Source of the DNA: Methanospirillum hungatei
GTDB taxonomy: Archaea > Halobacteriota > Methanomicrobia > Methanomicrobiales > Methanospirillaceae
Reading direction: 5' to 3'
Assembly: GCF_019263745.1 (NCBI RefSeq)
Contig: NZ_CP077107.1
Location: 1,922,001-1,986,000, forward strand
DNA length: 64,000 nucleotides
Shown here: positions 1 to 64,000 of the stretch, piece by piece
Layout: the number at the start of each line of letters is the position of its first letter
Position numbering within the stretch: position 1 is the stretch's first letter
Made by a program: the position numbers and the translations under genes
The notes under the pieces: generated by a model
Databases searched by the model: none
Seen by the model: the letters and a program-made list of their open reading frames with translations, nothing else
What the model was told of the DNA's origin: nothing

Positions 1-523
1 CTGTAAAATAGAGAAAATTAGCCGGTATATCATACGCTTCACCAATAATCCCAAGGTCAGACAGCGAATAATAATTCCAAAGAAGCCGATTATCATATGG
101 AGAGAGAGGAGAACCGTGCATACTCACAGTACGAATTGGAATAATTTCACGAAAAATTGACAATTCTTTTTGAAATAAAACCCAGGCTGAACTTATATCT
201 CCTTTGGTTTTACAAAGGACTTCGTAATGATATCCAATTTCATGACCATATGAATATAGCAATTTCATAACAAGTGGAGAGAAGGTACTAGGATATCTAA
301 AGTAGTAGGAAGATTTAATGCCCATTTTTTTTTCTAAATGGGCCATCCTTTCCGCATTATTAACCCATCGATCAATATCATGGCGAATTATTACGATTTT
401 TTTGTCATAGATAGGAGTATTGGAAAAAGTCGAAAGGAATTCTGCTACTGAATAAAAATTATAAGACGATTTAGTTAATCTAGCACAGAGGTCAATGTAT
501 GCCTGGTGCGTAAAATCAAACAT
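1..523 (-). CDS. polysaccharide deacetylase-like protein, 3' part outside window
   Basis: The minus strand is open from an ATG at 523 (preceded directly by GTG) to the left edge, giving about 174 residues without a stop, so the C terminus is missing. The protein carries the marks of a NodB-type carbohydrate esterase fold: an HDID segment near residue 50, the sequence GHEIGYHYE near residue 98, and a MHGSP segment near residue 139. In this family the Asp/His residues bind the metal and act on N- or O-acetyl sugars. There is no signal peptide, so it probably acts on a cytoplasmic precursor, as expected in a glycan cluster. It is transcribed away from the glycosyltransferase genes that start at about 631. 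Substrate unknown. Confidence 0.75.
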   Translation of the reverse strand, partial: MFDFTHQAYIDLCARLTKSSYNFYSVAEFLSTFSNTPIYDKKIVIIRHDIDRWVNNAERMAHLEKKMGIKSSYYFRYPSTFSPLVMKLLYSYGHEIGYHYEVLCKTKGDISSAWVLFQKELSIFREIIPIRTVSMHGSPLSPYDNRLLWNYYSLSDLGIIGEAYDIPANFLYFT

Positions 524-657
524 CACTTATAAATAATTTTGATTGTATTTACATATAACATTCTCATAGATAGAATGAAGATATTAGTTGATTTAATTAA
601 AGATTTCTGTAGTATGTATATTAGTAAATAATGAAGAAAATCTTCCTCATTTCATGT
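524..657. promoter_or_regulatory. divergent AT-rich intergenic region
   Basis: Short, very AT-rich gap between the minus-strand deacetylase and the plus-strand glycosyltransferase operon. It must hold promoters for both directions; TATA-like stretches such as ATTTACATATAA near 549 are present, but no unique box can be fixed. Confidence 0.35.
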
Positions 658-1863
658 ATGGTTAAAATACTATTTCTCACTAGCTCATACCCGGCCCATC
701 AAGAAGACGTTCATAGTATGTTTATGAGAGATTTAACTTTAGCTATTACAATCAAGGAATATGAGGTAATTGTTCTTTGCCCCAATCAACCAGGACTTCG
801 TTGTTATGAGGTTCAGGATGGTATCAAAATTTTTCGATTTCCTTACTGGTTTACTCGAACAGGACAACTGTTAAATAAAAAGGGAGGGATTATTCCGTCG
901 ATTACTCAATCACCTTTAGCAATTTTTCAGTTATTCCTATTTTCAGCATGTCAATTACTGTTTGCATTTAAAATCGCGAAAAATGAGAAAATTGATCTTA
1001 TTCACTCTCATTGGATAATCCCTCAGGGACTGATAGGGGCTGCTATCAGTTTTTTTACAGGTATTCCACATATTTTATCAATTCACGGTACGGATATTCA
1101 TATCATTCATTCATACAGGATCGCATATCCCTGGATGAGAGTGATAGCAAAATATTCTGATCATATCACCTCAAATAGTCAACATACATATAAACGGATT
1201 CGCAGAATACTCCCAAACAAAATCATTAATATTATTCCAATGGGGATACACCCGGAAGAGTATTCAATAATTCAGAGACACAATAAAGAAAAAAAAATTC
1301 TTTTTGTAGGTAGGTTAATTGGATGGAAAGGAGTAGAATATCTTATAAAAGCACAACAAATTATCCAGAATAAAAGTTCTTTATGTGTCCAACTAAATAT
1401 TATCGGTGATGGACCTGATAAAGAAAAGTTAATTGAATTATCGCAAAGGTTAAAAATTTTATCACATATTTCCTTTCTCGGAAGAATTACCAGGGATTCA
1501 CTTTTACATTATTATTCTAATGCTGACGTTTTTGTTCTGCCTTCTATTATCCATAATAACCAGACAGAAGGCCTCGGTGTGGTTCTCCTTGAAGCCATGG
1601 CATCAGGGGTCCCAGTTATCGGTAGCAATATCGGAGGTATTCCGGACATCATCGAGGACGGTGTAAACGGGCTTCTTGTTTCACCTGGTGATCCACAGGG
1701 TTTGGCTGATGCAATAATTCAAATCCTTGAAAATCCAGAACTTGCTGCTCGGTTCAGAGAGGCTGGACTAAAGACCGTTCGGGATCGCTTTTCCTGGGAT
1801 AAAATAAGTGACCAGTTTATTGAAGTATATCAGGAAGTATTACATGAATCAAATGAGGTCTGA
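658..1863 (+). CDS. glycosyltransferase family 4 (GT-B)
   Basis: About 401 residues, a normal length for a GT4 retaining glycosyltransferase. The N terminus (MVKILFLTSSYPAHQED) is the usual first Rossmann strand and glycine-rich loop region. The acceptor half contains HSHWIIPQGLIG and the segment HGTDIH, and the C-terminal nucleotide-sugar domain starts at about IILFVGRLIGWKG. The donor-binding motif TEGLGVVLLEAMASGVPVI near residue 302 has the E-x7-E pattern of the family. An upstream ATG at 631 is in frame, but the 658 start gives the family-typical N terminus; neither has a good ribosome site. First gene of a four-gene run (to 4850) that builds a surface glycan. It overlaps the next gene. 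Sugar specificity cannot be read from sequence. Confidence 0.88.
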   Translation: MVKILFLTSSYPAHQEDVHSMFMRDLTLAITIKEYEVIVLCPNQPGLRCYEVQDGIKIFRFPYWFTRTGQLLNKKGGIIPSITQSPLAIFQLFLFSACQLLFAFKIAKNEKIDLIHSHWIIPQGLIGAAISFFTGIPHILSIHGTDIHIIHSYRIAYPWMRVIAKYSDHITSNSQHTYKRIRRILPNKIINIIPMGIHPEEYSIIQRHNKEKKILFVGRLIGWKGVEYLIKAQQIIQNKSSLCVQLNIIGDGPDKEKLIELSQRLKILSHISFLGRITRDSLLHYYSNADVFVLPSIIHNNQTEGLGVVLLEAMASGVPVIGSNIGGIPDIIEDGVNGLLVSPGDPQGLADAIIQILENPELAARFREAGLKTVRDRFSWDKISDQFIEVYQEVLHESNEV

Positions 1864-2617
1864 ATACCAGGAAGGATATTCACAAATCAATCCAGCAGTT
1901 TTAAATATAAATGACAGAATGGATAAAGCAAAAAAAATTCAATTGGTATTGGACGATTATTTTAAAAATGACAGGAATTTCGGGATAGTTGTTGATATTG
2001 GATGTTCAGGAGGGATCATATTACATCATCTGAAGGGAGATTTTCAACAGAAAATCGGAATTGATATCGATTTTGAAGCATTAAAAAAAGCAAAACAGGA
2101 TTACCTTTTTCAGGATATCGATTTTATCTGTGCTGATGGCATGAATCTCCCGTTTCGTAACAATTCCACAGCATTCTGTATCTGTAACCATGTGTATGAA
2201 CACCTCCCAGATTCTAAAAAATTGTTCAAAGAAATATATAGAACACTTATATCAGGAGGAGTAAGTTATTGTGCTGCAGGGAATGCCCTTTCTATTATGG
2301 AAGGGCATTATCATCTTCCTTTTCTTTCATGGATACCGAAGGGGCTGGCTCATCGTTACTTAAGACTAATGAATCGTGGTGATTATTATTATGAGAAACA
2401 TCTGACATGGTGGTCCTTTAAAAAAATAATCTCAATGTTCAGGATTCATGACTATACCATCCGGATTATCAGGGAACCGGAATTATTTGCGGGTACTGAT
2501 TTAATTAAACCAGAATCAATGATTACCCGAATGCCTACAATATTTCTTACATTGCTCTATCCATTCATTCCAACTTGGATCCTGATGCTTGAAAAACCAA
2601 GAGTTGATCAGGATTGA
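1844..2617 (+). CDS. class I SAM-dependent methyltransferase
   Basis: About 257 residues of a Rossmann-fold methyltransferase. Motif I (VVDIGCSGGI) lies near residue 51, an acidic GIDIDFEAL segment follows, then CADGMNLPF and the family-typical VYEHLPDSKKLFKEIYRTL. These are the marks of the Methyltransf_11-type group. I prefer the ATG at 1844 because AGGAAG sits 6-11 nt upstream; a longer frame opens at 1808 inside the previous glycosyltransferase. The gene overlaps both neighbours, which indicates one transcript with the GT4 genes. Likely role: methylation of a sugar or lipid carrier intermediate in the glycan pathway; substrate not determinable. Confidence 0.82.
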   Translation: MNQMRSEYQEGYSQINPAVLNINDRMDKAKKIQLVLDDYFKNDRNFGIVVDIGCSGGIILHHLKGDFQQKIGIDIDFEALKKAKQDYLFQDIDFICADGMNLPFRNNSTAFCICNHVYEHLPDSKKLFKEIYRTLISGGVSYCAAGNALSIMEGHYHLPFLSWIPKGLAHRYLRLMNRGDYYYEKHLTWWSFKKIISMFRIHDYTIRIIREPELFAGTDLIKPESMITRMPTIFLTLLYPFIPTWILMLEKPRVDQD

Positions 2618-3627
2618 AAATACTTTTTCCATTAGCACAAGCCGATTCAGGATCAGATGTCTTCACCTACAATCTTGTTTCCGGATTGAATAACTCATCA
2701 ATTCAAGCCGATATTCAAAACCTCCCGAGATGGTCTGGATATGTCCCATCATTCATGGGAAAAATTTGCAAATCGGCAGGTTATGATATCATTCATGCAA
2801 ATACCTGGAATGGGTATCCATTTAAAAACAACAACCAACCTTTATTAGTAACAGAACACCTTCTTGTACATGATCCAATTTTTCTGCCCTATAAAACCTC
2901 TTTACAACGGCTCTATCATTCATATATTTTTCAATGGGAAAAAAAGAGCATTAATGTTGCAGATTCAGTAATCAGTATAAGCAACTATACAAAAAACAAA
3001 ATTGAAGAAGTATTTGGCTATTCTGATTCTATCCTCATTTACAATGGAATTGATGAAAATTTTTTTAAACCATTCGATGTTGAAAATCAGAGAATTGACT
3101 CAAATATTGTAGTTCCTTCCAAAAATACCATATTATTCTTTTCCGGAAATGCAACAATTAGAAAGGGTGGTGATCTGCTTCCAAAAATTATGAATGAACT
3201 CGGGGACAAGTATTCGCTGTTAATAAGTGGGGGATTACGAAAGAATACCCACTTAAATGCACCTAATATTATATCCACCGGGAAATTATCTTTACATGAA
3301 CTGGTAGAAATATACAATTATGCAGATATTTTTCTCTTTCCAACTCGGCTTGAGGGCTTCGGGCTCTCGGTTGCAGAAGCCATGGCATGTGGAAAGCCTG
3401 TTGTTACAACAGATTGTTCAAGTATGCCTGAACTGGTAGTTGATGGAAAGGGTGGTTTTCTCTGTGAAATGGATAATGTAAAAGATTTTGCAGAATCAAT
3501 CAGAATCCTCGCTGAAGACTCTTCTTTGCGTCGTGAAATGGGACTTTTTAATCGCAATAGGGTTGAAAAGAAATTTACTCTTGACAGAATGGTTCAGGAA
3601 TATATAAGGGAATATAAATATTTATAA
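2614..3627 (+). CDS. glycosyltransferase family 4 (GT-B)
   Basis: 337 residues beginning with a TTG codon that overlaps the preceding stop (TTGA) and has ATCAGGA just upstream, so translation is probably coupled. N terminus MKILFPLAQADSGSDVFTYNL is typical of the acceptor Rossmann domain. The C-terminal domain has FSGNATIRKGGDLLPKI and the donor-binding motif EGFGLSVAEAMACGKPVV near residue 246. Shorter than the first GT4 gene and only distantly similar to it, so it probably adds a different sugar of the same polymer. Cytoplasmic or peripheral membrane enzyme. Confidence 0.87.
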   Translation: MKILFPLAQADSGSDVFTYNLVSGLNNSSIQADIQNLPRWSGYVPSFMGKICKSAGYDIIHANTWNGYPFKNNNQPLLVTEHLLVHDPIFLPYKTSLQRLYHSYIFQWEKKSINVADSVISISNYTKNKIEEVFGYSDSILIYNGIDENFFKPFDVENQRIDSNIVVPSKNTILFFSGNATIRKGGDLLPKIMNELGDKYSLLISGGLRKNTHLNAPNIISTGKLSLHELVEIYNYADIFLFPTRLEGFGLSVAEAMACGKPVVTTDCSSMPELVVDGKGGFLCEMDNVKDFAESIRILAEDSSLRREMGLFNRNRVEKKFTLDRMVQEYIREYKYL

Positions 3628-3632
3628 TACTG

Positions 3633-4850
3633 ATGCAAAATCACTCTCGCTTATACCCTTTTCATATTATCGTATTAGATAATCATCCTGAAAATGATCA
3701 ACGAATCATCCGTCATATTGATTTTTGTAAAAAAAATCAGATTCCCATTGAAAGGATACGGTTTAACCTGCATCAAAAAACTCCGGAGATGATAATAGAC
3801 AAAATAAAGAGTAATTACTCACTTCAATGCCCGATTATTTTCAAAGGAGGAATATTCAATTATATCCTTGTTTATCTTTCAATGTTATTTTCTCCATGGA
3901 TATGGTATAAATTAATAAAATTAATTCGGAAAATTGTTCAGAAGAAAGGAGAACGAATTATTTTTCATGTTCATGATCCTTTCCTGCTCATTTTTGGAGC
4001 AGTCTTGAAAATTTTTAAATATAAAAACAGTTTCATCGTTTACGATCGTCATGAATATTATGAAGAAATGAAAGGTATCGGGAAATATTGTGAAAAATTT
4101 ACCCGTTTTTTTATAGATGGGATTGTCCTGGTGACTGATAACCAAATCCATAGTACGAAAACTCATATTCCCGGTGTAAATCATATTGTAGTTGTTCCAA
4201 ATTATCCAAATATTGACAATCGGTTTGCCGACAGAATTCATGAAAAAATATCAACTGTATTGCATTCAGATCGGATAAACATCACATACATCGGATCATT
4301 AAGTACAAAAGTAGACCGGGATATAAATGGAATGATGGATATTTGCTTAGCACTTTTAAAGAAATTTCCGGAAGTGTATGTTACGATAGGGGGATCAACA
4401 TCAGAAAAAGATCTCCTGGAGAGATTTGATATCCTTAAAACGATGTACTCGGGAAGGTTTTTTTATGCCGGATATCTGAACCGAAATGAAGTGATTCATT
4501 TTACTTCTGATGCACATTTTGGATTTTTCCTTATAGATGTGAATTCACCATATTGGGTTTCTTGTAGTCCAAATAAAATCTTTGATTATCTCTTGTATGG
4601 TGTTGTTCCAATCATCAGGGCAAATATAGAAGAGAGAGAAAACCTGAAACAATGTAGCTTGTTGTATGATCAGATCGATAGTAAAGAGAAAATAATCCAG
4701 GATATTGGGTATTTTATTGAAAATAGAGAACAACTTCAAAAATTCATGAAAGAGGCTAAAAAGTTAAGTCAATTGTATTCTTTCGAGTCAGTTGAGGAAA
4801 GATATTCTTTATTATACCAAAAAGTAATTTCATCGAGAAAAGAAAATTAA
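3633..4850 (+). CDS. GT4-like glycosyltransferase
   Basis: 405 residues. A segment IFHVHDPFLL near residue 110, VYDRHEYYEE near 138, and the late motif SPNKIFDYLLYGVVPII near residue 309 match GT4-like capsule and O-antigen transferases, in which the S-x-K-x-x-E/D-Y motif contacts the nucleotide sugar. A hydrophobic stretch near residues 73-95 may dock it on the membrane. It starts 5 nt after the previous stop and has no clear ribosome site, so it could be translated by readthrough of the same operon message. Last gene of the run; an AT-rich spacer follows. Confidence 0.78.
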   Translation: MQNHSRLYPFHIIVLDNHPENDQRIIRHIDFCKKNQIPIERIRFNLHQKTPEMIIDKIKSNYSLQCPIIFKGGIFNYILVYLSMLFSPWIWYKLIKLIRKIVQKKGERIIFHVHDPFLLIFGAVLKIFKYKNSFIVYDRHEYYEEMKGIGKYCEKFTRFFIDGIVLVTDNQIHSTKTHIPGVNHIVVVPNYPNIDNRFADRIHEKISTVLHSDRINITYIGSLSTKVDRDINGMMDICLALLKKFPEVYVTIGGSTSEKDLLERFDILKTMYSGRFFYAGYLNRNEVIHFTSDAHFGFFLIDVNSPYWVSCSPNKIFDYLLYGVVPIIRANIEERENLKQCSLLYDQIDSKEKIIQDIGYFIENREQLQKFMKEAKKLSQLYSFESVEERYSLLYQKVISSRKEN

Positions 4851-4989
4851 CGCATCATATTTGTGAATGAACTGTAATTGAATCCTGAATTGCAATTGCT
4901 TGATCTAATTATTATATTACAGAGAAAAAACAGAAAATGGTCAAATATTTATTCATGTTATCGATAATTGATAGTTCAGATGAAATTGT

Positions 4990-5060
4990 CCTTCAAAGTT
5001 ATTATTGAAATATACCTGAAGAGGTAAGCTGAATGATAATCTGTTGATACATGAAACTCA
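4990..5060 (+). pseudogene. wecB relic (fragment), left arm
   Basis: The stretch from about 4990 (CTTCAAAGTTATTATTGAAA) through ACCTGAAGAGGTAAGC aligns without gaps to the interior of wecB that encodes LRSFDRGMPEEVN, about 25 of 34 bases identical to the copy at 6265-6298. It contains stops and no open frame, so it is a decayed fragment. The matching fragment in the right arm lies at about 15766-15830 on the other strand. Confidence 0.55.
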
Positions 5061-5114
5061 TATACTTCAACCAAGGGCTTTATTGCCCATAATGCATAAT
5101 AATAAAATAACATA

Positions 5115-5150
5115 CACATAGTAAAGTTTATAAACTTTTTTCTCTATGTG
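5115..5150. promoter_or_regulatory. nested palindrome, candidate operator/promoter of the PIN module
   Basis: CACATAG (5115-5121) and CTATGTG (5144-5150) form a perfect inverted repeat around a perfect 16-bp palindrome AAAGTTTATAAACTTT (5123-5138), whose centre is also a good archaeal TATA box. The antitoxin start codon lies 39 nt further on. Toxin-antitoxin operons are usually repressed at such sites by their antitoxin; this role is inferred. Confidence 0.5.
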
Positions 5151-5188
5151 CAAAGATATCTGATTCGGATTATACCAGGAGATAGATT

Positions 5189-5404
5189 ATGAAAGTAAAG
5201 GACCTCATTTATGAAGAAATTAAAGACATGTCAGCTTCAGAATATTTATCAGTATATCAGTATATCCACGCAATTAAAGCAATTCGCCCAAAATTACATA
5301 AAAATAAGAGAGAACATGCATATGAGGATGTTTGCTCTGCCCTTAACAATCTTACAGGAACCCTGACAGATGATATTGTCCAGGGAAGAGAAGAACGAGT
5401 ATGA
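5189..5404 (+). CDS. small antitoxin-like protein upstream of PIN toxin
   Basis: 71 residues, highly charged, with no recognisable catalytic motif. GGAGATAGATT upstream supplies the ribosome site for the ATG at 5189. Its stop overlaps the start of the PIN-domain frame (ATGA), the classic order antitoxin-toxin. A close relative (70 residues, about 60 percent identical by eye, shared core REHAYE and C-terminal REER) lies at 15392-15604 on the minus strand. The N-terminal half (KVKDLIYEEIKDMSASEYLSVYQY) is probably helical and could dimerise on DNA, but I cannot place it in a named antitoxin family. Role as antitoxin rests on position. Confidence 0.6.
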   Translation: MKVKDLIYEEIKDMSASEYLSVYQYIHAIKAIRPKLHKNKREHAYEDVCSALNNLTGTLTDDIVQGREERV

Positions 5405-5858
5405 ATCTTTTTTTTGATACATCTGCTCTTGTTAAGATATTTCATAACGAGGAAGGATCAGAATCAATCCAAAATTTGATCTTAAATGAACAGAATAATC
5501 TCTATATATTAGATATTGCACAAATCGAATATTATAGTGCATTATATAGACGATATCGAAATCATGAATTATCAAAAAAAAACTCTCTATTGCCATTACA
5601 GGGTTTGAAAAGGAAATGGCAAATTATTACATTCAGTCAACAACATCACCGATAATAAAAGAAGCACAAAACCTCATATTTTCATATGGAAAAAGATTCG
5701 GACTTCGAACCCTTGATTCACTTCATCTAGCAGCTTTTTCTTTAATCGCAAATGAAGATTGGATTTTTGTTTGTTGTGATGCAATATTGTCATGTGTCGC
5801 AGAAGAATGTCACTACACTGTTTTTAATCCAATTCTAAAAAAAGAAAGACGAGATTAA
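5401..5858 (+). pseudogene. PIN-domain toxin (VapC-like), frameshifted
   Basis: Two overlapping frames together make one PIN domain ribonuclease. The first frame (ATG 5401) gives MNLFFDTSALVKIF with the first catalytic Asp and an acidic IAQIEYYSAL; the second frame gives ITGFEKEMANYY, then TLDSLHLAA and VCCDAILS with the remaining acidic residues. The switch occurs in or near a run of nine A at 5574-5582; one extra base would restore a single frame of about 150 residues. As written the toxin is dead or made only by slippage. VapC-type enzymes cut tRNA or rRNA when freed from antitoxin. A sequencing error in the homopolymer is an alternative explanation. Confidence 0.75.
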
Positions 5859-5908
5859 ATTATTAAAAAATTATTGGTTGATTCCTCCAAAAAAATCCAA
5901 ATCATTCC

Positions 5909-6976
5909 ATGAAAATTATTTCAGTCCTCGGTGCCAGGCCCCAGTTCATCAAATCATCCCCGGTTTCGCGGTTAATTAGAGAGAAAAACACAGAGATTCT
6001 GATCCACACCGGTCAACATTATGATCCGGAGATGTCTGAAATCTTCTTTAAAGAACTTAATATCCCAAAACCGGACTATAATCTGGGGATTGGTTCAGGA
6101 TCACATGGCAAACAGACGGGTGAAATGCTCGTAAAAATTGAGGAGATACTTTCTCTTGAAAGACCTGATTTGGTTTTAGTATACGGGGATACCAACTCAA
6201 CTCTGGCAGGAGCGTTGGCAGCCGCAAAACTCCATATTCCGGTTGCTCATGTTGAAGCCGGTCTTCGAAGTTTTGATAGAGGCATGCCAGAAGAGGTGAA
6301 TCGGGTTTTAGTTGATCATCTATCAGACATCTTATTCTGCCCGACACAGACTGCTGTTGATAATCTCTATAGCGAAGGCATAAAAAAGGGCGTGTTTCTG
6401 ACCGGGGATGTGATGGCTGATGCATTGATAGAGAATCTTACGCTGGCGGAAAAACAATCTCCTATACTTGAACAATACTCTCTCAGGTCAGGTCAGTACC
6501 TGGTCCTAACCATTCACCGGCCATCCAACTCAGACAACCCTGAATGTATGAATGATATCATCAGAGCAATTTCAGACAGTGGTGTGAAAACAATATTTCC
6601 GGTTCATCCCAGGACAAAAAAGAATCTTATTGATTTTGGTATATGGAATAAAATGCCGGATAACATCATTTTGTGTGATCCTCTCGGGTATCTGGATATG
6701 ATCATGGTGATGCGGCATGCCTTAAAAATCCTGACTGATTCTGGTGGTATTCAGAAAGAATCATACATTCTTCATACTCCATGTTTAACTCTCCGTGATA
6801 ATACCGAGTGGGTTGAAACAGTGAATGCAGGATGGAACACCTTAGTAGGATCAGAGAGATCCAGAATAGAAAAGATGATCCATACATTTATTCCCGAACC
6901 AACACATCCGGATTTGTTTGGGTCAGGCGCATCTGCAAAAATTGTGGAGATAATTACACACTATGAAGATAGATAG
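5909..6976 (+). CDS. wecB: UDP-N-acetylglucosamine 2-epimerase (non-hydrolysing), copy 1
   Basis: 355 residues, full family length. Interconverts UDP-GlcNAc and UDP-ManNAc, a precursor for ManNAc-type sugars in archaeal glycans. Family signatures are all present: GARPQFIK at residue 8, TGQHYDPEMS at 34, GKQTGEML near 69, VYGDTNSTLAGA near 91, HVEAGLRS near 114, HRPSN near 204, HPRT near 230 and DSGGIQKE near 272. The gene overlaps the following deacetylase by 14 nt, so the two are coupled. A second, clearly diverged copy (roughly three quarters identical) lies at 14217-15293 on the other strand. Confidence 0.95.
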   Translation: MKIISVLGARPQFIKSSPVSRLIREKNTEILIHTGQHYDPEMSEIFFKELNIPKPDYNLGIGSGSHGKQTGEMLVKIEEILSLERPDLVLVYGDTNSTLAGALAAAKLHIPVAHVEAGLRSFDRGMPEEVNRVLVDHLSDILFCPTQTAVDNLYSEGIKKGVFLTGDVMADALIENLTLAEKQSPILEQYSLRSGQYLVLTIHRPSNSDNPECMNDIIRAISDSGVKTIFPVHPRTKKNLIDFGIWNKMPDNIILCDPLGYLDMIMVMRHALKILTDSGGIQKESYILHTPCLTLRDNTEWVETVNAGWNTLVGSERSRIEKMIHTFIPEPTHPDLFGSGASAKIVEIITHYEDR

Positions 6977-8012
6977 TAATACACTTCGTCTTACTCGCCC
7001 GGACCTCTGGGATCGGTTCACCAGGCGGGAAGAATACGAAAACCCCATCCGTGATATGCATGGCAGATTTCCGTACTGGGCAAGCCAGGATAGGGATATC
7101 TTCAGACCTTCGGTATCAGAATACCTGTATGAACAGGGATTAATCAAACCAGAATACCCGGACGGGTGCGAATTTGCCCTGTGTGTAACCCATGATGTTG
7201 ATGTGATATATTCATCGCCATACATGAAAATCCTGAATGGGCTCCTGTCTGCCAGGCAGGGCGACCGAAAGAGAGCCGTACGAGAAATCGGTTCGGCATG
7301 TAACCGAAAAAGCCCTTTTTATAATTTTAAAGAGATATTATCTTTAGAGGAAAAATACGGGGTAACGTCAACCTGGTTTTTTCAGGCCCTGGAACCCGGC
7401 GAACCGGAGTTCCGATATAGGTTATCAGATGTTGAAGATGTTTTAGGTGATATTCTTGATGCAGGGAGTGAGATTGGGTTACATGGAGGATTTGATGCTC
7501 CCTTTAACCTGGACCGACTATTGATTGAGAAGACTCGACTTGAAAAGGTACTTGGGGAGAAGGTAACGGGATACCGCAGTCATTATCTTAAGTTCCAGGT
7601 GCCAAAGACCTGGGAGTTACTAGAACAGGCGGGGTTTTCATATGATTCGACACTTGGATATTCTGACTGTATGGGTTTCCGGAGTGGAATGTGTCATCCG
7701 TACAAGCCGGTGAATTTGAATACCGGGAAGGAGATTGATATTATTGAGTTCCCGCTTCATGTGATGGACATGAGTTTGTTTCACCAGTATATGCGGCTTG
7801 ATTTTGATGGGGCGTGGAGAGTGGTTAAAAAATCTATTGATAATGTACATAATTGTCGTGGTGTATTGGTCATAAACTGGCATAATACCGGATATGTCAA
7901 TGATAGCTATGAAAAAAAGATTGTAGAAAAGATTATGGCATTCTCAATAAAAAGAGGAGCGTGGATAGGAAGTATGAATCAAATCATTTATCCGGTGAGT
8001 TACAAGTTATAA
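6963..8012 (+). CDS. polysaccharide deacetylase family protein
   Basis: 349 residues, no signal peptide. Metal-binding motif THDVDV near residue 77, a second motif GLHGGFDAP near 172 and YRSHYLKF near 200, followed by SYDSTLGY, are the usual NodB-fold order. C-terminal NWHNTGY resembles the last conserved motif of the family found in surface-glycan clusters. It starts inside the end of wecB, so the pair probably converts and then deacetylates an N-acetylated nucleotide sugar or glycan intermediate, which is inference. Its last 85 residues are duplicated as a fragment at 9039-9317. Confidence 0.85.
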   Translation: MKIDSNTLRLTRPDLWDRFTRREEYENPIRDMHGRFPYWASQDRDIFRPSVSEYLYEQGLIKPEYPDGCEFALCVTHDVDVIYSSPYMKILNGLLSARQGDRKRAVREIGSACNRKSPFYNFKEILSLEEKYGVTSTWFFQALEPGEPEFRYRLSDVEDVLGDILDAGSEIGLHGGFDAPFNLDRLLIEKTRLEKVLGEKVTGYRSHYLKFQVPKTWELLEQAGFSYDSTLGYSDCMGFRSGMCHPYKPVNLNTGKEIDIIEFPLHVMDMSLFHQYMRLDFDGAWRVVKKSIDNVHNCRGVLVINWHNTGYVNDSYEKKIVEKIMAFSIKRGAWIGSMNQIIYPVSYKL

Positions 8013-8142
8013 CCAGTTAACACATACGAATGTTCGTTCTATGTGAAGGTATTTAGTTTTCATGATCATATCCATATTACAAAACAAGTCTTAATCCAAT
8101 ACAATCAGTTAATATAAATAAATTATTTTGAAAGGGGGTTTC
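8013..8142. promoter_or_regulatory. intergenic region with small inverted repeat
   Basis: CACATA (about 8031) and TATGTG (about 8049) enclose a CGAA/TTCG inner pair, a hairpin-like element of about 25 nt. The half-sites resemble CACATAG/CTATGTG at 5115-5150. It could be a terminator for the deacetylase or a regulator site for the next gene; the sequence does not decide. Confidence 0.3.
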
Positions 8143-9042
8143 ATGTCACTCATCCACAGTAAACACATACAGATTATGAGAGTCAAGTCCAACAATGTAT
8201 TAACAACCATTCATTTGACATTCCACCGACGAAAAATAAAATATATTATTCAATCTTTAACAGATCATGAGTGTGAAAGTATTCATCTCATTGGTGATGC
8301 TCTCATCGAAACTATTGATAATATAATTACTCCTGAAGAAGAACGATACATATCTCTCGTAGAAAAACGAAGATCTTTTTTGTTAAAATCGGATTTGGTA
8401 GTCGAAAGTGTTGATTATGGTGCTGGAAACCCCAAATCTGACAGAACCAAAGAACAGATGCGAGAAGGATTTCGCTCGACCACTTCAGTTTCACAATTAT
8501 GCAGGATTAGCAAATCGAAATTTTGGGCCCTTTTAATTTTTAAATTAATTCGGAAACTAAAGCCTGCTTCATGTTTAGAGTTAGGTACGTGTCTGGGCAT
8601 TTCTGCATCATATCAGGCAGCTGCACTAACTTTGAATAAAAAAGGAAGATTATTGACTCTTGAAGGATCTCCAGAATCATGTAAAATTGCAAAAGAAACA
8701 ATGGAAGAGGTTGAATTAAAGAATGTTGATGTAGTATGTGGTCCTTTTGATGATACCTACCTTAGTGCTCTTTCATCATTACAACATGTAGATTTTTTAT
8801 TCAACGATGGGCATCATGATCATGATGCCGTGCTCAAATACTTCAAAGAAGCATTACCCTATTTGGCAGATGATGCAATTATTATCTTTGATGACATCGC
8901 TTGGTCTCAAGGGATGCAAAAGGCTTGGAGAGAGATTGAAGATGATACAAAAGTTGTTGTTACTGTTGATCTCGGCACTATGGGTATAGCCTTTTTGTCA
9001 AAAAGAGAGATTGAGAAAACCAGGTTTTCTATACCGTTATGA
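8143..9042 (+). CDS. class I SAM-dependent O-methyltransferase-like protein
   Basis: About 299 residues. The ATG at 8143 is preceded by GAAAGGGGG at ideal spacing; a TTG at 8128 would place that ribosome site inside the gene, so I reject it. The C-terminal two thirds form a methyltransferase fold: CLELGTCLGISASYQAA (motif I) near residue 144, LLTLEGSPESCKIA (motif II), VDFLFNDGHHDHDAV and IIFDDIAW. This pattern is that of Methyltransf_24-type enzymes found in glycan clusters. The N-terminal 110 residues are unassigned. Its stop overlaps the ATG of the deacetylase fragment that follows. Confidence 0.8.
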   Translation: MSLIHSKHIQIMRVKSNNVLTTIHLTFHRRKIKYIIQSLTDHECESIHLIGDALIETIDNIITPEEERYISLVEKRRSFLLKSDLVVESVDYGAGNPKSDRTKEQMREGFRSTTSVSQLCRISKSKFWALLIFKLIRKLKPASCLELGTCLGISASYQAAALTLNKKGRLLTLEGSPESCKIAKETMEEVELKNVDVVCGPFDDTYLSALSSLQHVDFLFNDGHHDHDAVLKYFKEALPYLADDAIIIFDDIAWSQGMQKAWREIEDDTKVVVTVDLGTMGIAFLSKREIEKTRFSIPL

Positions 9043-9317
9043 AAGATGAATACCAGAAAAGAATTGATATTATAGAGTTGTTACTCCATGTGATGTACAT
9101 GAGTTTGTTTCAGCAGTATATGCGGGTTAATTATGATGGGGCGTGGAGAGTTGTTAAGGAGATAATTGATTCAGTGCGCAAATGCAAGGGAGTGTTTGTA
9201 GTGAACTGGCATAATACAAACTTCAGAGAGAATTATATTGAAAGAAAAGTGTTAGAGAAAATACTTGTTTATTGTGAAAAGAAACCAGCATATATGGAGA
9301 CCCCATTATTGCCCTGA
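9039..9317 (+). pseudogene. 3' fragment of a polysaccharide deacetylase gene
   Basis: Encodes 92 residues that match only the last quarter of the deacetylase at 6963-8012: IDIIELLLHVMYMSLFQQYMR against IDIIEFPLHVMDMSLFHQYMR, then DGAWRVVK and NWHNT. No metal site remains. The nucleotide match is about 80 percent by eye over 9064-9215. It begins with ATGA overlapping the methyltransferase stop, so it may still be translated, but a catalytic role is not credible. It looks like the residue of a duplication or of insertion of the methyltransferase gene. Confidence 0.7.
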
Positions 9318-9339
9318 TCACTTTGTGGAGATTGAATCA

Positions 9340-10470
9340 GTTTTGAAATCACAAATTAAAATAATAGTGACAGATGCTAACTACAAACATACTTTAGGAA
9401 TTGTTAGAAGTCTGGGTCGAGCAGGCTATTATATTGTCGCTTTGGGACAAAATAAAAGATCCCAGTCATTTTACTCGAAATATTGTAAAGAAAAATTAAT
9501 TTCTCCTGATCCGAAAAATGAAGTTGAATTTGTTCAATTTTTGGAAAATTATTTAATGAACAATAAAATAGATATTCTACTTCCAGTTGGATATAATTCA
9601 ACAATAACAATATCTAACCACAGAGATAAACTGCTACCATTAGTTACAATTCCTCTTGCAGGAAAAACCGCCATTGAAATTGCATCAGATAAAAGAAAGA
9701 CATTAGATTTAGCAAAAAAACTTAACATTTTAACTCCAATGGAATATTACTCCGTTAAAGGCATCAACAAATATCCCGTTGTTGTCAAAGGAATTTATGA
9801 ATCAGGACAAATAAGGTATATCAATTCTCAAGAAGAAGTAAATAGAATTGATTTTTCTACAAATGTTGTTCAGGAATATATACCTGGTGATGGTTATGGA
9901 TTATATGCACTGTTCAATAAAGGTGAATTGAGAACTTTTTTTATGCATCAAAGAATTCGAGAATATCCAATTACAGGTGGCTCTAGTACTTGTGCAAAAA
10001 GTGTTTTTTATGAGGAATTGAAAAACACTGGAATTAGGATATTAAAAGAACTTAAATGGCATGGAGTAGCCATGGTCGAATTCAAAAAAGATACTCGTAA
10101 TGATAATTATGTTCTAATGGAAATTAATCCAAAATTTTGGGGATCTTTAGATTTATCTATCTCTTCAAATCTGGATTTTCCAAGATTACTTGTAGAGATG
10201 TCATTAAAGGGTGATATTGAACCAATTGATAATTATTCAAAAGACATAATATTTCGTTGGCCTTTTCCAGATGATTTTTTATTTTTATTTTCCAAACCCT
10301 CCTCCATCATACCAATGATACGAGAGTTATTTAATAAAAAAGCATTTAGTAACATAATGATCGAAGATTTTTTTCCTAACATCATTCAAATAATAAATAC
10401 AATTATTGTATTAAAATCAAAAATTTTAAATAAAAATTTACGGTACCCACATGGAAAACCAAAAATTTAA
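9340..10470 (+). CDS. ATP-grasp domain ligase
   Basis: About 376 residues if it starts at the TTG at 9340 (GGAG about 9 nt upstream, giving MKSQIKIIVTDAN). The frame is open upstream to 9265, but that part overlaps the deacetylase fragment. ATP-grasp features in order: N-terminal pre-ATP-grasp fold to about residue 110, lysine segment YPVVVKGIYESGQ, the linker VQEYIPGDGYGLY, and the metal site GVAMVEFKKD followed by LMEINPKFWGSLDLS with the Glu and Asn that bind magnesium. Such enzymes join a carboxylate to an amine or thiol through an acyl phosphate. The 3' end overlaps the PHP gene by 20 nt; a joint role in glycan or amino-sugar modification is inferred. Confidence 0.82.
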   Translation, partial: VLKSQIKIIVTDANYKHTLGIVRSLGRAGYYIVALGQNKRSQSFYSKYCKEKLISPDPKNEVEFVQFLENYLMNNKIDILLPVGYNSTITISNHRDKLLPLVTIPLAGKTAIEIASDKRKTLDLAKKLNILTPMEYYSVKGINKYPVVVKGIYESGQIRYINSQEEVNRIDFSTNVVQEYIPGDGYGLYALFNKGELRTFFMHQRIREYPITGGSSTCAKSVFYEELKNTGIRILKELKWHGVAMVEFKKDTRNDNYVLMEINPKFWGSLDLSISSNLDFPRLLVEMSLKGDIEPIDNYSKDIIFRWPFPDDFLFLFSKPSSIIPMIRELFNKKAFSNIMIEDFFPNIIQIINTIIVLKSKILNKNLRYPHGKPKI

Positions 10471-11152
10471 AATTGTCGCTGATTTTCATATTCATTCAAA
10501 ATATTCATATGATTCCCTTTTATCCCCAAAAAAGATATTAAAAATTGCTAAAAAACGTGGTTTAAATACAGTTGCCCTAACTGATCATAATTCGATTAGA
10601 GGAGGAATTGAAACTCAAAAATTTAATAATGATCCAAATTTTCATGTGATTATTGGATCTGAGATCAATACAGAAATTGGAGATATTATTGGAATATATT
10701 TAAACGAGGATATAAAATCGAGAGAATCAATTGTTGTTATTGAAGAAATTAAAGCTCAAGGAGGAATGGTAATTCTGCCTCATCCTTATAGGGGACATGT
10801 ACTTTATGAACAAATAATTTCACAATGTGATGCCATTGAAATCTTTAATAGCAGATCCTCAATAATTGAAAACAATTCATCTCTCGAATTAGCTCGAAAA
10901 TTCAAAAAGCCTTTTGTTGCAGGAAGTGATGCCCATTTTTCTTGTGAAATCGGATTGTCAAAAAATTTCTTAAACAATAATCAATTTAAAGAGACAATAG
11001 CATTTCCATTCTCTCACAAAAACATCTTTGGCAATTACAGTCCGAATTATTTAATTCATTATAGTCAATTGATCAAATCCATTAAAACGAGAAATCTTAA
11101 AAAAATTCCATATGACTTTTTTAAAATCACGAGTTGTATTTTTCATCATTAG
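10451..11152 (+). CDS. PHP-domain phosphoesterase
   Basis: 233 residues. The metal ligands of the PHP fold are visible in order: DFHIHSKYSYDS (HxH) at residue 11, LTDHNS near 44, a Glu in IGSEINTE near 78, ILPHPYRGH near 112 and GSDAHFS near 158. The family hydrolyses phosphomonoesters or phosphodiesters with a trinuclear metal centre. The gene starts within the ATP-grasp gene and its 3' end overlaps the convergent methyltransferase gene at 11127 by 26 nt. Substrate unknown; pairing with the ATP-grasp enzyme suggests they act on one metabolite. Confidence 0.85.
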   Translation: MENQKFKIVADFHIHSKYSYDSLLSPKKILKIAKKRGLNTVALTDHNSIRGGIETQKFNNDPNFHVIIGSEINTEIGDIIGIYLNEDIKSRESIVVIEEIKAQGGMVILPHPYRGHVLYEQIISQCDAIEIFNSRSSIIENNSSLELARKFKKPFVAGSDAHFSCEIGLSKNFLNNNQFKETIAFPFSHKNIFGNYSPNYLIHYSQLIKSIKTRNLKKIPYDFFKITSCIFHH

Positions 11153-12122
11153 ATATAATTTCTTTCTTTTTCGCTAGTATTCTAATTACCGGCAAATTTA
11201 ATCGGGAATTCTTTTTTTTAAAGAAATTAGTTAAATACATTAGGCTTATTCTTACACACATGGTAAAATCCGATATACAAATATTCCTTAAACTAAAAAT
11301 ACCGCATTCAAACATTATTTCTCTATCTTTGAAGTAATCCTTCCATATAAACAGGTAATCAATCCGTGAATCCCAATAATGAGGATTTCCTACCCGTTCT
11401 AAAAACAATATCTCATAATTGTTATTCTCTAACAGAATTCGAAGGCTCAATTCTGAAAAAGACCAAAAGTGTTGTCCCATTGAACTGGATGGGAATGTAT
11501 CTACTTCCATAACAGGTCCCTCATATTCCGCATCAGGAACTTCCAAAAAGAGGTAATGCTCGTGCAAGTATGCTTGAAAGATATTAATTATTTTATTAGG
11601 ATTATCAAGATGCTCTAATAAATGAATTAGAGAAATGAAATTAATTTCTGAACGATGAATCCCAATTTCCTTTACCAAATCTTCACATAAAAAACCTGCT
11701 TTTAAATCGACTTTTAAATTCTCTTCCCCCCATTGGGTTGAAACTGGATCAGAATCAAATCCCATTCCAGAATTTAAAAAACCTGATCGTTTTAAGTATG
11801 ATAAAACCCACCCTCTTCCTGCTCCAAACTCCAAATAATTTATTTTATGTGGCTCAATTTTTATTTTTTTCAGCCCATCAATAATAAATTTAGACTGTAC
11901 TTCAGCCATATTTCTCTCAATATTGTCTGAATATCGAAAATACCGTGATGAATAATATTCGTTTATTGTTTTTGCATCAGGTAATGGCTCCCTAAAATAT
12001 AGACCACATTTTTTACAGTGGTAAGTTGAAGAATCTATTAAATTCAATAATCTTAACGAATTTAGTTTAATAGCATTAGAATGACAGATTGGACAAATCA
12101 TATGTTTCACTTTATAGTTCAT
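11127..12122 (-). CDS. zinc-ribbon SAM-dependent methyltransferase
   Basis: 331 residues. The N terminus has a treble-clef zinc knuckle, CPIC at residue 11 and CKKC near 36, then a Methyltransf_23-type domain: YLEFGAGRGWVLSYL (motif I) near residue 99, MGFDSDPVSTQWGEE, FISLIHLLEHLDNP, and LFLEVPDAEYEGP. This domain order is typical of C-methyltransferases for deoxysugars, though the substrate is unknown. A second ATG, 8 codons in, would still keep the zinc site. Transcribed with the flippase upstream (start at 13596). Converges with the PHP gene. Confidence 0.82.
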   Translation of the reverse strand: MNYKVKHMICPICHSNAIKLNSLRLLNLIDSSTYHCKKCGLYFREPLPDAKTINEYYSSRYFRYSDNIERNMAEVQSKFIIDGLKKIKIEPHKINYLEFGAGRGWVLSYLKRSGFLNSGMGFDSDPVSTQWGEENLKVDLKAGFLCEDLVKEIGIHRSEINFISLIHLLEHLDNPNKIINIFQAYLHEHYLFLEVPDAEYEGPVMEVDTFPSSSMGQHFWSFSELSLRILLENNNYEILFLERVGNPHYWDSRIDYLFIWKDYFKDREIMFECGIFSLRNICISDFTMCVRISLMYLTNFFKKKNSRLNLPVIRILAKKKEIISNDEKYNS

Positions 12123-12225
12123 GGAATTGGATTTTTAGATATTATGTAAAAATATTTTTGGATTCATAAATTTTCTTTTAAACTTCAAAGATTATTACTT
12201 CATTACTATTGGTATCACAGATTAA

Positions 12226-13596
12226 TTATTGATTAATAACAACAAATTTCAAAAATTTCTCAATTACATGCAATACAATAAAGACGAGAACAAAATACAT
12301 TACTATCATAATTATTGTATAAACAGTAAGTGTTATTGATACTGAACATCTAAACAAGATACAGAAATAAAATCCTAAAATTACTCCTCCTGTTCGAGTT
12401 ATATCCCATATCAGGTTCCAATGATTATTTCCATATATCGATAGAATAGAAGTTGGGGAAATGATAAATCCAACAATAGCCATTGGTGCCAAAAGCCAAC
12501 AAAATAAACCTGAATCACTCCAAACCTCTCCAAAAATATATGGAATTAAAAAGGGTGCAAGTAACGCAGGTAAACCTATCAATGGTATAGCAATAATTGA
12601 CAAATGTTTGATTGTTTTTAAATAAAATTCTCTCAAACTTTTCGAATTCTCTCTAACCATTTTTGTTGCTTCACCTAAGTATGCCTGTCCCATTGCTTGA
12701 GAAATTGCATTACCTGGAAACACTACTAAAGTATATGCAAGCGAATAAAAACCCACTATTTGAGAATCATAAACCCAAAGTAATATAATAGATGGAATTT
12801 GCAATGATAGTGTGTTTATAATTGAGGCAGGAAAATGAAATATCGGAAACGCTTTATACTTTTTTGCTAATATTTTAACATTACAGAAAGATAATTTATT
12901 TAAATTATTAATTTCTTTGCTCCATACTCTCCTGCCAAGAATAAGTATACCAGTTATTTGAGAGATAATATGCCCAATTATCAGACCTAAAGGACCAAAG
13001 GATATAATTCCAAGAATAATTTTTAATGACACCCCTCCAATACCTTGGTTGATTTTTGTATGAGTAATCATCTTATAATCTTGTTGACGAATTGCCCAAT
13101 TATTCAAGACATTATACAATCCCATTCCGAAGAAACCAATCACTAAATATCCATAATATTTCTTAGATAGATCTATATGGAAAGGATTTGTATAAAAAAA
13201 ACTAGCAAATAATAGTAAAAAAGATAAAGAAACAGTAGTACTAAACAAGAGTATCACACACAAAAAAAGGAGATTTATCGCCTCGCCATCATTTTTAGGT
13301 AATCCTAATGCAAATTCATACTTTAGTGAAGCACCAATCCCCAACATTGCCAAGACTGAAGAAAATACAGCAAGAATTCCCAGATCAGAGGGAGTATAAA
13401 GACGTGTAATAATTGGCATGGAAAGAATACCAATTAGTTGAACCACTGCAGTTCCGCTTCCAAGAATTATTACCCCTTTGTAAAGGGGTTTATTTAGAAT
13501 AAATCTAATAATGTGATCTACAAATGATATCTTCTTGAAATAAATAACAGAAGATATAAGCAATCGGTATAATATCGTGTATAGGTTAACAGTCAT
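12226..13596 (-). CDS. Wzx-like polysaccharide flippase
   Basis: 456 residues with about 12-14 hydrophobic segments. The start of the conserved core (GVIILGSGTAVVQLIGILSMPIITRLYTPSDLGIL, residues about 38-73) is the hallmark of Wzx/MATE-related oligosaccharide exporters. Such proteins flip lipid-linked glycan units across the cytoplasmic membrane. It is the only exporter in the island, so the products of the surrounding transferases presumably leave the cell through it. On the minus strand, 103 nt ahead of the zinc-ribbon methyltransferase; probably one transcript. Confidence 0.88.
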   Translation of the reverse strand: MTVNLYTILYRLLISSVIYFKKISFVDHIIRFILNKPLYKGVIILGSGTAVVQLIGILSMPIITRLYTPSDLGILAVFSSVLAMLGIGASLKYEFALGLPKNDGEAINLLFLCVILLFSTTVSLSFLLLFASFFYTNPFHIDLSKKYYGYLVIGFFGMGLYNVLNNWAIRQQDYKMITHTKINQGIGGVSLKIILGIISFGPLGLIIGHIISQITGILILGRRVWSKEINNLNKLSFCNVKILAKKYKAFPIFHFPASIINTLSLQIPSIILLWVYDSQIVGFYSLAYTLVVFPGNAISQAMGQAYLGEATKMVRENSKSLREFYLKTIKHLSIIAIPLIGLPALLAPFLIPYIFGEVWSDSGLFCWLLAPMAIVGFIISPTSILSIYGNNHWNLIWDITRTGGVILGFYFCILFRCSVSITLTVYTIIMIVMYFVLVFIVLHVIEKFLKFVVINQ

Positions 13597-13954
13597 TCAT
13601 TCTAACTCATAAAAGTTAATCATTATTAAAAATTAAGAAATATTAATACTAATCGGAACTTTTCAACCAACCACAAGTATGGATTTCACCACAGGTCCCC
13701 TATATTATTTACCACTAGAAAGATTAGATTTAACTGATTGGCCATCCAGTGAAGAAAAACGAACTGGACAATCTGCCATTTATAATTCGGGGCAAATGTC
13801 GAATACTGTCAACAAGATATTCTTACACAAGTCATTCACAAGTTCGTCCATTTTTTCTCCAATTTCATTACCCAATTCTATCATATTAACTCAATTTATG
13901 AAAATAGTTAGATAGCATTCGCTAATGAGTGGCAATCTTGAAATTGTTGGATTT
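13597..13954. other. gene-free stretch between flippase and transposase stub
   Basis: 358 nt, AT-rich. It must contain the flippase promoter near 13600-13660. A 78-codon plus-strand frame at 13679 has no ribosome site, no family features and odd composition. A 34-codon minus-strand frame near 13775-13877 is equally unsupported. I see no gene here. Confidence 0.5.
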
Positions 13955-14233
13955 TTAGTAATAATGAGATAAACCCTGAATATCTACTTCACTTTTCAGA
14001 AGTCTTGCCAATAATACCACTTGATATGAAATAAAATTCAATGCAATATAGAACTCTTTGGAGCGATTTTGAATCCATTTCACACAGAAATTGAATGTTC
14101 GTTTCATATGGGAATGTGTCCTTTCACAATCACTTCTGGATTTATATTGCTCCTGAAAATTTGGATTAAGTATGTTTAGATTACGGATAACTCCCACCTG
14201 TTTCCCTCGATTATTATCATAGAGAAATTGCAC
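13955..14233 (-). pseudogene. C-terminal transposase fragment (DDE family)
   Basis: 92 residues that resemble the end of a DDE transposase: an RSDCERTHSHMKRTFNF block with the final Glu, then NRSKEFYIALNFISYQVVLLARLL, a common helical C terminus. The first two catalytic Asp and the N terminus are missing, and the frame simply opens inside the 3' end of wecB copy 2, overlapping it by 17 nt. No terminal inverted repeats are visible. It is therefore a stub left after deletion of an insertion sequence, and its junction marks a rearrangement point. The exact IS family is not recognised. Confidence 0.65.
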
Positions 14234-15293
14234 TTAAAAATTTTCCGATTATCTCAACAATTCTCTTTGACCCGCCTCGACCAAACAGATCCGGATATTC
14301 TTTTGGAGGAGCAAATGTACTGATCATCTCAAGGATCTTTTTCCGGTCAGCCCCCACCAGTACGTTCCAACCCGCATCCACTGTCTCAACCCATTCGGTG
14401 TTTTCCCGGAGTGTGATGCAGGGGACCGAGAGCAGGTATGCCTCCTTTTGAATCCCACCAGAATCGGTGAGAATTTTCGCAGCAGAACTCATCACTGTTA
14501 TCATATCAAGATACCCAAGTGGATCACATATTATCAGGTTTTCAGGAAGTTTCTTAGACAATTCATATTTTCGGATTAAATTCCTCGTCCGGGGATGAAC
14601 CGGAAACAATGTCGGAATTTTACAATCACTGACAGCACCGATAATATTCCTCATATTTTCTAAATTATCAGTGTTAGAAGGCCTGTGGATAGTAAGAACC
14701 ATATATTGGCCGGGTTTCAGAGAAAAATCTCCCAGGAGTTTCGAGTGCTCTGAGGCAATATTCCGATAATACTCCAAAGCATCAGCCATTACATCACCGG
14801 TGTGGAACACTCCCTTTGTTATTCCTTCTTCCCGGAGATTATCCACCGCAGTTTTAGTCGGACAAAAGAGCAGATCTGATACATGGTCAACCAAAACGCG
14901 GTTCACCTCTTCAGGCATATTTCGGTCAAAACTCCGAAGACCAGATTCGACATGAGCTACCGGAATATGGAGTTTTACTGCTGCCAATGCTCCTGCAAGG
15001 GTGGAATTTGTATCACCATATACCAGAACCAAATCGGGACTTTCTATTGATATTGTCTCTTCTATCTTTACCAGCATTTCACCGGTTTGTTTCCCATGTG
15101 ATCCAGAACCAATCCCCAGATAATAATCAGGTTTTGGGATCTTAAGTTCATCAAAAAAAACCTCTGACATTTCCGGATCATAATGCTGACCGGTGTGGAC
15201 CAGGACCTCCTGGTGATTCTTACGAAGCTCTCTGGACACCGGAGCACATTTAATGAATTGCGGTCTTGCACCGACAACTGAAAGGATTTTCAT
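14217..15293 (-). CDS. wecB: UDP-N-acetylglucosamine 2-epimerase (non-hydrolysing), copy 2
   Basis: 358 residues with the full set of family signatures: GARPQFIK, TGQHYDPEMS, GKQTGEML, VYGDTNSTLAGA, HVESGLRS, HRPSN, HPRT and DSGGIQKE, so it should be active. It differs from copy 1 throughout (about 75-80 percent protein identity by eye, concentrated in the N-terminal half). It runs opposite to copy 1 and sits in a mirror-image arrangement with its own antitoxin-like gene upstream. The C-terminal residues FLSAISL run into the transposase stub, so the last few codons may be replaced by rearrangement. Confidence 0.94.
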   Translation of the reverse strand: MKILSVVGARPQFIKCAPVSRELRKNHQEVLVHTGQHYDPEMSEVFFDELKIPKPDYYLGIGSGSHGKQTGEMLVKIEETISIESPDLVLVYGDTNSTLAGALAAVKLHIPVAHVESGLRSFDRNMPEEVNRVLVDHVSDLLFCPTKTAVDNLREEGITKGVFHTGDVMADALEYYRNIASEHSKLLGDFSLKPGQYMVLTIHRPSNTDNLENMRNIIGAVSDCKIPTLFPVHPRTRNLIRKYELSKKLPENLIICDPLGYLDMITVMSSAAKILTDSGGIQKEAYLLSVPCITLRENTEWVETVDAGWNVLVGADRKKILEMISTFAPPKEYPDLFGRGGSKRIVEIIGKFLSAISL

Positions 15294-15338
15294 GAAATTT
15301 TTTGGAATAATTTTCTGGAATAATCACAGGTTTTTTTT

Positions 15339-15395
15339 AATCCTTCCTCGTTATGAAAGATCTTTACGGGCAGATGTATTAAAAAAACCATTCAT
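15339..15395 (-). pseudogene. truncated PIN toxin relic
   Basis: Directly after the antitoxin-like gene (ATGA overlap at 15392-15395) the minus strand reads MNGFFNTSARKDLS and then a stop. Base by base it matches the first codons of the PIN gene at 5401, ending with TTTCATAACGAGGAAGGAT. The first catalytic Asp codon has become AAT (Asn), and the rest of the gene is gone. It is a dead remnant of the same toxin. Confidence 0.75.
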
Positions 15396-15604
15396 ATTCG
15401 TTCTTCTCTTGCCTGGATGATATAATCTGTCAAATTTCCTGTAAGGCGGCTTAAGGCAGAGCAAATACCCTCATATGCATGTTCTCTCTTTTTTTTTATT
15501 TTTGGGCGATTTGCTTTAATTATATGGATATACTGAAATCCAGATAAATATTCTGATACTGAGATATCTTTAATTTCTGCATAAGTGAGGTCCGTTACTT
15601 CCAT
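15392..15604 (-). CDS. small antitoxin-like protein, second copy (orphan)
   Basis: 70 residues, clearly homologous to the protein at 5189-5404: shared TYAEIKDISVSEYLS pattern, KKREHAYEG core and REERI end. The ribosome site GGAGATACATT precedes the ATG. Unlike the left copy, its partner toxin is reduced to about 19 codons, so it is an orphan antitoxin that may still neutralise related toxins elsewhere, which is inference. No named family recognised. Confidence 0.58.
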   Translation of the reverse strand: MEVTDLTYAEIKDISVSEYLSGFQYIHIIKANRPKIKKKREHAYEGICSALSRLTGNLTDYIIQAREERI

Positions 15605-15765
15605 AATGTATCTCCAAGTATAATCCGAATAACATATCTTTGCACATAAATAAAATAATTCATAGAATTAACTATTGATGAGTTTTTATCATAGTGTATT
15701 CTGAACAATAAAGCCCTTGGATGAAACATATGAATTTCATGAGTTAATGGTCTTTCATCCGGCTT

Positions 15766-15830
15766 ACCTCTTCAGGCATGTTTCGTTCAAAACTCTGAAA
15801 GCCCGGTATATATGAACTACCAGTTACCAA
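15766..15830 (-). pseudogene. wecB relic, right arm, part 1
   Basis: Read on the minus strand this stretch matches the wecB segment for VAHVESGLRSFDRNMPEEVN (intact copy at about 14906-14966): the block TTTTGAACGAAACATGCCTG corresponds to TTTTGACCGAAATATGCCTG. It is fused downstream to the leader of the antitoxin gene. A further part of the same gene appears about 0.8 kb away at 16640-16760. Confidence 0.65.
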
Positions 15831-15913
15831 TACAGGAAAAAAATATTTGAATCTTCTCTTTACTCTCTCTGTATAATGATAATTGGATGAATCAACTACA
15901 CGATAATAATCAA

Positions 15914-16141
15914 TTACAATGAAATAAATTCCTCATTTGATAAACCCATGGCATGAATAATTGCATGGATAGTACCAATTGGAATTGGTTGTCCGGGGTG
16001 ATTCGGAATTGTTACGGAACGTTTTATGTCCGGATTATAATAAATTTCATGTGATCCTTTTCCATGGCGTTTTAAAACATATCCGGCTTTAATCAGTTTA
16101 CAGACCACTTCTTTGGATTGATATGGTGGTATTCGTGTCAT
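15914..16141 (-). CDS. hicA: HicA-type mRNA interferase toxin
   Basis: 75 residues with the double-stranded-RNA-binding-like HicA fold: start MTRIPPYQSKEVVCKLIKAGY, the catalytic-His segment KRHGKGSHEIYYNPD near residue 25, then SVTIPNHPGQPIPIGTI and IIHAMGLS. HicA cleaves mRNA when not bound by HicB. Its ATG overlaps the hicB stop (ATGA), so the order is hicB-hicA and translation is coupled. The module sits between two parts of a decayed wecB gene, which suggests it was inserted there. Confidence 0.88.
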   Translation of the reverse strand: MTRIPPYQSKEVVCKLIKAGYVLKRHGKGSHEIYYNPDIKRSVTIPNHPGQPIPIGTIHAIIHAMGLSNEEFISL

Positions 16142-16386
16142 ACGGATACAGGAATCGGGACATGGATATCTAAAAGATATTTTGATTCATGATCTGTTTC
16201 AGTGTTATTACACCCTTTTTCTTCTAATTCTATCGATATCAGGTGTCGTGCAACATCTTCAGCTATCTCAATAGTTTCATCAATACTACTACCCTGAGCA
16301 ATTAATCCAGGAAGTAGATCACTAGTTGCCAGGAAGAAACCCTCGGGGAGATAGGTTATTGTGATTGGAATAATGATTGTTTTCAT
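16138..16386 (-). CDS. hicB: HicB-type antitoxin
   Basis: About 82 residues. The N-terminal half (MKTIIIPITITYLPEGFFLATSDLLPGLIAQGSSIDETIEIAEDV in pieces) is the partial RNase H-like HicB fold with the typical P-G-x-x-A-x-G turn. The ATG at 16386 has GGTGA five bases upstream; an in-frame GTG at 16395 would put that ribosome site in the gene. No clear C-terminal DNA-binding domain is present, so autoregulation would need another contact. Partner of the hicA gene that overlaps its end. Confidence 0.82.
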   Translation of the reverse strand: MKTIIIPITITYLPEGFFLATSDLLPGLIAQGSSIDETIEIAEDVARHLISIELEEKGCNNTETDHESKYLLDIHVPIPVSV

Positions 16387-16395
16387 AAAAATCAC

Positions 16396-16920
16396 CGGTT
16401 ACATGAATGATCCAACAACTGATTATTTAAAGATAGTACCGTAATATTAGTGTTGAACGTTTATACCTTTTTACCAAATGGCCGGGTCAAAATCCTAAAT
16501 CCTTCTTCCACGTAGCGAATTGGAATCATGATATTTACCACAAAAGTTCCTGGTTCAGGTTCGTGCTTATGTGTCATACACCAGGATACGATCTGTCTGT
16601 TCTTTGAGCTGATTTTCAGACTCTTTTACGGGTATATTAGGTTTTTTTCCCCTATGATCCTGAACCAATCCCCAGATAATAATCAGGTTTAAGACTCTCA
16701 AGTACCTCAAAAAAAACCTGAAATCTCCGGATCAATTTACCGTCCGGATCAACAAGAGTTTCCAGGGGATCCTTTCGAGAATATCACAATATGCTTTTTA
16801 GAAAACACATTATGATAACTGCCAGGAAATTCACCTCTCCTTTTTAGAATTGTCAACGAATATGACCAATGTAAATATTATAAATATATAAGAATAAAAA
16901 ATTTTCGACCGGAACACGCC
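16396..16920. other. gene-free stretch carrying wecB debris
   Basis: 525 nt without a credible gene. 16410-16480 is the probable hicBA promoter region. From about 16570 to 16760 the minus strand shows wecB remnants (separate entry). 16860-16915 is very AT-rich with TATA-like ATTATAAATATATAAG, probably the old promoter of the following DUF3782 pseudogene. Confidence 0.5.
16640..16760 (-). pseudogene. wecB relic, right arm, part 2
   Basis: The plus-strand text CCTGAACCAATCCCCAGATA followed by ATAATCAGGTTT and then CTCAAAAAAAACCTGAAAT CTCCGGATCA matches the intact copy 2 at about 15103-15180 (codons for PEMSEVFFDELKIPKPDYYLGIGSGSHG). A weaker match, ATACACCAGGATACGAT near 16577, corresponds to DLVLVYGD. 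The frame is destroyed. In the intact gene the two relic parts would be only about 0.2 kb apart, here about 0.8 kb, with hicBA between them. Confidence 0.65.
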
Positions 16921-17523
16921 ATGAGCACCATAAAATAATTCATTGACCGTTTCTCAAATGCACTTCAGAATCCGATGATAGAGTTCTGGGCAGTTGTAAA
17001 AGAATCTCTCGGATTAAAGAGAGAAGATCTTACCGAACTGAAAAATATTGTCTTTGGATTGGCTGAAGAGCAAAAACAGACTGAACTCTCTATTAAAGAA
17101 CTTACCCGGACGATCGATTTTAAAATCGGTGGCCTTGGAAGAAAATGGGGAGTCGATTCTGAACGCTCATTCAGAAGGGGTCTTGCTACAATTCTCTCAT
17201 AGTCCGGATATGAAGTCTTCAACTACCTGGTTAAGGATACAAAGGGATTTGTATTCGGACATCCATCAGAGATTGAGATAGATGTTATTGTGACCGGTGA
17301 GAAAACACTCGTGGTGGAGATCAAAGCATAGGTAAGCAAGAGCGATGTATTCGTATTCATGAAAAAAGGAGAATATTATTCCAAAATGACCGGGAAAAAG
17401 GTCGACGGGATGATAATGATTACACCATTCGTGGAAGACTCCGCAAGAGAAGTCGAAAAAAAGTTCAATATAACCATATGTGATTCATTACCTGATTTGG
17501 CAGATTCTGTAAAAAACACATAA
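16921..17523 (+). pseudogene. DUF3782-type nuclease-fold protein, inactivated copy
   Basis: A full-length reading frame from ATG 16921 to TAA 17523 is interrupted only by three nonsense codons: TAA at 16936, TAG at 17200 and TAG at 17329. The matching codons in the intact neighbour at 17846 are GAA, GAG and TCG. There is no frameshift, and the rest of the sequence closely follows the neighbour (GGLGRKWGV, FGHPSEIEIDVIVTGEKTLVVE). It carries a single copy of the LAE-x-QK coiled-coil unit where the intact gene has three. The dead copy and the live copy are direct tandem duplicates. Confidence 0.85.
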
Positions 17524-17845
17524 AAAAGCCGAAATCATTATAATAAGACTCTTTCTCAATTTGTTTCCCTAACAGGCAACAAAAAAAAGCCCCCAAATAA
17601 TCTCATCACAATACTATCTCTTTAGCTTCATGTTATTTATCAGGATTAACCCGGAAAAATTGCTATGACAATAGTGCATTTTGTTTCCGGATAGTGATTT
17701 AACCACTAAATCAGATCGAAAATTTCGGAAACACGTGAAGGAAATGGTTGTCTCTTCATATTACTAATCCCAGAATTGAGGATTATAAAAATCTGGAACT
17801 TATTTATTCTTACAAATATGATTATTAACAGATCAGGCTTTCAGT
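17524..17845. other. spacer between tandem DUF3782 copies
   Basis: 322 nt, no gene. The last 80 nt before 17846 are AT-rich and contain TATA-like TTATTTATTCTTAC, presumably the promoter of the intact copy. There is no good ribosome site before ATG 17846, so a short or absent leader is possible. Confidence 0.4.
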
Positions 17846-18541
17846 ATGAATACAATAAAGGAAGTTATTGATCTCTTTCCGAATGAACTTCAGAATCCAA
17901 TGATAGAATTCTGGGGAGCTGTAAAAGAATCACTCGGAGTAAAGAGAGAAGATTTTACCGAACTGAAAAATATAGTCTTTGAACTGGCTGAAGCTCAAAA
18001 AAGAACTGAAGTCAAAGTTGAGGAACTAGCTGAAGCTCAAAAAAGAACTGAAGTTAAAGTTGAAGAACTAGCTGAAGCTCAAAAAAATACCGAACTCTCT
18101 ATTAAAGATCTTACCCGGACAATCGAATTTAAAATCGGAGGTCTTGGAAGAAAATGGGGAGTTGAATCTGAACGATCATTCAGAAATGGTCTAACTACAA
18201 TTTTATCTGAGACCGGATATGAAGTCTTCAACTACCTGGTTAAGGATACAGAAGGATTTGTATTCGGACATCCATCAGAGATTGAGATAGATGTCATTGT
18301 GACCGGTGAAAAAACACTCGTAGTGGAGTTAAAAGCATCGGTTAGCAAGAGTGATGTATTCGTATTTTTGAAAAAAGGAGAATATTATTCCAAAAAGACC
18401 GGAAAAAAGGTCGACGGGATGATTATGATTACTCCATTCGTGGAAGACTCCGCTAGAGAGGTTGCAGACCAGTTCAAAGTAACTATTTGTGATTCAATAC
18501 CTGATTTGGGAGATTCAATTGAGAAGGTAAAAGAGGGATAA
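17846..18541 (+). CDS. DUF3782-type PD-(D/E)XK nuclease-fold protein with coiled coil
   Basis: 231 residues. N-terminal helical part (ELQNPMIEFWGAVKESLGV), then a coiled-coil region made of three 14-residue units LAEAQKRTEVKVEE at residues about 46-87, then LTRTIEFKIGGLGRKWG and a C-terminal fold with EIEIDVIVTGEKTLVVELKAS. The Asp and the E-x-K of that segment fit the PD-(D/E)XK active site; a conserved basic GRKWGVESERSF precedes it. I recognise this as the DUF3782 family, often multicopy in archaea and cyanobacteria; its function is not established. The next nuclease motif is intact here, while the upstream tandem copy is dead. Confidence 0.75.
   Translation: MNTIKEVIDLFPNELQNPMIEFWGAVKESLGVKREDFTELKNIVFELAEAQKRTEVKVEELAEAQKRTEVKVEELAEAQKNTELSIKDLTRTIEFKIGGLGRKWGVESERSFRNGLTTILSETGYEVFNYLVKDTEGFVFGHPSEIEIDVIVTGEKTLVVELKASVSKSDVFVFLKKGEYYSKKTGKKVDGMIMITPFVEDSAREVADQFKVTICDSIPDLGDSIEKVKEG
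17981..18106 (+). repeat. three 42-bp tandem repeats inside the DUF3782 gene
   Basis: Units 17981-18022, 18023-18064 and 18065-18106 each begin GAACTRGCTGAAGCTCAAAA. The first two differ at few positions; the third has diverged in its second half. In-frame (14 codons), so copy number changes lengthen or shorten the coiled coil without loss of frame. The pseudogene copy upstream has one unit. Confidence 0.85.
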
Positions 18542-19645
18542 ACCATCCCTCAGGGCCCAAAACCACCCCCTTATATTTCCGATTGGAATCAGCAATCTCC
18601 CTTTCATTCAAGTCTTCTTTTCTATATACTATATCCATCAACTATGAAGATTACTGACCAGGATTCCGTGTCCATTAACAAAAATTTGAATCAGTTAGAG
18701 ATGCTGTTGTATGACTCCAAACCGATAGTACAATGAGGTAAGAATTGGAGATTATTTCAACGAATTTTTTACAATCGAGTGGAAATTATCCTCTTGCGGA
18801 AATGACATTTTAGTTATGCAACTGCCTCCAGATATATTATCAGATCTGAATACTAACCAACACTCGGCGGCAGCGAGTGTTGGTTATAAGTAGGAGCAGG
18901 TGAAATAAGAGGATTTTTAACCAGAATCTATAGTATACAGCTTTCGCTCCTAACCTATGAGCAGATCATTAATAACTAAAAGTCATTTCTAAAGCCCAAC
19001 AGGATGGGACAGAGAAAACCTCATTTTTAAAGTTTTTTTCGGATTTTATGCCAATAATCCGTGAACCTTATTTTCCCGGTTTAAACCCTGAAGACCACTC
19101 ACCTAATCTTCCCAATTTGAGCAGGGATTAAGAAATTATGTCCAGGTTGATCCTTGGAATTGGTGCTTGGAAAAATACGGACATTCAGGCACTTGTTTCC
19201 CAATATAAGAAAGAATATTGTTTTCTCAAGGGTGTTTTACGGACATTGATAATAAGAGGGTGATTTATATAGGCGGATATAAAATACGGGAACAGCGACC
19301 CATTGTAAAGAAGATTTTTTGAATCTCATTTATGGGGAGATTGTCACTTTTGAGAAGATGTGACACATCCTGGTTGCATGTCAGGGAGGAGAAAATATCG
19401 TTGGAAAAAGAGGTTTTAGAATCGCCCATATGAAACCCATACCCATTTGATGAAAGCAGATTTTCTCCCCTCCAGGGTACATCATAAAATCATCACATGC
19501 CAATTTTTTAGAATCCATCAGTCACCAGAACCAGGAAACATTAAATCCCATCAAACCAGAGCCAAACCACTGGAAACACGGACAATCTGACATCCCGGAT
19601 ATTGTGAAATTATTTACAATTCGGATTCAAAATAATCAGATATCC
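18542..19645. other. 1.1-kb gene-free region with hairpin
   Basis: No frame here has a ribosome site plus family features. The longest suggestive piece is a 41-codon frame from ATG 19138 (MSRLILGIGAWKNTD) without recognisable relatives, perhaps the end of a decayed gene. The region contains a perfect 13-bp stem hairpin (18854-18886, separate entry). Base composition resembles the accessory island. It probably represents old mobile-element or gene debris. Confidence 0.5.
18854..18886. repeat. perfect 13-bp inverted repeat (hairpin)
   Basis: TAACCAACACTCG (18854-18866) and CGAGTGTTGGTTA (18874-18886) pair perfectly around the 7-nt loop GCGGCAG. No T-tract follows, so it is not a classic terminator of the DUF3782 gene 300 nt upstream. 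It may be a mobile-element end, a small structured RNA or a protein site. Confidence 0.7.
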
Positions 19646-20239
19646 ATGCAGATCATAAAAAACAAAATAATAATAGAAGGTCCGAAAGTTCATGAAGTAG
19701 GATACAGGGTTTTCCTCTTAAACCGGGCTTTGACTTCAGGACTTACCGGCTTTTCCGCATTTAACCATGGTACCCATGATACCATTCAGCAGATAGAGAT
19801 CTGTATTGAAGGAGAAACGGACGTCGTTCAAGACTTTGTTACAGGTTTGGAGGAGATTATTCCAACCCATGCTGTTGTCGATAAGATTTCAATCGAACCA
19901 TACAATAGAAGGGTCATCAATATACTGGATTACATACACCTAGTTCAGGTTGAACAACTGGATAAAGGAATTCCCGCCATTTTAAGCATACAGTCCTCAC
20001 AGGAAAAGATGCTTGAAAAACAGGATCTCATGTTAGATAAACAAGATCAAATGATCGAGAAACAAGACCTCATGATAGAAAAACAGGAACAGATGATTGA
20101 CACCCAGAGACAGACAAATAAAGAGATTCAGACCTTACGATATGACCTGAAGACCGAGATGAATGAACGGTTTAATAAAATAGAACATGAACTTGAGCTG
20201 GTAAAAGATGCTCTCCATAAACATGGAATCATGGCATAA
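19646..20239 (+). CDS. acylphosphatase-like domain fused to heptad coiled coil
   Basis: About 197 residues from ATG 19646 (GTG 19604 is in frame but adds residues not found in the family). Residues 1-95 follow the acylphosphatase fold: IIIEGPKVHEVGYRVF gives the phosphate loop with Arg21, and GLTGFSAFNHGT holds the catalytic-type Asn40, so both key residues are kept. Residues about 115-160 are five consecutive heptads of the type (L/I)-x-K-Q-x-x-M (for example IEKQDLMIEKQEQM), followed by a charged helix ELELVKDAL. A second protein with the same design is at 21738. Acylphosphatases hydrolyse carboxyl phosphates; why one should carry a coiled coil is unknown. Confidence 0.75.
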   Translation: MQIIKNKIIIEGPKVHEVGYRVFLLNRALTSGLTGFSAFNHGTHDTIQQIEICIEGETDVVQDFVTGLEEIIPTHAVVDKISIEPYNRRVINILDYIHLVQVEQLDKGIPAILSIQSSQEKMLEKQDLMLDKQDQMIEKQDLMIEKQEQMIDTQRQTNKEIQTLRYDLKTEMNERFNKIEHELELVKDALHKHGIMA

Positions 20240-20513
20240 AAAAGATATCCTTGATTTTTAGATGGAACAGTCAAGATAATCCTTTAAAAACATCATTATA
20301 AAAATAAAAATTTAAAGGGGCCTGCTCTGATAATAATCCTAACAAAATCCCTTTTTTAGAATACTAGCAAAAATCCTGCCATAAGTACATCAAAGTCTAA
20401 ATCGCGAATAGTTTTTCACCATTCAAAAGGAATACAATTATTTGTCATTTATATTTTAACGAAAAATCAATCTATTAGACACGTGCAGGTATAAATTTAG
20501 AAATTATGGGTTT
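20240..20513. other. AT-rich gap between convergent genes
   Basis: 274 nt with T-rich stretches on both strands (for example near 20347 and 20443) that can end transcription from either side. No gene seen. Confidence 0.4.
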
Positions 20514-21476
20514 TTAACTGTACCATGCCCCTCTGTTCTCCTCCTGCATATCAAACATCATAGCAAACAAAAGAAACTGTACTCCTAATGCAAACAAAAT
20601 CACAGAGACTACTGCCGGAACAAATATTGAATTATTCATAATAAACTTAAACCAGAGTGCATATAATCCAAACAAAACTGAAATAAACGTAAAAAAAACG
20701 CCTGCACAATAGAAAAACACCAAAGGATGAAACGACAATAAAACATATTTCATTTTCATCCGCCAGATAAACGCATTCAGGAGTAACCAGGACAACCGGA
20801 CAATATATGTAGAATATTTTATCTTTGATCGCTCAAGCCCATACCTGGCCGGATGAGGCACATTCCGGACGCGAAATCCAAATGTATTGAGCCAGACCAG
20901 GAGATCATTACAATATCCGTACCGGGGATATATCTCATCAAGTGAAATAGTCTCCAGAGCACGCCTAGAAATCGCTGTATAACCGTTTTGGGGATCCATG
21001 AGTTGCCAATACCCGGATGCTATCTTTGTAAGGAGAGTCAAAACAGAGTTACCAACAAACCGCCATGTAGACATACCCTCCCGGAATTTCTCATTCACTA
21101 ACCGGTTCCCAACTGAGTAATCCACTGCTTCATCAGCAACAGGATCTAATAGTTCAGGAAGGAAAGCAGGATCCATCTGATTATCCCCTGCCATCACTGC
21201 AACAATATCCATCCCGTCAGAAAATGCCCGTTTATACCCGGAGATGATTGCTCCCCCCACTCCTTTGTTTTTAAGATGATGGATAGGAATTACCCGATTA
21301 TCTTTCTTCGCATATGAATCAATGAGGGCACCTGTCTGGTCTGGAGATCCATCATTCACAACGTATACCCGGTCAACGAAATCCGGAATCGATTCCAGGG
21401 TCGGCACTATAAGTAATTCTTCTTTATATGCAGGAACAACAACAGCAGTTTTTTTATTTCGATACATAGCAAGCAA
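20514..21476 (-). CDS. GT2 glycosyltransferase, dolichyl-phosphate-sugar synthase type
   Basis: 320 residues. GT-A fold signatures: AVVVPAYKEELLI at residue 11, VVNDGSPDQTG near 38, NKGVGGAIISGYKRAF near 69 and the metal motif VMAGDNQMDPAFLPEL near 94 (D-x-Q-M-D), then the QNGYTAISRRAL segment. Two membrane helices at residues about 245-270 and 280-310 anchor it. This layout is that of archaeal polyprenyl-phosphate mannose/glucose synthases, which load a sugar on the lipid carrier for N-glycosylation or glycolipids. An alternative ATG three codons in is equally good. It lies between the two acylphosphatase-coiled-coil genes on the opposite strand. Confidence 0.85.
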   Translation of the reverse strand: MLAMYRNKKTAVVVPAYKEELLIVPTLESIPDFVDRVYVVNDGSPDQTGALIDSYAKKDNRVIPIHHLKNKGVGGAIISGYKRAFSDGMDIVAVMAGDNQMDPAFLPELLDPVADEAVDYSVGNRLVNEKFREGMSTWRFVGNSVLTLLTKIASGYWQLMDPQNGYTAISRRALETISLDEIYPRYGYCNDLLVWLNTFGFRVRNVPHPARYGLERSKIKYSTYIVRLSWLLLNAFIWRMKMKYVLLSFHPLVFFYCAGVFFTFISVLFGLYALWFKFIMNNSIFVPAVVSVILFALGVQFLLFAMMFDMQEENRGAWYS

Positions 21477-21737
21477 CTACAATTTTTTATGAATGATATT
21501 GTAAGAGAGAATTCCAAACCTTAATGGACTACGTTTATAATAAGACAATTAATCAATATTAAACCATATCCTGTTGAAAATATGAGAGTCGGTTTTTTCG
21601 TGAAATTATTTGCCCCCTGAATACAAAATAAGCAATTGTATTCATATCTACAAGTATTAACAAACTCATCACTGAAGATATTGAAGAAAGGCACGAATTA
21701 TTCTCAGAAAAACTATTTCCGCTCATCTCCCTAATTT

Positions 21738-22286
21738 ATGAACATGATAAGACGAGTAAAAATAATCGCAGGGGGTGACGTTCAGGCTGTTGGATACCGT
21801 GAATATGTTCGAAAAGCCACCTTCAGGAAAAAAATATTTGGACAGGTACAGAATCTTGAATCCGGAGAGGTCGAAATAATTGCAGAGGGTGAAGAAAATG
21901 ACCTTAAAAGTTTTATCGAGAATATCAACGTTAGTGAATACCCAATAGATGTCCGTGAATGTAATGTCACCTGGCATGATGCAATTGGAGATTACACAAA
22001 ATTTGAAATTATCCGGGGAGATAAAGACCAGGAATTATTTGAAATAATTGATATCGCATTATCACATCTCTATCGGATTGTTGAAAATACAACAATAAGC
22101 TTGGAAAAACAGGATCAGATGTTAGGTAAACAGGATGGGATGATCTCACTCCAGCATGATACGGTAGTGGAGATCAAAGGGTTACGAAAAGACTCTGAAT
22201 CATATTTTGAGAAAGAATTTTCTGAAATAAAAAGAAAACTCCATTCCATAGAGAATGCACTGAACGAGATGGGAATAAAAGTATAA
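21738..22286 (+). CDS. acylphosphatase-like domain fused to coiled coil, second copy
   Basis: 182 residues. RRVKIIAGGDVQAVGYREYV carries Arg21 of the phosphate loop, and KKIFGQVQNLESGEVEIIAEGE carries Asn39, the two catalytic positions of acylphosphatase; the domain ends near residue 95. Then comes a linker helix, the heptad pair LEKQDQMLGKQDGMI and a C-terminal helix FSEIKRKLHSIENALNEMGIKV. The coiled coil is shorter than in the copy at 19646, but the C-terminal helix is alike. The two genes flank a GT2 gene. The pair is too diverged for a recent duplication. Confidence 0.76.
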   Translation: MNMIRRVKIIAGGDVQAVGYREYVRKATFRKKIFGQVQNLESGEVEIIAEGEENDLKSFIENINVSEYPIDVRECNVTWHDAIGDYTKFEIIRGDKDQELFEIIDIALSHLYRIVENTTISLEKQDQMLGKQDGMISLQHDTVVEIKGLRKDSESYFEKEFSEIKRKLHSIENALNEMGIKV

Positions 22287-22585
22287 CCCATCATTAATAA
22301 CCATAATATTCTCATTCAGGACAACAGAAATAGTTAGTCAAAACCTGAATAATAGGCTTATTTACAATATTTCACAAAAATATCTATCCCATCAAGTTAT
22401 TTTTACTCTGCTCCTCTCTTTCTGGCAAATTGATTACCGTCAACACCCATTGTACATTCTTTCGTTTTGCCCCAATAGGTATAATAAGCACGAGAAAAAG
22501 GTCAATAAAAGATACTTACAGGATACTTCCCTACCCAGTTCACTCCATTAATTTTAATAGGAAATAATCATACACTAACCCATTT
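22287..22585. other. intergenic region upstream of the response regulator gene
   Basis: 299 nt without a gene. An AT-rich TTTTAATAGGAAATAATC about 25-35 nt before ATG 22586 may be the TATA/initiator region; with no ribosome site visible the message could be nearly leaderless. Confidence 0.4.
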
Positions 22586-24043
22586 ATGCCCGTTTCAGTC
22601 CTGTATGTTGATGACGAGGTTCCCCACCTGATGCTCGCCCGGGAGTATCTGGGGGCTTCTGGAAAAGTCACATTAACCTGCGTTTCTTCCGGAAAAGAGG
22701 CAATAGATTCATTACGAACAGGCCAGTATGATGTCATTGTATCAGACTATCTTATGCAGGACATGGATGGTATCCAGCTCCTCAAATACGTACGGGCAAA
22801 TTATGAGGGTGTTCCGTTTATCCTTTTTACGGGCAAAGGGAAAGAGGAAATCGTCATATCTGCCCTGAATAGTGGCGCAGATTACTATATCCGGAAGGGT
22901 AGCGATCCGGTAATACAGTTCAGTGAACTTGAGCAGCGGATCCTCCAGGCACATGCCGGGCATCATGCAAAAAAGGAACTGGCAGCACGGGAACAACTCT
23001 ACCATTCTGTCCTCACGGTGCAGACTGAAATCTTTGTAGATCTTCTCCCAGACCTCACAATCATCCGGGCTAATGACTCATATGGGGCAGTGTATGGTAT
23101 TCCCGCAACTGACCTTATCGGTAAGAAGTTTTTCCATGACATCGATGAGAGAGAACGAGCACAGATTACAGATAGTGTCAAATCCCTTACACCAGATAAT
23201 CCGGATGTTGAATTTGAAAGACCGGTAACCTATCCTGATGGAAAAAAAATCAATCATCTCTGGCGCATTGAAGGAGTGTTTGGATCAGATGGATCTATAG
23301 TTTCAGCAAAGGTAACCGGAAAAGATACCAGTCAGGCAGATATTGCGAGGAGTGTTCTCCAGGAGTCTGAACAAAAATATCAACAGACATCACCAGATGT
23401 CCCCCAGCATATCGGTGACTTTGATGAGAATGTTCCGCTGAACTTCATCATTGAAAATACAAAACCTCTTGGAAGTTGGTATCTCCCTGAACTGGTCCGA
23501 GAACTGAAAGCGCAAAAGGCCTATGGTATTGCATCGACAACCGGAGCAGAAGGGTATCGGGCATTTCTCATTTTTATGAAAGGTGAACCAGAAGGAGGAA
23601 TTTATATTGACCGGTCGGGAGTCCTCTATGGAGATCGAAGTGTGCTGTTCCTGAAAAACAGCCAGAACTTCACATTTTATCCGACAGAACCAGAGATCGC
23701 AAGCAGGTTTGTAACCGGTTGCCGGATATATGATAAAAGCCATCTCCGTGTTCCTGCATCAAATCCTATTCCTGAGATCAGATCAGTCAAGAAAGGCATC
23801 GGAAATGTTATTATTGACATCATGAACAACGGAATACCCGTATCCGGACTCAGAGTAACCATAAAAAGCGGGGGAAAGATAGTTGGTAATGATGTCACAT
23901 CCTCACAAGGACAGACCACATTCCAGCTTCTCTACGGCCAGTATACCGGTGTTATTCATAATGAGTCTGGAATCCTCCGATCCTTCACCTTTACGGTTGA
24001 CACACCGGAACTACTCCAGAAAGTAGATTTGACCAGCCAGTGA
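22586..24043 (+). CDS. response regulator with PAS domain and novel C-terminal region
   Basis: 485 residues. Residues 1-120 are a receiver domain: VLYVDDE acidic pocket, phospho-acceptor Asp54 in IVSDYLMQDMDG, Thr83 in LFTGKGKEE and Lys105 in YYIRKGSD. Residues about 140-255 are a PAS domain (VDLLPDLTIIRANDSYGAVYGIP, then a DGKKINHLWRIEGVF stretch). Residues about 275-485 are unlike standard outputs: a block LGSWYLPELVRELKAQKAYG to about 390, then VIIDIMNNGIPVSGLRVTIKSGGK to 470, which resembles a carboxypeptidase-regulatory or Ig-like beta sandwich. No kinase, HTH or GGDEF output. It lies upstream of the histidine kinase gene on the same strand, a plausible partner. No signal peptide, so the beta sandwich would be cytoplasmic. 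Confidence 0.75.
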   Translation: MPVSVLYVDDEVPHLMLAREYLGASGKVTLTCVSSGKEAIDSLRTGQYDVIVSDYLMQDMDGIQLLKYVRANYEGVPFILFTGKGKEEIVISALNSGADYYIRKGSDPVIQFSELEQRILQAHAGHHAKKELAAREQLYHSVLTVQTEIFVDLLPDLTIIRANDSYGAVYGIPATDLIGKKFFHDIDERERAQITDSVKSLTPDNPDVEFERPVTYPDGKKINHLWRIEGVFGSDGSIVSAKVTGKDTSQADIARSVLQESEQKYQQTSPDVPQHIGDFDENVPLNFIIENTKPLGSWYLPELVRELKAQKAYGIASTTGAEGYRAFLIFMKGEPEGGIYIDRSGVLYGDRSVLFLKNSQNFTFYPTEPEIASRFVTGCRIYDKSHLRVPASNPIPEIRSVKKGIGNVIIDIMNNGIPVSGLRVTIKSGGKIVGNDVTSSQGQTTFQLLYGQYTGVIHNESGILRSFTFTVDTPELLQKVDLTSQ

Positions 24044-24194
24044 TAGGTATCCCGAACTTTTTTCCCTTTATGAGTGGGACTATCCTAGTGTAGTCATATA
24101 AGCAAAATATCGGTTGCTTGTGATATCCTGACCGGATATAATACTCACAACACCACACCGGACTTTTGTCTATATCGCTATCAGGGGGACTCCT

Positions 24195-26225
24195 ATGCGG
24201 CTCTATCCAAAGATGATACTCGTAATTGCATGCACATTCTTTGCCGTCATGGTAGTCCTCCTCTTCTCGTTTGAATACACAATAATGGACTCCTTTTCAA
24301 GTCTGGAAAAAAAATACGTGGACCAGGACATCCTGAGGGCAGAACATGCAATAGAACAGGAGATAGACAGGATCCAGCAGATTGGAACAGACTGGGCTGA
24401 ATGGGATACAACCTATGATTTTTTGGTGACACATGATCCGGCATATATCTCTTCCAACCTGGCATTATCTACTTTTGAGGCATTGAAGATCCGATATTTT
24501 ATTATCCAGGATCTGAATGGAAGCATCATCGTCGGGAGGGGTATTTCTGATAATGCACCTGAACTGACTGAGATACCTCCGGATCTTGGAGCATTGATCA
24601 ACAAATCCAGGACTGAAACAAAGCGTGCAGGTCTTATCGGGTGGAATAACACGGCCTGGCTTATTGCACAAAACCCAATATTAACCACACACCAGGAAGG
24701 GCCTTCCAGGGGGACGCTTACAATTCTCAATCCACTTGACCAGCAGATGTGTGCTGACATATCAGATCTTCTGTTGCAGAATGTAACCGCACGGATTCTG
24801 ACACAAAAGGAGAAAACCTCCCAAAACTTTCCTGTCCTGCACGCGACAGTCACCAGAGATTCAATTCAGGCAGCCAGGGTTCTCCCAGACATTTTTGGAT
24901 TCCCATTTCTCCTTCTCAAGGTAGAAGGAGTTCGTGACCTCTACATGAGCGGGCTGTATACCAGGGATTACCTCTTCTTTTCCCTCCTGCTGTTGGTTAT
25001 CTGTTTCATGGGGGTTGCCATAACACTCATCAACCTTATCGTCATCGCCCCTCTTGGGGAATTAAACACAGAACTTGAAAAAGTTGGAAAAAGTGGATTA
25101 CTATCAGGGCGGATTAAAACTGGACGGGATGATGAAATCGGGGATCTCAGCAGATCTATAAATCTCATGCTTGATCAGATTGAGCAGGCCGTAGAGCAGC
25201 GACATGCGACTGAGCAACGCCTTTCAAGACTTATTGCCCTGGCAGAAGAAGGAATCTGTCTGATGGGGCCGGACAACCATATCTGGTTTGCGAATCCAAA
25301 GATGGCATCATTTTTTGGAATGACACCCGGTGAGCTGGCTGGTAAAAGTATATTGAACCTCTTAGAGGCTGAACAGACGATACGACCAGAGGAACTATTC
25401 GCTGATCAACCAGTTCACCGGGAATTTCACACCAGGAAGAAGGATGGGGCTGATCTGTATATCAGTGTCGTTGCAGCACCCTATCCCCTTGAAGGTGGGC
25501 AGGAAGGGCATCTCTGTGTTATGAATGACATAACAACCTTCAAGGACAACGAGAAGGCTCTCCTCCTCTCAAACAAAAAACTCAGTCTGCTTGGGAGCAT
25601 GACCAGGCATGATATCGTAAACCAGCTGACCACCATTCGTGGAATGCTTGGCCTCGTCCATCGGAAGACCACAGATGAGATCATCCTGAACCTTGTGGAG
25701 GCGGCAGAAGAGGCAGCTGACCGAGTCAATAAACATATTGAATTTTCCAAAGAGTACCAGAAAGCCGGGATGCAGGCTCCAATCTGGCAGAACCTTGGTA
25801 CATGCTGGAATCTTGCCTATGCCATGACAAAGAAAAAGGGATTGACATTCAGTTATCAGGGCGAGCAGGTAGAGGTATACGCTGATCAGTTACTGCAAAA
25901 AGTGTTCTATAACCTCATCGACAACAGCCTCAAGCATGGAAAAAATGTCTTTTACATCTCTATTCACACCAAAATGAGAGACTCTAACCTGGTGATTCTC
26001 TATGAAGATGATGGGGAAGGCATTGCAGATTCTATGAAAGAGCGGATTTTTGAACGGGGTGTTGGATCTGGTACCGGATGGGGACTTTTTTTCGCACGGG
26101 AGGTTCTCGGACTGACTGGTATTACCATCACTGAGCAGGGAACTTTCGGAATTGGTGCCAGGTTTGAGATCGTGGTTCCGGAAGGGGGTTATCGCAAGGT
26201 TGAGATCCCCACAGAGAACATTTGA
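24195..26225 (+). CDS. membrane sensor histidine kinase (CHASE4-HAMP-PAS)
   Basis: 676 residues with GGGGGAC before the ATG. TM1 at residues about 7-28, an extracellular CHASE4-type sensor (LEKKYVDQDILRAEHAIEQEIDRIQQIG onward, with DWAEWDTTYDF near residue 75) to about 250, TM2 at about 256-284, HAMP to about 335, PAS at about 345-455, then the phospho-acceptor helix with His in GSMTRHDIVNQLTTIRG near 475 and the ATPase domain with NLIDNSLKHG (N box), YEDDGEGIADSMKERIFERG (G1/F) and SGTGWGLFFAREVL (G2). It should autophosphorylate and pass phosphate to a receiver, possibly the protein encoded just upstream. Confidence 0.9.
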   Translation: MRLYPKMILVIACTFFAVMVVLLFSFEYTIMDSFSSLEKKYVDQDILRAEHAIEQEIDRIQQIGTDWAEWDTTYDFLVTHDPAYISSNLALSTFEALKIRYFIIQDLNGSIIVGRGISDNAPELTEIPPDLGALINKSRTETKRAGLIGWNNTAWLIAQNPILTTHQEGPSRGTLTILNPLDQQMCADISDLLLQNVTARILTQKEKTSQNFPVLHATVTRDSIQAARVLPDIFGFPFLLLKVEGVRDLYMSGLYTRDYLFFSLLLLVICFMGVAITLINLIVIAPLGELNTELEKVGKSGLLSGRIKTGRDDEIGDLSRSINLMLDQIEQAVEQRHATEQRLSRLIALAEEGICLMGPDNHIWFANPKMASFFGMTPGELAGKSILNLLEAEQTIRPEELFADQPVHREFHTRKKDGADLYISVVAAPYPLEGGQEGHLCVMNDITTFKDNEKALLLSNKKLSLLGSMTRHDIVNQLTTIRGMLGLVHRKTTDEIILNLVEAAEEAADRVNKHIEFSKEYQKAGMQAPIWQNLGTCWNLAYAMTKKKGLTFSYQGEQVEVYADQLLQKVFYNLIDNSLKHGKNVFYISIHTKMRDSNLVILYEDDGEGIADSMKERIFERGVGSGTGWGLFFAREVLGLTGITITEQGTFGIGARFEIVVPEGGYRKVEIPTENI

Positions 26226-26230
26226 TCCAG

Positions 26231-27223
26231 TTATACCATAAACCTGAATGTAACCCAGGCGATAAGGAGCATCAGAACTGAATATTTCAGCCCTGCTGTA
26301 ACACGCCCTTCACCCATGACACCGGCAACAAGCCCTGAGAAAAATCCCTGGAACATACCGGCATGAGAGAAGACGCGTATATAGAGAGCCAGGTCAAACC
26401 CTCCCAGGTTAAATCCTGCCTGACCAGATGCCCCCGTTTCTGCTCCAAGATCGGCCATGGTCTTCAGGAACGATGAAACCAGGATCATGACTACAAAGAG
26501 GAACACTGCAAATGATGCAAGGATGATGATGACATAGATGAACATGTTGTTCTTCCGGTCAGTCTTCATGATCACATATTCTGCTGAGTCCTTCCCGGCT
26601 GCACGCAGAACCTCAACGATATCACCACCGGCATCACTCGCACGCGCTACAAGATCCACACTCCGTTCCACAAGAGGGATCGGGATCTCTTTTCCAAGCT
26701 GGCGTATGGCATCAATGAATGCAAAGTTCCATGATATGCGCTGATCAAGCTGGCGGATATGCCGGGTGAGAGCACCATACTCAGCCTGAGATACCAGGTG
26801 AATAGCACCAGGCAAGGTCATACCACTTTCGTGCATACCAGCCAGATCCCGAAAAAAGTTGGGAAGCGCAATCTCGATACTCGTGATTCGTCTTCCTTCA
26901 AGAAGATCAGTTACCGCCAGGGGTCCGACGATGATAACCGTTGTAAATACTGCTACATCATCTATGAACGAATTTGTCAGAAGGGCTCCAGGACCTCCAT
27001 TCTGAAGGGCCATCGTGAGTCCGACAATAAAAAAGAGAAGGCCTGCCGGGACTGACACATAGAGAATATTGATCGGTTTTTCAAACAGGGTCCGGAACGG
27101 GTGTTTGATAAACCGGAGTGTGCCCTCGGAGTAGTGGTAGTACGTTTCAATTTTTGAATAAATCTCTTCACTCTTCGGATCAACCGAGATTTTTTCTTTT
27201 TTCCGGTCCCCAAATAGTCCCAT
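26231..27223 (-). CDS. type II secretion F-domain protein (pilus assembly platform, second)
   Basis: About 330 residues. ATG 27223 lies just after the previous gene's stop with GGTG upstream; a GTG at 27232 is less likely. One or two N-terminal membrane helices (NILYVSVPAGLLFFIVGLTM region), a T2SSF cytoplasmic helical domain (FFRDLAGMHESGMTLPGAIHLVSQAEYG, then LVARASDAGGDIVEVL), and more membrane helices at the C terminus. The protein forms the inner-membrane platform of type IV pilus-like machines together with the gene upstream. The 3' end converges with the histidine kinase gene, 5 nt apart. Confidence 0.85.
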   Translation of the reverse strand: MGLFGDRKKEKISVDPKSEEIYSKIETYYHYSEGTLRFIKHPFRTLFEKPINILYVSVPAGLLFFIVGLTMALQNGGPGALLTNSFIDDVAVFTTVIIVGPLAVTDLLEGRRITSIEIALPNFFRDLAGMHESGMTLPGAIHLVSQAEYGALTRHIRQLDQRISWNFAFIDAIRQLGKEIPIPLVERSVDLVARASDAGGDIVEVLRAAGKDSAEYVIMKTDRKNNMFIYVIIILASFAVFLFVVMILVSSFLKTMADLGAETGASGQAGFNLGGFDLALYIRVFSHAGMFQGFFSGLVAGVMGEGRVTAGLKYSVLMLLIAWVTFRFMV

Positions 27224-27225
27224 TT

Positions 27226-28161
27226 TCACCACTCCGGCGTCATCGAATCTATCAGAACCACAAACATCACACTTCCAAACGGAATGATCAGATAGATGAT
27301 AATATACAGAAACAAGGGTGTTGATTCTCCAGACAGAATAGCCATGATAGACTGAATAAGAATCATGAACAGAGTTCCGGCAACAAGAGCGGTTACATAA
27401 CTCTCGGCTATCAGTGCGAGGGTATCAAGAAATTGTTTCTGTGTCTGCCTGTTTTCGCCGGTATACTGTTCTGCTTTTGTCCTGAAAAAATCAGAGATGT
27501 TGCTTCCCGCTGCAACACTTCCGATACACCCCTGGAGAAAGTCACGCATACGCGGACTTGGTGTACTCATGGAGACATTTTTCAATGCTTCGATAAGATC
27601 ATGCCCAAACACATCCACCTCAAGGATGATATACCGAGCTTCAACCGAAGACTCACCATATATCGTCGAGTTCCCCAGTTGCCGGAAAACCTCTGCCGGA
27701 GGGATGCCTGCGGTAGACATTGCAGCAAGATAGTTGATAGCATATGGAAGGGTTGTCTCGATATTGCGTCTTCTTCCCCCAGCAACTACAGAAGGATAAA
27801 CCAGATAGATGAGAAATGTCGTCCCATACAGCACCACAAAAGAGACGATGCCAGCAATAAGTGTCCCCACCATGAGGTAGTATCCCTGGAACTGGTTGAT
27901 AGTCGCTGCAATATCCGTGGGAACATTACCCCGAAAAGATATCAGTGCCGGGACGTTCAGGAGGTACACAAGAAGGGCAATCAGGATTGAGCCAATAATT
28001 CCGACAAGAACAGAGGTGAATACAGCAGTAGAAAGGTATGCTTCAAAGGTAATACCCATTCTGGCAGACTTGAGATTCTCAATGAGTTCATAGTATTTCT
28101 CCCGTTTGCCTGACATCCGGCTTCCAAGCAGGGAGAAGCAGAACCGCTCATAAGAATTCAT
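27226..28161 (-). CDS. type II secretion F-domain protein (pilus assembly platform, first)
   Basis: About 311 residues; ATG 28161 is preferred over GTG 28167, both inside the end of the ATPase gene (GGTGG upstream). Contains an N-terminal cytoplasmic helix, two membrane helices (FTSVLVGIIGSILIALLVYLL and YLMVGTLIAGIVSFVVLYGT regions), the T2SSF helical bundle (LPYAINYLAAMSTAGIPPAEVF, GSNISDFFRTKAEQY) and two C-terminal helices. Archaeal FlaJ/TadB/TadC-type proteins usually come as one fused or two separate platform proteins; here two. It forms a tight operon with the ATPase and the second platform gene. Confidence 0.86.
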   Translation of the reverse strand: MNSYERFCFSLLGSRMSGKREKYYELIENLKSARMGITFEAYLSTAVFTSVLVGIIGSILIALLVYLLNVPALISFRGNVPTDIAATINQFQGYYLMVGTLIAGIVSFVVLYGTTFLIYLVYPSVVAGGRRRNIETTLPYAINYLAAMSTAGIPPAEVFRQLGNSTIYGESSVEARYIILEVDVFGHDLIEALKNVSMSTPSPRMRDFLQGCIGSVAAGSNISDFFRTKAEQYTGENRQTQKQFLDTLALIAESYVTALVAGTLFMILIQSIMAILSGESTPLFLYIIIYLIIPFGSVMFVVLIDSMTPEW

Positions 28162-29989
28162 TGCCACCAGACCGGATCTGTTCCATTAAGGTCTCGGAAT
28201 CCCTGAAGTACGAGACAACAATTTTGCTCACATCACGAAAGTCGCGGATTTTCTGTTCACGCATCCACTCAAGTACTTCCTGCCGCTGGAGAAGATCACG
28301 ACGAATTCTTTCCTCATCCCACCCATGTGACTCCATGATCTCTTCCAGAATAAACGACTTGCCAGAGTATGAGATCTCATCGGTTGCCTGCCTCCATCTG
28401 AATACTTCATTTGTGATCAGTTCATTGGTTCTGGGATCAATATCCAGGACCTCGATAATCTGTTTGTTACGCCGGATGCGCTGACCGCCGACCCGTGCCT
28501 GGACCTGCACACAAACCAGGTTTAAGGCAGAAAGCATGTTTCTTGGAACTGAGATGGGAGGATTTTCCAGACGATGGACTGCTGAGGATACTGAATCCGC
28601 GTGCATTGTGGAATACGTCACATGCCCGGTTGACATCGCCTGAAAGAGAGTGAGTGCTTCACGACCACGGACTTCTCCAACAATCAGGTACTCAGGACGC
28701 TGACGAAGAGCAGCTTTTAAGAGTTCATACATATCAATCTCCCCTTTACCGCTCACATCAAAGGACTCACGGGTGACACTTGGAATCCAATTGGCATGGG
28801 GAAGCTTCAGTTCCCTGGTATCCTCAAGTGTGACTATCTTTGCCAAGGGTGGAATAAATAGGGAGATAGCATTCAGTGAGGTTGTCTTTCCTGACGCTGT
28901 CCCACCGGCAAAGATGCATGACTTCCCGTTTTCAACAGCAAGCCAGAGGAATGCTATCGAGAGAGGAGAAAAGGTACCCCATTCGATCAGGTCAGTCGGG
29001 GTGATCGGTTCATCTTTGAATTTCCGGATGGTAAAAGTAGACCCATGTGCTGTTACTTCGGTCCCGAGTGTCATCTGAATACGGGATCCATCCTGCATTG
29101 TTGCATCCAGCATCGGATCTGCAACTGAGATGTGTTTTCCGGCACGCTGAGCAAGCTTAGTGACAAACGAATCAAGTTCTGGATTATCAGAATAGAAGAG
29201 ATTAGACTCTATTGATTCGTATCTCGAATGATATACAAAAAGAGGTCTGCCGATACCGTCACAGGAGATATCTTCAATAAACCGATCATGCATCACCGGA
29301 TCAACAAGTCCATCCCCAAGAAAGTCTTTTTTCAGGTGATAATGGATCTTCTCATAGGTCAGAGGGTCCAGGTTGATTGCATAATCTGCCAGCACCTCAT
29401 TCATCATGGACTCAAGAGTCTCCCCCGCAGTCTCACGTGAAATCTGTCGGGTGTTTACATTCACCCGTTCAAATATTCCTTTTTTAAGCTCATCGAGAAG
29501 CTTCTTTTCTGCTTCTGAATATACCGGTTCAACAACTTCGTACAGGTACTCATGCGTGGTATAGTTGTACGTAATCCGGATATATGCAAAAGGAGGATTA
29601 ACCGGATAGACCTCTATCTCTTCAGTCCCGGGAGGAGGCACATACGTGAGGTCAACCATCATCCCATGGACCTTGGGATCATATTGCTCACGTTTTTTTG
29701 CCAGAGGTGCTATTTTTCCAATTGTTCCAAATAGTGAACCCTTCTTTTTCGATTCCCCAGATCCTGTACCAGAAACGGACTGATCTTTTTCATCCTTCTT
29801 CCCAAGCCGGCGTAAACTTGCTGGTTTATTGGTTTTTCCAGTTTTTTCTTTCTTTTTGCCAGACAGGGCAGACAGTCGGGAAACTTTTTCCTTAGGTGGA
29901 GTATCTTGTAAAGATGGCTCTCCGGCAGGTTTTCCCTTATCATTCGATGCACGAACCTGTTTTTTAAAACTCCCCACCTTTACTTTCAT
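28148..29989 (-). CDS. type II/IV secretion ATPase (TadA/VirB11-like pilus motor)
   Basis: About 613 residues from ATG 29989 (AAGGATGA upstream); a GTG at 30025 is in frame. The first 110 residues are basic, low-complexity and rich in Lys, probably flexible. Then an N-terminal all-beta/alpha domain and the hexameric ATPase core: FAGGTASGKTTSLNAI (Walker A) near residue 375, TLEDTRELKLPHANW (Asp box), LLKAALRQRPEYLIVGEVRGREAL (Walker B) near 440, and STMHADSVSSAVHRL (His box). It drives assembly of a pilus or pseudopilus with the two platform proteins downstream. No pilin or prepilin peptidase gene is visible in the window, so the filament subunit must be elsewhere. Confidence 0.92.
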   Translation of the reverse strand: MKVKVGSFKKQVRASNDKGKPAGEPSLQDTPPKEKVSRLSALSGKKKEKTGKTNKPASLRRLGKKDEKDQSVSGTGSGESKKKGSLFGTIGKIAPLAKKREQYDPKVHGMMVDLTYVPPPGTEEIEVYPVNPPFAYIRITYNYTTHEYLYEVVEPVYSEAEKKLLDELKKGIFERVNVNTRQISRETAGETLESMMNEVLADYAINLDPLTYEKIHYHLKKDFLGDGLVDPVMHDRFIEDISCDGIGRPLFVYHSRYESIESNLFYSDNPELDSFVTKLAQRAGKHISVADPMLDATMQDGSRIQMTLGTEVTAHGSTFTIRKFKDEPITPTDLIEWGTFSPLSIAFLWLAVENGKSCIFAGGTASGKTTSLNAISLFIPPLAKIVTLEDTRELKLPHANWIPSVTRESFDVSGKGEIDMYELLKAALRQRPEYLIVGEVRGREALTLFQAMSTGHVTYSTMHADSVSSAVHRLENPPISVPRNMLSALNLVCVQVQARVGGQRIRRNKQIIEVLDIDPRTNELITNEVFRWRQATDEISYSGKSFILEEIMESHGWDEERIRRDLLQRQEVLEWMREQKIRDFRDVSKIVVSYFRDSETLMEQIRSGGNEFL

Positions 29990-30025
29990 ATATTCATCCT
30001 TGGCCTGAAGTCCCCCTAGTGCCAC

Positions 30026-30161
30026 CCCACACCGAACGGACTCTGACCAAGAACCCCCCTTTATTCTACTACCATAATTACATAAGACGCAATATATAGA
30101 TAATGTCGAAACCTGTCAGTTCCCATCTGCAGGGAATCAGGAGGAACTGACCCATAGTACC
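30026..30161. promoter_or_regulatory. divergent promoter region, pilus operon / KaiC-like gene
   Basis: 136 nt between divergent genes. It contains TATA-like TTACATAAG and AATATATAGATAAT near 30068-30102. AGGAGGAACTGA near 30140 is a ribosome-site sequence for ATG 30162, though about 14 nt away. The shared promoter suggests the KaiC-like protein works with the pilus genes. Confidence 0.45.
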
Positions 30162-30785
30162 ATGTCTGAAGAATCAGAGGATAAAGCCGGATCGATGATC
30201 CGCACATATGTGGGAAGGAACCGAACCGGCATAAATGGATTTGATCTTGCTCTTGACGGAGGATTTCTCCCAGGGAGTACCATCCTTCTTATCGGCTCGG
30301 CTACTTCAGGTATTGATCAGTTTGCCCGCCAGTTCTGGGAAATATTACCCGAACATAGGAAATTTTTCATGCTTGACGGCTACCTGCTCGAAGGGATGAT
30401 TCATGCACGAAATCTGACAACGAGTGAAATATTTGAAAATGCAGGTAATGGTGGGTTAATAATCGACTCCTTATCTACTCTTATCATGCGGGAAGGCATT
30501 GATCCAGTACTTGCAGGAGTTGTCTCATGCAGAGCAACAGTGCAGGCATCACGCGATAATGCTTTTTTTACTTTATATGAGGGACTACATGCACCCTATA
30601 ACGAAATACAACTGATCCGGCTCTGTGATGTTGTTATCCACCTGCATGAAGAAAAACACGGAAACGAGATCATAAGAACCCTGAACGTGAAAAAAATGAC
30701 CGGACTTATGCCTCCAGGAAGACTGCTGCCGTTTATTATATCCGGGAAGGGTATTGAGCTTTCAACAACGTCACGTGTCGTATAA
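30162..30785 (+). CDS. KaiC/FlaH-like RecA-fold protein with degenerate Walker A
   Basis: 207 residues. The fold is that of archaeal RecA-superfamily proteins: TGINGFDLALDGGFLPGSTILLIG at residue 20-45, a Walker B-like GGLIIDSLSTLI near 99, and a C-terminal LNVKKMTGLMPPGRLLPFIIS. The Walker A position reads GSATSGIDQFARQ, where the invariant Lys-Thr/Ser is Ile-Asp, so ATP hydrolysis is unlikely. FlaH, a related component of the archaellum motor, binds ATP but hydrolyses it poorly, and regulates the ATPase. By position this protein may be the regulator of the adjacent pilus ATPase; this is inference. Short for a KaiC-like protein because the region after Walker A is trimmed. Confidence 0.75.
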   Translation: MSEESEDKAGSMIRTYVGRNRTGINGFDLALDGGFLPGSTILLIGSATSGIDQFARQFWEILPEHRKFFMLDGYLLEGMIHARNLTTSEIFENAGNGGLIIDSLSTLIMREGIDPVLAGVVSCRATVQASRDNAFFTLYEGLHAPYNEIQLIRLCDVVIHLHEEKHGNEIIRTLNVKKMTGLMPPGRLLPFIISGKGIELSTTSRVV

Positions 30786-30787
30786 AT

Positions 30788-31165
30788 TTACATCCAGTCA
30801 AGAAGGCGACGCAGACGGCCATGCCCTCTGTGTTCTTCCTCTGTCTTTGGAGTATGACCAAACCGGCTGTTGATATCAGCAAAATCAATATAGTCGGGAT
30901 CTGTTTCCGGAGGACGTTCTTCTGCCAGGATAATTCCAGATGAGTCTGTCCGGCCCTTTACGCTTTTTTGTCTGAATGAAGATTCAGGACTCGTGGATGA
31001 AAAGGAAGGTGCATCCATTGGCACAAGCTCCTCCTCTTCTTCTATAGAGAATCCTGTGTCATTCTCCTGTTCACTCAGACGGCTGTTTAAAAAATCAACA
31101 TAATCTTCCACCTGATCCCGGAGTTGGGGCGGAAGAGACGCAATCTTTTCTTCAAGTGTCATCAT
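30788..31165 (-). CDS. hypothetical protein with DUF2281-like N terminus
   Basis: About 125 residues. MTLEEKIASLPPQLRDQVEDYVDFLNSRL at the start resembles DUF2281-type short helical segments often seen in antitoxins; the rest is acidic and low-complexity (EEEEELVPMDAPSFSSTSPES), then LAEERPPETDPDYIDFADINSRFGH and a basic C-terminal GHGRLRRLLDWM. Starts overlap the aldolase stop (TGATAATGATG), so it is the last gene of the secF-secD operon. Function unknown. Confidence 0.6.
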   Translation of the reverse strand: MMTLEEKIASLPPQLRDQVEDYVDFLNSRLSEQENDTGFSIEEEEELVPMDAPSFSSTSPESSFRQKSVKGRTDSSGIILAEERPPETDPDYIDFADINSRFGHTPKTEEEHRGHGRLRRLLDWM

Positions 31166-31167
31166 TA

Positions 31168-31704
31168 TCACTGAAATGAAGATACCAGAGACAAAACCCG
31201 GCATGCATGTTCAGCCAGGGATGTGTACAGATATGCTTCCTCCAGGGTTTTTCCAGTGGCAAAGGTACCATGTCCTCTGGCGATACAAAGCCCGGTCAAC
31301 GCAAGACAGTCTGCAACATCATCTGCCAGTTCCCGGCTGCCGGGTTCTCCTACGGCAATTGGAATCGTCGGACAGAACATCTTCCCTTCACTATCAAGAG
31401 GAGTGATTTCTTCAAGAACCAAAGATGCTGCAACGGCATATGGAGGATGAGCATGGACAATTGCCCGGTGTCGTGTCTGTTGGTATACTGCCCGGTGAAC
31501 ACGCCATTCACTTGAAGCATGGGATGGGACATCACCAAAGAGTGACACCTGGACAAGTTCACCAGGATCATCAAGGTATGAACCTGACCTCGTGATCAGA
31601 AAACTCTCTTCTTCATCACGAACACTCATGTTGCCAAAGTTACCACCAACCAGATGTTCGGAGAAGAGTCGTTTTCCTATTCGTGAAAATTCATCAACAA
31701 CCAT
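31168..31704 (-). CDS. class II aldolase/adducin family protein (fuculose-phosphate aldolase-like)
   Basis: About 178 residues from ATG 31704, five bases after the npdG stop; an ATG at 31734 inside npdG is possible. Family marks: GGNFGNMSVRDEEESFLITRSGSYLDD near residue 20, a catalytic-type Glu after SSEWRVHRAVYQ, zinc ligands in VHAHPPYAVAAS near 83 and RGHGTFATGKTLEEA near 145. Such zinc enzymes cleave sugar phosphates to dihydroxyacetone phosphate and an aldehyde, and in methanogens feed aromatic amino acid or deoxysugar metabolism; the substrate cannot be named. Downstream of npdG on the same transcript. Confidence 0.82.
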   Translation of the reverse strand: MVVDEFSRIGKRLFSEHLVGGNFGNMSVRDEEESFLITRSGSYLDDPGELVQVSLFGDVPSHASSEWRVHRAVYQQTRHRAIVHAHPPYAVAASLVLEEITPLDSEGKMFCPTIPIAVGEPGSRELADDVADCLALTGLCIARGHGTFATGKTLEEAYLYTSLAEHACRVLSLVSSFQ

Positions 31705-31711
31705 GTATCTA

Positions 31712-32362
31712 CTACACAAACCGGATTCCGACATCCTTCATTTTGTTAAATCGTGCAACATTCAGAAGGAGGGGCGTTATACTTTCAACAATATGTGATG
31801 AGGATAGGGGTCCTGCGTCAAATGATTTGAGTTCTGAAATAGAATCAACCAGATCCATAACGATTCGCTTCGCATCAGGATCATCACCGCAGACCGGGAC
31901 TGAATACGAGAGAACGCTATCTACATCCCGCCACCGGTTTCCGGCAATATTATTAAACGCAGTACATATCCGGGTATTCGAAGGCAGAATTTTCTGAATA
32001 AACAGAGCTGCAGAACCTTCTGTCGGAGGAGTATACACAAAACAATCACGCCGTTCCATCGGATTTACCGGACTTACAACAATCTTGTCCTCCCAGCCAG
32101 TGATGCCCCGGATGGTTGACTCAACATGTTTGAACGGGATTGCCAGGATAATTAGATCTGACTCATCCACGACCTGCTGGTTGGATCCTGGTTCTACAGA
32201 ACAATTAATTCCACGTTCTTTTGCAGAAATAAGACATGTATCACAGGTCTCATGGGCTTTCTGAACTTCACGGGATCCAACGCAGACATCCATGATTCGG
32301 GAAAGGCGCATTGCCATCCCTTCCCCAATCTCTCCGGTTCCTCCTACGATTCCTACCCGCAC
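31712..32362 (-). CDS. npdG: coenzyme F420-dependent NADP oxidoreductase
   Basis: About 216 residues. The start is the GTG at 32362, one base after the thioredoxin stop (TAACGTG), giving VRVGIVGGTGEIGEGMA, the dinucleotide-binding loop of NpdG; a longer frame from 32416 lies inside the thioredoxin gene. Further family features are VGSREVQKAHE (NADP 2'-phosphate recognition), LIILAIPFKHVESTI, KIVVSPVNPMERRD and CTAFNNIAGNRWRD near residue 145. It transfers hydride between F420H2 and NADP, supplying NADPH for biosynthesis in methanogens. Tight operon with thioredoxin upstream and the aldolase downstream. Confidence 0.9.
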   Translation of the reverse strand: MRVGIVGGTGEIGEGMAMRLSRIMDVCVGSREVQKAHETCDTCLISAKERGINCSVEPGSNQQVVDESDLIILAIPFKHVESTIRGITGWEDKIVVSPVNPMERRDCFVYTPPTEGSAALFIQKILPSNTRICTAFNNIAGNRWRDVDSVLSYSVPVCGDDPDAKRIVMDLVDSISELKSFDAGPLSSSHIVESITPLLLNVARFNKMKDVGIRFV

Positions 32363-32363
32363 G

Positions 32364-32636
32364 TTATGCCACCAGGGGACGAAGAACCGATTCCAAGGTA
32401 TCTGCCTCCGTAACACCCTGGAATTTCTGGACTACAATACCATCCTTCTCGATGATGATGGTTGGAACAACTGATATGTGATAATTCTGAGCTTCAGTCA
32501 TATTTTCATCAACGTTGATTTTACGGATCTCAACAAGATCGCCCATACGGTTTTTCAGATCTTCAAGAATCGGGCCCATTCTTTTGCATGGTCCGCACCA
32601 TTCGGCATAGAAGTCCATAAGAATCGGTTTTGACAT
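32364..32636 (-). CDS. thioredoxin family protein
   Basis: 90 residues, compact. The active site reads FYAEWCGPCKRMGP at residue 8-21 and the cis-Pro loop is ISVVPTIIIEKDG. The start is ATG 32636 with AAGGTGC just upstream; the longer frame from 32723 overlaps the end of secD. A general disulphide reductase of the cytoplasm. Directly followed by npdG, so electrons from F420H2 via NADPH might reach it through a thioredoxin reductase encoded elsewhere (inference). Confidence 0.88.
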   Translation of the reverse strand: MSKPILMDFYAEWCGPCKRMGPILEDLKNRMGDLVEIRKINVDENMTEAQNYHISVVPTIIIEKDGIVVQKFQGVTEADTLESVLRPLVA

Positions 32637-32688
32637 GATGCACCTTAGCAGAATTGCGTTTAAAAAACAGATAAAAGTATGGTATCGG

Positions 32689-34143
32689 TTATTTGGAGAG
32701 GATAGACATGATAATCCGTCCATATGCCGGACGAGTTACCAGAACACCCACTAAAACACCGAGAATGGTGATGATTGCAAAACCTCGCAGGGTTGAAAGA
32801 TCCATAACAGCCAGTGGAAGCATGGCGATAAGGACGGTTCCTGCTGATGCAACAATGATACCAAGTGCCCGTTTTAACCGTTTTAAGTACAGGTTTGGTG
32901 ACGGGACTTTTCCTTCGTGCAGGATCTCATCGGTGATGATAACCAACTGATCAATACCTGTTCCAAGCACAGCAATCAGACCAGCGATGGTTGCAAGATC
33001 CAGTTGCATGAAGAAGGTTGTGAATGCGAGCAGAATGATGATTTCAGATCCATTGATAAGAACCATCGGGAACACGATACCAGGTTCACGGTACCGGATG
33101 TATACACTGACTGCAACTGCTAATAATGCAAACAATCCGGCAAGGACACTCCAGAACTTGAACTGATCACCGAGTTCAGGAGAAACTGAACCGGAACCGG
33201 CAATCGAAACGCCAACAGGCAGCGCACCATTTCTCAGGTGGATCTCAAGGAGTTTTGCCTGCTCCCGTCCTTCTTCACCAACACCGGTTGATGCGAGGAG
33301 GTTGGAGGTACTCCGTGACTGTAGTTCTGCTGCAAGATCAGGTGAGAGCGGTGCTGAATATACAACCTTACCATCAAGGATCATGTCCAGGTTGTGGCCT
33401 TCGGGTTTCTTGGTTGCGCCAACACGAATTGCAGCCTGGCGAAGATCTTCGGCAGCACTTTCGGTAATGACGAAAGATACCCCCCAGTTATTGCTGTTGG
33501 GTGGTGTCTGGGATGGATTTGCGACCGACTGAATTGCATCTCCAAAGAGGATATGTTCAGTCTCATTGCCGGTGGTGTGAATCCGAATCTCGAACTTACC
33601 CTGTTTTCCCACGATCTCCTGGGCCTCACCCATGGAGACACCTGCCATCTCAATCCGGATATATCGGCTGATACCATTGAGAGCAGTAATGACGTATACT
33701 TTAGCATCCCGGGTACCAAGACTGTTAATCTTGTTCTCAAGGATCCGCTTTACATCATCTGCAGTCTCCTTGGTTACTCCCGGATTGAATGAAACCAGTT
33801 CAGTATCAAGCTCAGCAAAAACCGCACGAAGCTCTTCTTCAGAGATGCCTGAACGAATTTCCAGGGTATTCTGATCGATGAGATTTACTTCAGCATCCAG
33901 TTTTGTCTTGAGTTCTGGGACTAACTGATCTAATGTCTTGTCTGATTTAAATGTGACAATAGCTGATTGAAACTCGAGCTGGATCCAGGATCCTCCATCC
34001 AGATCAAGGCCGAACTGCAGGTTTGTATCAAGACCTGACGGGCCTGGATGAGGAAAAATGACAATAATCGAGGCAATGAGAAGAACCAGGTATAGTGCAA
34101 CCCGGTAATCCTTTATCATGTCCATCAGGGTTTCTTTATCCAT
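32689..34143 (-). CDS. secD: protein-export membrane protein SecD
   Basis: 484 residues. One N-terminal membrane helix (DYRVALYLVLLIASIIVIF), the motif LQFGLDLDGGSWIQLEF near residue 42, a large extracytoplasmic region with NKINSLGTRDAKVYV and the long beta segments up to about 300, then five membrane helices with LIAVLGTGIDQLVIITDEILHEG near residue 394 (family D4-like motif with the charged residues used for proton coupling). Pulls exported proteins through the Sec channel together with SecF. Its ATG follows the secF stop without a gap (TAAATGG). Confidence 0.94.
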   Translation of the reverse strand: MDKETLMDMIKDYRVALYLVLLIASIIVIFPHPGPSGLDTNLQFGLDLDGGSWIQLEFQSAIVTFKSDKTLDQLVPELKTKLDAEVNLIDQNTLEIRSGISEEELRAVFAELDTELVSFNPGVTKETADDVKRILENKINSLGTRDAKVYVITALNGISRYIRIEMAGVSMGEAQEIVGKQGKFEIRIHTTGNETEHILFGDAIQSVANPSQTPPNSNNWGVSFVITESAAEDLRQAAIRVGATKKPEGHNLDMILDGKVVYSAPLSPDLAAELQSRSTSNLLASTGVGEEGREQAKLLEIHLRNGALPVGVSIAGSGSVSPELGDQFKFWSVLAGLFALLAVAVSVYIRYREPGIVFPMVLINGSEIIILLAFTTFFMQLDLATIAGLIAVLGTGIDQLVIITDEILHEGKVPSPNLYLKRLKRALGIIVASAGTVLIAMLPLAVMDLSTLRGFAIITILGVLVGVLVTRPAYGRIIMSILSK

Positions 34144-35022
34144 TTATGCACCCCGCTGACCAGATGATAACCTGCCTTTTCCTTCGATCATATACCACTT
34201 GATAATTCCTGCATTGGTAAGCCAGGTGTTCATGACATCAAAGAAGAGTCCAATCAGAAGGACAGATGCAATTTCCCAGATGATCTGAATACCACCAATC
34301 GCAGAGACAGCCCACATGGCAAGAATGGCACCAAAGGTGGTGGTAGTCATAATAATACCAGTCTTAAAAGCTCCCTGCATCTTCTCATCAAACTTCCCCT
34401 TTCTTTTCAGAACACGGGAGGTAAGAAGGATATCACTGTCTACAGAATAACCAATCAGCATCAGAAGAGCTGCTGTTGTTCCAAGTGACAACTGGATACC
34501 CAGCACATTCATTGCTGCACCTGTCATGACCATGTCAGCAAATGCAGAAACAACGACTGCCGCTGCAGGGACAAAAGTTCTGAATACAGCAAAGACAACA
34601 ATTGCCATACCAATGAAGGATATGAGAAGGGCAATGATGGCCTGTTCCTGGAGGGTTTTTCCAAAAGAGGAGCCGATCTGATCTATTTTTGCACCGGAAT
34701 ATTTCTCTTCAACTTTCTTGGTAAACTCAATTGCGGTTGCATCATCCATCGGTCCGAACTTCAGATACTTACCGTTGTTGATACCTTCATTTACACTGAT
34801 TAGGGGATATCCTGAGAAAAATTCCTTCAGTTCTTCAGGAGTCTCATCTGTTACGATAGTAACACTGATACCGCCCTGAAATTCTATGCCCGGACTAACC
34901 GGGAGGCCGGTCTGCATCCACATCATCCCGACCGATACCAGTGATAACACCAGTATCACCATCGGTATGATACAGAGCTTCACCGGAGAGATGGAGCTGA
35001 TATCATAAGTGAAAAAATTCAT
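34144..35022 (-). CDS. secF: protein-export membrane protein SecF
   Basis: About 292 residues from ATG 35022 (MNFFTYDISSISPVKLCIIPMVILV); the frame is open to 35205 but the extra 61 residues are not family-like. Six membrane helices. P-G-I-E-F-Q-G-G near residue 55 is the conserved SecF/SecD start motif, and the fourth helix holds LLMLIGYSVDSDILLTSRVLKRKG with its charged relay residues. Partner of SecD in protein translocation. First gene of the operon that continues through trx, npdG and the aldolase. Its upstream region overlaps the divergent gene starting at 35139. Confidence 0.92.
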   Translation of the reverse strand: MNFFTYDISSISPVKLCIIPMVILVLSLVSVGMMWMQTGLPVSPGIEFQGGISVTIVTDETPEELKEFFSGYPLISVNEGINNGKYLKFGPMDDATAIEFTKKVEEKYSGAKIDQIGSSFGKTLQEQAIIALLISFIGMAIVVFAVFRTFVPAAAVVVSAFADMVMTGAAMNVLGIQLSLGTTAALLMLIGYSVDSDILLTSRVLKRKGKFDEKMQGAFKTGIIMTTTTFGAILAMWAVSAIGGIQIIWEIASVLLIGLFFDVMNTWLTNAGIIKWYMIEGKGRLSSGQRGA

Positions 35023-35138
35023 GCGCAGAAGGGTTAGAGCCCTATGTTCATTAAACCATTCAACATGGCCACCCATTCTCATCATTTCAGGGCAGGATAG
35101 AGGAAACCTTATGATCAGCCGATATAAAACCGGAGGAT

Positions 35139-35447
35139 ATGACAATTCAGACACGCCAGCACCTGGTAGAACAGAGACTGAAAGCCTGGCTTTCCGGGGA
35201 TCCAAACGGGGTCAGGCGTGCTGCTCTTTCATTATTTCTTCACCGACAGGATCTCACCATTGAGGAAATTTACGAGCATCTTGCGCCGAAATATCAAATA
35301 TCATATCATGGTGTGGGAGGAATGATTGGCCTTGTTTCATCAAGAATCGGAGTATTACAAGGAATCCGGGATGAAAAGAAACGCTGCAGAATGTACAGGC
35401 TCAAAGAAAAGGATGCCCCGTCGGTCCGAAAAATCCTGGCAGTATAA
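35139..35447 (+). CDS. small methanogen protein, probable DUF2551 (winged-helix-like)
   Basis: 102 residues; GGAGG seven bases before the ATG. Helical pattern TRQHLVEQRLKAWLSGDPNGVRRAALSLFLHRQDLTIEEIYEHLAPKY followed by VGGMIGLVSSRIGVL looks like a winged helix; basic C terminus (DEKKRCRMYRLKEKD). I recall this as the methanogen-specific DUF2551 family, with moderate certainty. May bind DNA and regulate the divergent secF operon or the downstream genes; inference only. Confidence 0.6.
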   Translation: MTIQTRQHLVEQRLKAWLSGDPNGVRRAALSLFLHRQDLTIEEIYEHLAPKYQISYHGVGGMIGLVSSRIGVLQGIRDEKKRCRMYRLKEKDAPSVRKILAV

Positions 35448-35495
35448 ACAGGATTATCACAATCATTTTTGCTACTCGGGTCACATGTGTCTTGG

Positions 35496-35807
35496 ATGTC
35501 TGAACTAAAAGCCGGCCTGTACGATGAGGCTGGTTCCCACTCGATATTCATTGACAATGAGGTTATCGAGTATATGAAAGAACGAAATACCGATTTTCGA
35601 ATCTCAACATCCTGTGGCGGCCCGATTCTCCTCCCGGTCTCATATAAACCTCCAAAGCCAAGTGACCTGGCACTCAAGGCAGGAGAACGCACAATATATA
35701 TCTCAATGTACCAGGCCAGGTATATCGACCATATACACATGGGACTGGTTCCCTATCATGTCGGGATGCGGGACGAAGCCTTTCCGGACGAATACAACGG
35801 ACTCTGA
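35496..35807 (+). CDS. conserved small protein of unknown function
   Basis: 103 residues from ATG 35496; a TTG at 35469 is in frame but less likely. No motif I can name; the sequence contains IFIDNEVIEYMKERNTDFRISTSCGGPILLPVSYK with a single Cys and ends YHVGMRDEAFPDEYNGL. The last codons overlap the archease start (TGATGA). Position at the head of the archease-rtcB run suggests a housekeeping role in methanogens. No signal peptide or membrane helix. Confidence 0.6.
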   Translation: MSELKAGLYDEAGSHSIFIDNEVIEYMKERNTDFRISTSCGGPILLPVSYKPPKPSDLALKAGERTIYISMYQARYIDHIHMGLVPYHVGMRDEAFPDEYNGL

Positions 35808-36214
35808 TGAGTTTTGAAGAGAGAGAACATACTGCAGATATCCTGATGCACATCAGGGCACCTGACCTTTGTGGCCTGTTTACAGACGCTGGCCGCGCCC
35901 TGATGAAAACAATGTACCGAGGTGAGGCAAAACCTGTGCAGGATGTCATCATCTCAGTATCAGGTGATACAATAGAGCACCTGCTTCATGGATTCCTATC
36001 AGAACTGCTCTATGAATCTGAAGTCCAAAACCTTGTCTTCTCATATTTTGATATTACTATCAGTGAGGGTGAGATTAGGGCAGTCCTCAAAGGCGAACTG
36101 TTTGATCCAAAGATTCACGGAGGAGGAACTGAAGTGAAAGGAATCTCCTGGTATGGTCTTTCCATAAAGCAGGATCAGAATGAATATTTCTGCGATGTAT
36201 TGTTTGATGTGTGA
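35807..36214 (+). CDS. archease, activator of the RNA ligase RtcB
   Basis: 135 residues. Archease signatures: FEEREHTADILMHI at the start, with the metal-site Asp, DAGRALMKTMY near residue 28, LLHGFLSELLYESE near 60 and the C-terminal EVKGISWYGLSIKQD with FDV at the very end, which supplies the other ligand. Archease lets RtcB turn over in GTP-dependent RNA ligation and changes its NTP specificity. rtcB begins 9 nt downstream, the classic conserved pair, so both act in tRNA splicing; an intron-containing tRNA-Met lies elsewhere in the window. Confidence 0.93.
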   Translation: MSFEEREHTADILMHIRAPDLCGLFTDAGRALMKTMYRGEAKPVQDVIISVSGDTIEHLLHGFLSELLYESEVQNLVFSYFDITISEGEIRAVLKGELFDPKIHGGGTEVKGISWYGLSIKQDQNEYFCDVLFDV

Positions 36215-36223
36215 GTGACAGGT

Positions 36224-37657
36224 ATGATTGACGGAGTACAGCGAATCGGTGAATATGAATGGGAAGTTCCGGTTGGATTTATTCCAGGAATGAATGTTCC
36301 GGGCCGGTTCTTTCTCTCTGACATGCTCTCGAAAACCCTTGAAGAGGGAGCGCTGCAGCAACTGGCGAATGTTGCAACCATGCCGGGAATTATTCATAAT
36401 TCGCTGGCCATGCCTGACATCCATTGGGGATACGGTTTTCCTATCGGAGGAGTTGCAGCATTTGATTATGGAACCGGTGTGATCTCTCCGGGCGGAGTAG
36501 GGTTTGATATCAACTGTGGAGTCAGACTTCTTACGACACCTCTGCAGCCCTCTGACCTGATTAAGAAGAAAGAGATACTGGATAACCTGTATGATGCGGT
36601 TCCAGTCGGAGTTGGTGCACGATCCACGCTTCGCCTTTCTGAAAAGCAACTCGAGACAATGATGACCGATGGGGCAGGTTTTGCTGTTGCAGAAGGATAT
36701 GGCAACCAGGATGACCTTCTCCACTGCGAAGAGCAGGGAAGGATGAAAGAAGCAGATCCCGCTCATGTCTCAAAAAAAGCACGCTCACGGGGAGTCCCTC
36801 AGAGTGGAACGCTGGGTGCAGGAAATCATTTTCTTGAAATTCAGGTTGTAGAAGAGATCTATGATGAACAGGCTGCCCAGGCATATGGGATAGAAAAAGG
36901 ACAGGTTTGTATGATGGTTCACTGTGGATCTCGCGGACTTGGTCACCAGGTCTGTACTGACCATCTCCAGATCCTCGAACATGCCGTAACAAAGTACCAT
37001 ATCAACCTCCCGGACAAGCAACTTGCCTGTGCTCCCCTGACATCCCCGGAAGGAAAAGCCTACTTTGGTGGAATGGCCGCTGCAGCAAATTATGCATGGG
37101 CAAACCGTCAGATCATCACCCACCAGATAAGAAATGTGCTTACAAGCATGTGCGGAATTGCATATGATGACATCAGGCTGGTCTATGATGTTGCCCATAA
37201 TGTCGCAAAACTGGAAGAACATGAGATAGATGGAAAGAAGGCCAGAGTTTGTGTTCACCGGAAAGGTGCAACGCGAGCATTTGGTCCTGGCTGTCCCGAT
37301 GTGCCATCTGATTACTCTCACGTCGGTCAGCCGGTTATCATTCCAGGAAGCATGGGATCCTCCTCATACCTTCTGAAGGGGACAGATGTTGCCATGAACC
37401 GGACCTTTGGATCAACCTGTCATGGAGCAGGCAGGGTTCTCTCCCGATCCCAGGCAAAAAAGAAGATCCAAGGAAAAAATATCCGGGAAACGCTCGGAAA
37501 AGCGGGCATCATGGTAAAAGCTCCCCATGACGGGGCCATTGCAGAAGAAGCACCAGATGCTTACAAACCATCATCTGAAGTGGTCTCTGTTGTCCACAAC
37601 CTGGGATTGTCAAGGCTTGTAGCACGACTGGAACCACTTGGAGTTATAAAAGGATAA
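36224..37657 (+). CDS. rtcB: tRNA-splicing ligase RtcB
   Basis: About 477 residues from ATG 36224 (AGGT upstream; a GTG at 36215 is possible). Manganese/GTP active site: DIHWGYGFPIGGVAAFD near residue 68, GGVGFDINCGVRLL near 90, GTLGAGNHFLEIQVV near 198, HCGSRGLGHQV near 230, VYDVAHNVAKLE near 325, and the nucleophile-His segment SMGSSSYLLKG through TCHGAGRVLSRSQAKK near 402. Joins 3'-phosphate/2',3'-cyclic phosphate ends to 5'-OH after splicing-endonuclease cleavage. Length normal. No intein. Confidence 0.96.
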   Translation: MIDGVQRIGEYEWEVPVGFIPGMNVPGRFFLSDMLSKTLEEGALQQLANVATMPGIIHNSLAMPDIHWGYGFPIGGVAAFDYGTGVISPGGVGFDINCGVRLLTTPLQPSDLIKKKEILDNLYDAVPVGVGARSTLRLSEKQLETMMTDGAGFAVAEGYGNQDDLLHCEEQGRMKEADPAHVSKKARSRGVPQSGTLGAGNHFLEIQVVEEIYDEQAAQAYGIEKGQVCMMVHCGSRGLGHQVCTDHLQILEHAVTKYHINLPDKQLACAPLTSPEGKAYFGGMAAAANYAWANRQIITHQIRNVLTSMCGIAYDDIRLVYDVAHNVAKLEEHEIDGKKARVCVHRKGATRAFGPGCPDVPSDYSHVGQPVIIPGSMGSSSYLLKGTDVAMNRTFGSTCHGAGRVLSRSQAKKKIQGKNIRETLGKAGIMVKAPHDGAIAEEAPDAYKPSSEVVSVVHNLGLSRLVARLEPLGVIKG

Positions 37658-38242
37658 ATGGCACATCAGGTTGCAGTCATCTGGGAAGGGCCGATCCTTT
37701 TTACCAGATTATTTGAAGAGTGTGGCCATACCTGTGAACTGGTCACTCCACATCTTCTGGCAGCTCCATTTTTCAAAAGAAGATTTCATGGAGTTGTCAT
37801 TCCTGCCGGATTTGCTGCTCCTGGTCATACCAGCACCCTTGCAGCACTCCGGGCAATCAGCCCTAGGATCAAAAGATTTGTGAGTGAAGGGGGCACTGTG
37901 CTTGCATTTGGAGCAGGCACAGACATGTCTCATGCGTATGACTGGCTTCCGGTCCCAATAACATACCGATATGGATTCGCAAAGACGCTGCTTGCAGTCA
38001 ATGAAGGACACACCTCAGCATCTATTCTTGAAGATGGGGCTGACGAAGTGTCCATTGATGGAATACTGGATAACATTACAGGCATATCAGACGGGCAGGT
38101 AATTTTGGAGGCACCATCAGGTCCGGTGATGGTGCAGATAACCTATGGTTCGGGGCGAATCATCATTGCCAGTCTGCATGAATACCCTTCACACCGGTTT
38201 GTCCGCGAGTTCTGCGCCGGTGGAGGCGAAGGGTTATTGTAA
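37658..38242 (+). CDS. glutamine amidotransferase-like (BPL_N-type fold) protein
   Basis: 194 residues, ATG directly after the rtcB stop. The Rossmann-like layout VAVIWEGPILFTRLFEECGH, GVVIPAGFAAPG, EGGTVLAFGAGTDM and QITYGSGRIIIASLHEYPSH resembles class I amidotransferase-like proteins of the biotin protein ligase N-terminal type. The nucleophile Cys expected after GVVIPAG or at FGAG is absent, so it is probably not an amidotransferase. Situated four genes before birA-bioY; the fold type hints at a biotin link but is not proof. Confidence 0.6.
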   Translation: MAHQVAVIWEGPILFTRLFEECGHTCELVTPHLLAAPFFKRRFHGVVIPAGFAAPGHTSTLAALRAISPRIKRFVSEGGTVLAFGAGTDMSHAYDWLPVPITYRYGFAKTLLAVNEGHTSASILEDGADEVSIDGILDNITGISDGQVILEAPSGPVMVQITYGSGRIIIASLHEYPSHRFVREFCAGGGEGLL

Positions 38243-38270
38243 TCAGACACAAGGGAATAATTGAGGGAAG

Positions 38271-38696
38271 ATGATGAACCGTTATATCTTATCTGATCAG
38301 GCTGAAGCAACGGATTGGATACCTATCTGTATGGCTATTCATGAAATGGTAGGAAAATTACCAGTGACAGCGCGGTCTGTAGGTAAACCGGGGATTCGGA
38401 TTGAAGAAGGCATAGTGGTTGACGCCGATTATTCAGGTCCCATTCTTGAAGAAGTATTAACGTCCGGAAAACTTCAGAAAGTCACACCAACGACCGGACA
38501 GTACAAAGGGGTTCCGGTAATAGTCGCTCCTTTAAAAGATGAGGAGGGAAATACCTTCGCAGCAGTCGGTCTTGTGGACATTACCGGAATTTTCGACCTG
38601 GCAACTCTGATGGAACACCAGTCAACTATAATTAAACAGGTATGTGGGAAAGATCCCTGTCCCCTTCCGACAGAGCAGATCAGGGCAAAGCGGTGA
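38271..38696 (+). CDS. DUF2111 domain protein
   Basis: 141 residues; GAGGGA upstream of two adjacent ATG codons. RYILSDQAEATDWIPICMAIHEMVGKLPVTARSVGKPGIRIEEG is the characteristic start, with GVPVIVAPLKDEEGNTFAAVGLVDITGIFDL later, a pattern I know as DUF2111 from methanogens. The fold may be PAS/GAF-like and bind a small ligand; function unknown. It ends 4 nt before birA. Confidence 0.65.
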   Translation: MMNRYILSDQAEATDWIPICMAIHEMVGKLPVTARSVGKPGIRIEEGIVVDADYSGPILEEVLTSGKLQKVTPTTGQYKGVPVIVAPLKDEEGNTFAAVGLVDITGIFDLATLMEHQSTIIKQVCGKDPCPLPTEQIRAKR

Positions 38697-38700
38697 TATC

Positions 38701-39681
38701 ATGTATACGCAGGCGTTCAAAGTCCTTGAAATTCTTGAAAAGTCAGATGAGCCGGTTGAAACCAGTGAGATAGCACAGGCACTCTCTCTCTCAAAATCAG
38801 CAGTATGGAAACATATCAATGAGCTCCGCCAGCTCGGGTATGACATCACCGCTTCAGAAGAAGAGGGATATGTCCTCCATGATAAAAACCAGGATTATCG
38901 TCCCCATATTATCTACAAACACCTGAAAACAAAACTCATCGGCAGGAGGATGCGGTTTTTTGAAAGCATCCCGTCAACCATCTGGTACGGCAAGGATCTT
39001 GCAGAGCAGGGGGGAATCGATGAGATGAACGGAATGGTCATCATCGCTGAGGAACAGACCGGCGGTATCGGAAGGATGGGGAGGGCCTGGGTTTCACCGA
39101 CTGGTGGTATCTGGGTCACCATCATCCTCCAGCCACAGATCCCAATTGATCACCTCTTTATGCTGACCCTTGCTGCATCGGTATCAGTTGCACGGGTTTT
39201 ACGCAAGATGTATGATATTGGTGCCCTTATCAAATGGCCGAATGATATCATCATCGGTGACAAGAAAGTAGCAGGGATTCTTCTTGAACTTGGCGCAGAA
39301 GGTCAAAAGGTAGAATACTGCCTGGTAGGTATCGGCATTGATGCAAACGTGAATCTTGAGTCCCTAAATCAGACCATCCGTAGCACCATTACCTCGATCA
39401 GCCAGGAAGTAAACCAGGATGTGGACCGCGCTGTTCTTCTTGCCGCAATACTAAAAGAGTTCGAGAACAGATACGAGATGATCTCACAAGGAGAATATGA
39501 TGCGGTCATCAGGGAATGGAAGAATTTTTCCTCAACCATTGGACGAAGGGTTCGGATCGTAACACTTCGATCCCACTTTGAAGGGGAAGCAATTGATATC
39601 GATCCAAATGGAGCACTCGTTGTAAAGAAAGATAACGGCAAGATAGAACGAGTCATTGCCGGCGACTGTATTCACATATAA
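38701..39681 (+). CDS. birA: bifunctional biotin-protein ligase / biotin repressor
   Basis: 326 residues from ATG 38701 (GGTGAT upstream). Residues 1-65 are a winged helix (VLEILEKSDEPVETSEIAQALSLSKSAVWKHINELRQLGY), the DNA-binding part of BirA. The ligase domain has GGIGRMGRAWVSPTGGIWVTIIL near residue 120 (biotin loop), IKWPNDIIIGDKKVAGILLE near 177 with the catalytic Lys, and a C-terminal SH3-like domain (GRRVRIVTLRSHFEGEA, DCIHI). It attaches biotin to the biotinyl lysine of PycB encoded downstream and may repress this operon when biotin is plentiful; the operator was not located with confidence. Confidence 0.93.
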   Translation: MYTQAFKVLEILEKSDEPVETSEIAQALSLSKSAVWKHINELRQLGYDITASEEEGYVLHDKNQDYRPHIIYKHLKTKLIGRRMRFFESIPSTIWYGKDLAEQGGIDEMNGMVIIAEEQTGGIGRMGRAWVSPTGGIWVTIILQPQIPIDHLFMLTLAASVSVARVLRKMYDIGALIKWPNDIIIGDKKVAGILLELGAEGQKVEYCLVGIGIDANVNLESLNQTIRSTITSISQEVNQDVDRAVLLAAILKEFENRYEMISQGEYDAVIREWKNFSSTIGRRVRIVTLRSHFEGEAIDIDPNGALVVKKDNGKIERVIAGDCIHI

Positions 39682-39683
39682 CA

Positions 39684-40220
39684 ATGACTGGCGACTATCA
39701 CCGATCTCTCATCATCACCCACACCACCCTTTTCATCGCGATGACCACAGTTTTTTCCTGGATATCAATCCCATTCATCCCGGTACCAATCACCCTGCAG
39801 ACACTGGGTGTTCTTCTGACAGGAACGATCATGAAGCGATATGCCGGAATTCCGATGGCATTATACCTGCTTCTTGGAGCTATCGGGCTTCCGGTATTTC
39901 ACAACGGTGCAGCGGGGCTCGGAGTTCTGATCGGTCCAACCGGAGGATACCTCATTGGATTTATTCCGGCTGCAATTATGGTTGGATTATGCTATGAACA
40001 GGAATCAGAAAAAATCCATGTTGCAGGGCTTGCCAGCGGCATTCTCATTATTTACCTGTTTGGCTTATCATGGCTGATACTGTCCGTTCCAATGGGTATT
40101 ATCCCGGCCATTACCGCAGGGATGCTCCCATTTATTCCCGGAGACATCATCAAGTCTACCGCAGCATTTCTCATAACCAAAAGAATCCAGCCATATACAA
40201 CCAGGCTTACAACCCGATGA
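39684..40220 (+). CDS. bioY: biotin transporter substrate-binding S component BioY
   Basis: 178 residues, six membrane helices. Family signatures VPITLQTLGVLLTG at residue 33 and LYLLLGAIGLPVFHN near 60, then LGVLIGPTGGYLIGF near 79. BioY binds biotin in the membrane and works with an ECF energising module (ATPases and T component), all of which follow here. The stop overlaps the next ATG (ATGA). Two bases separate it from birA. Confidence 0.95.
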   Translation: MTGDYHRSLIITHTTLFIAMTTVFSWISIPFIPVPITLQTLGVLLTGTIMKRYAGIPMALYLLLGAIGLPVFHNGAAGLGVLIGPTGGYLIGFIPAAIMVGLCYEQESEKIHVAGLASGILIIYLFGLSWLILSVPMGIIPAITAGMLPFIPGDIIKSTAAFLITKRIQPYTTRLTTR

Positions 40221-40918
40221 TCGAGATTCATGCAGTAAGATCTGGAATCCTTAACATCTCTTCCTGTGCCATAAAACCAGGTGTTTGTGGAATAACCGGT
40301 CCGAATGGTTCGGGAAAAACCACATTTTTAAAACTTCTCGCAGGAATTTTTCCCCCAGGGACTGGAACAATCCACATTGACGGAAAAAACCCTGCAGATT
40401 GTGTTATCGGGTGGGTGGGGGAATATCCGGATAGAAACATTCTTTTCACACGGGTTTTTGATGAGTTGGCAAGTCATCTAAGATTTTCTAAAAAAAACTG
40501 CACAGATATAGAAAAGATCGTCTGTGTATGTGCAAGAAACCTTGGAATATCTCATCTCCTTGATCGGGCAGTTCATGGACTATCTGGTGGTGAACTGGTT
40601 CTTATTGCATGTGGAGCAGCAATGATTGCACAACCTGATCTCCTCATTCTTGATGAGACAGACTCACATCTTGATGATGAGTTCTGTAGTCATCTGGACA
40701 ATATCATACAAAAGTCAGGGATCAGGTATGTTCTCTTTTCATCCCACAGACCCGAGCACCTGGCTCATGCAGACAAGATAATTACCTTGGAAAATGGCGA
40801 GATGCAGGATCATACATCCTCACAAAACACGGGTAACCAGGGAGGACATTGTCACCTGAATGATCCAGGATTTTGGAAAACGGTGATTGCTGAAACATCT
40901 GGCAGGGATACCTTGTGA
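40217..40918 (+). CDS. ecfA1: ECF transporter ATPase (A component)
   Basis: 233 residues. The ATG at 40217 overlaps the bioY stop; the longer frame from 40070 lies inside bioY. Walker A GPNGSGKTTFLKLLAG near residue 29, signature LSGGELVLIACGAA near 123, Walker B DLLILDETDSHLDD near 144 (Thr-Asp in place of the usual Glu-Pro, but the catalytic Glu is present), and a switch SSHRPEHL. A Q-loop equivalent is not obvious: GWVGEYPDRNILF takes that place. Hydrolyses ATP to drive biotin uptake with the second ATPase. Confidence 0.9.
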   Translation: MIEIHAVRSGILNISSCAIKPGVCGITGPNGSGKTTFLKLLAGIFPPGTGTIHIDGKNPADCVIGWVGEYPDRNILFTRVFDELASHLRFSKKNCTDIEKIVCVCARNLGISHLLDRAVHGLSGGELVLIACGAAMIAQPDLLILDETDSHLDDEFCSHLDNIIQKSGIRYVLFSSHRPEHLAHADKIITLENGEMQDHTSSQNTGNQGGHCHLNDPGFWKTVIAETSGRDTL

Positions 40919-41619
40919 GTTCTCCTGGGATTAGCCTTGAAGGAATCGTCCGCAAAAATGGTTCATTTACCCTGCAGGCTGATGGCACATTTCAACCAGG
41001 TATACATCTTCTCACCGGCCGGGTCGGATCAGGAAAGACAACACTTGGTGAGATACTTGCCGGAATTGAGAAACCAGACCAGGGAGTCATCAGGTGGGAA
41101 GGGACACGGAGAGTCATGCTCCTGCAGGACACAAGTTACCATGTCAGTACTATAACCGTACAGGAAGAAGCCGCAAGCTGGTGCCATGACACCCGGATGA
41201 TCATCGCACGAGCCGGACTAATCGGTAAAGAGAATGCCGATATTTTTGCACTTTCGCGAGGTGAACTTAGAAGACTTGAACTTGCCGCAATTCTCACCGG
41301 CGGATATGATCTTATCATTCTTGACGAACCCTATGCAGGGTTAGATGGAGAGGCCAGAGAATGGGTGAGCCAGCTTATTGAGGATCATTCCAGCCAGGTA
41401 GTCATTCTCATCAGTCATGACATAACTCATCTCCCATCGATTGACATACTCTGGGAGCTGGACAATGGTGTACTAACCAAGGTAGGCTCAATGCCTGAAG
41501 GATTAACCAGGTGGAAGAGAGCACCTCCACTTATCAGGTACTTACTCAACCATGGGATATGTCCCGCTGGTCTTTCAAGGCAGGATCTTGAGGAGGCGGT
41601 ATGCAGGATCCAAGAATAA
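40915..41619 (+). CDS. ecfA2: ECF transporter ATPase (A' component)
   Basis: 234 residues starting with GTG that overlaps the previous stop (GTGA). Walker A TGRVGSGKTTLGEILAG near residue 33, Q-loop LLQDTSYHVST near 65, signature LSRGELRRLELAAIL near 114, Walker B DLIILDEPYAGLDGE near 132 and switch ISHDITHL near 162. Forms the heterodimeric motor with the upstream ATPase. Its end overlaps the T component gene by 19 nt. Confidence 0.9.
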   Translation: MSSPGISLEGIVRKNGSFTLQADGTFQPGIHLLTGRVGSGKTTLGEILAGIEKPDQGVIRWEGTRRVMLLQDTSYHVSTITVQEEAASWCHDTRMIIARAGLIGKENADIFALSRGELRRLELAAILTGGYDLIILDEPYAGLDGEAREWVSQLIEDHSSQVVILISHDITHLPSIDILWELDNGVLTKVGSMPEGLTRWKRAPPLIRYLLNHGICPAGLSRQDLEEAVCRIQE

Positions 41620-42266
41620 GGCTGCTGGCAACTGTTATCCTTTCAGCAGCGGCGTGGGTCTCTCTGGCCGGAGCGATTCTTTCTCTGATCTGGTGGATGA
41701 TTTTTGGAAAAGCACAGACATCGATCAGAACCATTCGCTCTCTTATCCTCATTCTCCTTGTCCCGGTAGTAATGGGACTTGCTGCAATCTGGTCAGGAGA
41801 GGACGGTTTCTCATATATAATCAGGATTACGGCAATCCTCATCATTGCATCATGGATGTATGCCGGCCGGTATCCGGGAGAACTTCTGGATGTTGGGGTC
41901 TGGTTGTTTGGTAATAAAACCGGATTTGACCTGGGACTTATAGGAGAACTGAGTATGTCTTCACTTGAAGTACTTGCAAGAGAGACGAACCGGGTATCTG
42001 TTGCAATCCGCCAGAAAGGAAAGAGGCTATCCCCAACCATGATCCCGGCGGTTTTTTCCGGAGTCGTCATACGACAACTACAACTAGCACAGGAACGAGC
42101 AGTCGTTCTTACCCTACGTGGGTACACCAGCGGGGGGACTCATTGTCCTGTCTTTGTTTCACCATTGAAAGACCGGATAGCCGGGGCATTTTGCTGCGCC
42201 GTTTTGCTTTTTTCCCTGATTGCAGGAGACTTTTTTATTATATCCGGTTCAACCTTTATTGTTTGA
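41601..42266 (+). CDS. ecfT: ECF transporter transmembrane T component
   Basis: 221 residues with about five membrane helices (LATVILSAAAWVSLAGAIL, LILILLVPVVMGLAAIW, IIRITAILIIASWMYAG, and a C-terminal pair). The coupling helices carry EVLARETNRVSVAIRQKG near residue 120 and LTLRGYTSGG near 170; the latter stands at the place of the CbiQ-family A-R-G motif. It joins the two ATPases to BioY, and is CbiQ/BioN-like. The end of the gene and the gap to pycB hold a small inverted repeat. Confidence 0.85.
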   Translation: MQDPRIRLLATVILSAAAWVSLAGAILSLIWWMIFGKAQTSIRTIRSLILILLVPVVMGLAAIWSGEDGFSYIIRITAILIIASWMYAGRYPGELLDVGVWLFGNKTGFDLGLIGELSMSSLEVLARETNRVSVAIRQKGKRLSPTMIPAVFSGVVIRQLQLAQERAVVLTLRGYTSGGTHCPVFVSPLKDRIAGAFCCAVLLFSLIAGDFFIISGSTFIV

Positions 42267-42270
42267 ACCG
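42245..42270. promoter_or_regulatory. 8-bp inverted repeat between ecfT and pycB
   Basis: CGGTTCAA (42245-42252) and TTGAACCG (42263-42270) are perfect inverted copies around 10 nt, spanning the ecfT stop codon 28 nt ahead of pycB. It may be an operator for pyc expression, for BirA or another regulator, or an RNA hairpin. It does not match the bacterial BirA half-site order. Confidence 0.35.
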
Positions 42271-42297
42271 CACCCTGGCGGTAATATAGGTGTCCAA

Positions 42298-44031
42298 ATG
42301 AGTTCTGACCGAATAAAACGGCTTTGCATAACAGATACAACACTTCGGGATGCGCACCAGTCACTTATCGCAACTAGAATGCGAACTGAGGACATGATCC
42401 CGCTGACCCGCTCTATAGATAAGGCCGGTTTCTTCTCGGTTGAGGCATGGGGTGGGGCCACCTTTGACAGTTGTATCAGGTTTCTCAATGAGGATCCATG
42501 GGAACGACTTCGGAAACTCAAGGCAGAACTGAATCACACTCCCATTCAGATGCTCCTGCGGGGCCAGAATCTGGTCGGGTACCGCCACTATTCTGATGAT
42601 GTGGTTGATCGGTTTGTTGACCTCTCGCATAAAAATGGGGTTGACATATTCCGGGTGTTTGATGCCCTGAATGATATCAGAAATATGGAGCGTCCGATGA
42701 CCAGGGTTAAAGAGACCGGCGCTCACCTTCAGGGAACGATATCGTACACAACAAGTCCGGTCCACTCGGTCAAGGGTTTTGTAGATCTCGCGCGGGAACT
42801 ATATGCCCGTGATTGTGACTCAATCTGCATTAAGGACATGGCTGGACTTATCATGCCGGGTATTGCAAAAGAACTCATCACCGGTATAAAAGACGAGATG
42901 GATGTCCTGGTTGATCTGCATAGTCATTGCACCAGTGGCATAGCACCAATGTCATATGATGCTGCCATCGATGCAGGAGTGGATATTCTCGATACCGCCA
43001 TGTCACCGTTTGCGCTCGGGACAAGCCAGCCACCCACTGAGAGCATTGTAGCTTCAGTACAGGGAACATCGCGAGATACTGGGATAGATCTTCTCCAACT
43101 CCGGCAGATCAGAAATGAATGTCTGAAGATCCGCAATAAATACGAGGGTCTGTTTACTCCGGTTGCTGAACGGGTTGATAGTGATGTACTTATTTACCAG
43201 CTGCCGGGCGGAATGATTACGAACCTTGTCTCTCAGCTCCAGGATCAGGATGCACTTGACAAGATGGAAGCCGTTTTTGATGAAATCCCCCGGGTTAGAG
43301 AAGATCTTGGGTATCCACCGCTTGTCACCCCGACATCACAGATTGTGGGAACCCAGGCAGTATTTAACGTCCTGACCGGTGGGAGGTACAAGACCATCTC
43401 AAACGAAGTCAAGGATTATGTAAAAGGGCTGTATGGTAAGTCACCCGGGCCCATCTCTGATGAAATCCGGACGCTGATCATCGGTAACGAAGAGGTTATC
43501 GCAGTGCGGCCGGCAGACCTTCTGGCACCCATGTATGAAAAGATGAAGGCTGAAGCAACAGAAGCAGGCCTCATCAGGCAGGAAGAAGACGTACTCACCT
43601 ACATCCTCTATCCGGCCATTGCCCCGTCATTCCTGAAGGGAGAACGAAAACCAGAACCCATTCCATCAGCAGTTCAGAAAAAGGATTCAAATCTTTCCCT
43701 GCCATCTTCCATGCAGGTTGAGGTAGACGGCGAGACATTTACAGTCCGGATCCTTGCTATCGGGGATCAGTTGGTTGAAGGAAAACAAAAGGCATCAGAA
43801 CCACCAAAGTCCGATATTCCCGGGGGAGTCAAGAGCAATATGCAGGGCATGGTTCTTCAGATCCGGGTTGGACGTGGGGATCAGGTGACTGCCGGAGAAA
43901 CCCTCATTGTTCTTGAGGCCATGAAGATGGAAAATCCGATCACAAGCCCCCGTGATGGAGTAGTAAAAGAGATCTTTGTCGATGCCGGAGACACCGTGCT
44001 AGCTGGTGATGTGCTCCTGGTGGTTGAATGA
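42298..44031 (+). CDS. pycB: pyruvate carboxylase subunit B (carboxyltransferase and biotin carrier)
   Basis: 577 residues from ATG 42298 (AGGTG upstream; the frame is open to 42220). The N-terminal HMGL-like barrel has [18 protein letters not shown] at residue 11, [15 protein letters not shown] near 49, [12 protein letters not shown] near 86, ICIKDMAGL near 177 and [15 protein letters not shown] near 204 (metal ligands). A PYC_OADA domain follows, with [17 protein letters not shown]. The last 75 residues are a biotinyl domain with [10 protein letters not shown], whose Lys carries biotin. It transfers carboxyl from biotin to pyruvate, making oxaloacetate for biosynthesis in methanogens. Overlaps pycA by 4 nt. 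Confidence 0.95.
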
Positions 44032-45506
44032 AATATTTCGAAAAGATACTGATTGCAAACCGTGGAGAGATCTCGATCCGGGTCATGCGGGCATGTCGAG
44101 AACTGGGAATCGACACCGTTGCGATTTATTCAGAAGCAGACAAGGACTCGCTCTTTGTTCATTACGCAGATGAAGCGTTCCCGGTTGGTCCTGCCCCGCC
44201 ATCGAAATCATACCTGAACAAGGAACGAATTGTCGAAGTTGCTAAAAAGGCCGGTGCTGAAGCTATCCATCCAGGATATGGATTTCTTGCAGAGAATGCC
44301 GAGTTTGCAAGACTGTGTACTGAAGAAGGAATTACCTTCATCGGTCCCAAATCAAAGACCATCTCGGCAATGGGCTCAAAGATCCAGTCCAAACAGACGA
44401 TGAAAAATGCCGGTGTTCCGGTTCTTCCAGGCACTGAAGGAGGGATCGATGATCTAGACACGGCAGCAAAGATAGCAAATTCAATAGGGTATCCAGTTAT
44501 TGTAAAGGCCAGTGCCGGAGGGGGAGGTATCGGGATGCAGATAGTCCATGATCCCTCAGAGATCGAGTCTGCAATAGACGGGGCAATGCGAATTGCAGAA
44601 TCTGCTTTTGGTGATCGGACAGTCTTCATCGAGAAGTATTTGCAGAAACCACGTCATGTCGAAGTGCAGGTGTTTTGTGATGAACACAAGAACCGCGTTC
44701 ACATGTTTGAGCGAGAATGCTCGATACAGAGAAGACATCAGAAACTCATCGAAGAAGCGCCCTGTCCGGTCATGACCCCTGAACTGCGGGAGAAAATGAC
44801 AGACTCAGCATTGAGAGTTGCAGAAGCTGTCAATTATGTCAATGCAGGTACGGTGGAGTTCCTCTATGATAATGGGAATTATTACTTCATGGAGATGAAC
44901 ACCCGGCTCCAGGTTGAACACACCATCACCGAACTGGTCACTGGTATCGACATTGTAAAAGAGCAGATCATTGTTGCATCAGGAGATCCCATCGAATACG
45001 GACAGGAAGACATTACTCTTCGAGGACATGCGATAGAATGTCGAATCAATGCAGAAGATCCTCTGAATAATTTCGCAGCTGATCCTGGAAAGATCACCAG
45101 GTACCGATCACCAGGCGGTCCAGGGATCAGACTTGACTCAGGCATTCATGCCGGGTATACTATTCCACCATTCTATGACTCAATGATTGCCAAACTGTGT
45201 GCGTGGGGTATGAGCAGGGAATATGCAATATCACGAATGCGCCGGGCGATATACGAATATGTTATACTTGGTGTCAAGACAACCCTGCCCCTGCACCACG
45301 CCGTCATCCATAATCCTGAATTCATAGCGGGAAACACTCATACACACTTCCTCCAGGAAGAACATATCAATAAGACCCTGAAGCGGTACATCCAGGAAGA
45401 AGAGACCAGAATGACCCAGCTGTCTACTCCTCTTCGGAGTGATAAAAAAGTAGCAGCCATCGCTGCCGGGCTTGTTGCTGTCATTGAAAAAAACCGGCAG
45501 GCATGA
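44028..45506 (+). CDS. pycA: pyruvate carboxylase subunit A (biotin carboxylase)
   Basis: 492 residues. The ATP-grasp biotin carboxylase pattern is complete: [21 protein letters not shown] at residue 7, [34 protein letters not shown] near 62, [17 protein letters not shown] near 154 (glycine loop), [18 protein letters not shown] near 230, [24 protein letters not shown] near 286 and [11 protein letters not shown] near 334. Its ATG overlaps the pycB stop, so the subunits are translationally coupled. Carboxylates the biotin on PycB using ATP and bicarbonate. Confidence 0.96.
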
Positions 45507-45974
45507 ATGCGTCGGAAAGACAAGGAAATAACAGAAATAGAGAGGATTACTCAAATCCTCAATACAGCACTCTTCTGCCACGTCGCGATGAGTGATGATG
45601 AAACTCCATATTGCGTTCCGATGTGCTTTGTGCATCATAATGGAACAATCCTTCTGCATTCTGCATGTGAAGGAAAAAAGATCGAAATTTTGTCTAAGAA
45701 TCCTCGTGTTTGTATCACAATTGAACAGGGATGTGAACTTATCTCCAGTAAGAATCCCTGTGATTATGGAATGGCATATGAGAGTGTAATGATCGAAGGT
45801 GTGAGCACGCTTCTTACCGGACAAAGAAAATCAGAAGCTCTTGGGATCATTGCATCAAAATATGCCAGTACTTCTGGTGGCCTGTATCCTGAAGAGAGTA
45901 TTGCACATATTGCAGTTATTGAAGTGTCTATCAAGAGATGTTCTGGTCGAAGGTCAGGACCTGTCCCCTCCTGA
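45507..45974 (+). CDS. pyridoxamine 5'-phosphate oxidase-fold flavoprotein (NimA-like)
   Basis: 155 residues, starting immediately after the pycA stop. The split-barrel fold shows ITQILNTALFCHVAMSDDETPYCVPMCFVHHNGTILLHSACEGKKIEIL, then NPRVCITIEQ and ESVMIEGVSTLL, features of the PPOX/NimA-like group that bind FMN, F420 or haem. The His-Ser-Ala-Cys-Glu-Gly-Lys-Lys segment near residue 50 is the usual cofactor-binding strand. Function likely a reductase or oxidative-stress protein. The 3' end overlaps the convergent regulator gene by 21 nt. Confidence 0.82.
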   Translation: MRRKDKEITEIERITQILNTALFCHVAMSDDETPYCVPMCFVHHNGTILLHSACEGKKIEILSKNPRVCITIEQGCELISSKNPCDYGMAYESVMIEGVSTLLTGQRKSEALGIIASKYASTSGGLYPEESIAHIAVIEVSIKRCSGRRSGPVPS

Positions 45975-48900
45975 TCTGATAATATAAGCAACATCATCCC
46001 CCCATGGACAGAACCGTATTACATATGGCTGGAGGTGTCCATTTATAAACCCCTCAATTTCCTTACCGGTCAGTAGGTTCGCATGATTTTTTTGGATAAG
46101 GCTGGTTAAATCTTCAGGAACATGGATTCTATTCTTCCAGAGTGTTCCTTCAAGAATCGAGCCATCCGGTTTTACAATCACATATCCGGATGTATCGATC
46201 TTTTTATCAGAATCCATGAAACGTTGAAGCGTTTTTCCTAACCATCCGGACAATGCTTCAAGAAATGGCTTTTCACGTTCAGGTATATCCGGGAGAGAAT
46301 GCGATCCAAGATTCAAACATCCAATAAGAATTCCTCCCTCATATAAAGGAATAAGCACAAAAGATCTCAATCCCTCTTCCTGGAGTACCGGCCTAATTGG
46401 ATCAGACTCAGGATCATCAATCGTAATATAGTTCGGAATTTTTTGATGAAAAAGACCAAGAATATTCTCATCCACCACAACTTCACTGACTGCATTCACA
46501 TATGAATCAGAAAGACCCTTGTGAGTATATAATTTTAAAACAGGGTATTTTTCCTCATCATGGAGAATATACAAACCCCCAGAGTCAATCCCAGGAACCT
46601 GAAGTGCTGTATCAAGAATAAGATCAAGTGCATGATGGATATTCGTTGTCGCAGATAATTCCATGGCAAGATCGCGATATGCCTGTAAATGCTCATTCCG
46701 TCTCATTTCATCAGTAACATCCCTGATGACAGCACCAATGAGATCTTCACCGACCAAAAATGCCTGAAATGAATAATACCCCTTAAAAAATTCAGAGTAG
46801 GATACAAATTCCTTCTGATTGCCAGATCTGGCAACCTCTAAGAGAGTGTCAATCCACAAATGATCAATATCCGGACGAAAATCAGAAAGTTTCCTTCCAA
46901 TGAGTTCCTTTTTCGACCGGTTTATTCTCCGGACAGCATAATGATTCAGATCAGTAATACAAAAATCACATATTTCTCCATTTTTACTCATAACTGACGA
47001 AAAAACAATGTAACCTTCATGGATAGCATCAAACAATTTCCTATATCGGATTTCAGTAAGGGTAGACCTTCGTTTCTGATGTAACATATCCTGCATCTCA
47101 ATGGCTGCCCCGATAAGGCCAGTAATCTCTCCAGACACATTTCGATACGGACGAAGAAAAAGATGAATCGGGCACATTTTCCCGCCAAGGTGCACTTCAA
47201 CCTCCTTGTTACATGGTTTTCCAAAAACAAGAACCTCTGATTTTAATTTGTGTAATTCATCGGCAGTTTCCTTTGGAAAGATCTCATGGTCAGTGTACCC
47301 GATAATATCAGAGTCTGTAAGACCCATTGATGAATTTTCAACCCAGGTGTACACAAGGTCATTGTCCTGGCCGAACATGGCCACAGGTGCTGCATGAAGA
47401 GCCAGATAAAATCGTTCATTAATTTCTTTTAGCTCATCCTGAATGCGTTTTTCTTGTGAACAATCTGTTATAACTCCAATTTCCCTGATGGGAGTATTCA
47501 TACTATCCCTGACGTAATATATCTTTGATCGCACCCATCTGACATCGCCAGACGGACGTATGATGCGATATTCCATAGTTAATCGATCACATGAACTTTC
47601 ACCTTCTGAAAGCATCATCAACCTGTCACGATCATCAGGATGGATTGAAGAACTCCATAAAGACGGGGAGACATACATTTCCTGAATAGGTCTTTGATAT
47701 ATCAATTCAAAAGCGCGGTTTAAATAATCGATTTTTCCTTGCACTAGATCACGGATGTAGACGACATCTGATATGGTTTCAGCAAGTTCCCTGAACCGGC
47801 TCTCACTCACAACCAGCTTATCAAGTGCTTCAATACGTTCATGTATATCCCGTGCTACAGAGCAGCAGTATTCCCTGCCACCATAAGAGATGAAGGTGAA
47901 TCGTATCTCTACTGGGAATATTTCCTGATTTTGCCGGATCATTGATGTCTGGAGAACGATGCTTCCCTGGCGCATCAATTCTCCATGAAAGATATTCCAA
48001 TCACCAAGCGGTGGATGAGGTATGAAAGAACTGATCCAGATCTTATCATTCTCATCAGGTAATTTCAGAGCCTGTTTCGCAGAATCATTATAAAAAGTAA
48101 CATGCCCGTCCCGGGTAAACCAGAAAACCATATCTGCCACATTCCGGAGGGTGTGCTCATACATCCGGAGCGTTTCTTCAGATTTTTTTCTTTCAGAGAT
48201 TTCATTGTATAATTGCCGGTTTATTTCCCGAAGATCCTGGGTTCTTTTCCCAAAGAGCATTTCAGCGGATTCAAAAAAATGGTTGAATTGTTCTTTTTGA
48301 AGAAAGTGCTCGGTAACATCAATACCAACAGCAAGAAATTTCCAATTGTCAGAATCCTGGGATGCCCGGATGGTCCATTGATAATGCCTGACGTCACCGG
48401 ATGAATGGATCATTCGGATATTTGTTTTGTGTTCTCCGGTTTCTTTTGCACATTCTATTGCTTTTCTCAAGGGAGAGTCATCTTTTTCAAAGCATTCCAG
48501 GAGAAGTCTCCCCCCTGAACCTCTGGTAGAGGTGGGATGAAAAGTTTGTAAAAATCCTTCATTTGCAAAAATTATCTCGAACGTATCTGAAAATTGGGCG
48601 ATGAAGGGATATGAGACTGTTTTTAACTGGTCAAGTTGTTGTTCACAAAACCGAAGACGCATTTGGGCTCCTTCAACAGACTGACTATCAAGGACAATAA
48701 GCGCGGCCCCACTTCGTCCATTTTCCAGTCGGACAGGGATACCTTTGATAATATAGCAGTTTTTGCCATTACATGTGTGTCTGACAGCTTGAAATGTCGT
48801 CTCATCTCCTCGAAGGGCAGGTAGAATACCAGAGAATATACCTGGAGAGAGGTGTTCATCAAGCATCACGAGTGAGCGCCCGATGCATTCTGTTTTTAAA

Positions 48901-49214
48901 AGTCCGATCAGATCCAGCGCGGATTGATTTACTGATCGGATGATTCGACCACGATCAATCCCAAATACTGGTTCTGAAAATAATCGGATAACACAGGAGA
49001 GGGGAGTCATCCGGCTGGAGTAATATAACTTTGTAACTCCGATTTTTTTTACTTCAACAAGACCCTGGCTATGTAGTATTTCCAGATATTTTGCAGCAGT
49101 ATTCCGATGTATTCCCAGGTTTTCGGCAACCTCGTGTATACTTATACCTTCAGAATTTTCCGCTATTAATTCAATGATTTTTTCGGTCCCTTCTGCCAGT
49201 CTTATCCCCATCAC
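45954..49214 (-). CDS. HTH-multi-PAS-GAF sensory regulator
   Basis: 1086 residues, cytoplasmic, no membrane helix. Residues 8-65 are a winged helix (EKIIELIAENSEGISIHEVAENLGIHRNTAAKYLEILHSQGLV). Then at least five PAS segments follow, for example around FGIDRGRIIRSVNQSALDLIG (about 85), IAQFSDTFEIIFANEGF (about 205), a TLRNVADMVFWFTRDGHVTFYN segment (about 355), YIRDLVQGKIDYLNRAFELIY (about 485) and MFGQDNDLVYTWVENS (about 610), with a C-terminal GAF domain (SATTNIHHALDLILDTALQVPGIDSGG, about 875-1035). There is no histidine kinase or ATPase core, so it is a one-component, DNA-binding sensor. The promoter carries an 11-bp inverted repeat. Confidence 0.82.
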   Translation of the reverse strand: MMGIRLAEGTEKIIELIAENSEGISIHEVAENLGIHRNTAAKYLEILHSQGLVEVKKIGVTKLYYSSRMTPLSCVIRLFSEPVFGIDRGRIIRSVNQSALDLIGLLKTECIGRSLVMLDEHLSPGIFSGILPALRGDETTFQAVRHTCNGKNCYIIKGIPVRLENGRSGAALIVLDSQSVEGAQMRLRFCEQQLDQLKTVSYPFIAQFSDTFEIIFANEGFLQTFHPTSTRGSGGRLLLECFEKDDSPLRKAIECAKETGEHKTNIRMIHSSGDVRHYQWTIRASQDSDNWKFLAVGIDVTEHFLQKEQFNHFFESAEMLFGKRTQDLREINRQLYNEISERKKSEETLRMYEHTLRNVADMVFWFTRDGHVTFYNDSAKQALKLPDENDKIWISSFIPHPPLGDWNIFHGELMRQGSIVLQTSMIRQNQEIFPVEIRFTFISYGGREYCCSVARDIHERIEALDKLVVSESRFRELAETISDVVYIRDLVQGKIDYLNRAFELIYQRPIQEMYVSPSLWSSSIHPDDRDRLMMLSEGESSCDRLTMEYRIIRPSGDVRWVRSKIYYVRDSMNTPIREIGVITDCSQEKRIQDELKEINERFYLALHAAPVAMFGQDNDLVYTWVENSSMGLTDSDIIGYTDHEIFPKETADELHKLKSEVLVFGKPCNKEVEVHLGGKMCPIHLFLRPYRNVSGEITGLIGAAIEMQDMLHQKRRSTLTEIRYRKLFDAIHEGYIVFSSVMSKNGEICDFCITDLNHYAVRRINRSKKELIGRKLSDFRPDIDHLWIDTLLEVARSGNQKEFVSYSEFFKGYYSFQAFLVGEDLIGAVIRDVTDEMRRNEHLQAYRDLAMELSATTNIHHALDLILDTALQVPGIDSGGLYILHDEEKYPVLKLYTHKGLSDSYVNAVSEVVVDENILGLFHQKIPNYITIDDPESDPIRPVLQEEGLRSFVLIPLYEGGILIGCLNLGSHSLPDIPEREKPFLEALSGWLGKTLQRFMDSDKKIDTSGYVIVKPDGSILEGTLWKNRIHVPEDLTSLIQKNHANLLTGKEIEGFINGHLQPYVIRFCPWGDDVAYIIRSGGDRS

Positions 49215-49216
49215 TA

Positions 49217-49271
49217 TATGCTGTGCAGATATCGAATACTCTTCGCTTTCTTATAAAACATGCACAGCATA
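49217..49271 (-). promoter_or_regulatory. promoter and candidate operator of the HTH-PAS regulator gene
   Basis: Perfect 11-bp inverted repeat TATGCTGTGCA (49217-49227) and TGCACAGCATA (49261-49271). On the minus strand the TATA box TTTTATAAG (about 49249-49257) lies between them, and the expected transcription start, about 25 nt further on, falls near the half-site that adjoins the ATG at 49214. A protein bound to both halves would block TBP access and initiation; autoregulation by the gene's own winged helix is the simplest idea (inferred). Confidence 0.6.
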
Positions 49272-49276
49272 ATTAT

Positions 49277-49642
49277 TCATGAATTGGAATGAGCAGGGTA
49301 CACCTCACCTACTACCCATGACAGATACCCAGAGAATCCTCCCTGTACGGGAAGGCAAAGAACCTCAGGTACTGCATAAGGATGAATGCTAACCAAAACT
49401 TCAGTCAATAGACTCGATTTACCAGCACATGTTTTGATGATCAGGAGATCTTCAGAATCATCACAGAGCGATCCTTCCCATCGATACATAGATCTGACAG
49501 GGAATATGTTGACACAGGCTGCAAGATGTTTATCGAGAAGTTCTCCGGCAATGGTATGCGCTGAGCCTGATGGGACCGTACAAAAAACCACAACAACCTG
49601 ATTACGCTCATCTGATTCCATGAAATGAGATTGATCACTCAT
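49277..49642 (-). CDS. cutA: CutA1 family protein (divalent cation tolerance)
   Basis: 121 residues. Signature features: VVVVFCTVPSGSAHTIAGELLDKHLAACVNIFPVRSMYRWEG near residue 15-55 (with the family Cys), then EDLLIIKTCAGKSSLLTEVLVSIHPYAVPEVLCLPVQGG and YLSWVVGEV. CutA1 forms stable trimers and is linked with metal tolerance in bacteria; its archaeal role is not established. Start at 49642 or the ATG seven codons in. Probable short monocistronic gene; a regulator gene lies downstream on the same strand. Confidence 0.92.
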   Translation of the reverse strand: MSDQSHFMESDERNQVVVVFCTVPSGSAHTIAGELLDKHLAACVNIFPVRSMYRWEGSLCDDSEDLLIIKTCAGKSSLLTEVLVSIHPYAVPEVLCLPVQGGFSGYLSWVVGEVYPAHSNS

Positions 49643-49714
49643 TATAATGAGATCATGTGATCGTAAAATCGTCAGGTATTTATGTTGAAACGACTTTCTT
49701 ATAATGCACTTTGT

Positions 49715-49804
49715 GCTGTTGTGGCCTAGCTGGTTAGGGCGCCAGACTCATAAGTTCAAGACTGAGATATCTGGAGGTCGCGGGTTCGGATCCCGTCAAC
49801 AGCA
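49715..49804 (+). tRNA. tRNA-Met (CAT), elongator type, with intron
   Basis: Acceptor GCTGTTG (49715-49721) pairs with CAACAGC (49797-49803), plus discriminator A at 49804. The D arm GCCT/GGGC, anticodon stem CCAGA/TCTGG and T arm GCGGG-TTCGGAT-CCCGT are regular. The anticodon loop reads CTCATAA after removal of 16 nt (AGTTCAAGACTGAGAT) at the usual archaeal site 37/38. The intron pairs ACTCA with TGAG to form the bulge-helix-bulge that the splicing endonuclease cuts. CCA is not encoded. A tRNA-Ile with modified CAT is an alternative, but the body matches elongator Met. Confidence 0.9.
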
Positions 49805-50038
49805 TTAGAACAACTAGTTCGGATCTCTTACACCCCTTTTTTAAGAAACAGTTTATATCTTCAGTTATACATTTGACTCCTTTCGCAATCGACAATGATC
49901 GCTTTCACGCCATGAAAAGTGACTATCCGGATCGATATGACAGACGGCGGGGGAAACGAACTGAGGGTTTCATGCTACTAATCACGGATTTCATCCTCCG
50001 TATTAGCTCAGAGGGAGACCAATAGATCAACAAAAATT
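49805..50038. other. intergenic stretch after tRNA-Met with tRNA-like fragment
   Basis: The tRNA is followed by a T-tract (CTTTTTT near 49834), a fitting pol III-like/archaeal end signal. No gene is visible. Around 49994-50020 a fragment resembles a tRNA 5' half (separate entry). Confidence 0.4.
49994..50020 (+). pseudogene. possible tRNA 5' fragment
   Basis: TCCGTATTAGCTCAGAGGGA is arranged like an acceptor strand, T8-A9 and a D arm (TAGCTCAG..GGGAGA), then stops abruptly at CCAATAG. No anticodon or T arm follows. It may be the remnant left by integration or deletion at a tRNA gene, beside a hicAB pair. Confidence 0.35.
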
Positions 50039-50248
50039 TTATTCGAATTCACTTCTTGGAATTCCGGATTGACGAATAATAGATTGGAGCGTACCAATAC
50101 GTACTTCTGGATGATTAAGAACCGGAACGGTAATGATAGTATCTGTCAACTGTTTTTGCATAACAATATGACTCCCCCACTGATGCACCTCAAAAAAATC
50201 ATGATTCGCAAGAATCATACATACCTCTTTTCCGGAGAGGATACGCAA
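50039..50248 (-). CDS. hicA: HicA-type toxin
   Basis: About 69 residues beginning at a TTG one base after the hicB stop (TAAATTG), giving LRILSGKEVCMILANHDF, the family-typical start; a longer frame to 50269 overlaps hicB. The active-site region is VHQWGSHIVMQ with His, followed by TIITVPVLNHPEVRIGTLQSIIRQSGI. The His is kept although the usual K-G-S-H is W-G-S-H. mRNA interferase in complex with HicB. Unrelated in detail to the hicA at 15914. Confidence 0.83.
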   Translation of the reverse strand: MRILSGKEVCMILANHDFFEVHQWGSHIVMQKQLTDTIITVPVLNHPEVRIGTLQSIIRQSGIPRSEFE

Positions 50249-50249
50249 T

Positions 50250-50471
50250 TTACCCAACTGCCACCTCAAGCCGGGTTATGTAGATCTCCTCATGTAACTG
50301 GTTTTGTATCTCCGATGATGAAGCAAATTCAAAAAAAAGTTCTATCGCTTCACGGAGATTATCACGGGCCTCTTCAACACTGTCCCCCTGGCTGGCAATA
50401 TCCAGTTCAGGACAGAGTGAAAAATATCCATTATTTTCTCTTTCAATGATAGCCGTAAGTTGCTTTCTCAT
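50250..50471 (-). CDS. hicB: HicB-type antitoxin
   Basis: About 73 residues; ATG 50471 is preceded by CACAGGT. MRKQLTAIIERENNGYFSLCPELDIASQGDSVEEARDNLREAIELFFE is the standard short HicB fold: beta strands, the CPELDIASQG turn and a long helix. No C-terminal DNA-binding domain. Order hicB-hicA as usual in the single-domain type. Confidence 0.86.
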   Translation of the reverse strand: MRKQLTAIIERENNGYFSLCPELDIASQGDSVEEARDNLREAIELFFEFASSSEIQNQLHEEIYITRLEVAVG

Positions 50472-50629
50472 ACCTGTGATTCTCATATGTCTGGTATGAT
50501 TAAAAAATACGTTCATTGTGACGACCAGTGATTCATACAAATGATAGGAGAATCACCTGAAATTATACCGACTCAAACAAACAAAACTGGCCAATATTCA
50601 TGTGAGCGATTCAAAAGAAGTTACATAAA

Positions 50630-51475
50630 ATGGATTCAGGAGAATCCAGGTATCAGAATATATTTGACCACAATAACATGGGCCTTCGAAAAGATTTAAC
50701 TGGAATCATCCCTGATGACCTTCTGATCAAGCTTCCTGGTGGGTATGAAATAATCGGAAATATCGCAATCATCGGTATTCCTTCATCTCTCACGCAGTAT
50801 CATGACGCTATTGTTGCCGCACTTCTAGCGCGAAGACCATCAATACACACAATATTAAATAAAACCGGGAGTGTGAACGGACCTTTTCGGACTACACTTT
50901 TCAATCCAATCTTTGGAAAGAATTTGGTTACTGAACATCGGGAATTTGGATTCAAGTACCATCTTGATGTCAGCCATGTATACTTTTCATCAAAAATGGG
51001 GTCAGAACGGAAACGGATCGCCGACCTTGTAAAACCAGGTGAAAGAATCTTTGTCCCATTTGCAGGTGTAGGACCATATGTTATCCCTGCTGCGGCACGA
51101 GGTTCTCAGGTAATCGCTATTGAGATGAATGAACATGCGTGTTCCTGGATGGCCATCAACACTATAGTGAATGGTGTGTCGTCACAAGTTCACATTATTA
51201 GAGGAGACGCATTACTAGCAAACAATTTCATCCGTCAGAAATTTTCGCGAATCATTATCCCAACTCCGTATGGACTCATAAATTCCCCATATCTTTTCTT
51301 ATCCATGCTTTCTGATGAGGGAACTGCTCATTGGATAACATTTTCAAATTCGGTCCAAATCAAAGAACAGGTGTGTGCTCTTGAACAAGGAGGATATCAT
51401 ATACTGCGCTGCCGCCAGTGTGGAAATGTTGCGCCTTCTGTCTACCGCTGGATCCTTGACATTAAGGCAAATTAA
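50630..51475 (+). CDS. Met-10+/Trm5-Taw2-like SAM methyltransferase (tRNA modification)
   Basis: 281 residues. Residues 35-120 form the D2-like domain of archaeal Trm5 (GGYEIIGNIAIIGIPSSL, LLARRPSIHTILNKTGSVNGPFRTT), then DVSHVYFSSKMGSERKRIADLV and the SAM loop FVPFAGVGPYVIPAAARGSQVIAIEMNEHA near residue 145. Trm5 methylates G37 of tRNA and Taw2 transfers the aminocarboxypropyl group to make wybutosine precursors. The expected catalytic motif (NLP in Trm5) reads IPTPYG here, so the exact reaction is open. A C-terminal Cys pair, RCRQCGN, is also unusual. AT-rich terminator follows. Confidence 0.78.
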   Translation: MDSGESRYQNIFDHNNMGLRKDLTGIIPDDLLIKLPGGYEIIGNIAIIGIPSSLTQYHDAIVAALLARRPSIHTILNKTGSVNGPFRTTLFNPIFGKNLVTEHREFGFKYHLDVSHVYFSSKMGSERKRIADLVKPGERIFVPFAGVGPYVIPAAARGSQVIAIEMNEHACSWMAINTIVNGVSSQVHIIRGDALLANNFIRQKFSRIIIPTPYGLINSPYLFLSMLSDEGTAHWITFSNSVQIKEQVCALEQGGYHILRCRQCGNVAPSVYRWILDIKAN

Positions 51476-51503
51476 AGAAACATCAGTGAAATGTACTATT
51501 TCG

Positions 51504-51520
51504 TTTACTTTTTTTATTTT
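51504..51520 (+). terminator. T-tract terminator after the Trm5-like gene
   Basis: TTTACTTTTTTTATTTT about 30 nt past the stop codon at 51475. Archaeal RNA polymerase terminates at such T-runs without a hairpin. Confidence 0.5.
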
Positions 51521-51595
51521 ATCTAATTGAAAAGTCGTAAAAGTAATATCTCTATTTTATTCAGTCTAAAACATATAACCGAAATTAGACTAGCC

Positions 51596-51603
51596 TTAAA
51601 TAT
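51596..51603 (+). promoter_or_regulatory. TATA box of repeat-protein gene 1
   Basis: TTAAATAT followed by CTTCC, 30 nt ahead of ATG 51634. The same element and spacing (TTAAATAT-CTCC, 31 nt) occurs ahead of the second repeat gene, so the two probably share regulation. The transcript leader would be only about 5-12 nt, carrying the GAGGT ribosome site in part. Confidence 0.6.
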
Positions 51604-51633
51604 CTTCCTATCCAAAAAGAACTGAGGTTTAAT

Positions 51634-52626
51634 ATGGCATCCGTCGGTTCTGGCGTAATTATAATGGGTATAATTGTAGCGATTGGATCAATGATCTGTT
51701 TCGCTTATGCAGACGATGAAATCTATCCTGGTGGTATGGTAATTCCAAAATTTAACAGTTCAATGATAGGTACCATGCAACCAGCTGAAAAGTTCAACAG
51801 CTCTGAAATCGGAACTATGCAGAACTCACAGAAGTTCAACAGCTCTGAAATCGGAACTATGCAGAACTCACAGAAGTTCAACAGCTCTGAAATCGGAACT
51901 ATGCAGAACTCACAGAAGTTCAACAGCTCTGAAATCGGAACTATGCAGAACTCACAGAAGTTCAACAGCTCTGAAATTGGAACTATGCAGAACTCACAGA
52001 AGTTCAACAGCTCTGAAATCGGAACTATGCAGAACTCACAGAAGTTCAACAGCTCTGAAATCGGAACTATGCAGAACTCACAGAAGTTCAACAGCTCTGA
52101 AATCGGAACTATGCAGAACTCACAGAAGTTCAACAGCTCTGAAATCGGAACTATGCAGAACTCACAGAAGTTCAACAGCTCTGAAATTGGAACCATGCAG
52201 AACTCACAGAAGTTTAACAGCTCTGAAATCGGAACTATGCAAAACTCTCAGAAGTTCAACAGCTCTGAAATTGGAACCATGCAAAACTCTCAGAAGTTCA
52301 ACAGCTCTGAAATCGGAACCATGCAGAACTCACAGAAGTTCAACAGCTCTGAAATCGGAACTATGCAGAACTCACAGAAGTTCAACAGCTCTGAAATCGG
52401 AACTATGCAGAACTCACAGAAGTTCAACAGCTCTGAAATCGGAACCATGCAGAACTCACAGAAGTTTAACAGCTCTGAAATTGGAACTATGCAGAACTCA
52501 CAGAAGTTCAACAGCTCTGAAATCGGAACCATGCAGAACTCACAGAAGTTTAACAGCTCTGAAATTGGAACTATGCAGAACTCAATTTCAACCGTACCAC
52601 TTCCATCGGGAGTGAAACTCAATTAA
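51634..52626 (+). CDS. secreted tandem-repeat protein 1 (20 copies of a 14-residue unit)
   Basis: 330 residues. Signal peptide-like hydrophobic stretch (VIIMGIIVAIGSMICFAYA) with predicted cleavage AYA-DD near residue 27; the N-region lacks Lys/Arg. Then DDEIYPGGMVIP and the repeat array from residue 39: first unit KFNSSMIGTMQPAE, eighteen units KFNSSEIGTMQNSQ, and a last shortened unit, closed by ISTVPLPSGVKLN. Every unit has an N-S-S sequon, so up to 20 N-glycosylation sites. No Cys in the mature chain, no membrane anchor. ACTGAGGTTTAAT gives the ribosome site. It is probably a surface or matrix fibre; short N/Q-rich repeats also fit a beta-solenoid or amyloid. A paralogue follows at 52781. 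Confidence 0.85.
   Translation: MASVGSGVIIMGIIVAIGSMICFAYADDEIYPGGMVIPKFNSSMIGTMQPAEKFNSSEIGTMQNSQKFNSSEIGTMQNSQKFNSSEIGTMQNSQKFNSSEIGTMQNSQKFNSSEIGTMQNSQKFNSSEIGTMQNSQKFNSSEIGTMQNSQKFNSSEIGTMQNSQKFNSSEIGTMQNSQKFNSSEIGTMQNSQKFNSSEIGTMQNSQKFNSSEIGTMQNSQKFNSSEIGTMQNSQKFNSSEIGTMQNSQKFNSSEIGTMQNSQKFNSSEIGTMQNSQKFNSSEIGTMQNSQKFNSSEIGTMQNSQKFNSSEIGTMQNSISTVPLPSGVKLN
51748..52584 (+). repeat. 20 tandem 42-bp repeats (coding)
   Basis: Unit of 42 bp (14 codons) reading AAGTTCAACAGCTCTGAAAT plus a GGAACTATGCAGAACTCACA part. The units are nearly identical; the differences are mostly silent (TTC/TTT, ATC/ATT, ACT/ACC, CAG/CAA). No spacers occur, so it is not a CRISPR array. Recent unit duplication with selection on protein sequence is likely. 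Confidence 0.95.
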
Positions 52627-52657
52627 ATATCGTAATACTTTCCTTACAATAAGGTAA

Positions 52658-52684
52658 TTTATTTTTTCCAATTTTTTCTTTAAA
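52658..52684 (+). terminator. T-rich terminator between repeat genes
   Basis: TTTATTTTTTCCAATTTTTT and further T-runs to 52690, about 35 nt past the stop of repeat gene 1. Confidence 0.5.
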
Positions 52685-52741
52685 AATTTTTCTTCAATCT
52701 CTCTACCATACCTCAAGAATTCAAAATTTGAAAGATTATCA

Positions 52742-52749
52742 TTAAATAT
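52742..52749 (+). promoter_or_regulatory. TATA box of repeat-protein gene 2
   Basis: TTAAATAT followed by CTCC, 31 nt before ATG 52781; GAGGAAA lies 7 nt before the start as ribosome site. Same layout as gene 1. Confidence 0.6.
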
Positions 52750-52780
52750 CTCCATAACTAACGAATTCTGAGGAAATATT

Positions 52781-53350
52781 ATGGCAGCCCTTCGGTCTGG
52801 TATACTCGTAATAATAACAGGATTATTAATTGCTTCATTTCTTAGCTTTGCCTATGCAGATGATGTAATTTATCCCGGCGGTATGGTAATACCAAAATTT
52901 AACAGTTCAATGATTGCATCCATGCACCCTGCTGAAAAATTCAACAGCTCTGAAATCGCATCTATGCACCCTGCTGAAAAGTTCAACAGCTCTGAAATCG
53001 CATCTATGCACCCTGCTGAAAAGTTCAACAGCTCTGAAATCGCATCTATGCACCCTGCTGAAAAGTTCAACAGCTCTGAAATCGCATCCATGTCACCTGC
53101 TGAAAAGTTCAACAGCTCTGAAATCGCATCCATGTCACCTGCTGAAAAGTTCAACAGCTCTGAAATCGCATCCATGTCACCTGCTGAAAAGTTCAACAGC
53201 TCTGAAATCGCATCCATGCACCCTGCTGAAAAATTCAACAGCTCTGAAATCGCATCCATGTCACCTGCTGAAAAGTTCAACAGCTCAATGATTGCGACAA
53301 TGCAAAAAGCAAATTCAACTGTTCCTCTCCCAGCAGGGATTTCTATCTAA
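52781..53350 (+). CDS. secreted tandem-repeat protein 2 (10 copies of a 14-residue unit)
   Basis: 189 residues. Signal-peptide-like start (MAALRSGILVIITGLLIASFLSFAYA, cleavage before DD) and the head DDVIYPGGMVIP are almost identical to gene 1. The array starts at residue 39: KFNSSMIASMHPAE, then KFNSSEIASM(H/S)PAE units in the order H,H,H,S,S,S,H,S and a final KFNSSMIATMQKA, closed by NSTVPLPAGISI. Each unit holds an N-S-S sequon, with one more N-S-T near the end. The conserved KFNSSxI(A/G) head of the unit is shared with gene 1, while the second half differs (IASMHPAE against IGTMQNSQ). It is a diverged duplicate with independent expansion of the unit. Probably exported and glycosylated; function unknown. 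Confidence 0.85.
   Translation: MAALRSGILVIITGLLIASFLSFAYADDVIYPGGMVIPKFNSSMIASMHPAEKFNSSEIASMHPAEKFNSSEIASMHPAEKFNSSEIASMHPAEKFNSSEIASMSPAEKFNSSEIASMSPAEKFNSSEIASMSPAEKFNSSEIASMHPAEKFNSSEIASMSPAEKFNSSMIATMQKANSTVPLPAGISI
52895..53311 (+). repeat. 10 tandem 42-bp repeats (coding)
   Basis: Ten 42-bp units, reading AARTTCAACAGCTCTGAAAT then CGCATC-ATG and CAC or TCA (His/Ser switch) before CCTGCTGAA. The His/Ser alternation (CAC against TCA) is the main non-silent difference. Units are more similar to one another than to gene 1 units, indicating within-array homogenisation. Confidence 0.93.
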
Positions 53351-53372
53351 TTTTTCTCCTTATCTCTTCGAG

Positions 53373-53387
53373 TTTTATTTTTTTACT
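53373..53387 (+). terminator. T-rich terminator after repeat gene 2
   Basis: TTTTATTTTTTTACT about 22 nt past the stop. It may separate the repeat gene from the TPR gene that begins at 53407. Confidence 0.45.
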
Positions 53388-53406
53388 TAAACATCGATGA
53401 CATGAT

Positions 53407-55110
53407 ATGCAGACTCATCATGTCCTGTTTGTAATTCTCATTATGCTTTTGTTGTTATGCGGATGCATAACTGATAAAAATGGAATAGAACCTGAAACGA
53501 ATAATTCAGAAGAACCAACAACCATTCTGACGAGTCTGAATAATTTACTAACTTTAGATCCAAAAAATCCAGACCTTTGGTATGCAAAAGCCAAAGAACT
53601 TTATGAAAATGGGGATGTTGACGGAGCACTAGACGCAATAACAAAAGCTGCAGAGTATAATCCTCGTAATGGTACAATCCTCCTCACTAAATCGCAAATA
53701 CTCATCACAGCAGGAGAAAGAGAACGAGCAGGTCGAGAACTTCTGAAAGTTCTTGATCTCCTCCCAGGAAATGAAACCGCTCTGAACCTCTTATCATCCT
53801 TACGAGTAAATACAACCAAACCCCTGACCTATATCCAGGTTGAACATGATCTCCTTATTGAACCGAATAATACATGGTCGGCTTTTAATAAGGGGCGCCT
53901 TCTGTTTGAAGAGGGAAGACACAGTGAGGCACTTCCTTGGTTTATCAAAGCAACCACATATGATCCGGACAATGCTCCTGCCTGGTACTTCACCGGAACA
54001 ACATATACCGAACTGGGAAGATATGCACCGGCAATTGAAGCACTACAAAAAGCACTGGAACTTGATCCCTCCAACGCCGGCACCTATTATGAAATGGGCA
54101 GGGCATCTGAAAAACTGGGAAACCTTACCGCTGCCAGAATGCACTATGAAACTGCCATAAAATTAAATCCAGATAATGAATGGACGCGATTTGTATATGG
54201 AAAAAACCTGGCTATTTCTGGGGACTATGAATCTGCTATTAATGAACTGAAAACCAGTCTTGAGATATCATCATGCAAGGCCCCTGCCTGGTATGAACTT
54301 GCCAATGCGTATTATAACACCATGCAATATGACCTGGCACTTGAGGCTATTAACTCTGCACTCACCATCGACCCATATACGAAAGAATACCGAACCCTGT
54401 ACCTATCAATCCGGGCTGCACAGGATCCAGCCTCATGGTCACTGGCAAATGTATCGAAGAAGACCGCAGATGCACCCAAAAATGCATCACTGTGGTTCTA
54501 TCAGGGCGCGATTGCATATCATGACGGAAGGTATGCAGATGCACTCAACTACCTTAACTCTGCTGTCAAATTCGATCCGATGAATCCGGAGGCATGGTAT
54601 TACCGGGGAATGGCCCAGTATGAATTTGGAAAATACCAGGATGCACTATGTAGTTTTGATAAAACAATCCTACTGGATCCTGGAAATGCCTGGGCGTATT
54701 ATTATCGGGGAGATATCCTGCAGAAAGGAGGCCAGTGTGAATATGCAATAGCATATCTGAATAAAGGGATACAACTTGATCCTTCTATACCCTGGACTTA
54801 TTATACGAAGGGGAACTGTTACCTGAACCAAAGTAGATACCAGCTTGCTGCAGATGAGTTTGACAAATCTATCGATCTGTTTCCATGTAACCGGTGGGCT
54901 TGGTTCTTTGGCGGGCAAAGTTATTATGAATTAGGCAAGTTTCCCATTGCTCACGAATACTTCACAAAAGCCCTCTCATTTGATCCTGAAAACGAGGAGT
55001 TTAGAAGATGGAAAGCACGAGCAGCAGCAGAATCTTTGCTTCCGGATGAAGCAATATACCTCTATAACCAAACCCTTCCTTTCTCAACAGATGCCTGTGG
55101 CATCATCTGA
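53407..55110 (+). CDS. TPR-repeat lipoprotein
   Basis: 567 residues. Hydrophobic leader with lipobox-like end LLLLCGC and Cys20, so an extracytoplasmic lipid-anchored protein. From about residue 45 to the end run roughly 13-14 tetratricopeptide repeats; the NPDLWYAKAKELYENGDVDGALDAITKAAEYNP unit is typical and the W-x-x-x-G-x-x-x-x-x-x-G-x-Y-x-x-A pattern recurs about every 34 residues. TPR solenoids are scaffolds for protein partners. It follows the repeat genes on the same strand, only 57 nt after gene 2, and may assemble or anchor their products, which is inference. It converges with the GT2 gene, 4 nt apart. Confidence 0.85.
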   Translation: MQTHHVLFVILIMLLLLCGCITDKNGIEPETNNSEEPTTILTSLNNLLTLDPKNPDLWYAKAKELYENGDVDGALDAITKAAEYNPRNGTILLTKSQILITAGERERAGRELLKVLDLLPGNETALNLLSSLRVNTTKPLTYIQVEHDLLIEPNNTWSAFNKGRLLFEEGRHSEALPWFIKATTYDPDNAPAWYFTGTTYTELGRYAPAIEALQKALELDPSNAGTYYEMGRASEKLGNLTAARMHYETAIKLNPDNEWTRFVYGKNLAISGDYESAINELKTSLEISSCKAPAWYELANAYYNTMQYDLALEAINSALTIDPYTKEYRTLYLSIRAAQDPASWSLANVSKKTADAPKNASLWFYQGAIAYHDGRYADALNYLNSAVKFDPMNPEAWYYRGMAQYEFGKYQDALCSFDKTILLDPGNAWAYYYRGDILQKGGQCEYAIAYLNKGIQLDPSIPWTYYTKGNCYLNQSRYQLAADEFDKSIDLFPCNRWAWFFGGQSYYELGKFPIAHEYFTKALSFDPENEEFRRWKARAAAESLLPDEAIYLYNQTLPFSTDACGII

Positions 55111-55114
55111 TTTT

Positions 55115-57661
55115 TTATATGGCCGTATCTATCACAGGAATGCGTGCACCAGTCTTCAACACCCGGAAAACTCTGATGTCTGTTGTGTTTAATCCACCGT
55201 CCAGAACCATAGTCCCAGGAGTAATATCCATGTTTTTTGAATATTCTACTCCACCAGAACGAGCAGTGACCACATAAAAGTCCCCTTCAGGAAGCCTTTT
55301 TTCTGAAATTATAATAATCCGGTTCACCTGAGGATCATATCTGACGGCAAGTCCTGGTTCTCCAGGTGTATAAAATACTCGTGCAGGTCTTCCTGGCTCG
55401 ATGGTATCAAACGAAGTAATTTCCTGTGTTCTCACAGGTTCAGAATTAATAATCGGTGGTGATGTTGAGTATGGACCGGGTAATGCTTCATAATTCAGCA
55501 ACCGTACATCACGACCTGATTGGTAATCTTCCAAAGGTGTCATTACCTGACTTAAGCCGGGGATTTTTGTAATTGTGAAATGGTCTGAAATTGGCTTATA
55601 CTCTATCACACCAAAGATGATCAGAGCGAGCAAAATTAGAAGAATCGTTATCCCTATCGAAAACGCGATCTGGCTGCCGGTTACTTTTCGCGCTCCACGG
55701 TCAACCTCCGGGGATTTCACCTCTATCCATTTCACCGGTTTAGAAAACCGCTCCGGGTGTTCTATTAATAACTGTTCGTGAACAATTTCAGTACCATGGC
55801 TTGTTTTTTCCCATTTATACGGCTTAAAGATAAGTTGCAGGGTTCCTTTCCATGCACCAATACTCATCAGTAACCAATATATCGGTGAAAAGAGTGCATA
55901 GAGAAGAAGATCACGTTGCTTTTCTTTCCAGGTTGCAAAGACCATCATGGTCAGAAAGAAGAGATTTCCTATCAGAAGATTGAATACTGCAATCGCTGCA
56001 AAGGGCCAGAAATCAAACCAGCTGGAAAAATATTCCGGAATGATAAAACCTGCCGCAAATACCAGCCAAAGGAAGAGATTCATAAGTGGGAGGTAAAAAT
56101 TACCCCCAAAGCCAGTCTGAAAGATAAAAAAATTTTTGATTCCGATATCTTTCAGAACTTTAACCGGATGCCGCATCGTCACAAACCAGGTGATAACAAA
56201 TCCCTTCACCCATCGTGAACGCTGACGTATCCATGATGGAACACGAGTAACTGCTTCTTCATAGGTATGAGAATTCAGGACTGCAGTATGGAGATTTTTC
56301 CGTGCTATTCGCATACCCAGGTCGGCATCTTCGGTCACATTGTATGGATCCCATGCACCCAGCTCCCGCAGGGTTTTCATTCTGAAGTGGTTACTCGTTC
56401 CTCCTAGAGGGATTGGTGCATCAATTTTATCCAATCCCTGGATGTAAAAATCATAGTAATAAGAATATTCAATTGAGAACCACCGTGTCAGCATATTCTT
56501 CCGTGGATTGTAGAAATTCAGAAGGCACTGAACACATGCGTATTTCGGACCGAGACGCTGGAATGCAATAACTACCTTTTTTAATTGATCCCGATCAGGG
56601 AAATCCTCTGCATCATAGATTACCACAAATTCTCCCCGTGAACGCTTTAATCCATAATTACAGGCACGGGGTTTCGTTGTGATATCTGCCTTCGGGATGA
56701 CAACCGGGTGGAAGACACTTAAAAATGCGTGATACTCCGCTTCAGACATAGGGGAGATGATTTCTTCCACATTCCCAAAAAGACCTAATTTTCTGGCCTT
56801 TTCAATTGTTTCTGTATCTTCCTCTTCCATCAGGATTTTAACATCAAGTTTATCACGCGGATAATTGATATTTGCAATATTTTGCAAAATGTGAGGGAGC
56901 ATCTCCTGTTCATGAAAGAGTGGGACCAGGACGGTATATATCGGAAGATCCTCATCTTTCAGATTTTGAATATCTTCATCAGAGATGTGAATAACATTCT
57001 TCTCTCCTGTCATCCCCTGCATTGACACATAGAATTTGACCGGATTCATCACGAAATACGTGATATTGATGATGGTAAAAAGGATGAAGAGCCAGAAGTA
57101 TGGATTTATGGCAATGAGAAAAAGAACAAGGATCGTGCCGATGATAATTGTTGCTTTTTGCCAGGGAACAAGTATCCGGAATGCAGATTCTTCCGGTTGA
57201 CGATCCACCAATTCACTCAGAGCACTGTACGCATGTGGCCCTTGATAACTCGTATCAGTGATTGTGAGGATGGCATCGAGTGGTGTTACTACTTTTTCAA
57301 TTTTTTTCCCAAATACCTCTTCTAACCGTTTGAATAAGGGTTCATCCAGGGGATTTGCCGTTGCAATTTTCAGGTATGTTGGTTTTGACTCCAGGAGAGC
57401 GATGAGAACTTCTTCACCAACTGCATAGGGGAGTATTGAACCAATTCGCGGGTTGGCAAAAAGAATATCGCGCTCCATGAAGGCCAGCCCTATCCGGTCA
57501 GCTAAGAACGCATAGAAATCATCAGGAGCCTGTATTCGAAATTTTTTTATCGCTAGAATAAAGGTATCTAGGGTAATTGAAGGATCTTCAAGCAAAACTG
57601 TATTGGGAACATCCATCCCCTGTAATGTGGTGATTAATTCTTCCTTGGTAAGGTCGCTCAT
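55115..57661 (-). CDS. cellulose-synthase-like processive glycosyltransferase (GT2)
   Basis: 848 residues. Residues 1-165 resemble the N-terminal GSPII_E/MshEN domain that often precedes bacterial GT2 synthases (FYAFLADRIGLAFMERDI, and a LKIATANPLDEPLFKRLEEVFGKKI block). Two membrane helices follow (about 168-205), then the GT-A domain: VLVPLFHEQEMLPHILQNI, the first Asp motif YDAEDFPDRDQL near 372, NVTEDADLGMRI (catalytic TED) near 467, and the acceptor motif RQRSRWVKGF (Q-x-x-R-W) near 507. Four or more further helices, a last helix (about 692-714) and an extracytoplasmic C-terminal domain of 130 residues. It should make and export a beta-linked polymer. A GH26-like hydrolase and a two-component system are close by. 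Confidence 0.88.
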   Translation of the reverse strand: MSDLTKEELITTLQGMDVPNTVLLEDPSITLDTFILAIKKFRIQAPDDFYAFLADRIGLAFMERDILFANPRIGSILPYAVGEEVLIALLESKPTYLKIATANPLDEPLFKRLEEVFGKKIEKVVTPLDAILTITDTSYQGPHAYSALSELVDRQPEESAFRILVPWQKATIIIGTILVLFLIAINPYFWLFILFTIINITYFVMNPVKFYVSMQGMTGEKNVIHISDEDIQNLKDEDLPIYTVLVPLFHEQEMLPHILQNIANINYPRDKLDVKILMEEEDTETIEKARKLGLFGNVEEIISPMSEAEYHAFLSVFHPVVIPKADITTKPRACNYGLKRSRGEFVVIYDAEDFPDRDQLKKVVIAFQRLGPKYACVQCLLNFYNPRKNMLTRWFSIEYSYYYDFYIQGLDKIDAPIPLGGTSNHFRMKTLRELGAWDPYNVTEDADLGMRIARKNLHTAVLNSHTYEEAVTRVPSWIRQRSRWVKGFVITWFVTMRHPVKVLKDIGIKNFFIFQTGFGGNFYLPLMNLFLWLVFAAGFIIPEYFSSWFDFWPFAAIAVFNLLIGNLFFLTMMVFATWKEKQRDLLLYALFSPIYWLLMSIGAWKGTLQLIFKPYKWEKTSHGTEIVHEQLLIEHPERFSKPVKWIEVKSPEVDRGARKVTGSQIAFSIGITILLILLALIIFGVIEYKPISDHFTITKIPGLSQVMTPLEDYQSGRDVRLLNYEALPGPYSTSPPIINSEPVRTQEITSFDTIEPGRPARVFYTPGEPGLAVRYDPQVNRIIIISEKRLPEGDFYVVTARSGGVEYSKNMDITPGTMVLDGGLNTTDIRVFRVLKTGARIPVIDTAI

Positions 57662-57671
57662 GATAGTGCAT

Positions 57672-58103
57672 TTATCGGATTGAGAGAAGGCGTTCTTCTA
57701 AGAATTCGGCTACTTTATCGCCATCGATAATCTTATCTCTCTCCTGCTCATCCAGTTTTTCTTTAATCTTCTGTAACAGATCTTTAGGATTAACTGGTTT
57801 CATAATGTACGCATCTGCTCCAGCGTTGAGTGAAAAAACCGAATTTTCCAGACTTGCATACCCGGTGACCATGATCTTTTTCATATCAGGCCGGATTTTA
57901 TGTGCTCTTTCAAGGAGTTCTGTTCCTTCCATATCAGGGAGTTTTATATCAAACAGTGCAAGATTAAAAAATTGAGACTCAATTTTTTCCAGTCCTCCTC
58001 CAGCGGTTGCCGCGGTTTCTACTTCATATCCTTCAAATTCAAGAATTTGTTTGGTACTATCGAGGATTGCCAAATCATCATCGACAATTAGGATTCTCTT
58101 CAT
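57672..58103 (-). CDS. response regulator (receiver domain)
   Basis: About 143 residues. I prefer ATG 58103 because GGAG lies 8 nt upstream, inside the longer frame that starts at 58115. Receiver marks: ILIVDDDLAIL, phospho-acceptor Asp (in LALFDIKLPDMEG), Thr in MVTGYAS and Lys in IMKPVNPKDL. A short coiled-coil tail (LLQKIKEKLDEQERDKIIDGDKVAEFLEERLL) replaces a normal output domain, so it probably works by protein binding. Encoded between the kinase gene and the GT2 gene, so it may control the polymer synthase. Confidence 0.88.
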   Translation of the reverse strand: MKRILIVDDDLAILDSTKQILEFEGYEVETAATAGGGLEKIESQFFNLALFDIKLPDMEGTELLERAHKIRPDMKKIMVTGYASLENSVFSLNAGADAYIMKPVNPKDLLQKIKEKLDEQERDKIIDGDKVAEFLEERLLSIR

Positions 58104-58124
58104 AATTTTCTCCATTATGTAAAT

Positions 58125-59303
58125 CTATGATGCAGGAAGTGTAACTTCAAACGTTGTCCCTTCAGAAGATGTATTCACCAGGGTTATCGTTCCCCCATGT
58201 GCTTCAACCAGCCGTTTTGTTACTGCTAATCCCAATCCAGTTCCTTTCGGCTTGGTTGTATACAGAGGTTCAAATATTTTTGATAAAGACTCCGGAGGAA
58301 TACCAACACCAGTATCTGATATCATTATACAGACATTCTCTTTAACCCGGGATATCTTCAAAGTAAGGATCCCTCCTTTTTCCATTGCCTGTATGGCATT
58401 GTTAATCAGGTTTTCCAATACTCTGGTGAGTAAAAATGGATCTCCTGAAATTAAAAAATCTGATTCTATTCTTTTTATTACCTGAATATTATCAGGAATT
58501 GAGATATTTTTTAGTATCTCATCCATAACTAGAATTGGATTGACTATTGATACTTCTGGATGAATATCTCTTGCATAATCCTGTAAATCAGATACAATTT
58601 TGTTCAAATAGAGAACCTCAGTTCGTATCCGATTAAATATTTCAGGAATTCCATGCTTTACAAGAACAAATGCTTCGTCCTGGTGCATTTTGCTGATTTT
58701 CATCTCTAAAAGATATTGCATGTTTGTGATGACCTGAAGAGGATTTCGCATATCATGCCCAATCATGGTAGCAAGTTCCCCAATTATTGCAAAACGCTCC
58801 GCAATCTGTAACTGTTTGGTTCGTTCCTCAACAAGTTCTTCAAGGTGACGAGCATAGAGCTCCAGTCTGTTCCGGGCTCTGAAAAGTTCTACTGACTGAA
58901 CGATTTTCTGAATCTGCTCATTAAAAATGATATTAACATCATGTTCACTATCAACATGTTTTTGGGGATCCTGCGCATAATCAATTAGAATATCACGGTC
59001 TCTGTCAGGTATACTGAATAATAAAAATGGTTTTTTCTGACCTATCCGCTCCAGATTGATATGAAGTGTAATAGCATCCATATCATCAAGATCATAATCA
59101 GATAAAATTACATCATATGACCTTTTTTGTACAAATGCGAGAGCTTCCTGACCATTGTGAGAAACCGTAACAGATAAAAGATCTGATAGTTCCAGATATT
59201 TTTGGGATAAAACTGCAATATCTGGAGAACTAATTACGAACAAAACCTGAAATCTCTCTCCCAAAGATGTATCCGGAGATTTTAATATTCCAGGTTTCAT
59301 CAT
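58125..59303 (-). CDS. hybrid-type histidine kinase with N-terminal receiver-like domain
   Basis: 392 residues, no membrane segment. Residues 15-125 look like a receiver domain (VLFVISSPDIAVLSQKY, Asp motif ILSDYDLDDMDA near 72), a coiled linker (LEELVEERTKQLQIAERFAIIGELA), His in MIGHDMRNPLQVITNMQYL near 185 and the ATPase core: NLINNAIQAMEKG (N), ISDTGVGIPPESLSKIFEPLYTTKPKGTGLGLAVTKRLVEAHGG (G1, F, G2). The start has AGGAG in front of two ATG codons. Soluble kinase that would phosphorylate the receiver protein encoded next. It is transcribed divergently from the GH26-like gene. Confidence 0.9.
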   Translation of the reverse strand: MMKPGILKSPDTSLGERFQVLFVISSPDIAVLSQKYLELSDLLSVTVSHNGQEALAFVQKRSYDVILSDYDLDDMDAITLHINLERIGQKKPFLLFSIPDRDRDILIDYAQDPQKHVDSEHDVNIIFNEQIQKIVQSVELFRARNRLELYARHLEELVEERTKQLQIAERFAIIGELATMIGHDMRNPLQVITNMQYLLEMKISKMHQDEAFVLVKHGIPEIFNRIRTEVLYLNKIVSDLQDYARDIHPEVSIVNPILVMDEILKNISIPDNIQVIKRIESDFLISGDPFLLTRVLENLINNAIQAMEKGGILTLKISRVKENVCIMISDTGVGIPPESLSKIFEPLYTTKPKGTGLGLAVTKRLVEAHGGTITLVNTSSEGTTFEVTLPAS

Positions 59304-59362
59304 CTTCTCCTATTTTGATATGTGAATTGTTACATATCCAGGCATCTATAGTAATTCAACGT

Positions 59363-60460
59363 ATGACTCAATCTGTATTTAAAATACCAAATCATCTCAT
59401 ATCTATAGAAAGAAAACGTACATGCCTTTATTTTAGTAGAATGTTCCTTCTATTATTACTTCTGATACAAATTATCGTAGGAAATGGATATGCTATCAAC
59501 CTGAGCCTCCCAGAAAACGGAACACTATGGAATGGTGCATTCACACCAGTCCGGTATCATAATAACGAAATGGAAATTTCAAATAAGAGCATTCAATCAT
59601 ATATATATCACTCAGGGAAACCTTTGAAAATCATCGCATTTTCACATGAATGGAGCATACATAGAAGTTTCCCAATAGAACAGATTACCACCATACATGC
59701 TTTTGGAGCGATTCCATATGTAAGACTTATGCTCCGGACTGATAATAAGCAATACAGACCTGAACCACTATATACGCTGAAAAGAATTCGGGATGGTTTT
59801 TATGATACTGAAATTCGTCAGTTCGCAAAAGAGGCAAAAGAACTGCCATACCCCTTATTGATAGAATACGGAACAGAAATGAATGGATGGTGGTTCTCAT
59901 GGAATGGCTATTGGACTGGCAAAGAAAAGGGGACCTTATTGTTCCAATCAGTATATCGACATATCATTACACTTATGAAAGAAGAAGGAGCAGATAACCT
60001 TATCTGGGTATTTCATATCAATTGGCATTCAAATCCTGAAGAAGAGTGGAATAATCCGAAGATGTACTATCCAGGAGATGAATTGATTGACATAATCGGG
60101 ATTTCAGCATATGGGGCACTCACCCCTGATGATAAAAACTCTCTTCCATTTTGGGTAATGATGAACGGAGGATATCAGACAGCTAGAAACATTTCTCAAT
60201 CAAAACCTGTGTTACTATCTGAATTTGGCACAGACATAAGAAATCCATATACCTCTGCTGATGTATGGATTGAAGAGGCATTTTCAACTCTTATTGAGCA
60301 AAACCAATGGTCTCATGTTATAGGTTTTGTCTGGTGGAATGCTAATTGGCCAAATGATCTAAATCCTGAAAATAATACAACAATGCGGATTGAAGACGAT
60401 ATAAGTATTCAAAACATTTTCAGAAAATATCTATCATCAGACGTAGTTGCTGATAATTAA
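59363..60460 (+). CDS. GH26-like glycoside hydrolase, secreted
   Basis: 365 residues from ATG 59363; a start at 59441 (MFLLLLLLIQIIVGNGYA) would begin directly with the signal peptide and is as likely. The signal or membrane anchor comprises FLLLLLLIQIIVGNGYA. The (beta/alpha)8 barrel has LLIEYGTEMNGWWFSWNG (acid/base Glu in the E-M-N motif), FHINWHS, and the nucleophile Glu in PVLLSEFGTDIR near the C terminus, followed by FVWWNAN. This matches GH26 enzymes acting on beta-mannan or beta-1,3-xylan; in archaea they are rare. The neighbouring polymer synthase suggests a trimming or release function, as cellulases have beside cellulose synthases. Confidence 0.82.
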   Translation: MTQSVFKIPNHLISIERKRTCLYFSRMFLLLLLLIQIIVGNGYAINLSLPENGTLWNGAFTPVRYHNNEMEISNKSIQSYIYHSGKPLKIIAFSHEWSIHRSFPIEQITTIHAFGAIPYVRLMLRTDNKQYRPEPLYTLKRIRDGFYDTEIRQFAKEAKELPYPLLIEYGTEMNGWWFSWNGYWTGKEKGTLLFQSVYRHIITLMKEEGADNLIWVFHINWHSNPEEEWNNPKMYYPGDELIDIIGISAYGALTPDDKNSLPFWVMMNGGYQTARNISQSKPVLLSEFGTDIRNPYTSADVWIEEAFSTLIEQNQWSHVIGFVWWNANWPNDLNPENNTTMRIEDDISIQNIFRKYLSSDVVADN

Positions 60461-60532
60461 TACAACAATACTTTTTCGATTTACAATAATAACAAGAAGA
60501 ACAATTCAAGAATAGATAATTTCTTACTTGAA
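60461..60532. other. AT-rich gap between GH26-like gene and rRNA operon end
   Basis: No gene. T-runs on the minus strand at the 5S side would end the rRNA transcript; the plus-strand gene also ends here. Confidence 0.4.
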
Positions 60533-60655
60533 CAATAGCAGCGAGGAAGGTTTCCCGAGGACTCGCGTACCTCAGTACCATCATCCACGTGAGGTGTCTT
60601 AACTTCCGTGTTCGGAAAGGGAACGGGTGTAACACACCTGCTGTGGCCGCTATTG
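60533..60655 (-). rRNA. rrf: 5S ribosomal RNA
   Basis: Minus-strand sequence begins CAATAGCGGCCACAGCAGGT and ends GCTGCTATTG, so the ends pair as the 5S helix I. Internal blocks CCGTTCCCTTTCCGAACACG and GTACTGAGGTACGC are characteristic. About 123 nt. Located after 23S as usual for archaeal operons; exact ends uncertain by a few bases. Confidence 0.93.
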
Positions 60656-60657
60656 AG

Positions 60658-60729
60658 AGCCAAGATCCGGATTTGAACCGGAGTGTAGTTGATCTGCAGT
60701 CAACCGCGTGGCCGCTCCGCCATCTTGGC
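60658..60729 (-). tRNA. tRNA-Cys (GCA)
   Basis: Minus strand: acceptor GCCAAGA/TCTTGGC with discriminator T, D arm GCGGAGCGGCCACGC region, anticodon stem-loop GTTGA-CTGCAGA-TCAAC with anticodon GCA, and T arm CTCCGGTTCAAATCCGG. 72 nt, no intron, no encoded CCA. Located between 23S and 5S on this strand, so it is part of the rRNA transcript. Confidence 0.95.
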
Positions 60730-60809
60730 CTGGCTTGGACAGTGTTGGAGACGCAGGAAAAGAATCAGTAGCGTTTCAGGATTTCGTCTGGGTTTGAGAA
60801 ACTGAATTT

Positions 60810-63726
<2,917 letters not shown>

Positions 63727-63878
63727 TAGTTTCTTCAAACCCATGTAACGTCCAGAAACGCCTAGTGATCTCTTTCTGCGTCTCCTTTACACAGCGTATC
63801 ATTGCCCCGGTTTCACGGGGTCTCAAGCCCTTCCCCGGATCTGTCGCCAGACCGGGTGCATCTAAAATCTAACACCAG

Positions 63879-63951
63879 TGGACCCGTGGGGATTTGAACC
63901 CCAGGCCTCGGCGTTGCAAACGCCGCGCTCTTCCAACTGAGCTACGAGCCC
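63879..63951 (-). tRNA. tRNA-Ala (TGC)
   Basis: Minus strand: acceptor GGGCTCG/CGGGTCC with discriminator A, D arm GCTCAGTTGGAAGAGC, anticodon stem-loop GGCGT-TTGCAAC-GCC with anticodon TGC, T arm CTGGGGTTCAAATCCCCA. 73 nt without intron. It stands between 16S (beyond the window) and 23S, the usual archaeal place. Confidence 0.95.
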
Positions 63952-64000
63952 TCTGATTCCATTCCGGAACACTGGCAACTCTATGGTCTGTCTGCATCTG
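63952..64000 (-). other. 16S-23S spacer, cut by window edge
   Basis: 49 nt of spacer between tRNA-Ala and the expected 16S gene outside the window. Nothing further can be said. Confidence 0.5.

Follow-up and report, generated by a model that had tools for sequence, protein, structure and literature searches.

Acylphosphatases (AcPs) form an old enzyme family whose fold has been much studied and whose biological role is uncertain. The classical members of this family (Pfam PF00708), such as those of S. solfataricus (2bjd/4ojg) and B. subtilis (3br8), comprise a single domain of ~90 residues with a catalytic Arg and a catalytic Asn. In HypF (3vth, 3vti), an AcP domain is found at the N-terminus of a larger protein, a carbamoyltransferase of about 740-750 residues that includes other domains. 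Another archaeal AcP fusion, of obscure role, was described in Thermoproteales, in which the partner of the AcP is a SelD-like enzyme and not a coil (PMC4210487). The combination of an AcP with heptads was met in a protein subfamily of Borg elements (subfam0779), in which PF00708 is listed together with the 7-residue repeat KLVEGQN (PMC9879509). Regarding layout, a further described system is WbdD of E. coli O9a, which is encoded among glycan genes and joins an enzyme head, a coil and a C-terminal interaction module, and whose coiled coil acts as a ruler, in which coil length sets O-antigen length (PMC5082667, PMC3482155).

In the window, that is, the whole stretch of 64,000 nucleotides of Methanospirillum hungatei DNA that was analysed, two open reading frames (19646-20239 and 21738-22286) were found where a preliminary description had placed them, and their products, P0001 and P0002, were compared with these systems. 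Both share profile, fold and the catalytic Arg and Asn with the PF00708 acylphosphatases; however, their family adds to the AcP a coil and a private C-terminal module, and is present in many copies per genome. With 197 and 182 aa including the coil, P0001 and P0002 have neither the architecture of the classical 90-aa acylphosphatase nor that of HypF, although HypF was the best Foldseek match of P0001. The Borg subfamily, whose likeness was judged by a table row alone, is the only close precedent found: it shares an AcP with tandem seven-residue repeats and belongs to an element of related archaea, whereas its repeat sequence differs and that row describes no family, coil or glycan link (PMC9879509). 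The layout of WbdD is shared by the AcP-coil genes, the glycan setting for a subset of loci; nevertheless, the WbdD heads (kinase, methyltransferase, chain-capping) are unrelated, and any likeness would be functional and not one of membership. Moreover, trimer formation, membrane targeting and the ruler effect were measured for WbdD, whereas the AcP-coil family is known here from sequence and single-chain models. No archaeal AcP-coil family was described in the literature searched, which takes in few subscription journals, and within that scope the initial statement that no such system was described still holds. Annotation libraries detect only its acylphosphatase part, which may be why the family went undescribed.

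Architecture of the paired genes

The features of the pair and of its surroundings, by window position and strand, are listed below.

19646..20239, + strand: P0001, 197 aa, with an H-class AcP head (VHxVGYR motif), a heptad coil and a C-terminal module
19664..19909, + strand: AcP domain of P0001, residues 7-88 (Pfam stretch)
19706-19708 and 19763-19765, + strand: catalytic residues R21 and N40 of P0001
19922..20221, + strand: long helix of P0001, residues 93-192 (DSSP on the AlphaFold2 model)
19999..20097, + strand: degenerate 21-bp tandem repeats coding for the P0001 heptads (Tandem Repeats Finder)
20123..20236, + strand: conserved C-terminal module of P0001, EIQTLRYDL...GIMA (family alignments)
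20514..21476, - strand: GT2 glycosyltransferase between P0001 and P0002, AglJ-like / polyprenyl-phosphate sugar transferase-like (PF00535, 87.1 bits)
21738..22286, + strand: P0002, 182 aa, with a main-class AcP head, a short heptad coil and a C-terminal module
21759..22010, + strand: AcP domain of P0002, residues 8-91 (Pfam stretch)
21798-21800 and 21852-21854, + strand: catalytic residues R21 and N39 of P0002
22023..22268, + strand: long helix of P0002, residues 96-177 (DSSP on the AlphaFold2 model)
22170..22283, + strand: conserved C-terminal module of P0002, EIKGLRKDS...GIKV (family alignment)
631..15293, no strand: surface-polysaccharide island (context, outside the pair; Pfam scans)

The heads of both proteins are acylphosphatases by profile, fold and residues, as had been proposed. 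In the Pfam scan, PF00708 matched both proteins above its cut-off of 22.5 bits, P0001 with 38.5 and P0002 with 63.3. The fold was modelled by AlphaFold2 with family alignments, as single chains, and the AcP fold was obtained for both, an outcome that the preliminary description had left to structure prediction. In the models the AcP domain is followed by one helix, of 100 residues in P0001 (mean pLDDT 90.5) and 82 residues in P0002 (mean pLDDT 88.3). Among the best PDB matches in Foldseek were solved acylphosphatases for P0002, including 4ojg (E 4.9e-10, TMt 0.92), and HypF and acylphosphatases for P0001. The catalytic Arg and Asn, whose retention in both proteins was borne out, were kept in 87/90 and 88/90 family members, respectively, and R21 and N40 of P0001 were invariant across the 13 H-class members aligned. 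At the level of named subfamilies, all NCBIfam acylphosphatase equivalog models fell below cut-off for P0001 and P0002, and the HypF model TIGR00143 was absent for P0001 and absent among the 25 best models listed for P0002, scoring 20-41 bits on other family members (cut-off 466).

The fusion of a heptad coil to the AcP was likewise recovered in both proteins as a long helix with KQD-type heptads. The helix of P0001 carries about five of them, encoded by DNA repeats of period 21 (4.7 copies, 71% matches), whereas only 2-3 heptads are found in P0002, in which the 21-bp DNA repeats are no longer kept. The C-terminal helix had been called common to the two proteins; their last 38 residues are identical at 12/38 positions, so that "common" stands in the sense of related and not of identical. 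Compared with two relatives, P0001 gave pairwise dN/dS values of 0.20 and 0.08, and P0002 gave 0.095 with its single relative, the second and third values being rough at high dS. This range of about 0.08-0.20 indicates purifying selection on both genes. Together with the relatives found in many genomes, this selection ruled out a chimera or a misread frame, and the fusion is thus not a peculiarity of one genome, a possibility that had been raised at the outset.

The pair lies ~4 kb past the end of the 15-kb surface-polysaccharide island, which holds GT1/GT4 enzymes, methyltransferases, two UDP-GlcNAc 2-epimerases, an ATP-grasp protein and a flippase-like protein. The gene between the two had been taken for a lipid-sugar synthase. 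It encodes a GT2 enzyme; its best curated match was AglJ (TIGR04182), at 64.3 bits far below the cut-off of 325, so that the label of lipid-sugar synthase is no more than plausible. Since the GT2 gene is convergent with P0001 and divergent from P0002, the three genes do not constitute one operon. Relatives of this GT2, 84-90% identical, also adjoin AcP-coil genes at two other loci (L050 and L059), and a P0001-type gene adjoins a GT2 relative or AglB at loci L050 and L062.

Distribution and glycan-gene neighbourhood

The AcP-coil genes are a widespread, multi-copy archaeal family. The window genome itself harbors four AcP-coil genes, one free AcP and one separate HypF. In the search of the closest relatives, 61/61 genomes matched the family model, with up to 13 matching stretches per genome within the genus, both counts taking in free AcPs and HypF, and in a sample of the phylum 109/393 genomes matched at E<=1e-25. 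Arrays of AcP-coil genes hold up to five genes. A scan of named genomes, seeded with the close alignment set and therefore finding close relatives only, returned full-length matches that included Methanospirillum stamsii, Methanoculleus sediminis, Methanocalculus chunghsingensis and M. taiwanensis, as well as a match over the first 136 residues on a Methanothrix sp. contig. All its full-length matches were archaeal except one, an AcP-coil gene from a short contig assigned to Bacteroidetes (MWDJ01000120.1), which is probably a misbinned methanogen contig, and the coil tail was absent from all bacterial AcP matches inspected in that scan. Within the reach of this close-relative scan, a bacterial spread of the family was rejected on these grounds. 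Relatives were found neither in viral contigs (one scan) nor in plasmids, and no PADLOC anti-phage model matched P0001 or P0002 up to E 0.1, so that a role in anti-phage defence or as mobile-element cargo was also discarded. A short-tail subtype (L075-like), whose tail lacks the KQD heptads, adjoins the same phenylalanyl-tRNA-synthetase-like gene, assigned by sequence only, in four loci, and showed no association with glycan genes.

The neighbourhood of the AcP-coil loci was compared with random placement in 24 mostly complete genomes, with a UDP-sugar dehydrogenase or an STT3/AglB gene as markers; the matches were assigned manually to three groups (AcP-coil, short-tail, free AcP), and the calculation used rounded sizes for a few genomes and took contigs to be circular. 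A marker was found within 5 kb of 8/44 AcP-coil loci, against 0.63 expected (~13x chance), within 10 kb of 11 (1.27 expected) and within 20 kb of 16 (2.43 expected), whereas none of the 29 free AcP genes of these genomes had one within 5 kb. The location beside a sugar synthase, at first remarked for this one locus, thus extends to a statistical pattern across genomes. Nonetheless, it is a minority pattern, given that neither marker lay within 5 kb in 36/44 loci, and no link to glycan markers was seen in some many-copy genomes (e.g. G401). Among 108 flanking genes, the Pfam tally included UDP-sugar dehydrogenase (6), GT2 (4) and GT1 (3), all three absent among the families listed with at least 2 members for 109 genes of random controls. 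In the flanking-gene clusters of the fetched loci, which were partly picked by match strength and include related loci, GT2 was present at 14 loci, UDP-sugar dehydrogenase at 13 and epimerases at 10, with DegT and AglB at 8 each. In the arrays L098 and L099, the genes lie in one orientation with short spacers, and sugar-nucleotide genes follow downstream. Each of the two arrays has a further gene upstream, and that of the five-gene array L098 encodes, in this archaeal genome, a Wzz-like chain-length-determinant protein (4552-5391; PF02706, PF13807).

We tentatively favour the possibility that the AcP-coil proteins are oligomeric acylphosphatases, with the coil as a rod or scaffold, and that a large minority of them work with surface-glycan enzymes. 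P0001 and P0002 would then be multimeric, each beginning with a predicted catalytically competent AcP head that leads into one continuous helix; these helices would associate through their heptads as a coiled-coil rod whose length differs from gene to gene, with the C-terminal module joining like subunits or docking on a partner. In that large minority, the proteins may act in cell-surface glycan assembly, comprising nucleotide-sugar synthesis, polyprenyl-linked sugar transfer and N-glycosylation, where the rod could keep several AcP active sites at a fixed spacing from the glycan enzymes or bound to them in a complex, and these sites would cleave or bind carbamoyl phosphate, acetyl phosphate or some other acyl phosphate. 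Against a glycan role, no glycan step with an acyl-phosphate intermediate was identified. The layout of this phylum-wide, multi-copy acylphosphatase and the genes around it both suggest a part in the surface glycosylation of methanogens and their relatives.

The main rival to this glycan-enzyme reading, and a strong one, is that multimeric acylphosphatases of general metabolic role, for instance in removing carbamoyl or acetyl phosphate, occupy variable islands where glycan genes happen to lie as well, so that the co-location would reflect island ecology. It is a possible, if somewhat doubtful, explanation. The GC content of the AcP-coil genes was below that of control regions in several genomes (0.54 vs 0.635 in G039, 0.53 vs 0.627 in G171, 0.40 vs 0.48 in G002), copy number varies between genomes, AAA_14/DUF4143 ATPases and nucleotidyltransferase-type genes, as are usual in flexible regions, occur among the neighbours, and most AcP-coil loci lie away from both markers, all of which would be expected from such carriage. 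However, the two one-orientation arrays with short spacers, placed between a Wzz-like gene and sugar-nucleotide genes, argue against it, as does the lack of glycan association of the short-tail subtype and the free AcPs, although these perhaps simply lie outside islands.

Coil length and proposed exchange of heads and tails

Coil length was taken as the distance in residues between the catalytic Arg and the C-terminal motif EIxGLRxD. In Methanomicrobiales this distance took 12 values, from 109 to 214 residues, and all main-type genes (26/26) shared the remainder 4 mod 7, i.e., lengths changed in steps of seven. In the rest of the phylum, the same remainder was found in 20/28 genes, and the P0001 class had remainders of its own, 5 for P0001 and its closest relatives. 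Near-perfect 21-bp repeats are still present in 26/90 family genes. Of the heptad positions, one was 75% hydrophobic and two only 9-12%. This phase lock can result from slippage of the 21-bp repeats or from selection for an unbroken coil, and slippage by itself would equally yield lengths in steps of seven. The binomial P of 1e-22 for the phase lock, which ignores both shared ancestry and slippage, is not a measure of the strength of selection.

Heads and tails did not always share the same relationships. In the array L098, an H-class head only 22-24% identical to those of its array neighbours is followed by a tail 85-87% identical to theirs; at L077, an H-class head is placed on a P0002-like tail (identity to L058 of 0.32 for the head and 0.77 for the tail); and L045 and L070 have like heads (0.74) and unlike tails (0.26). 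From these comparisons we infer that heads and tails recombine, either through the heptads or by tail conversion, and the common tails within one array suggest that mixed oligomers could form. The tail was not found on non-AcP domains in 23 genomes, where the matches of the tail model traced to AcP genes or apparent remnants, and the idea of a mobile coil module carried by other domains was dropped. Altogether, the heptad-quantised length and the head and tail swaps provide a clear structural hypothesis.

A second alternative takes length itself as the function: a coil made of whole heptads would set the distance of the AcP head from a membrane-bound or partner enzyme and, in this way, the length or form of the surface glycan, by analogy with WbdD, whose coil insertions and truncations alter O-antigen chain length (PMC5082667, PMC3482155). 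Length does vary strongly in phase, glycan genes are associated with the family, and heads stay constant while coils change, as in three AcP-coil genes with other ORFs between them (L105:5975-10310), whose first 120 residues are identical and whose total lengths are 192, 199 and 220. Nevertheless, this explanation is unlikely, in view of a helix-only tail with no evident membrane anchor, the lack of a chain-terminating activity, and neutral slippage, which can explain the length variation. In its widest form, the preferred glycan-enzyme reading would extend to an archaeal toolkit in which AcP heads are recombined onto coils of heptad-quantised, fast-changing length, and the resulting rods, homo- or hetero-oligomeric, would fix the spacing or the chain length as surface glycans and N-glycans are assembled. 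Such a toolkit, a convergent counterpart of the WbdD ruler that would give acylphosphatase a specific physiological role in cell-surface biosynthesis, is a speculative extension with little probability of being right as a whole.

Some single loci depart from the usual architecture. At L059 (7324-7689, genome G002), an in-frame stop interrupts the P0002 relative that adjoins the 90%-identical GT2, and the catalytic Asn of this relative is changed; near it lies another AcP gene with a different head and a P0002-like tail, and intact copies exist elsewhere. An AcP head is fused to a 442-aa protein with no other Pfam match and no coil at L071 (5345-6673), and at L122 (3505-4440) a truncated PAS/histidine-kinase-like stretch passes into an AcP-coil frame, which looks like an insertion of this gene into one for a kinase.

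Possible signalling roles and nearby genes of the window

A small ligand-binding domain on a coil is a usual layout of a sensor. The preliminary description had suggested the sensing of acyl phosphates, in which the heads would bind these ligands and a signal would run along the coil to a partner, turnover not being the main purpose. The two diverged head classes would also suit this proposal. The near-invariant catalytic residues fit an active enzyme and, in principle, also a sensor binding the same ligands; however, a pure sensor would not need both of them, the proteins carry no output domain, and their genes have no constant effector neighbour, which makes sensing an improbable main function. 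Finally, hydrolysis of aspartyl phosphate on response regulators or similar phosphoproteins is very improbable and was rejected along with a two-component partner: although P0002 is followed by a response regulator (22586-24043) and then a histidine kinase (24195-26225; Pfam), and genes of these two clusters also come after the AcP genes of L059, response-regulator genes are not enriched nearby, Response_reg being absent among the families listed for AcP-coil flanks and counted 3 times in the random controls.

On the other side of the pair, between the polysaccharide island and P0001, a HicA toxin gene (PF07927) with a small gene in antitoxin position was identified on the minus strand (15914-16395). 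It is followed at 16975-18541 by two copies of a DUF3782/PDDEXK_10 protein, one truncated and one intact, and the intact copy carries tandem coil repeats of its own (VEELAEAQKRTE).
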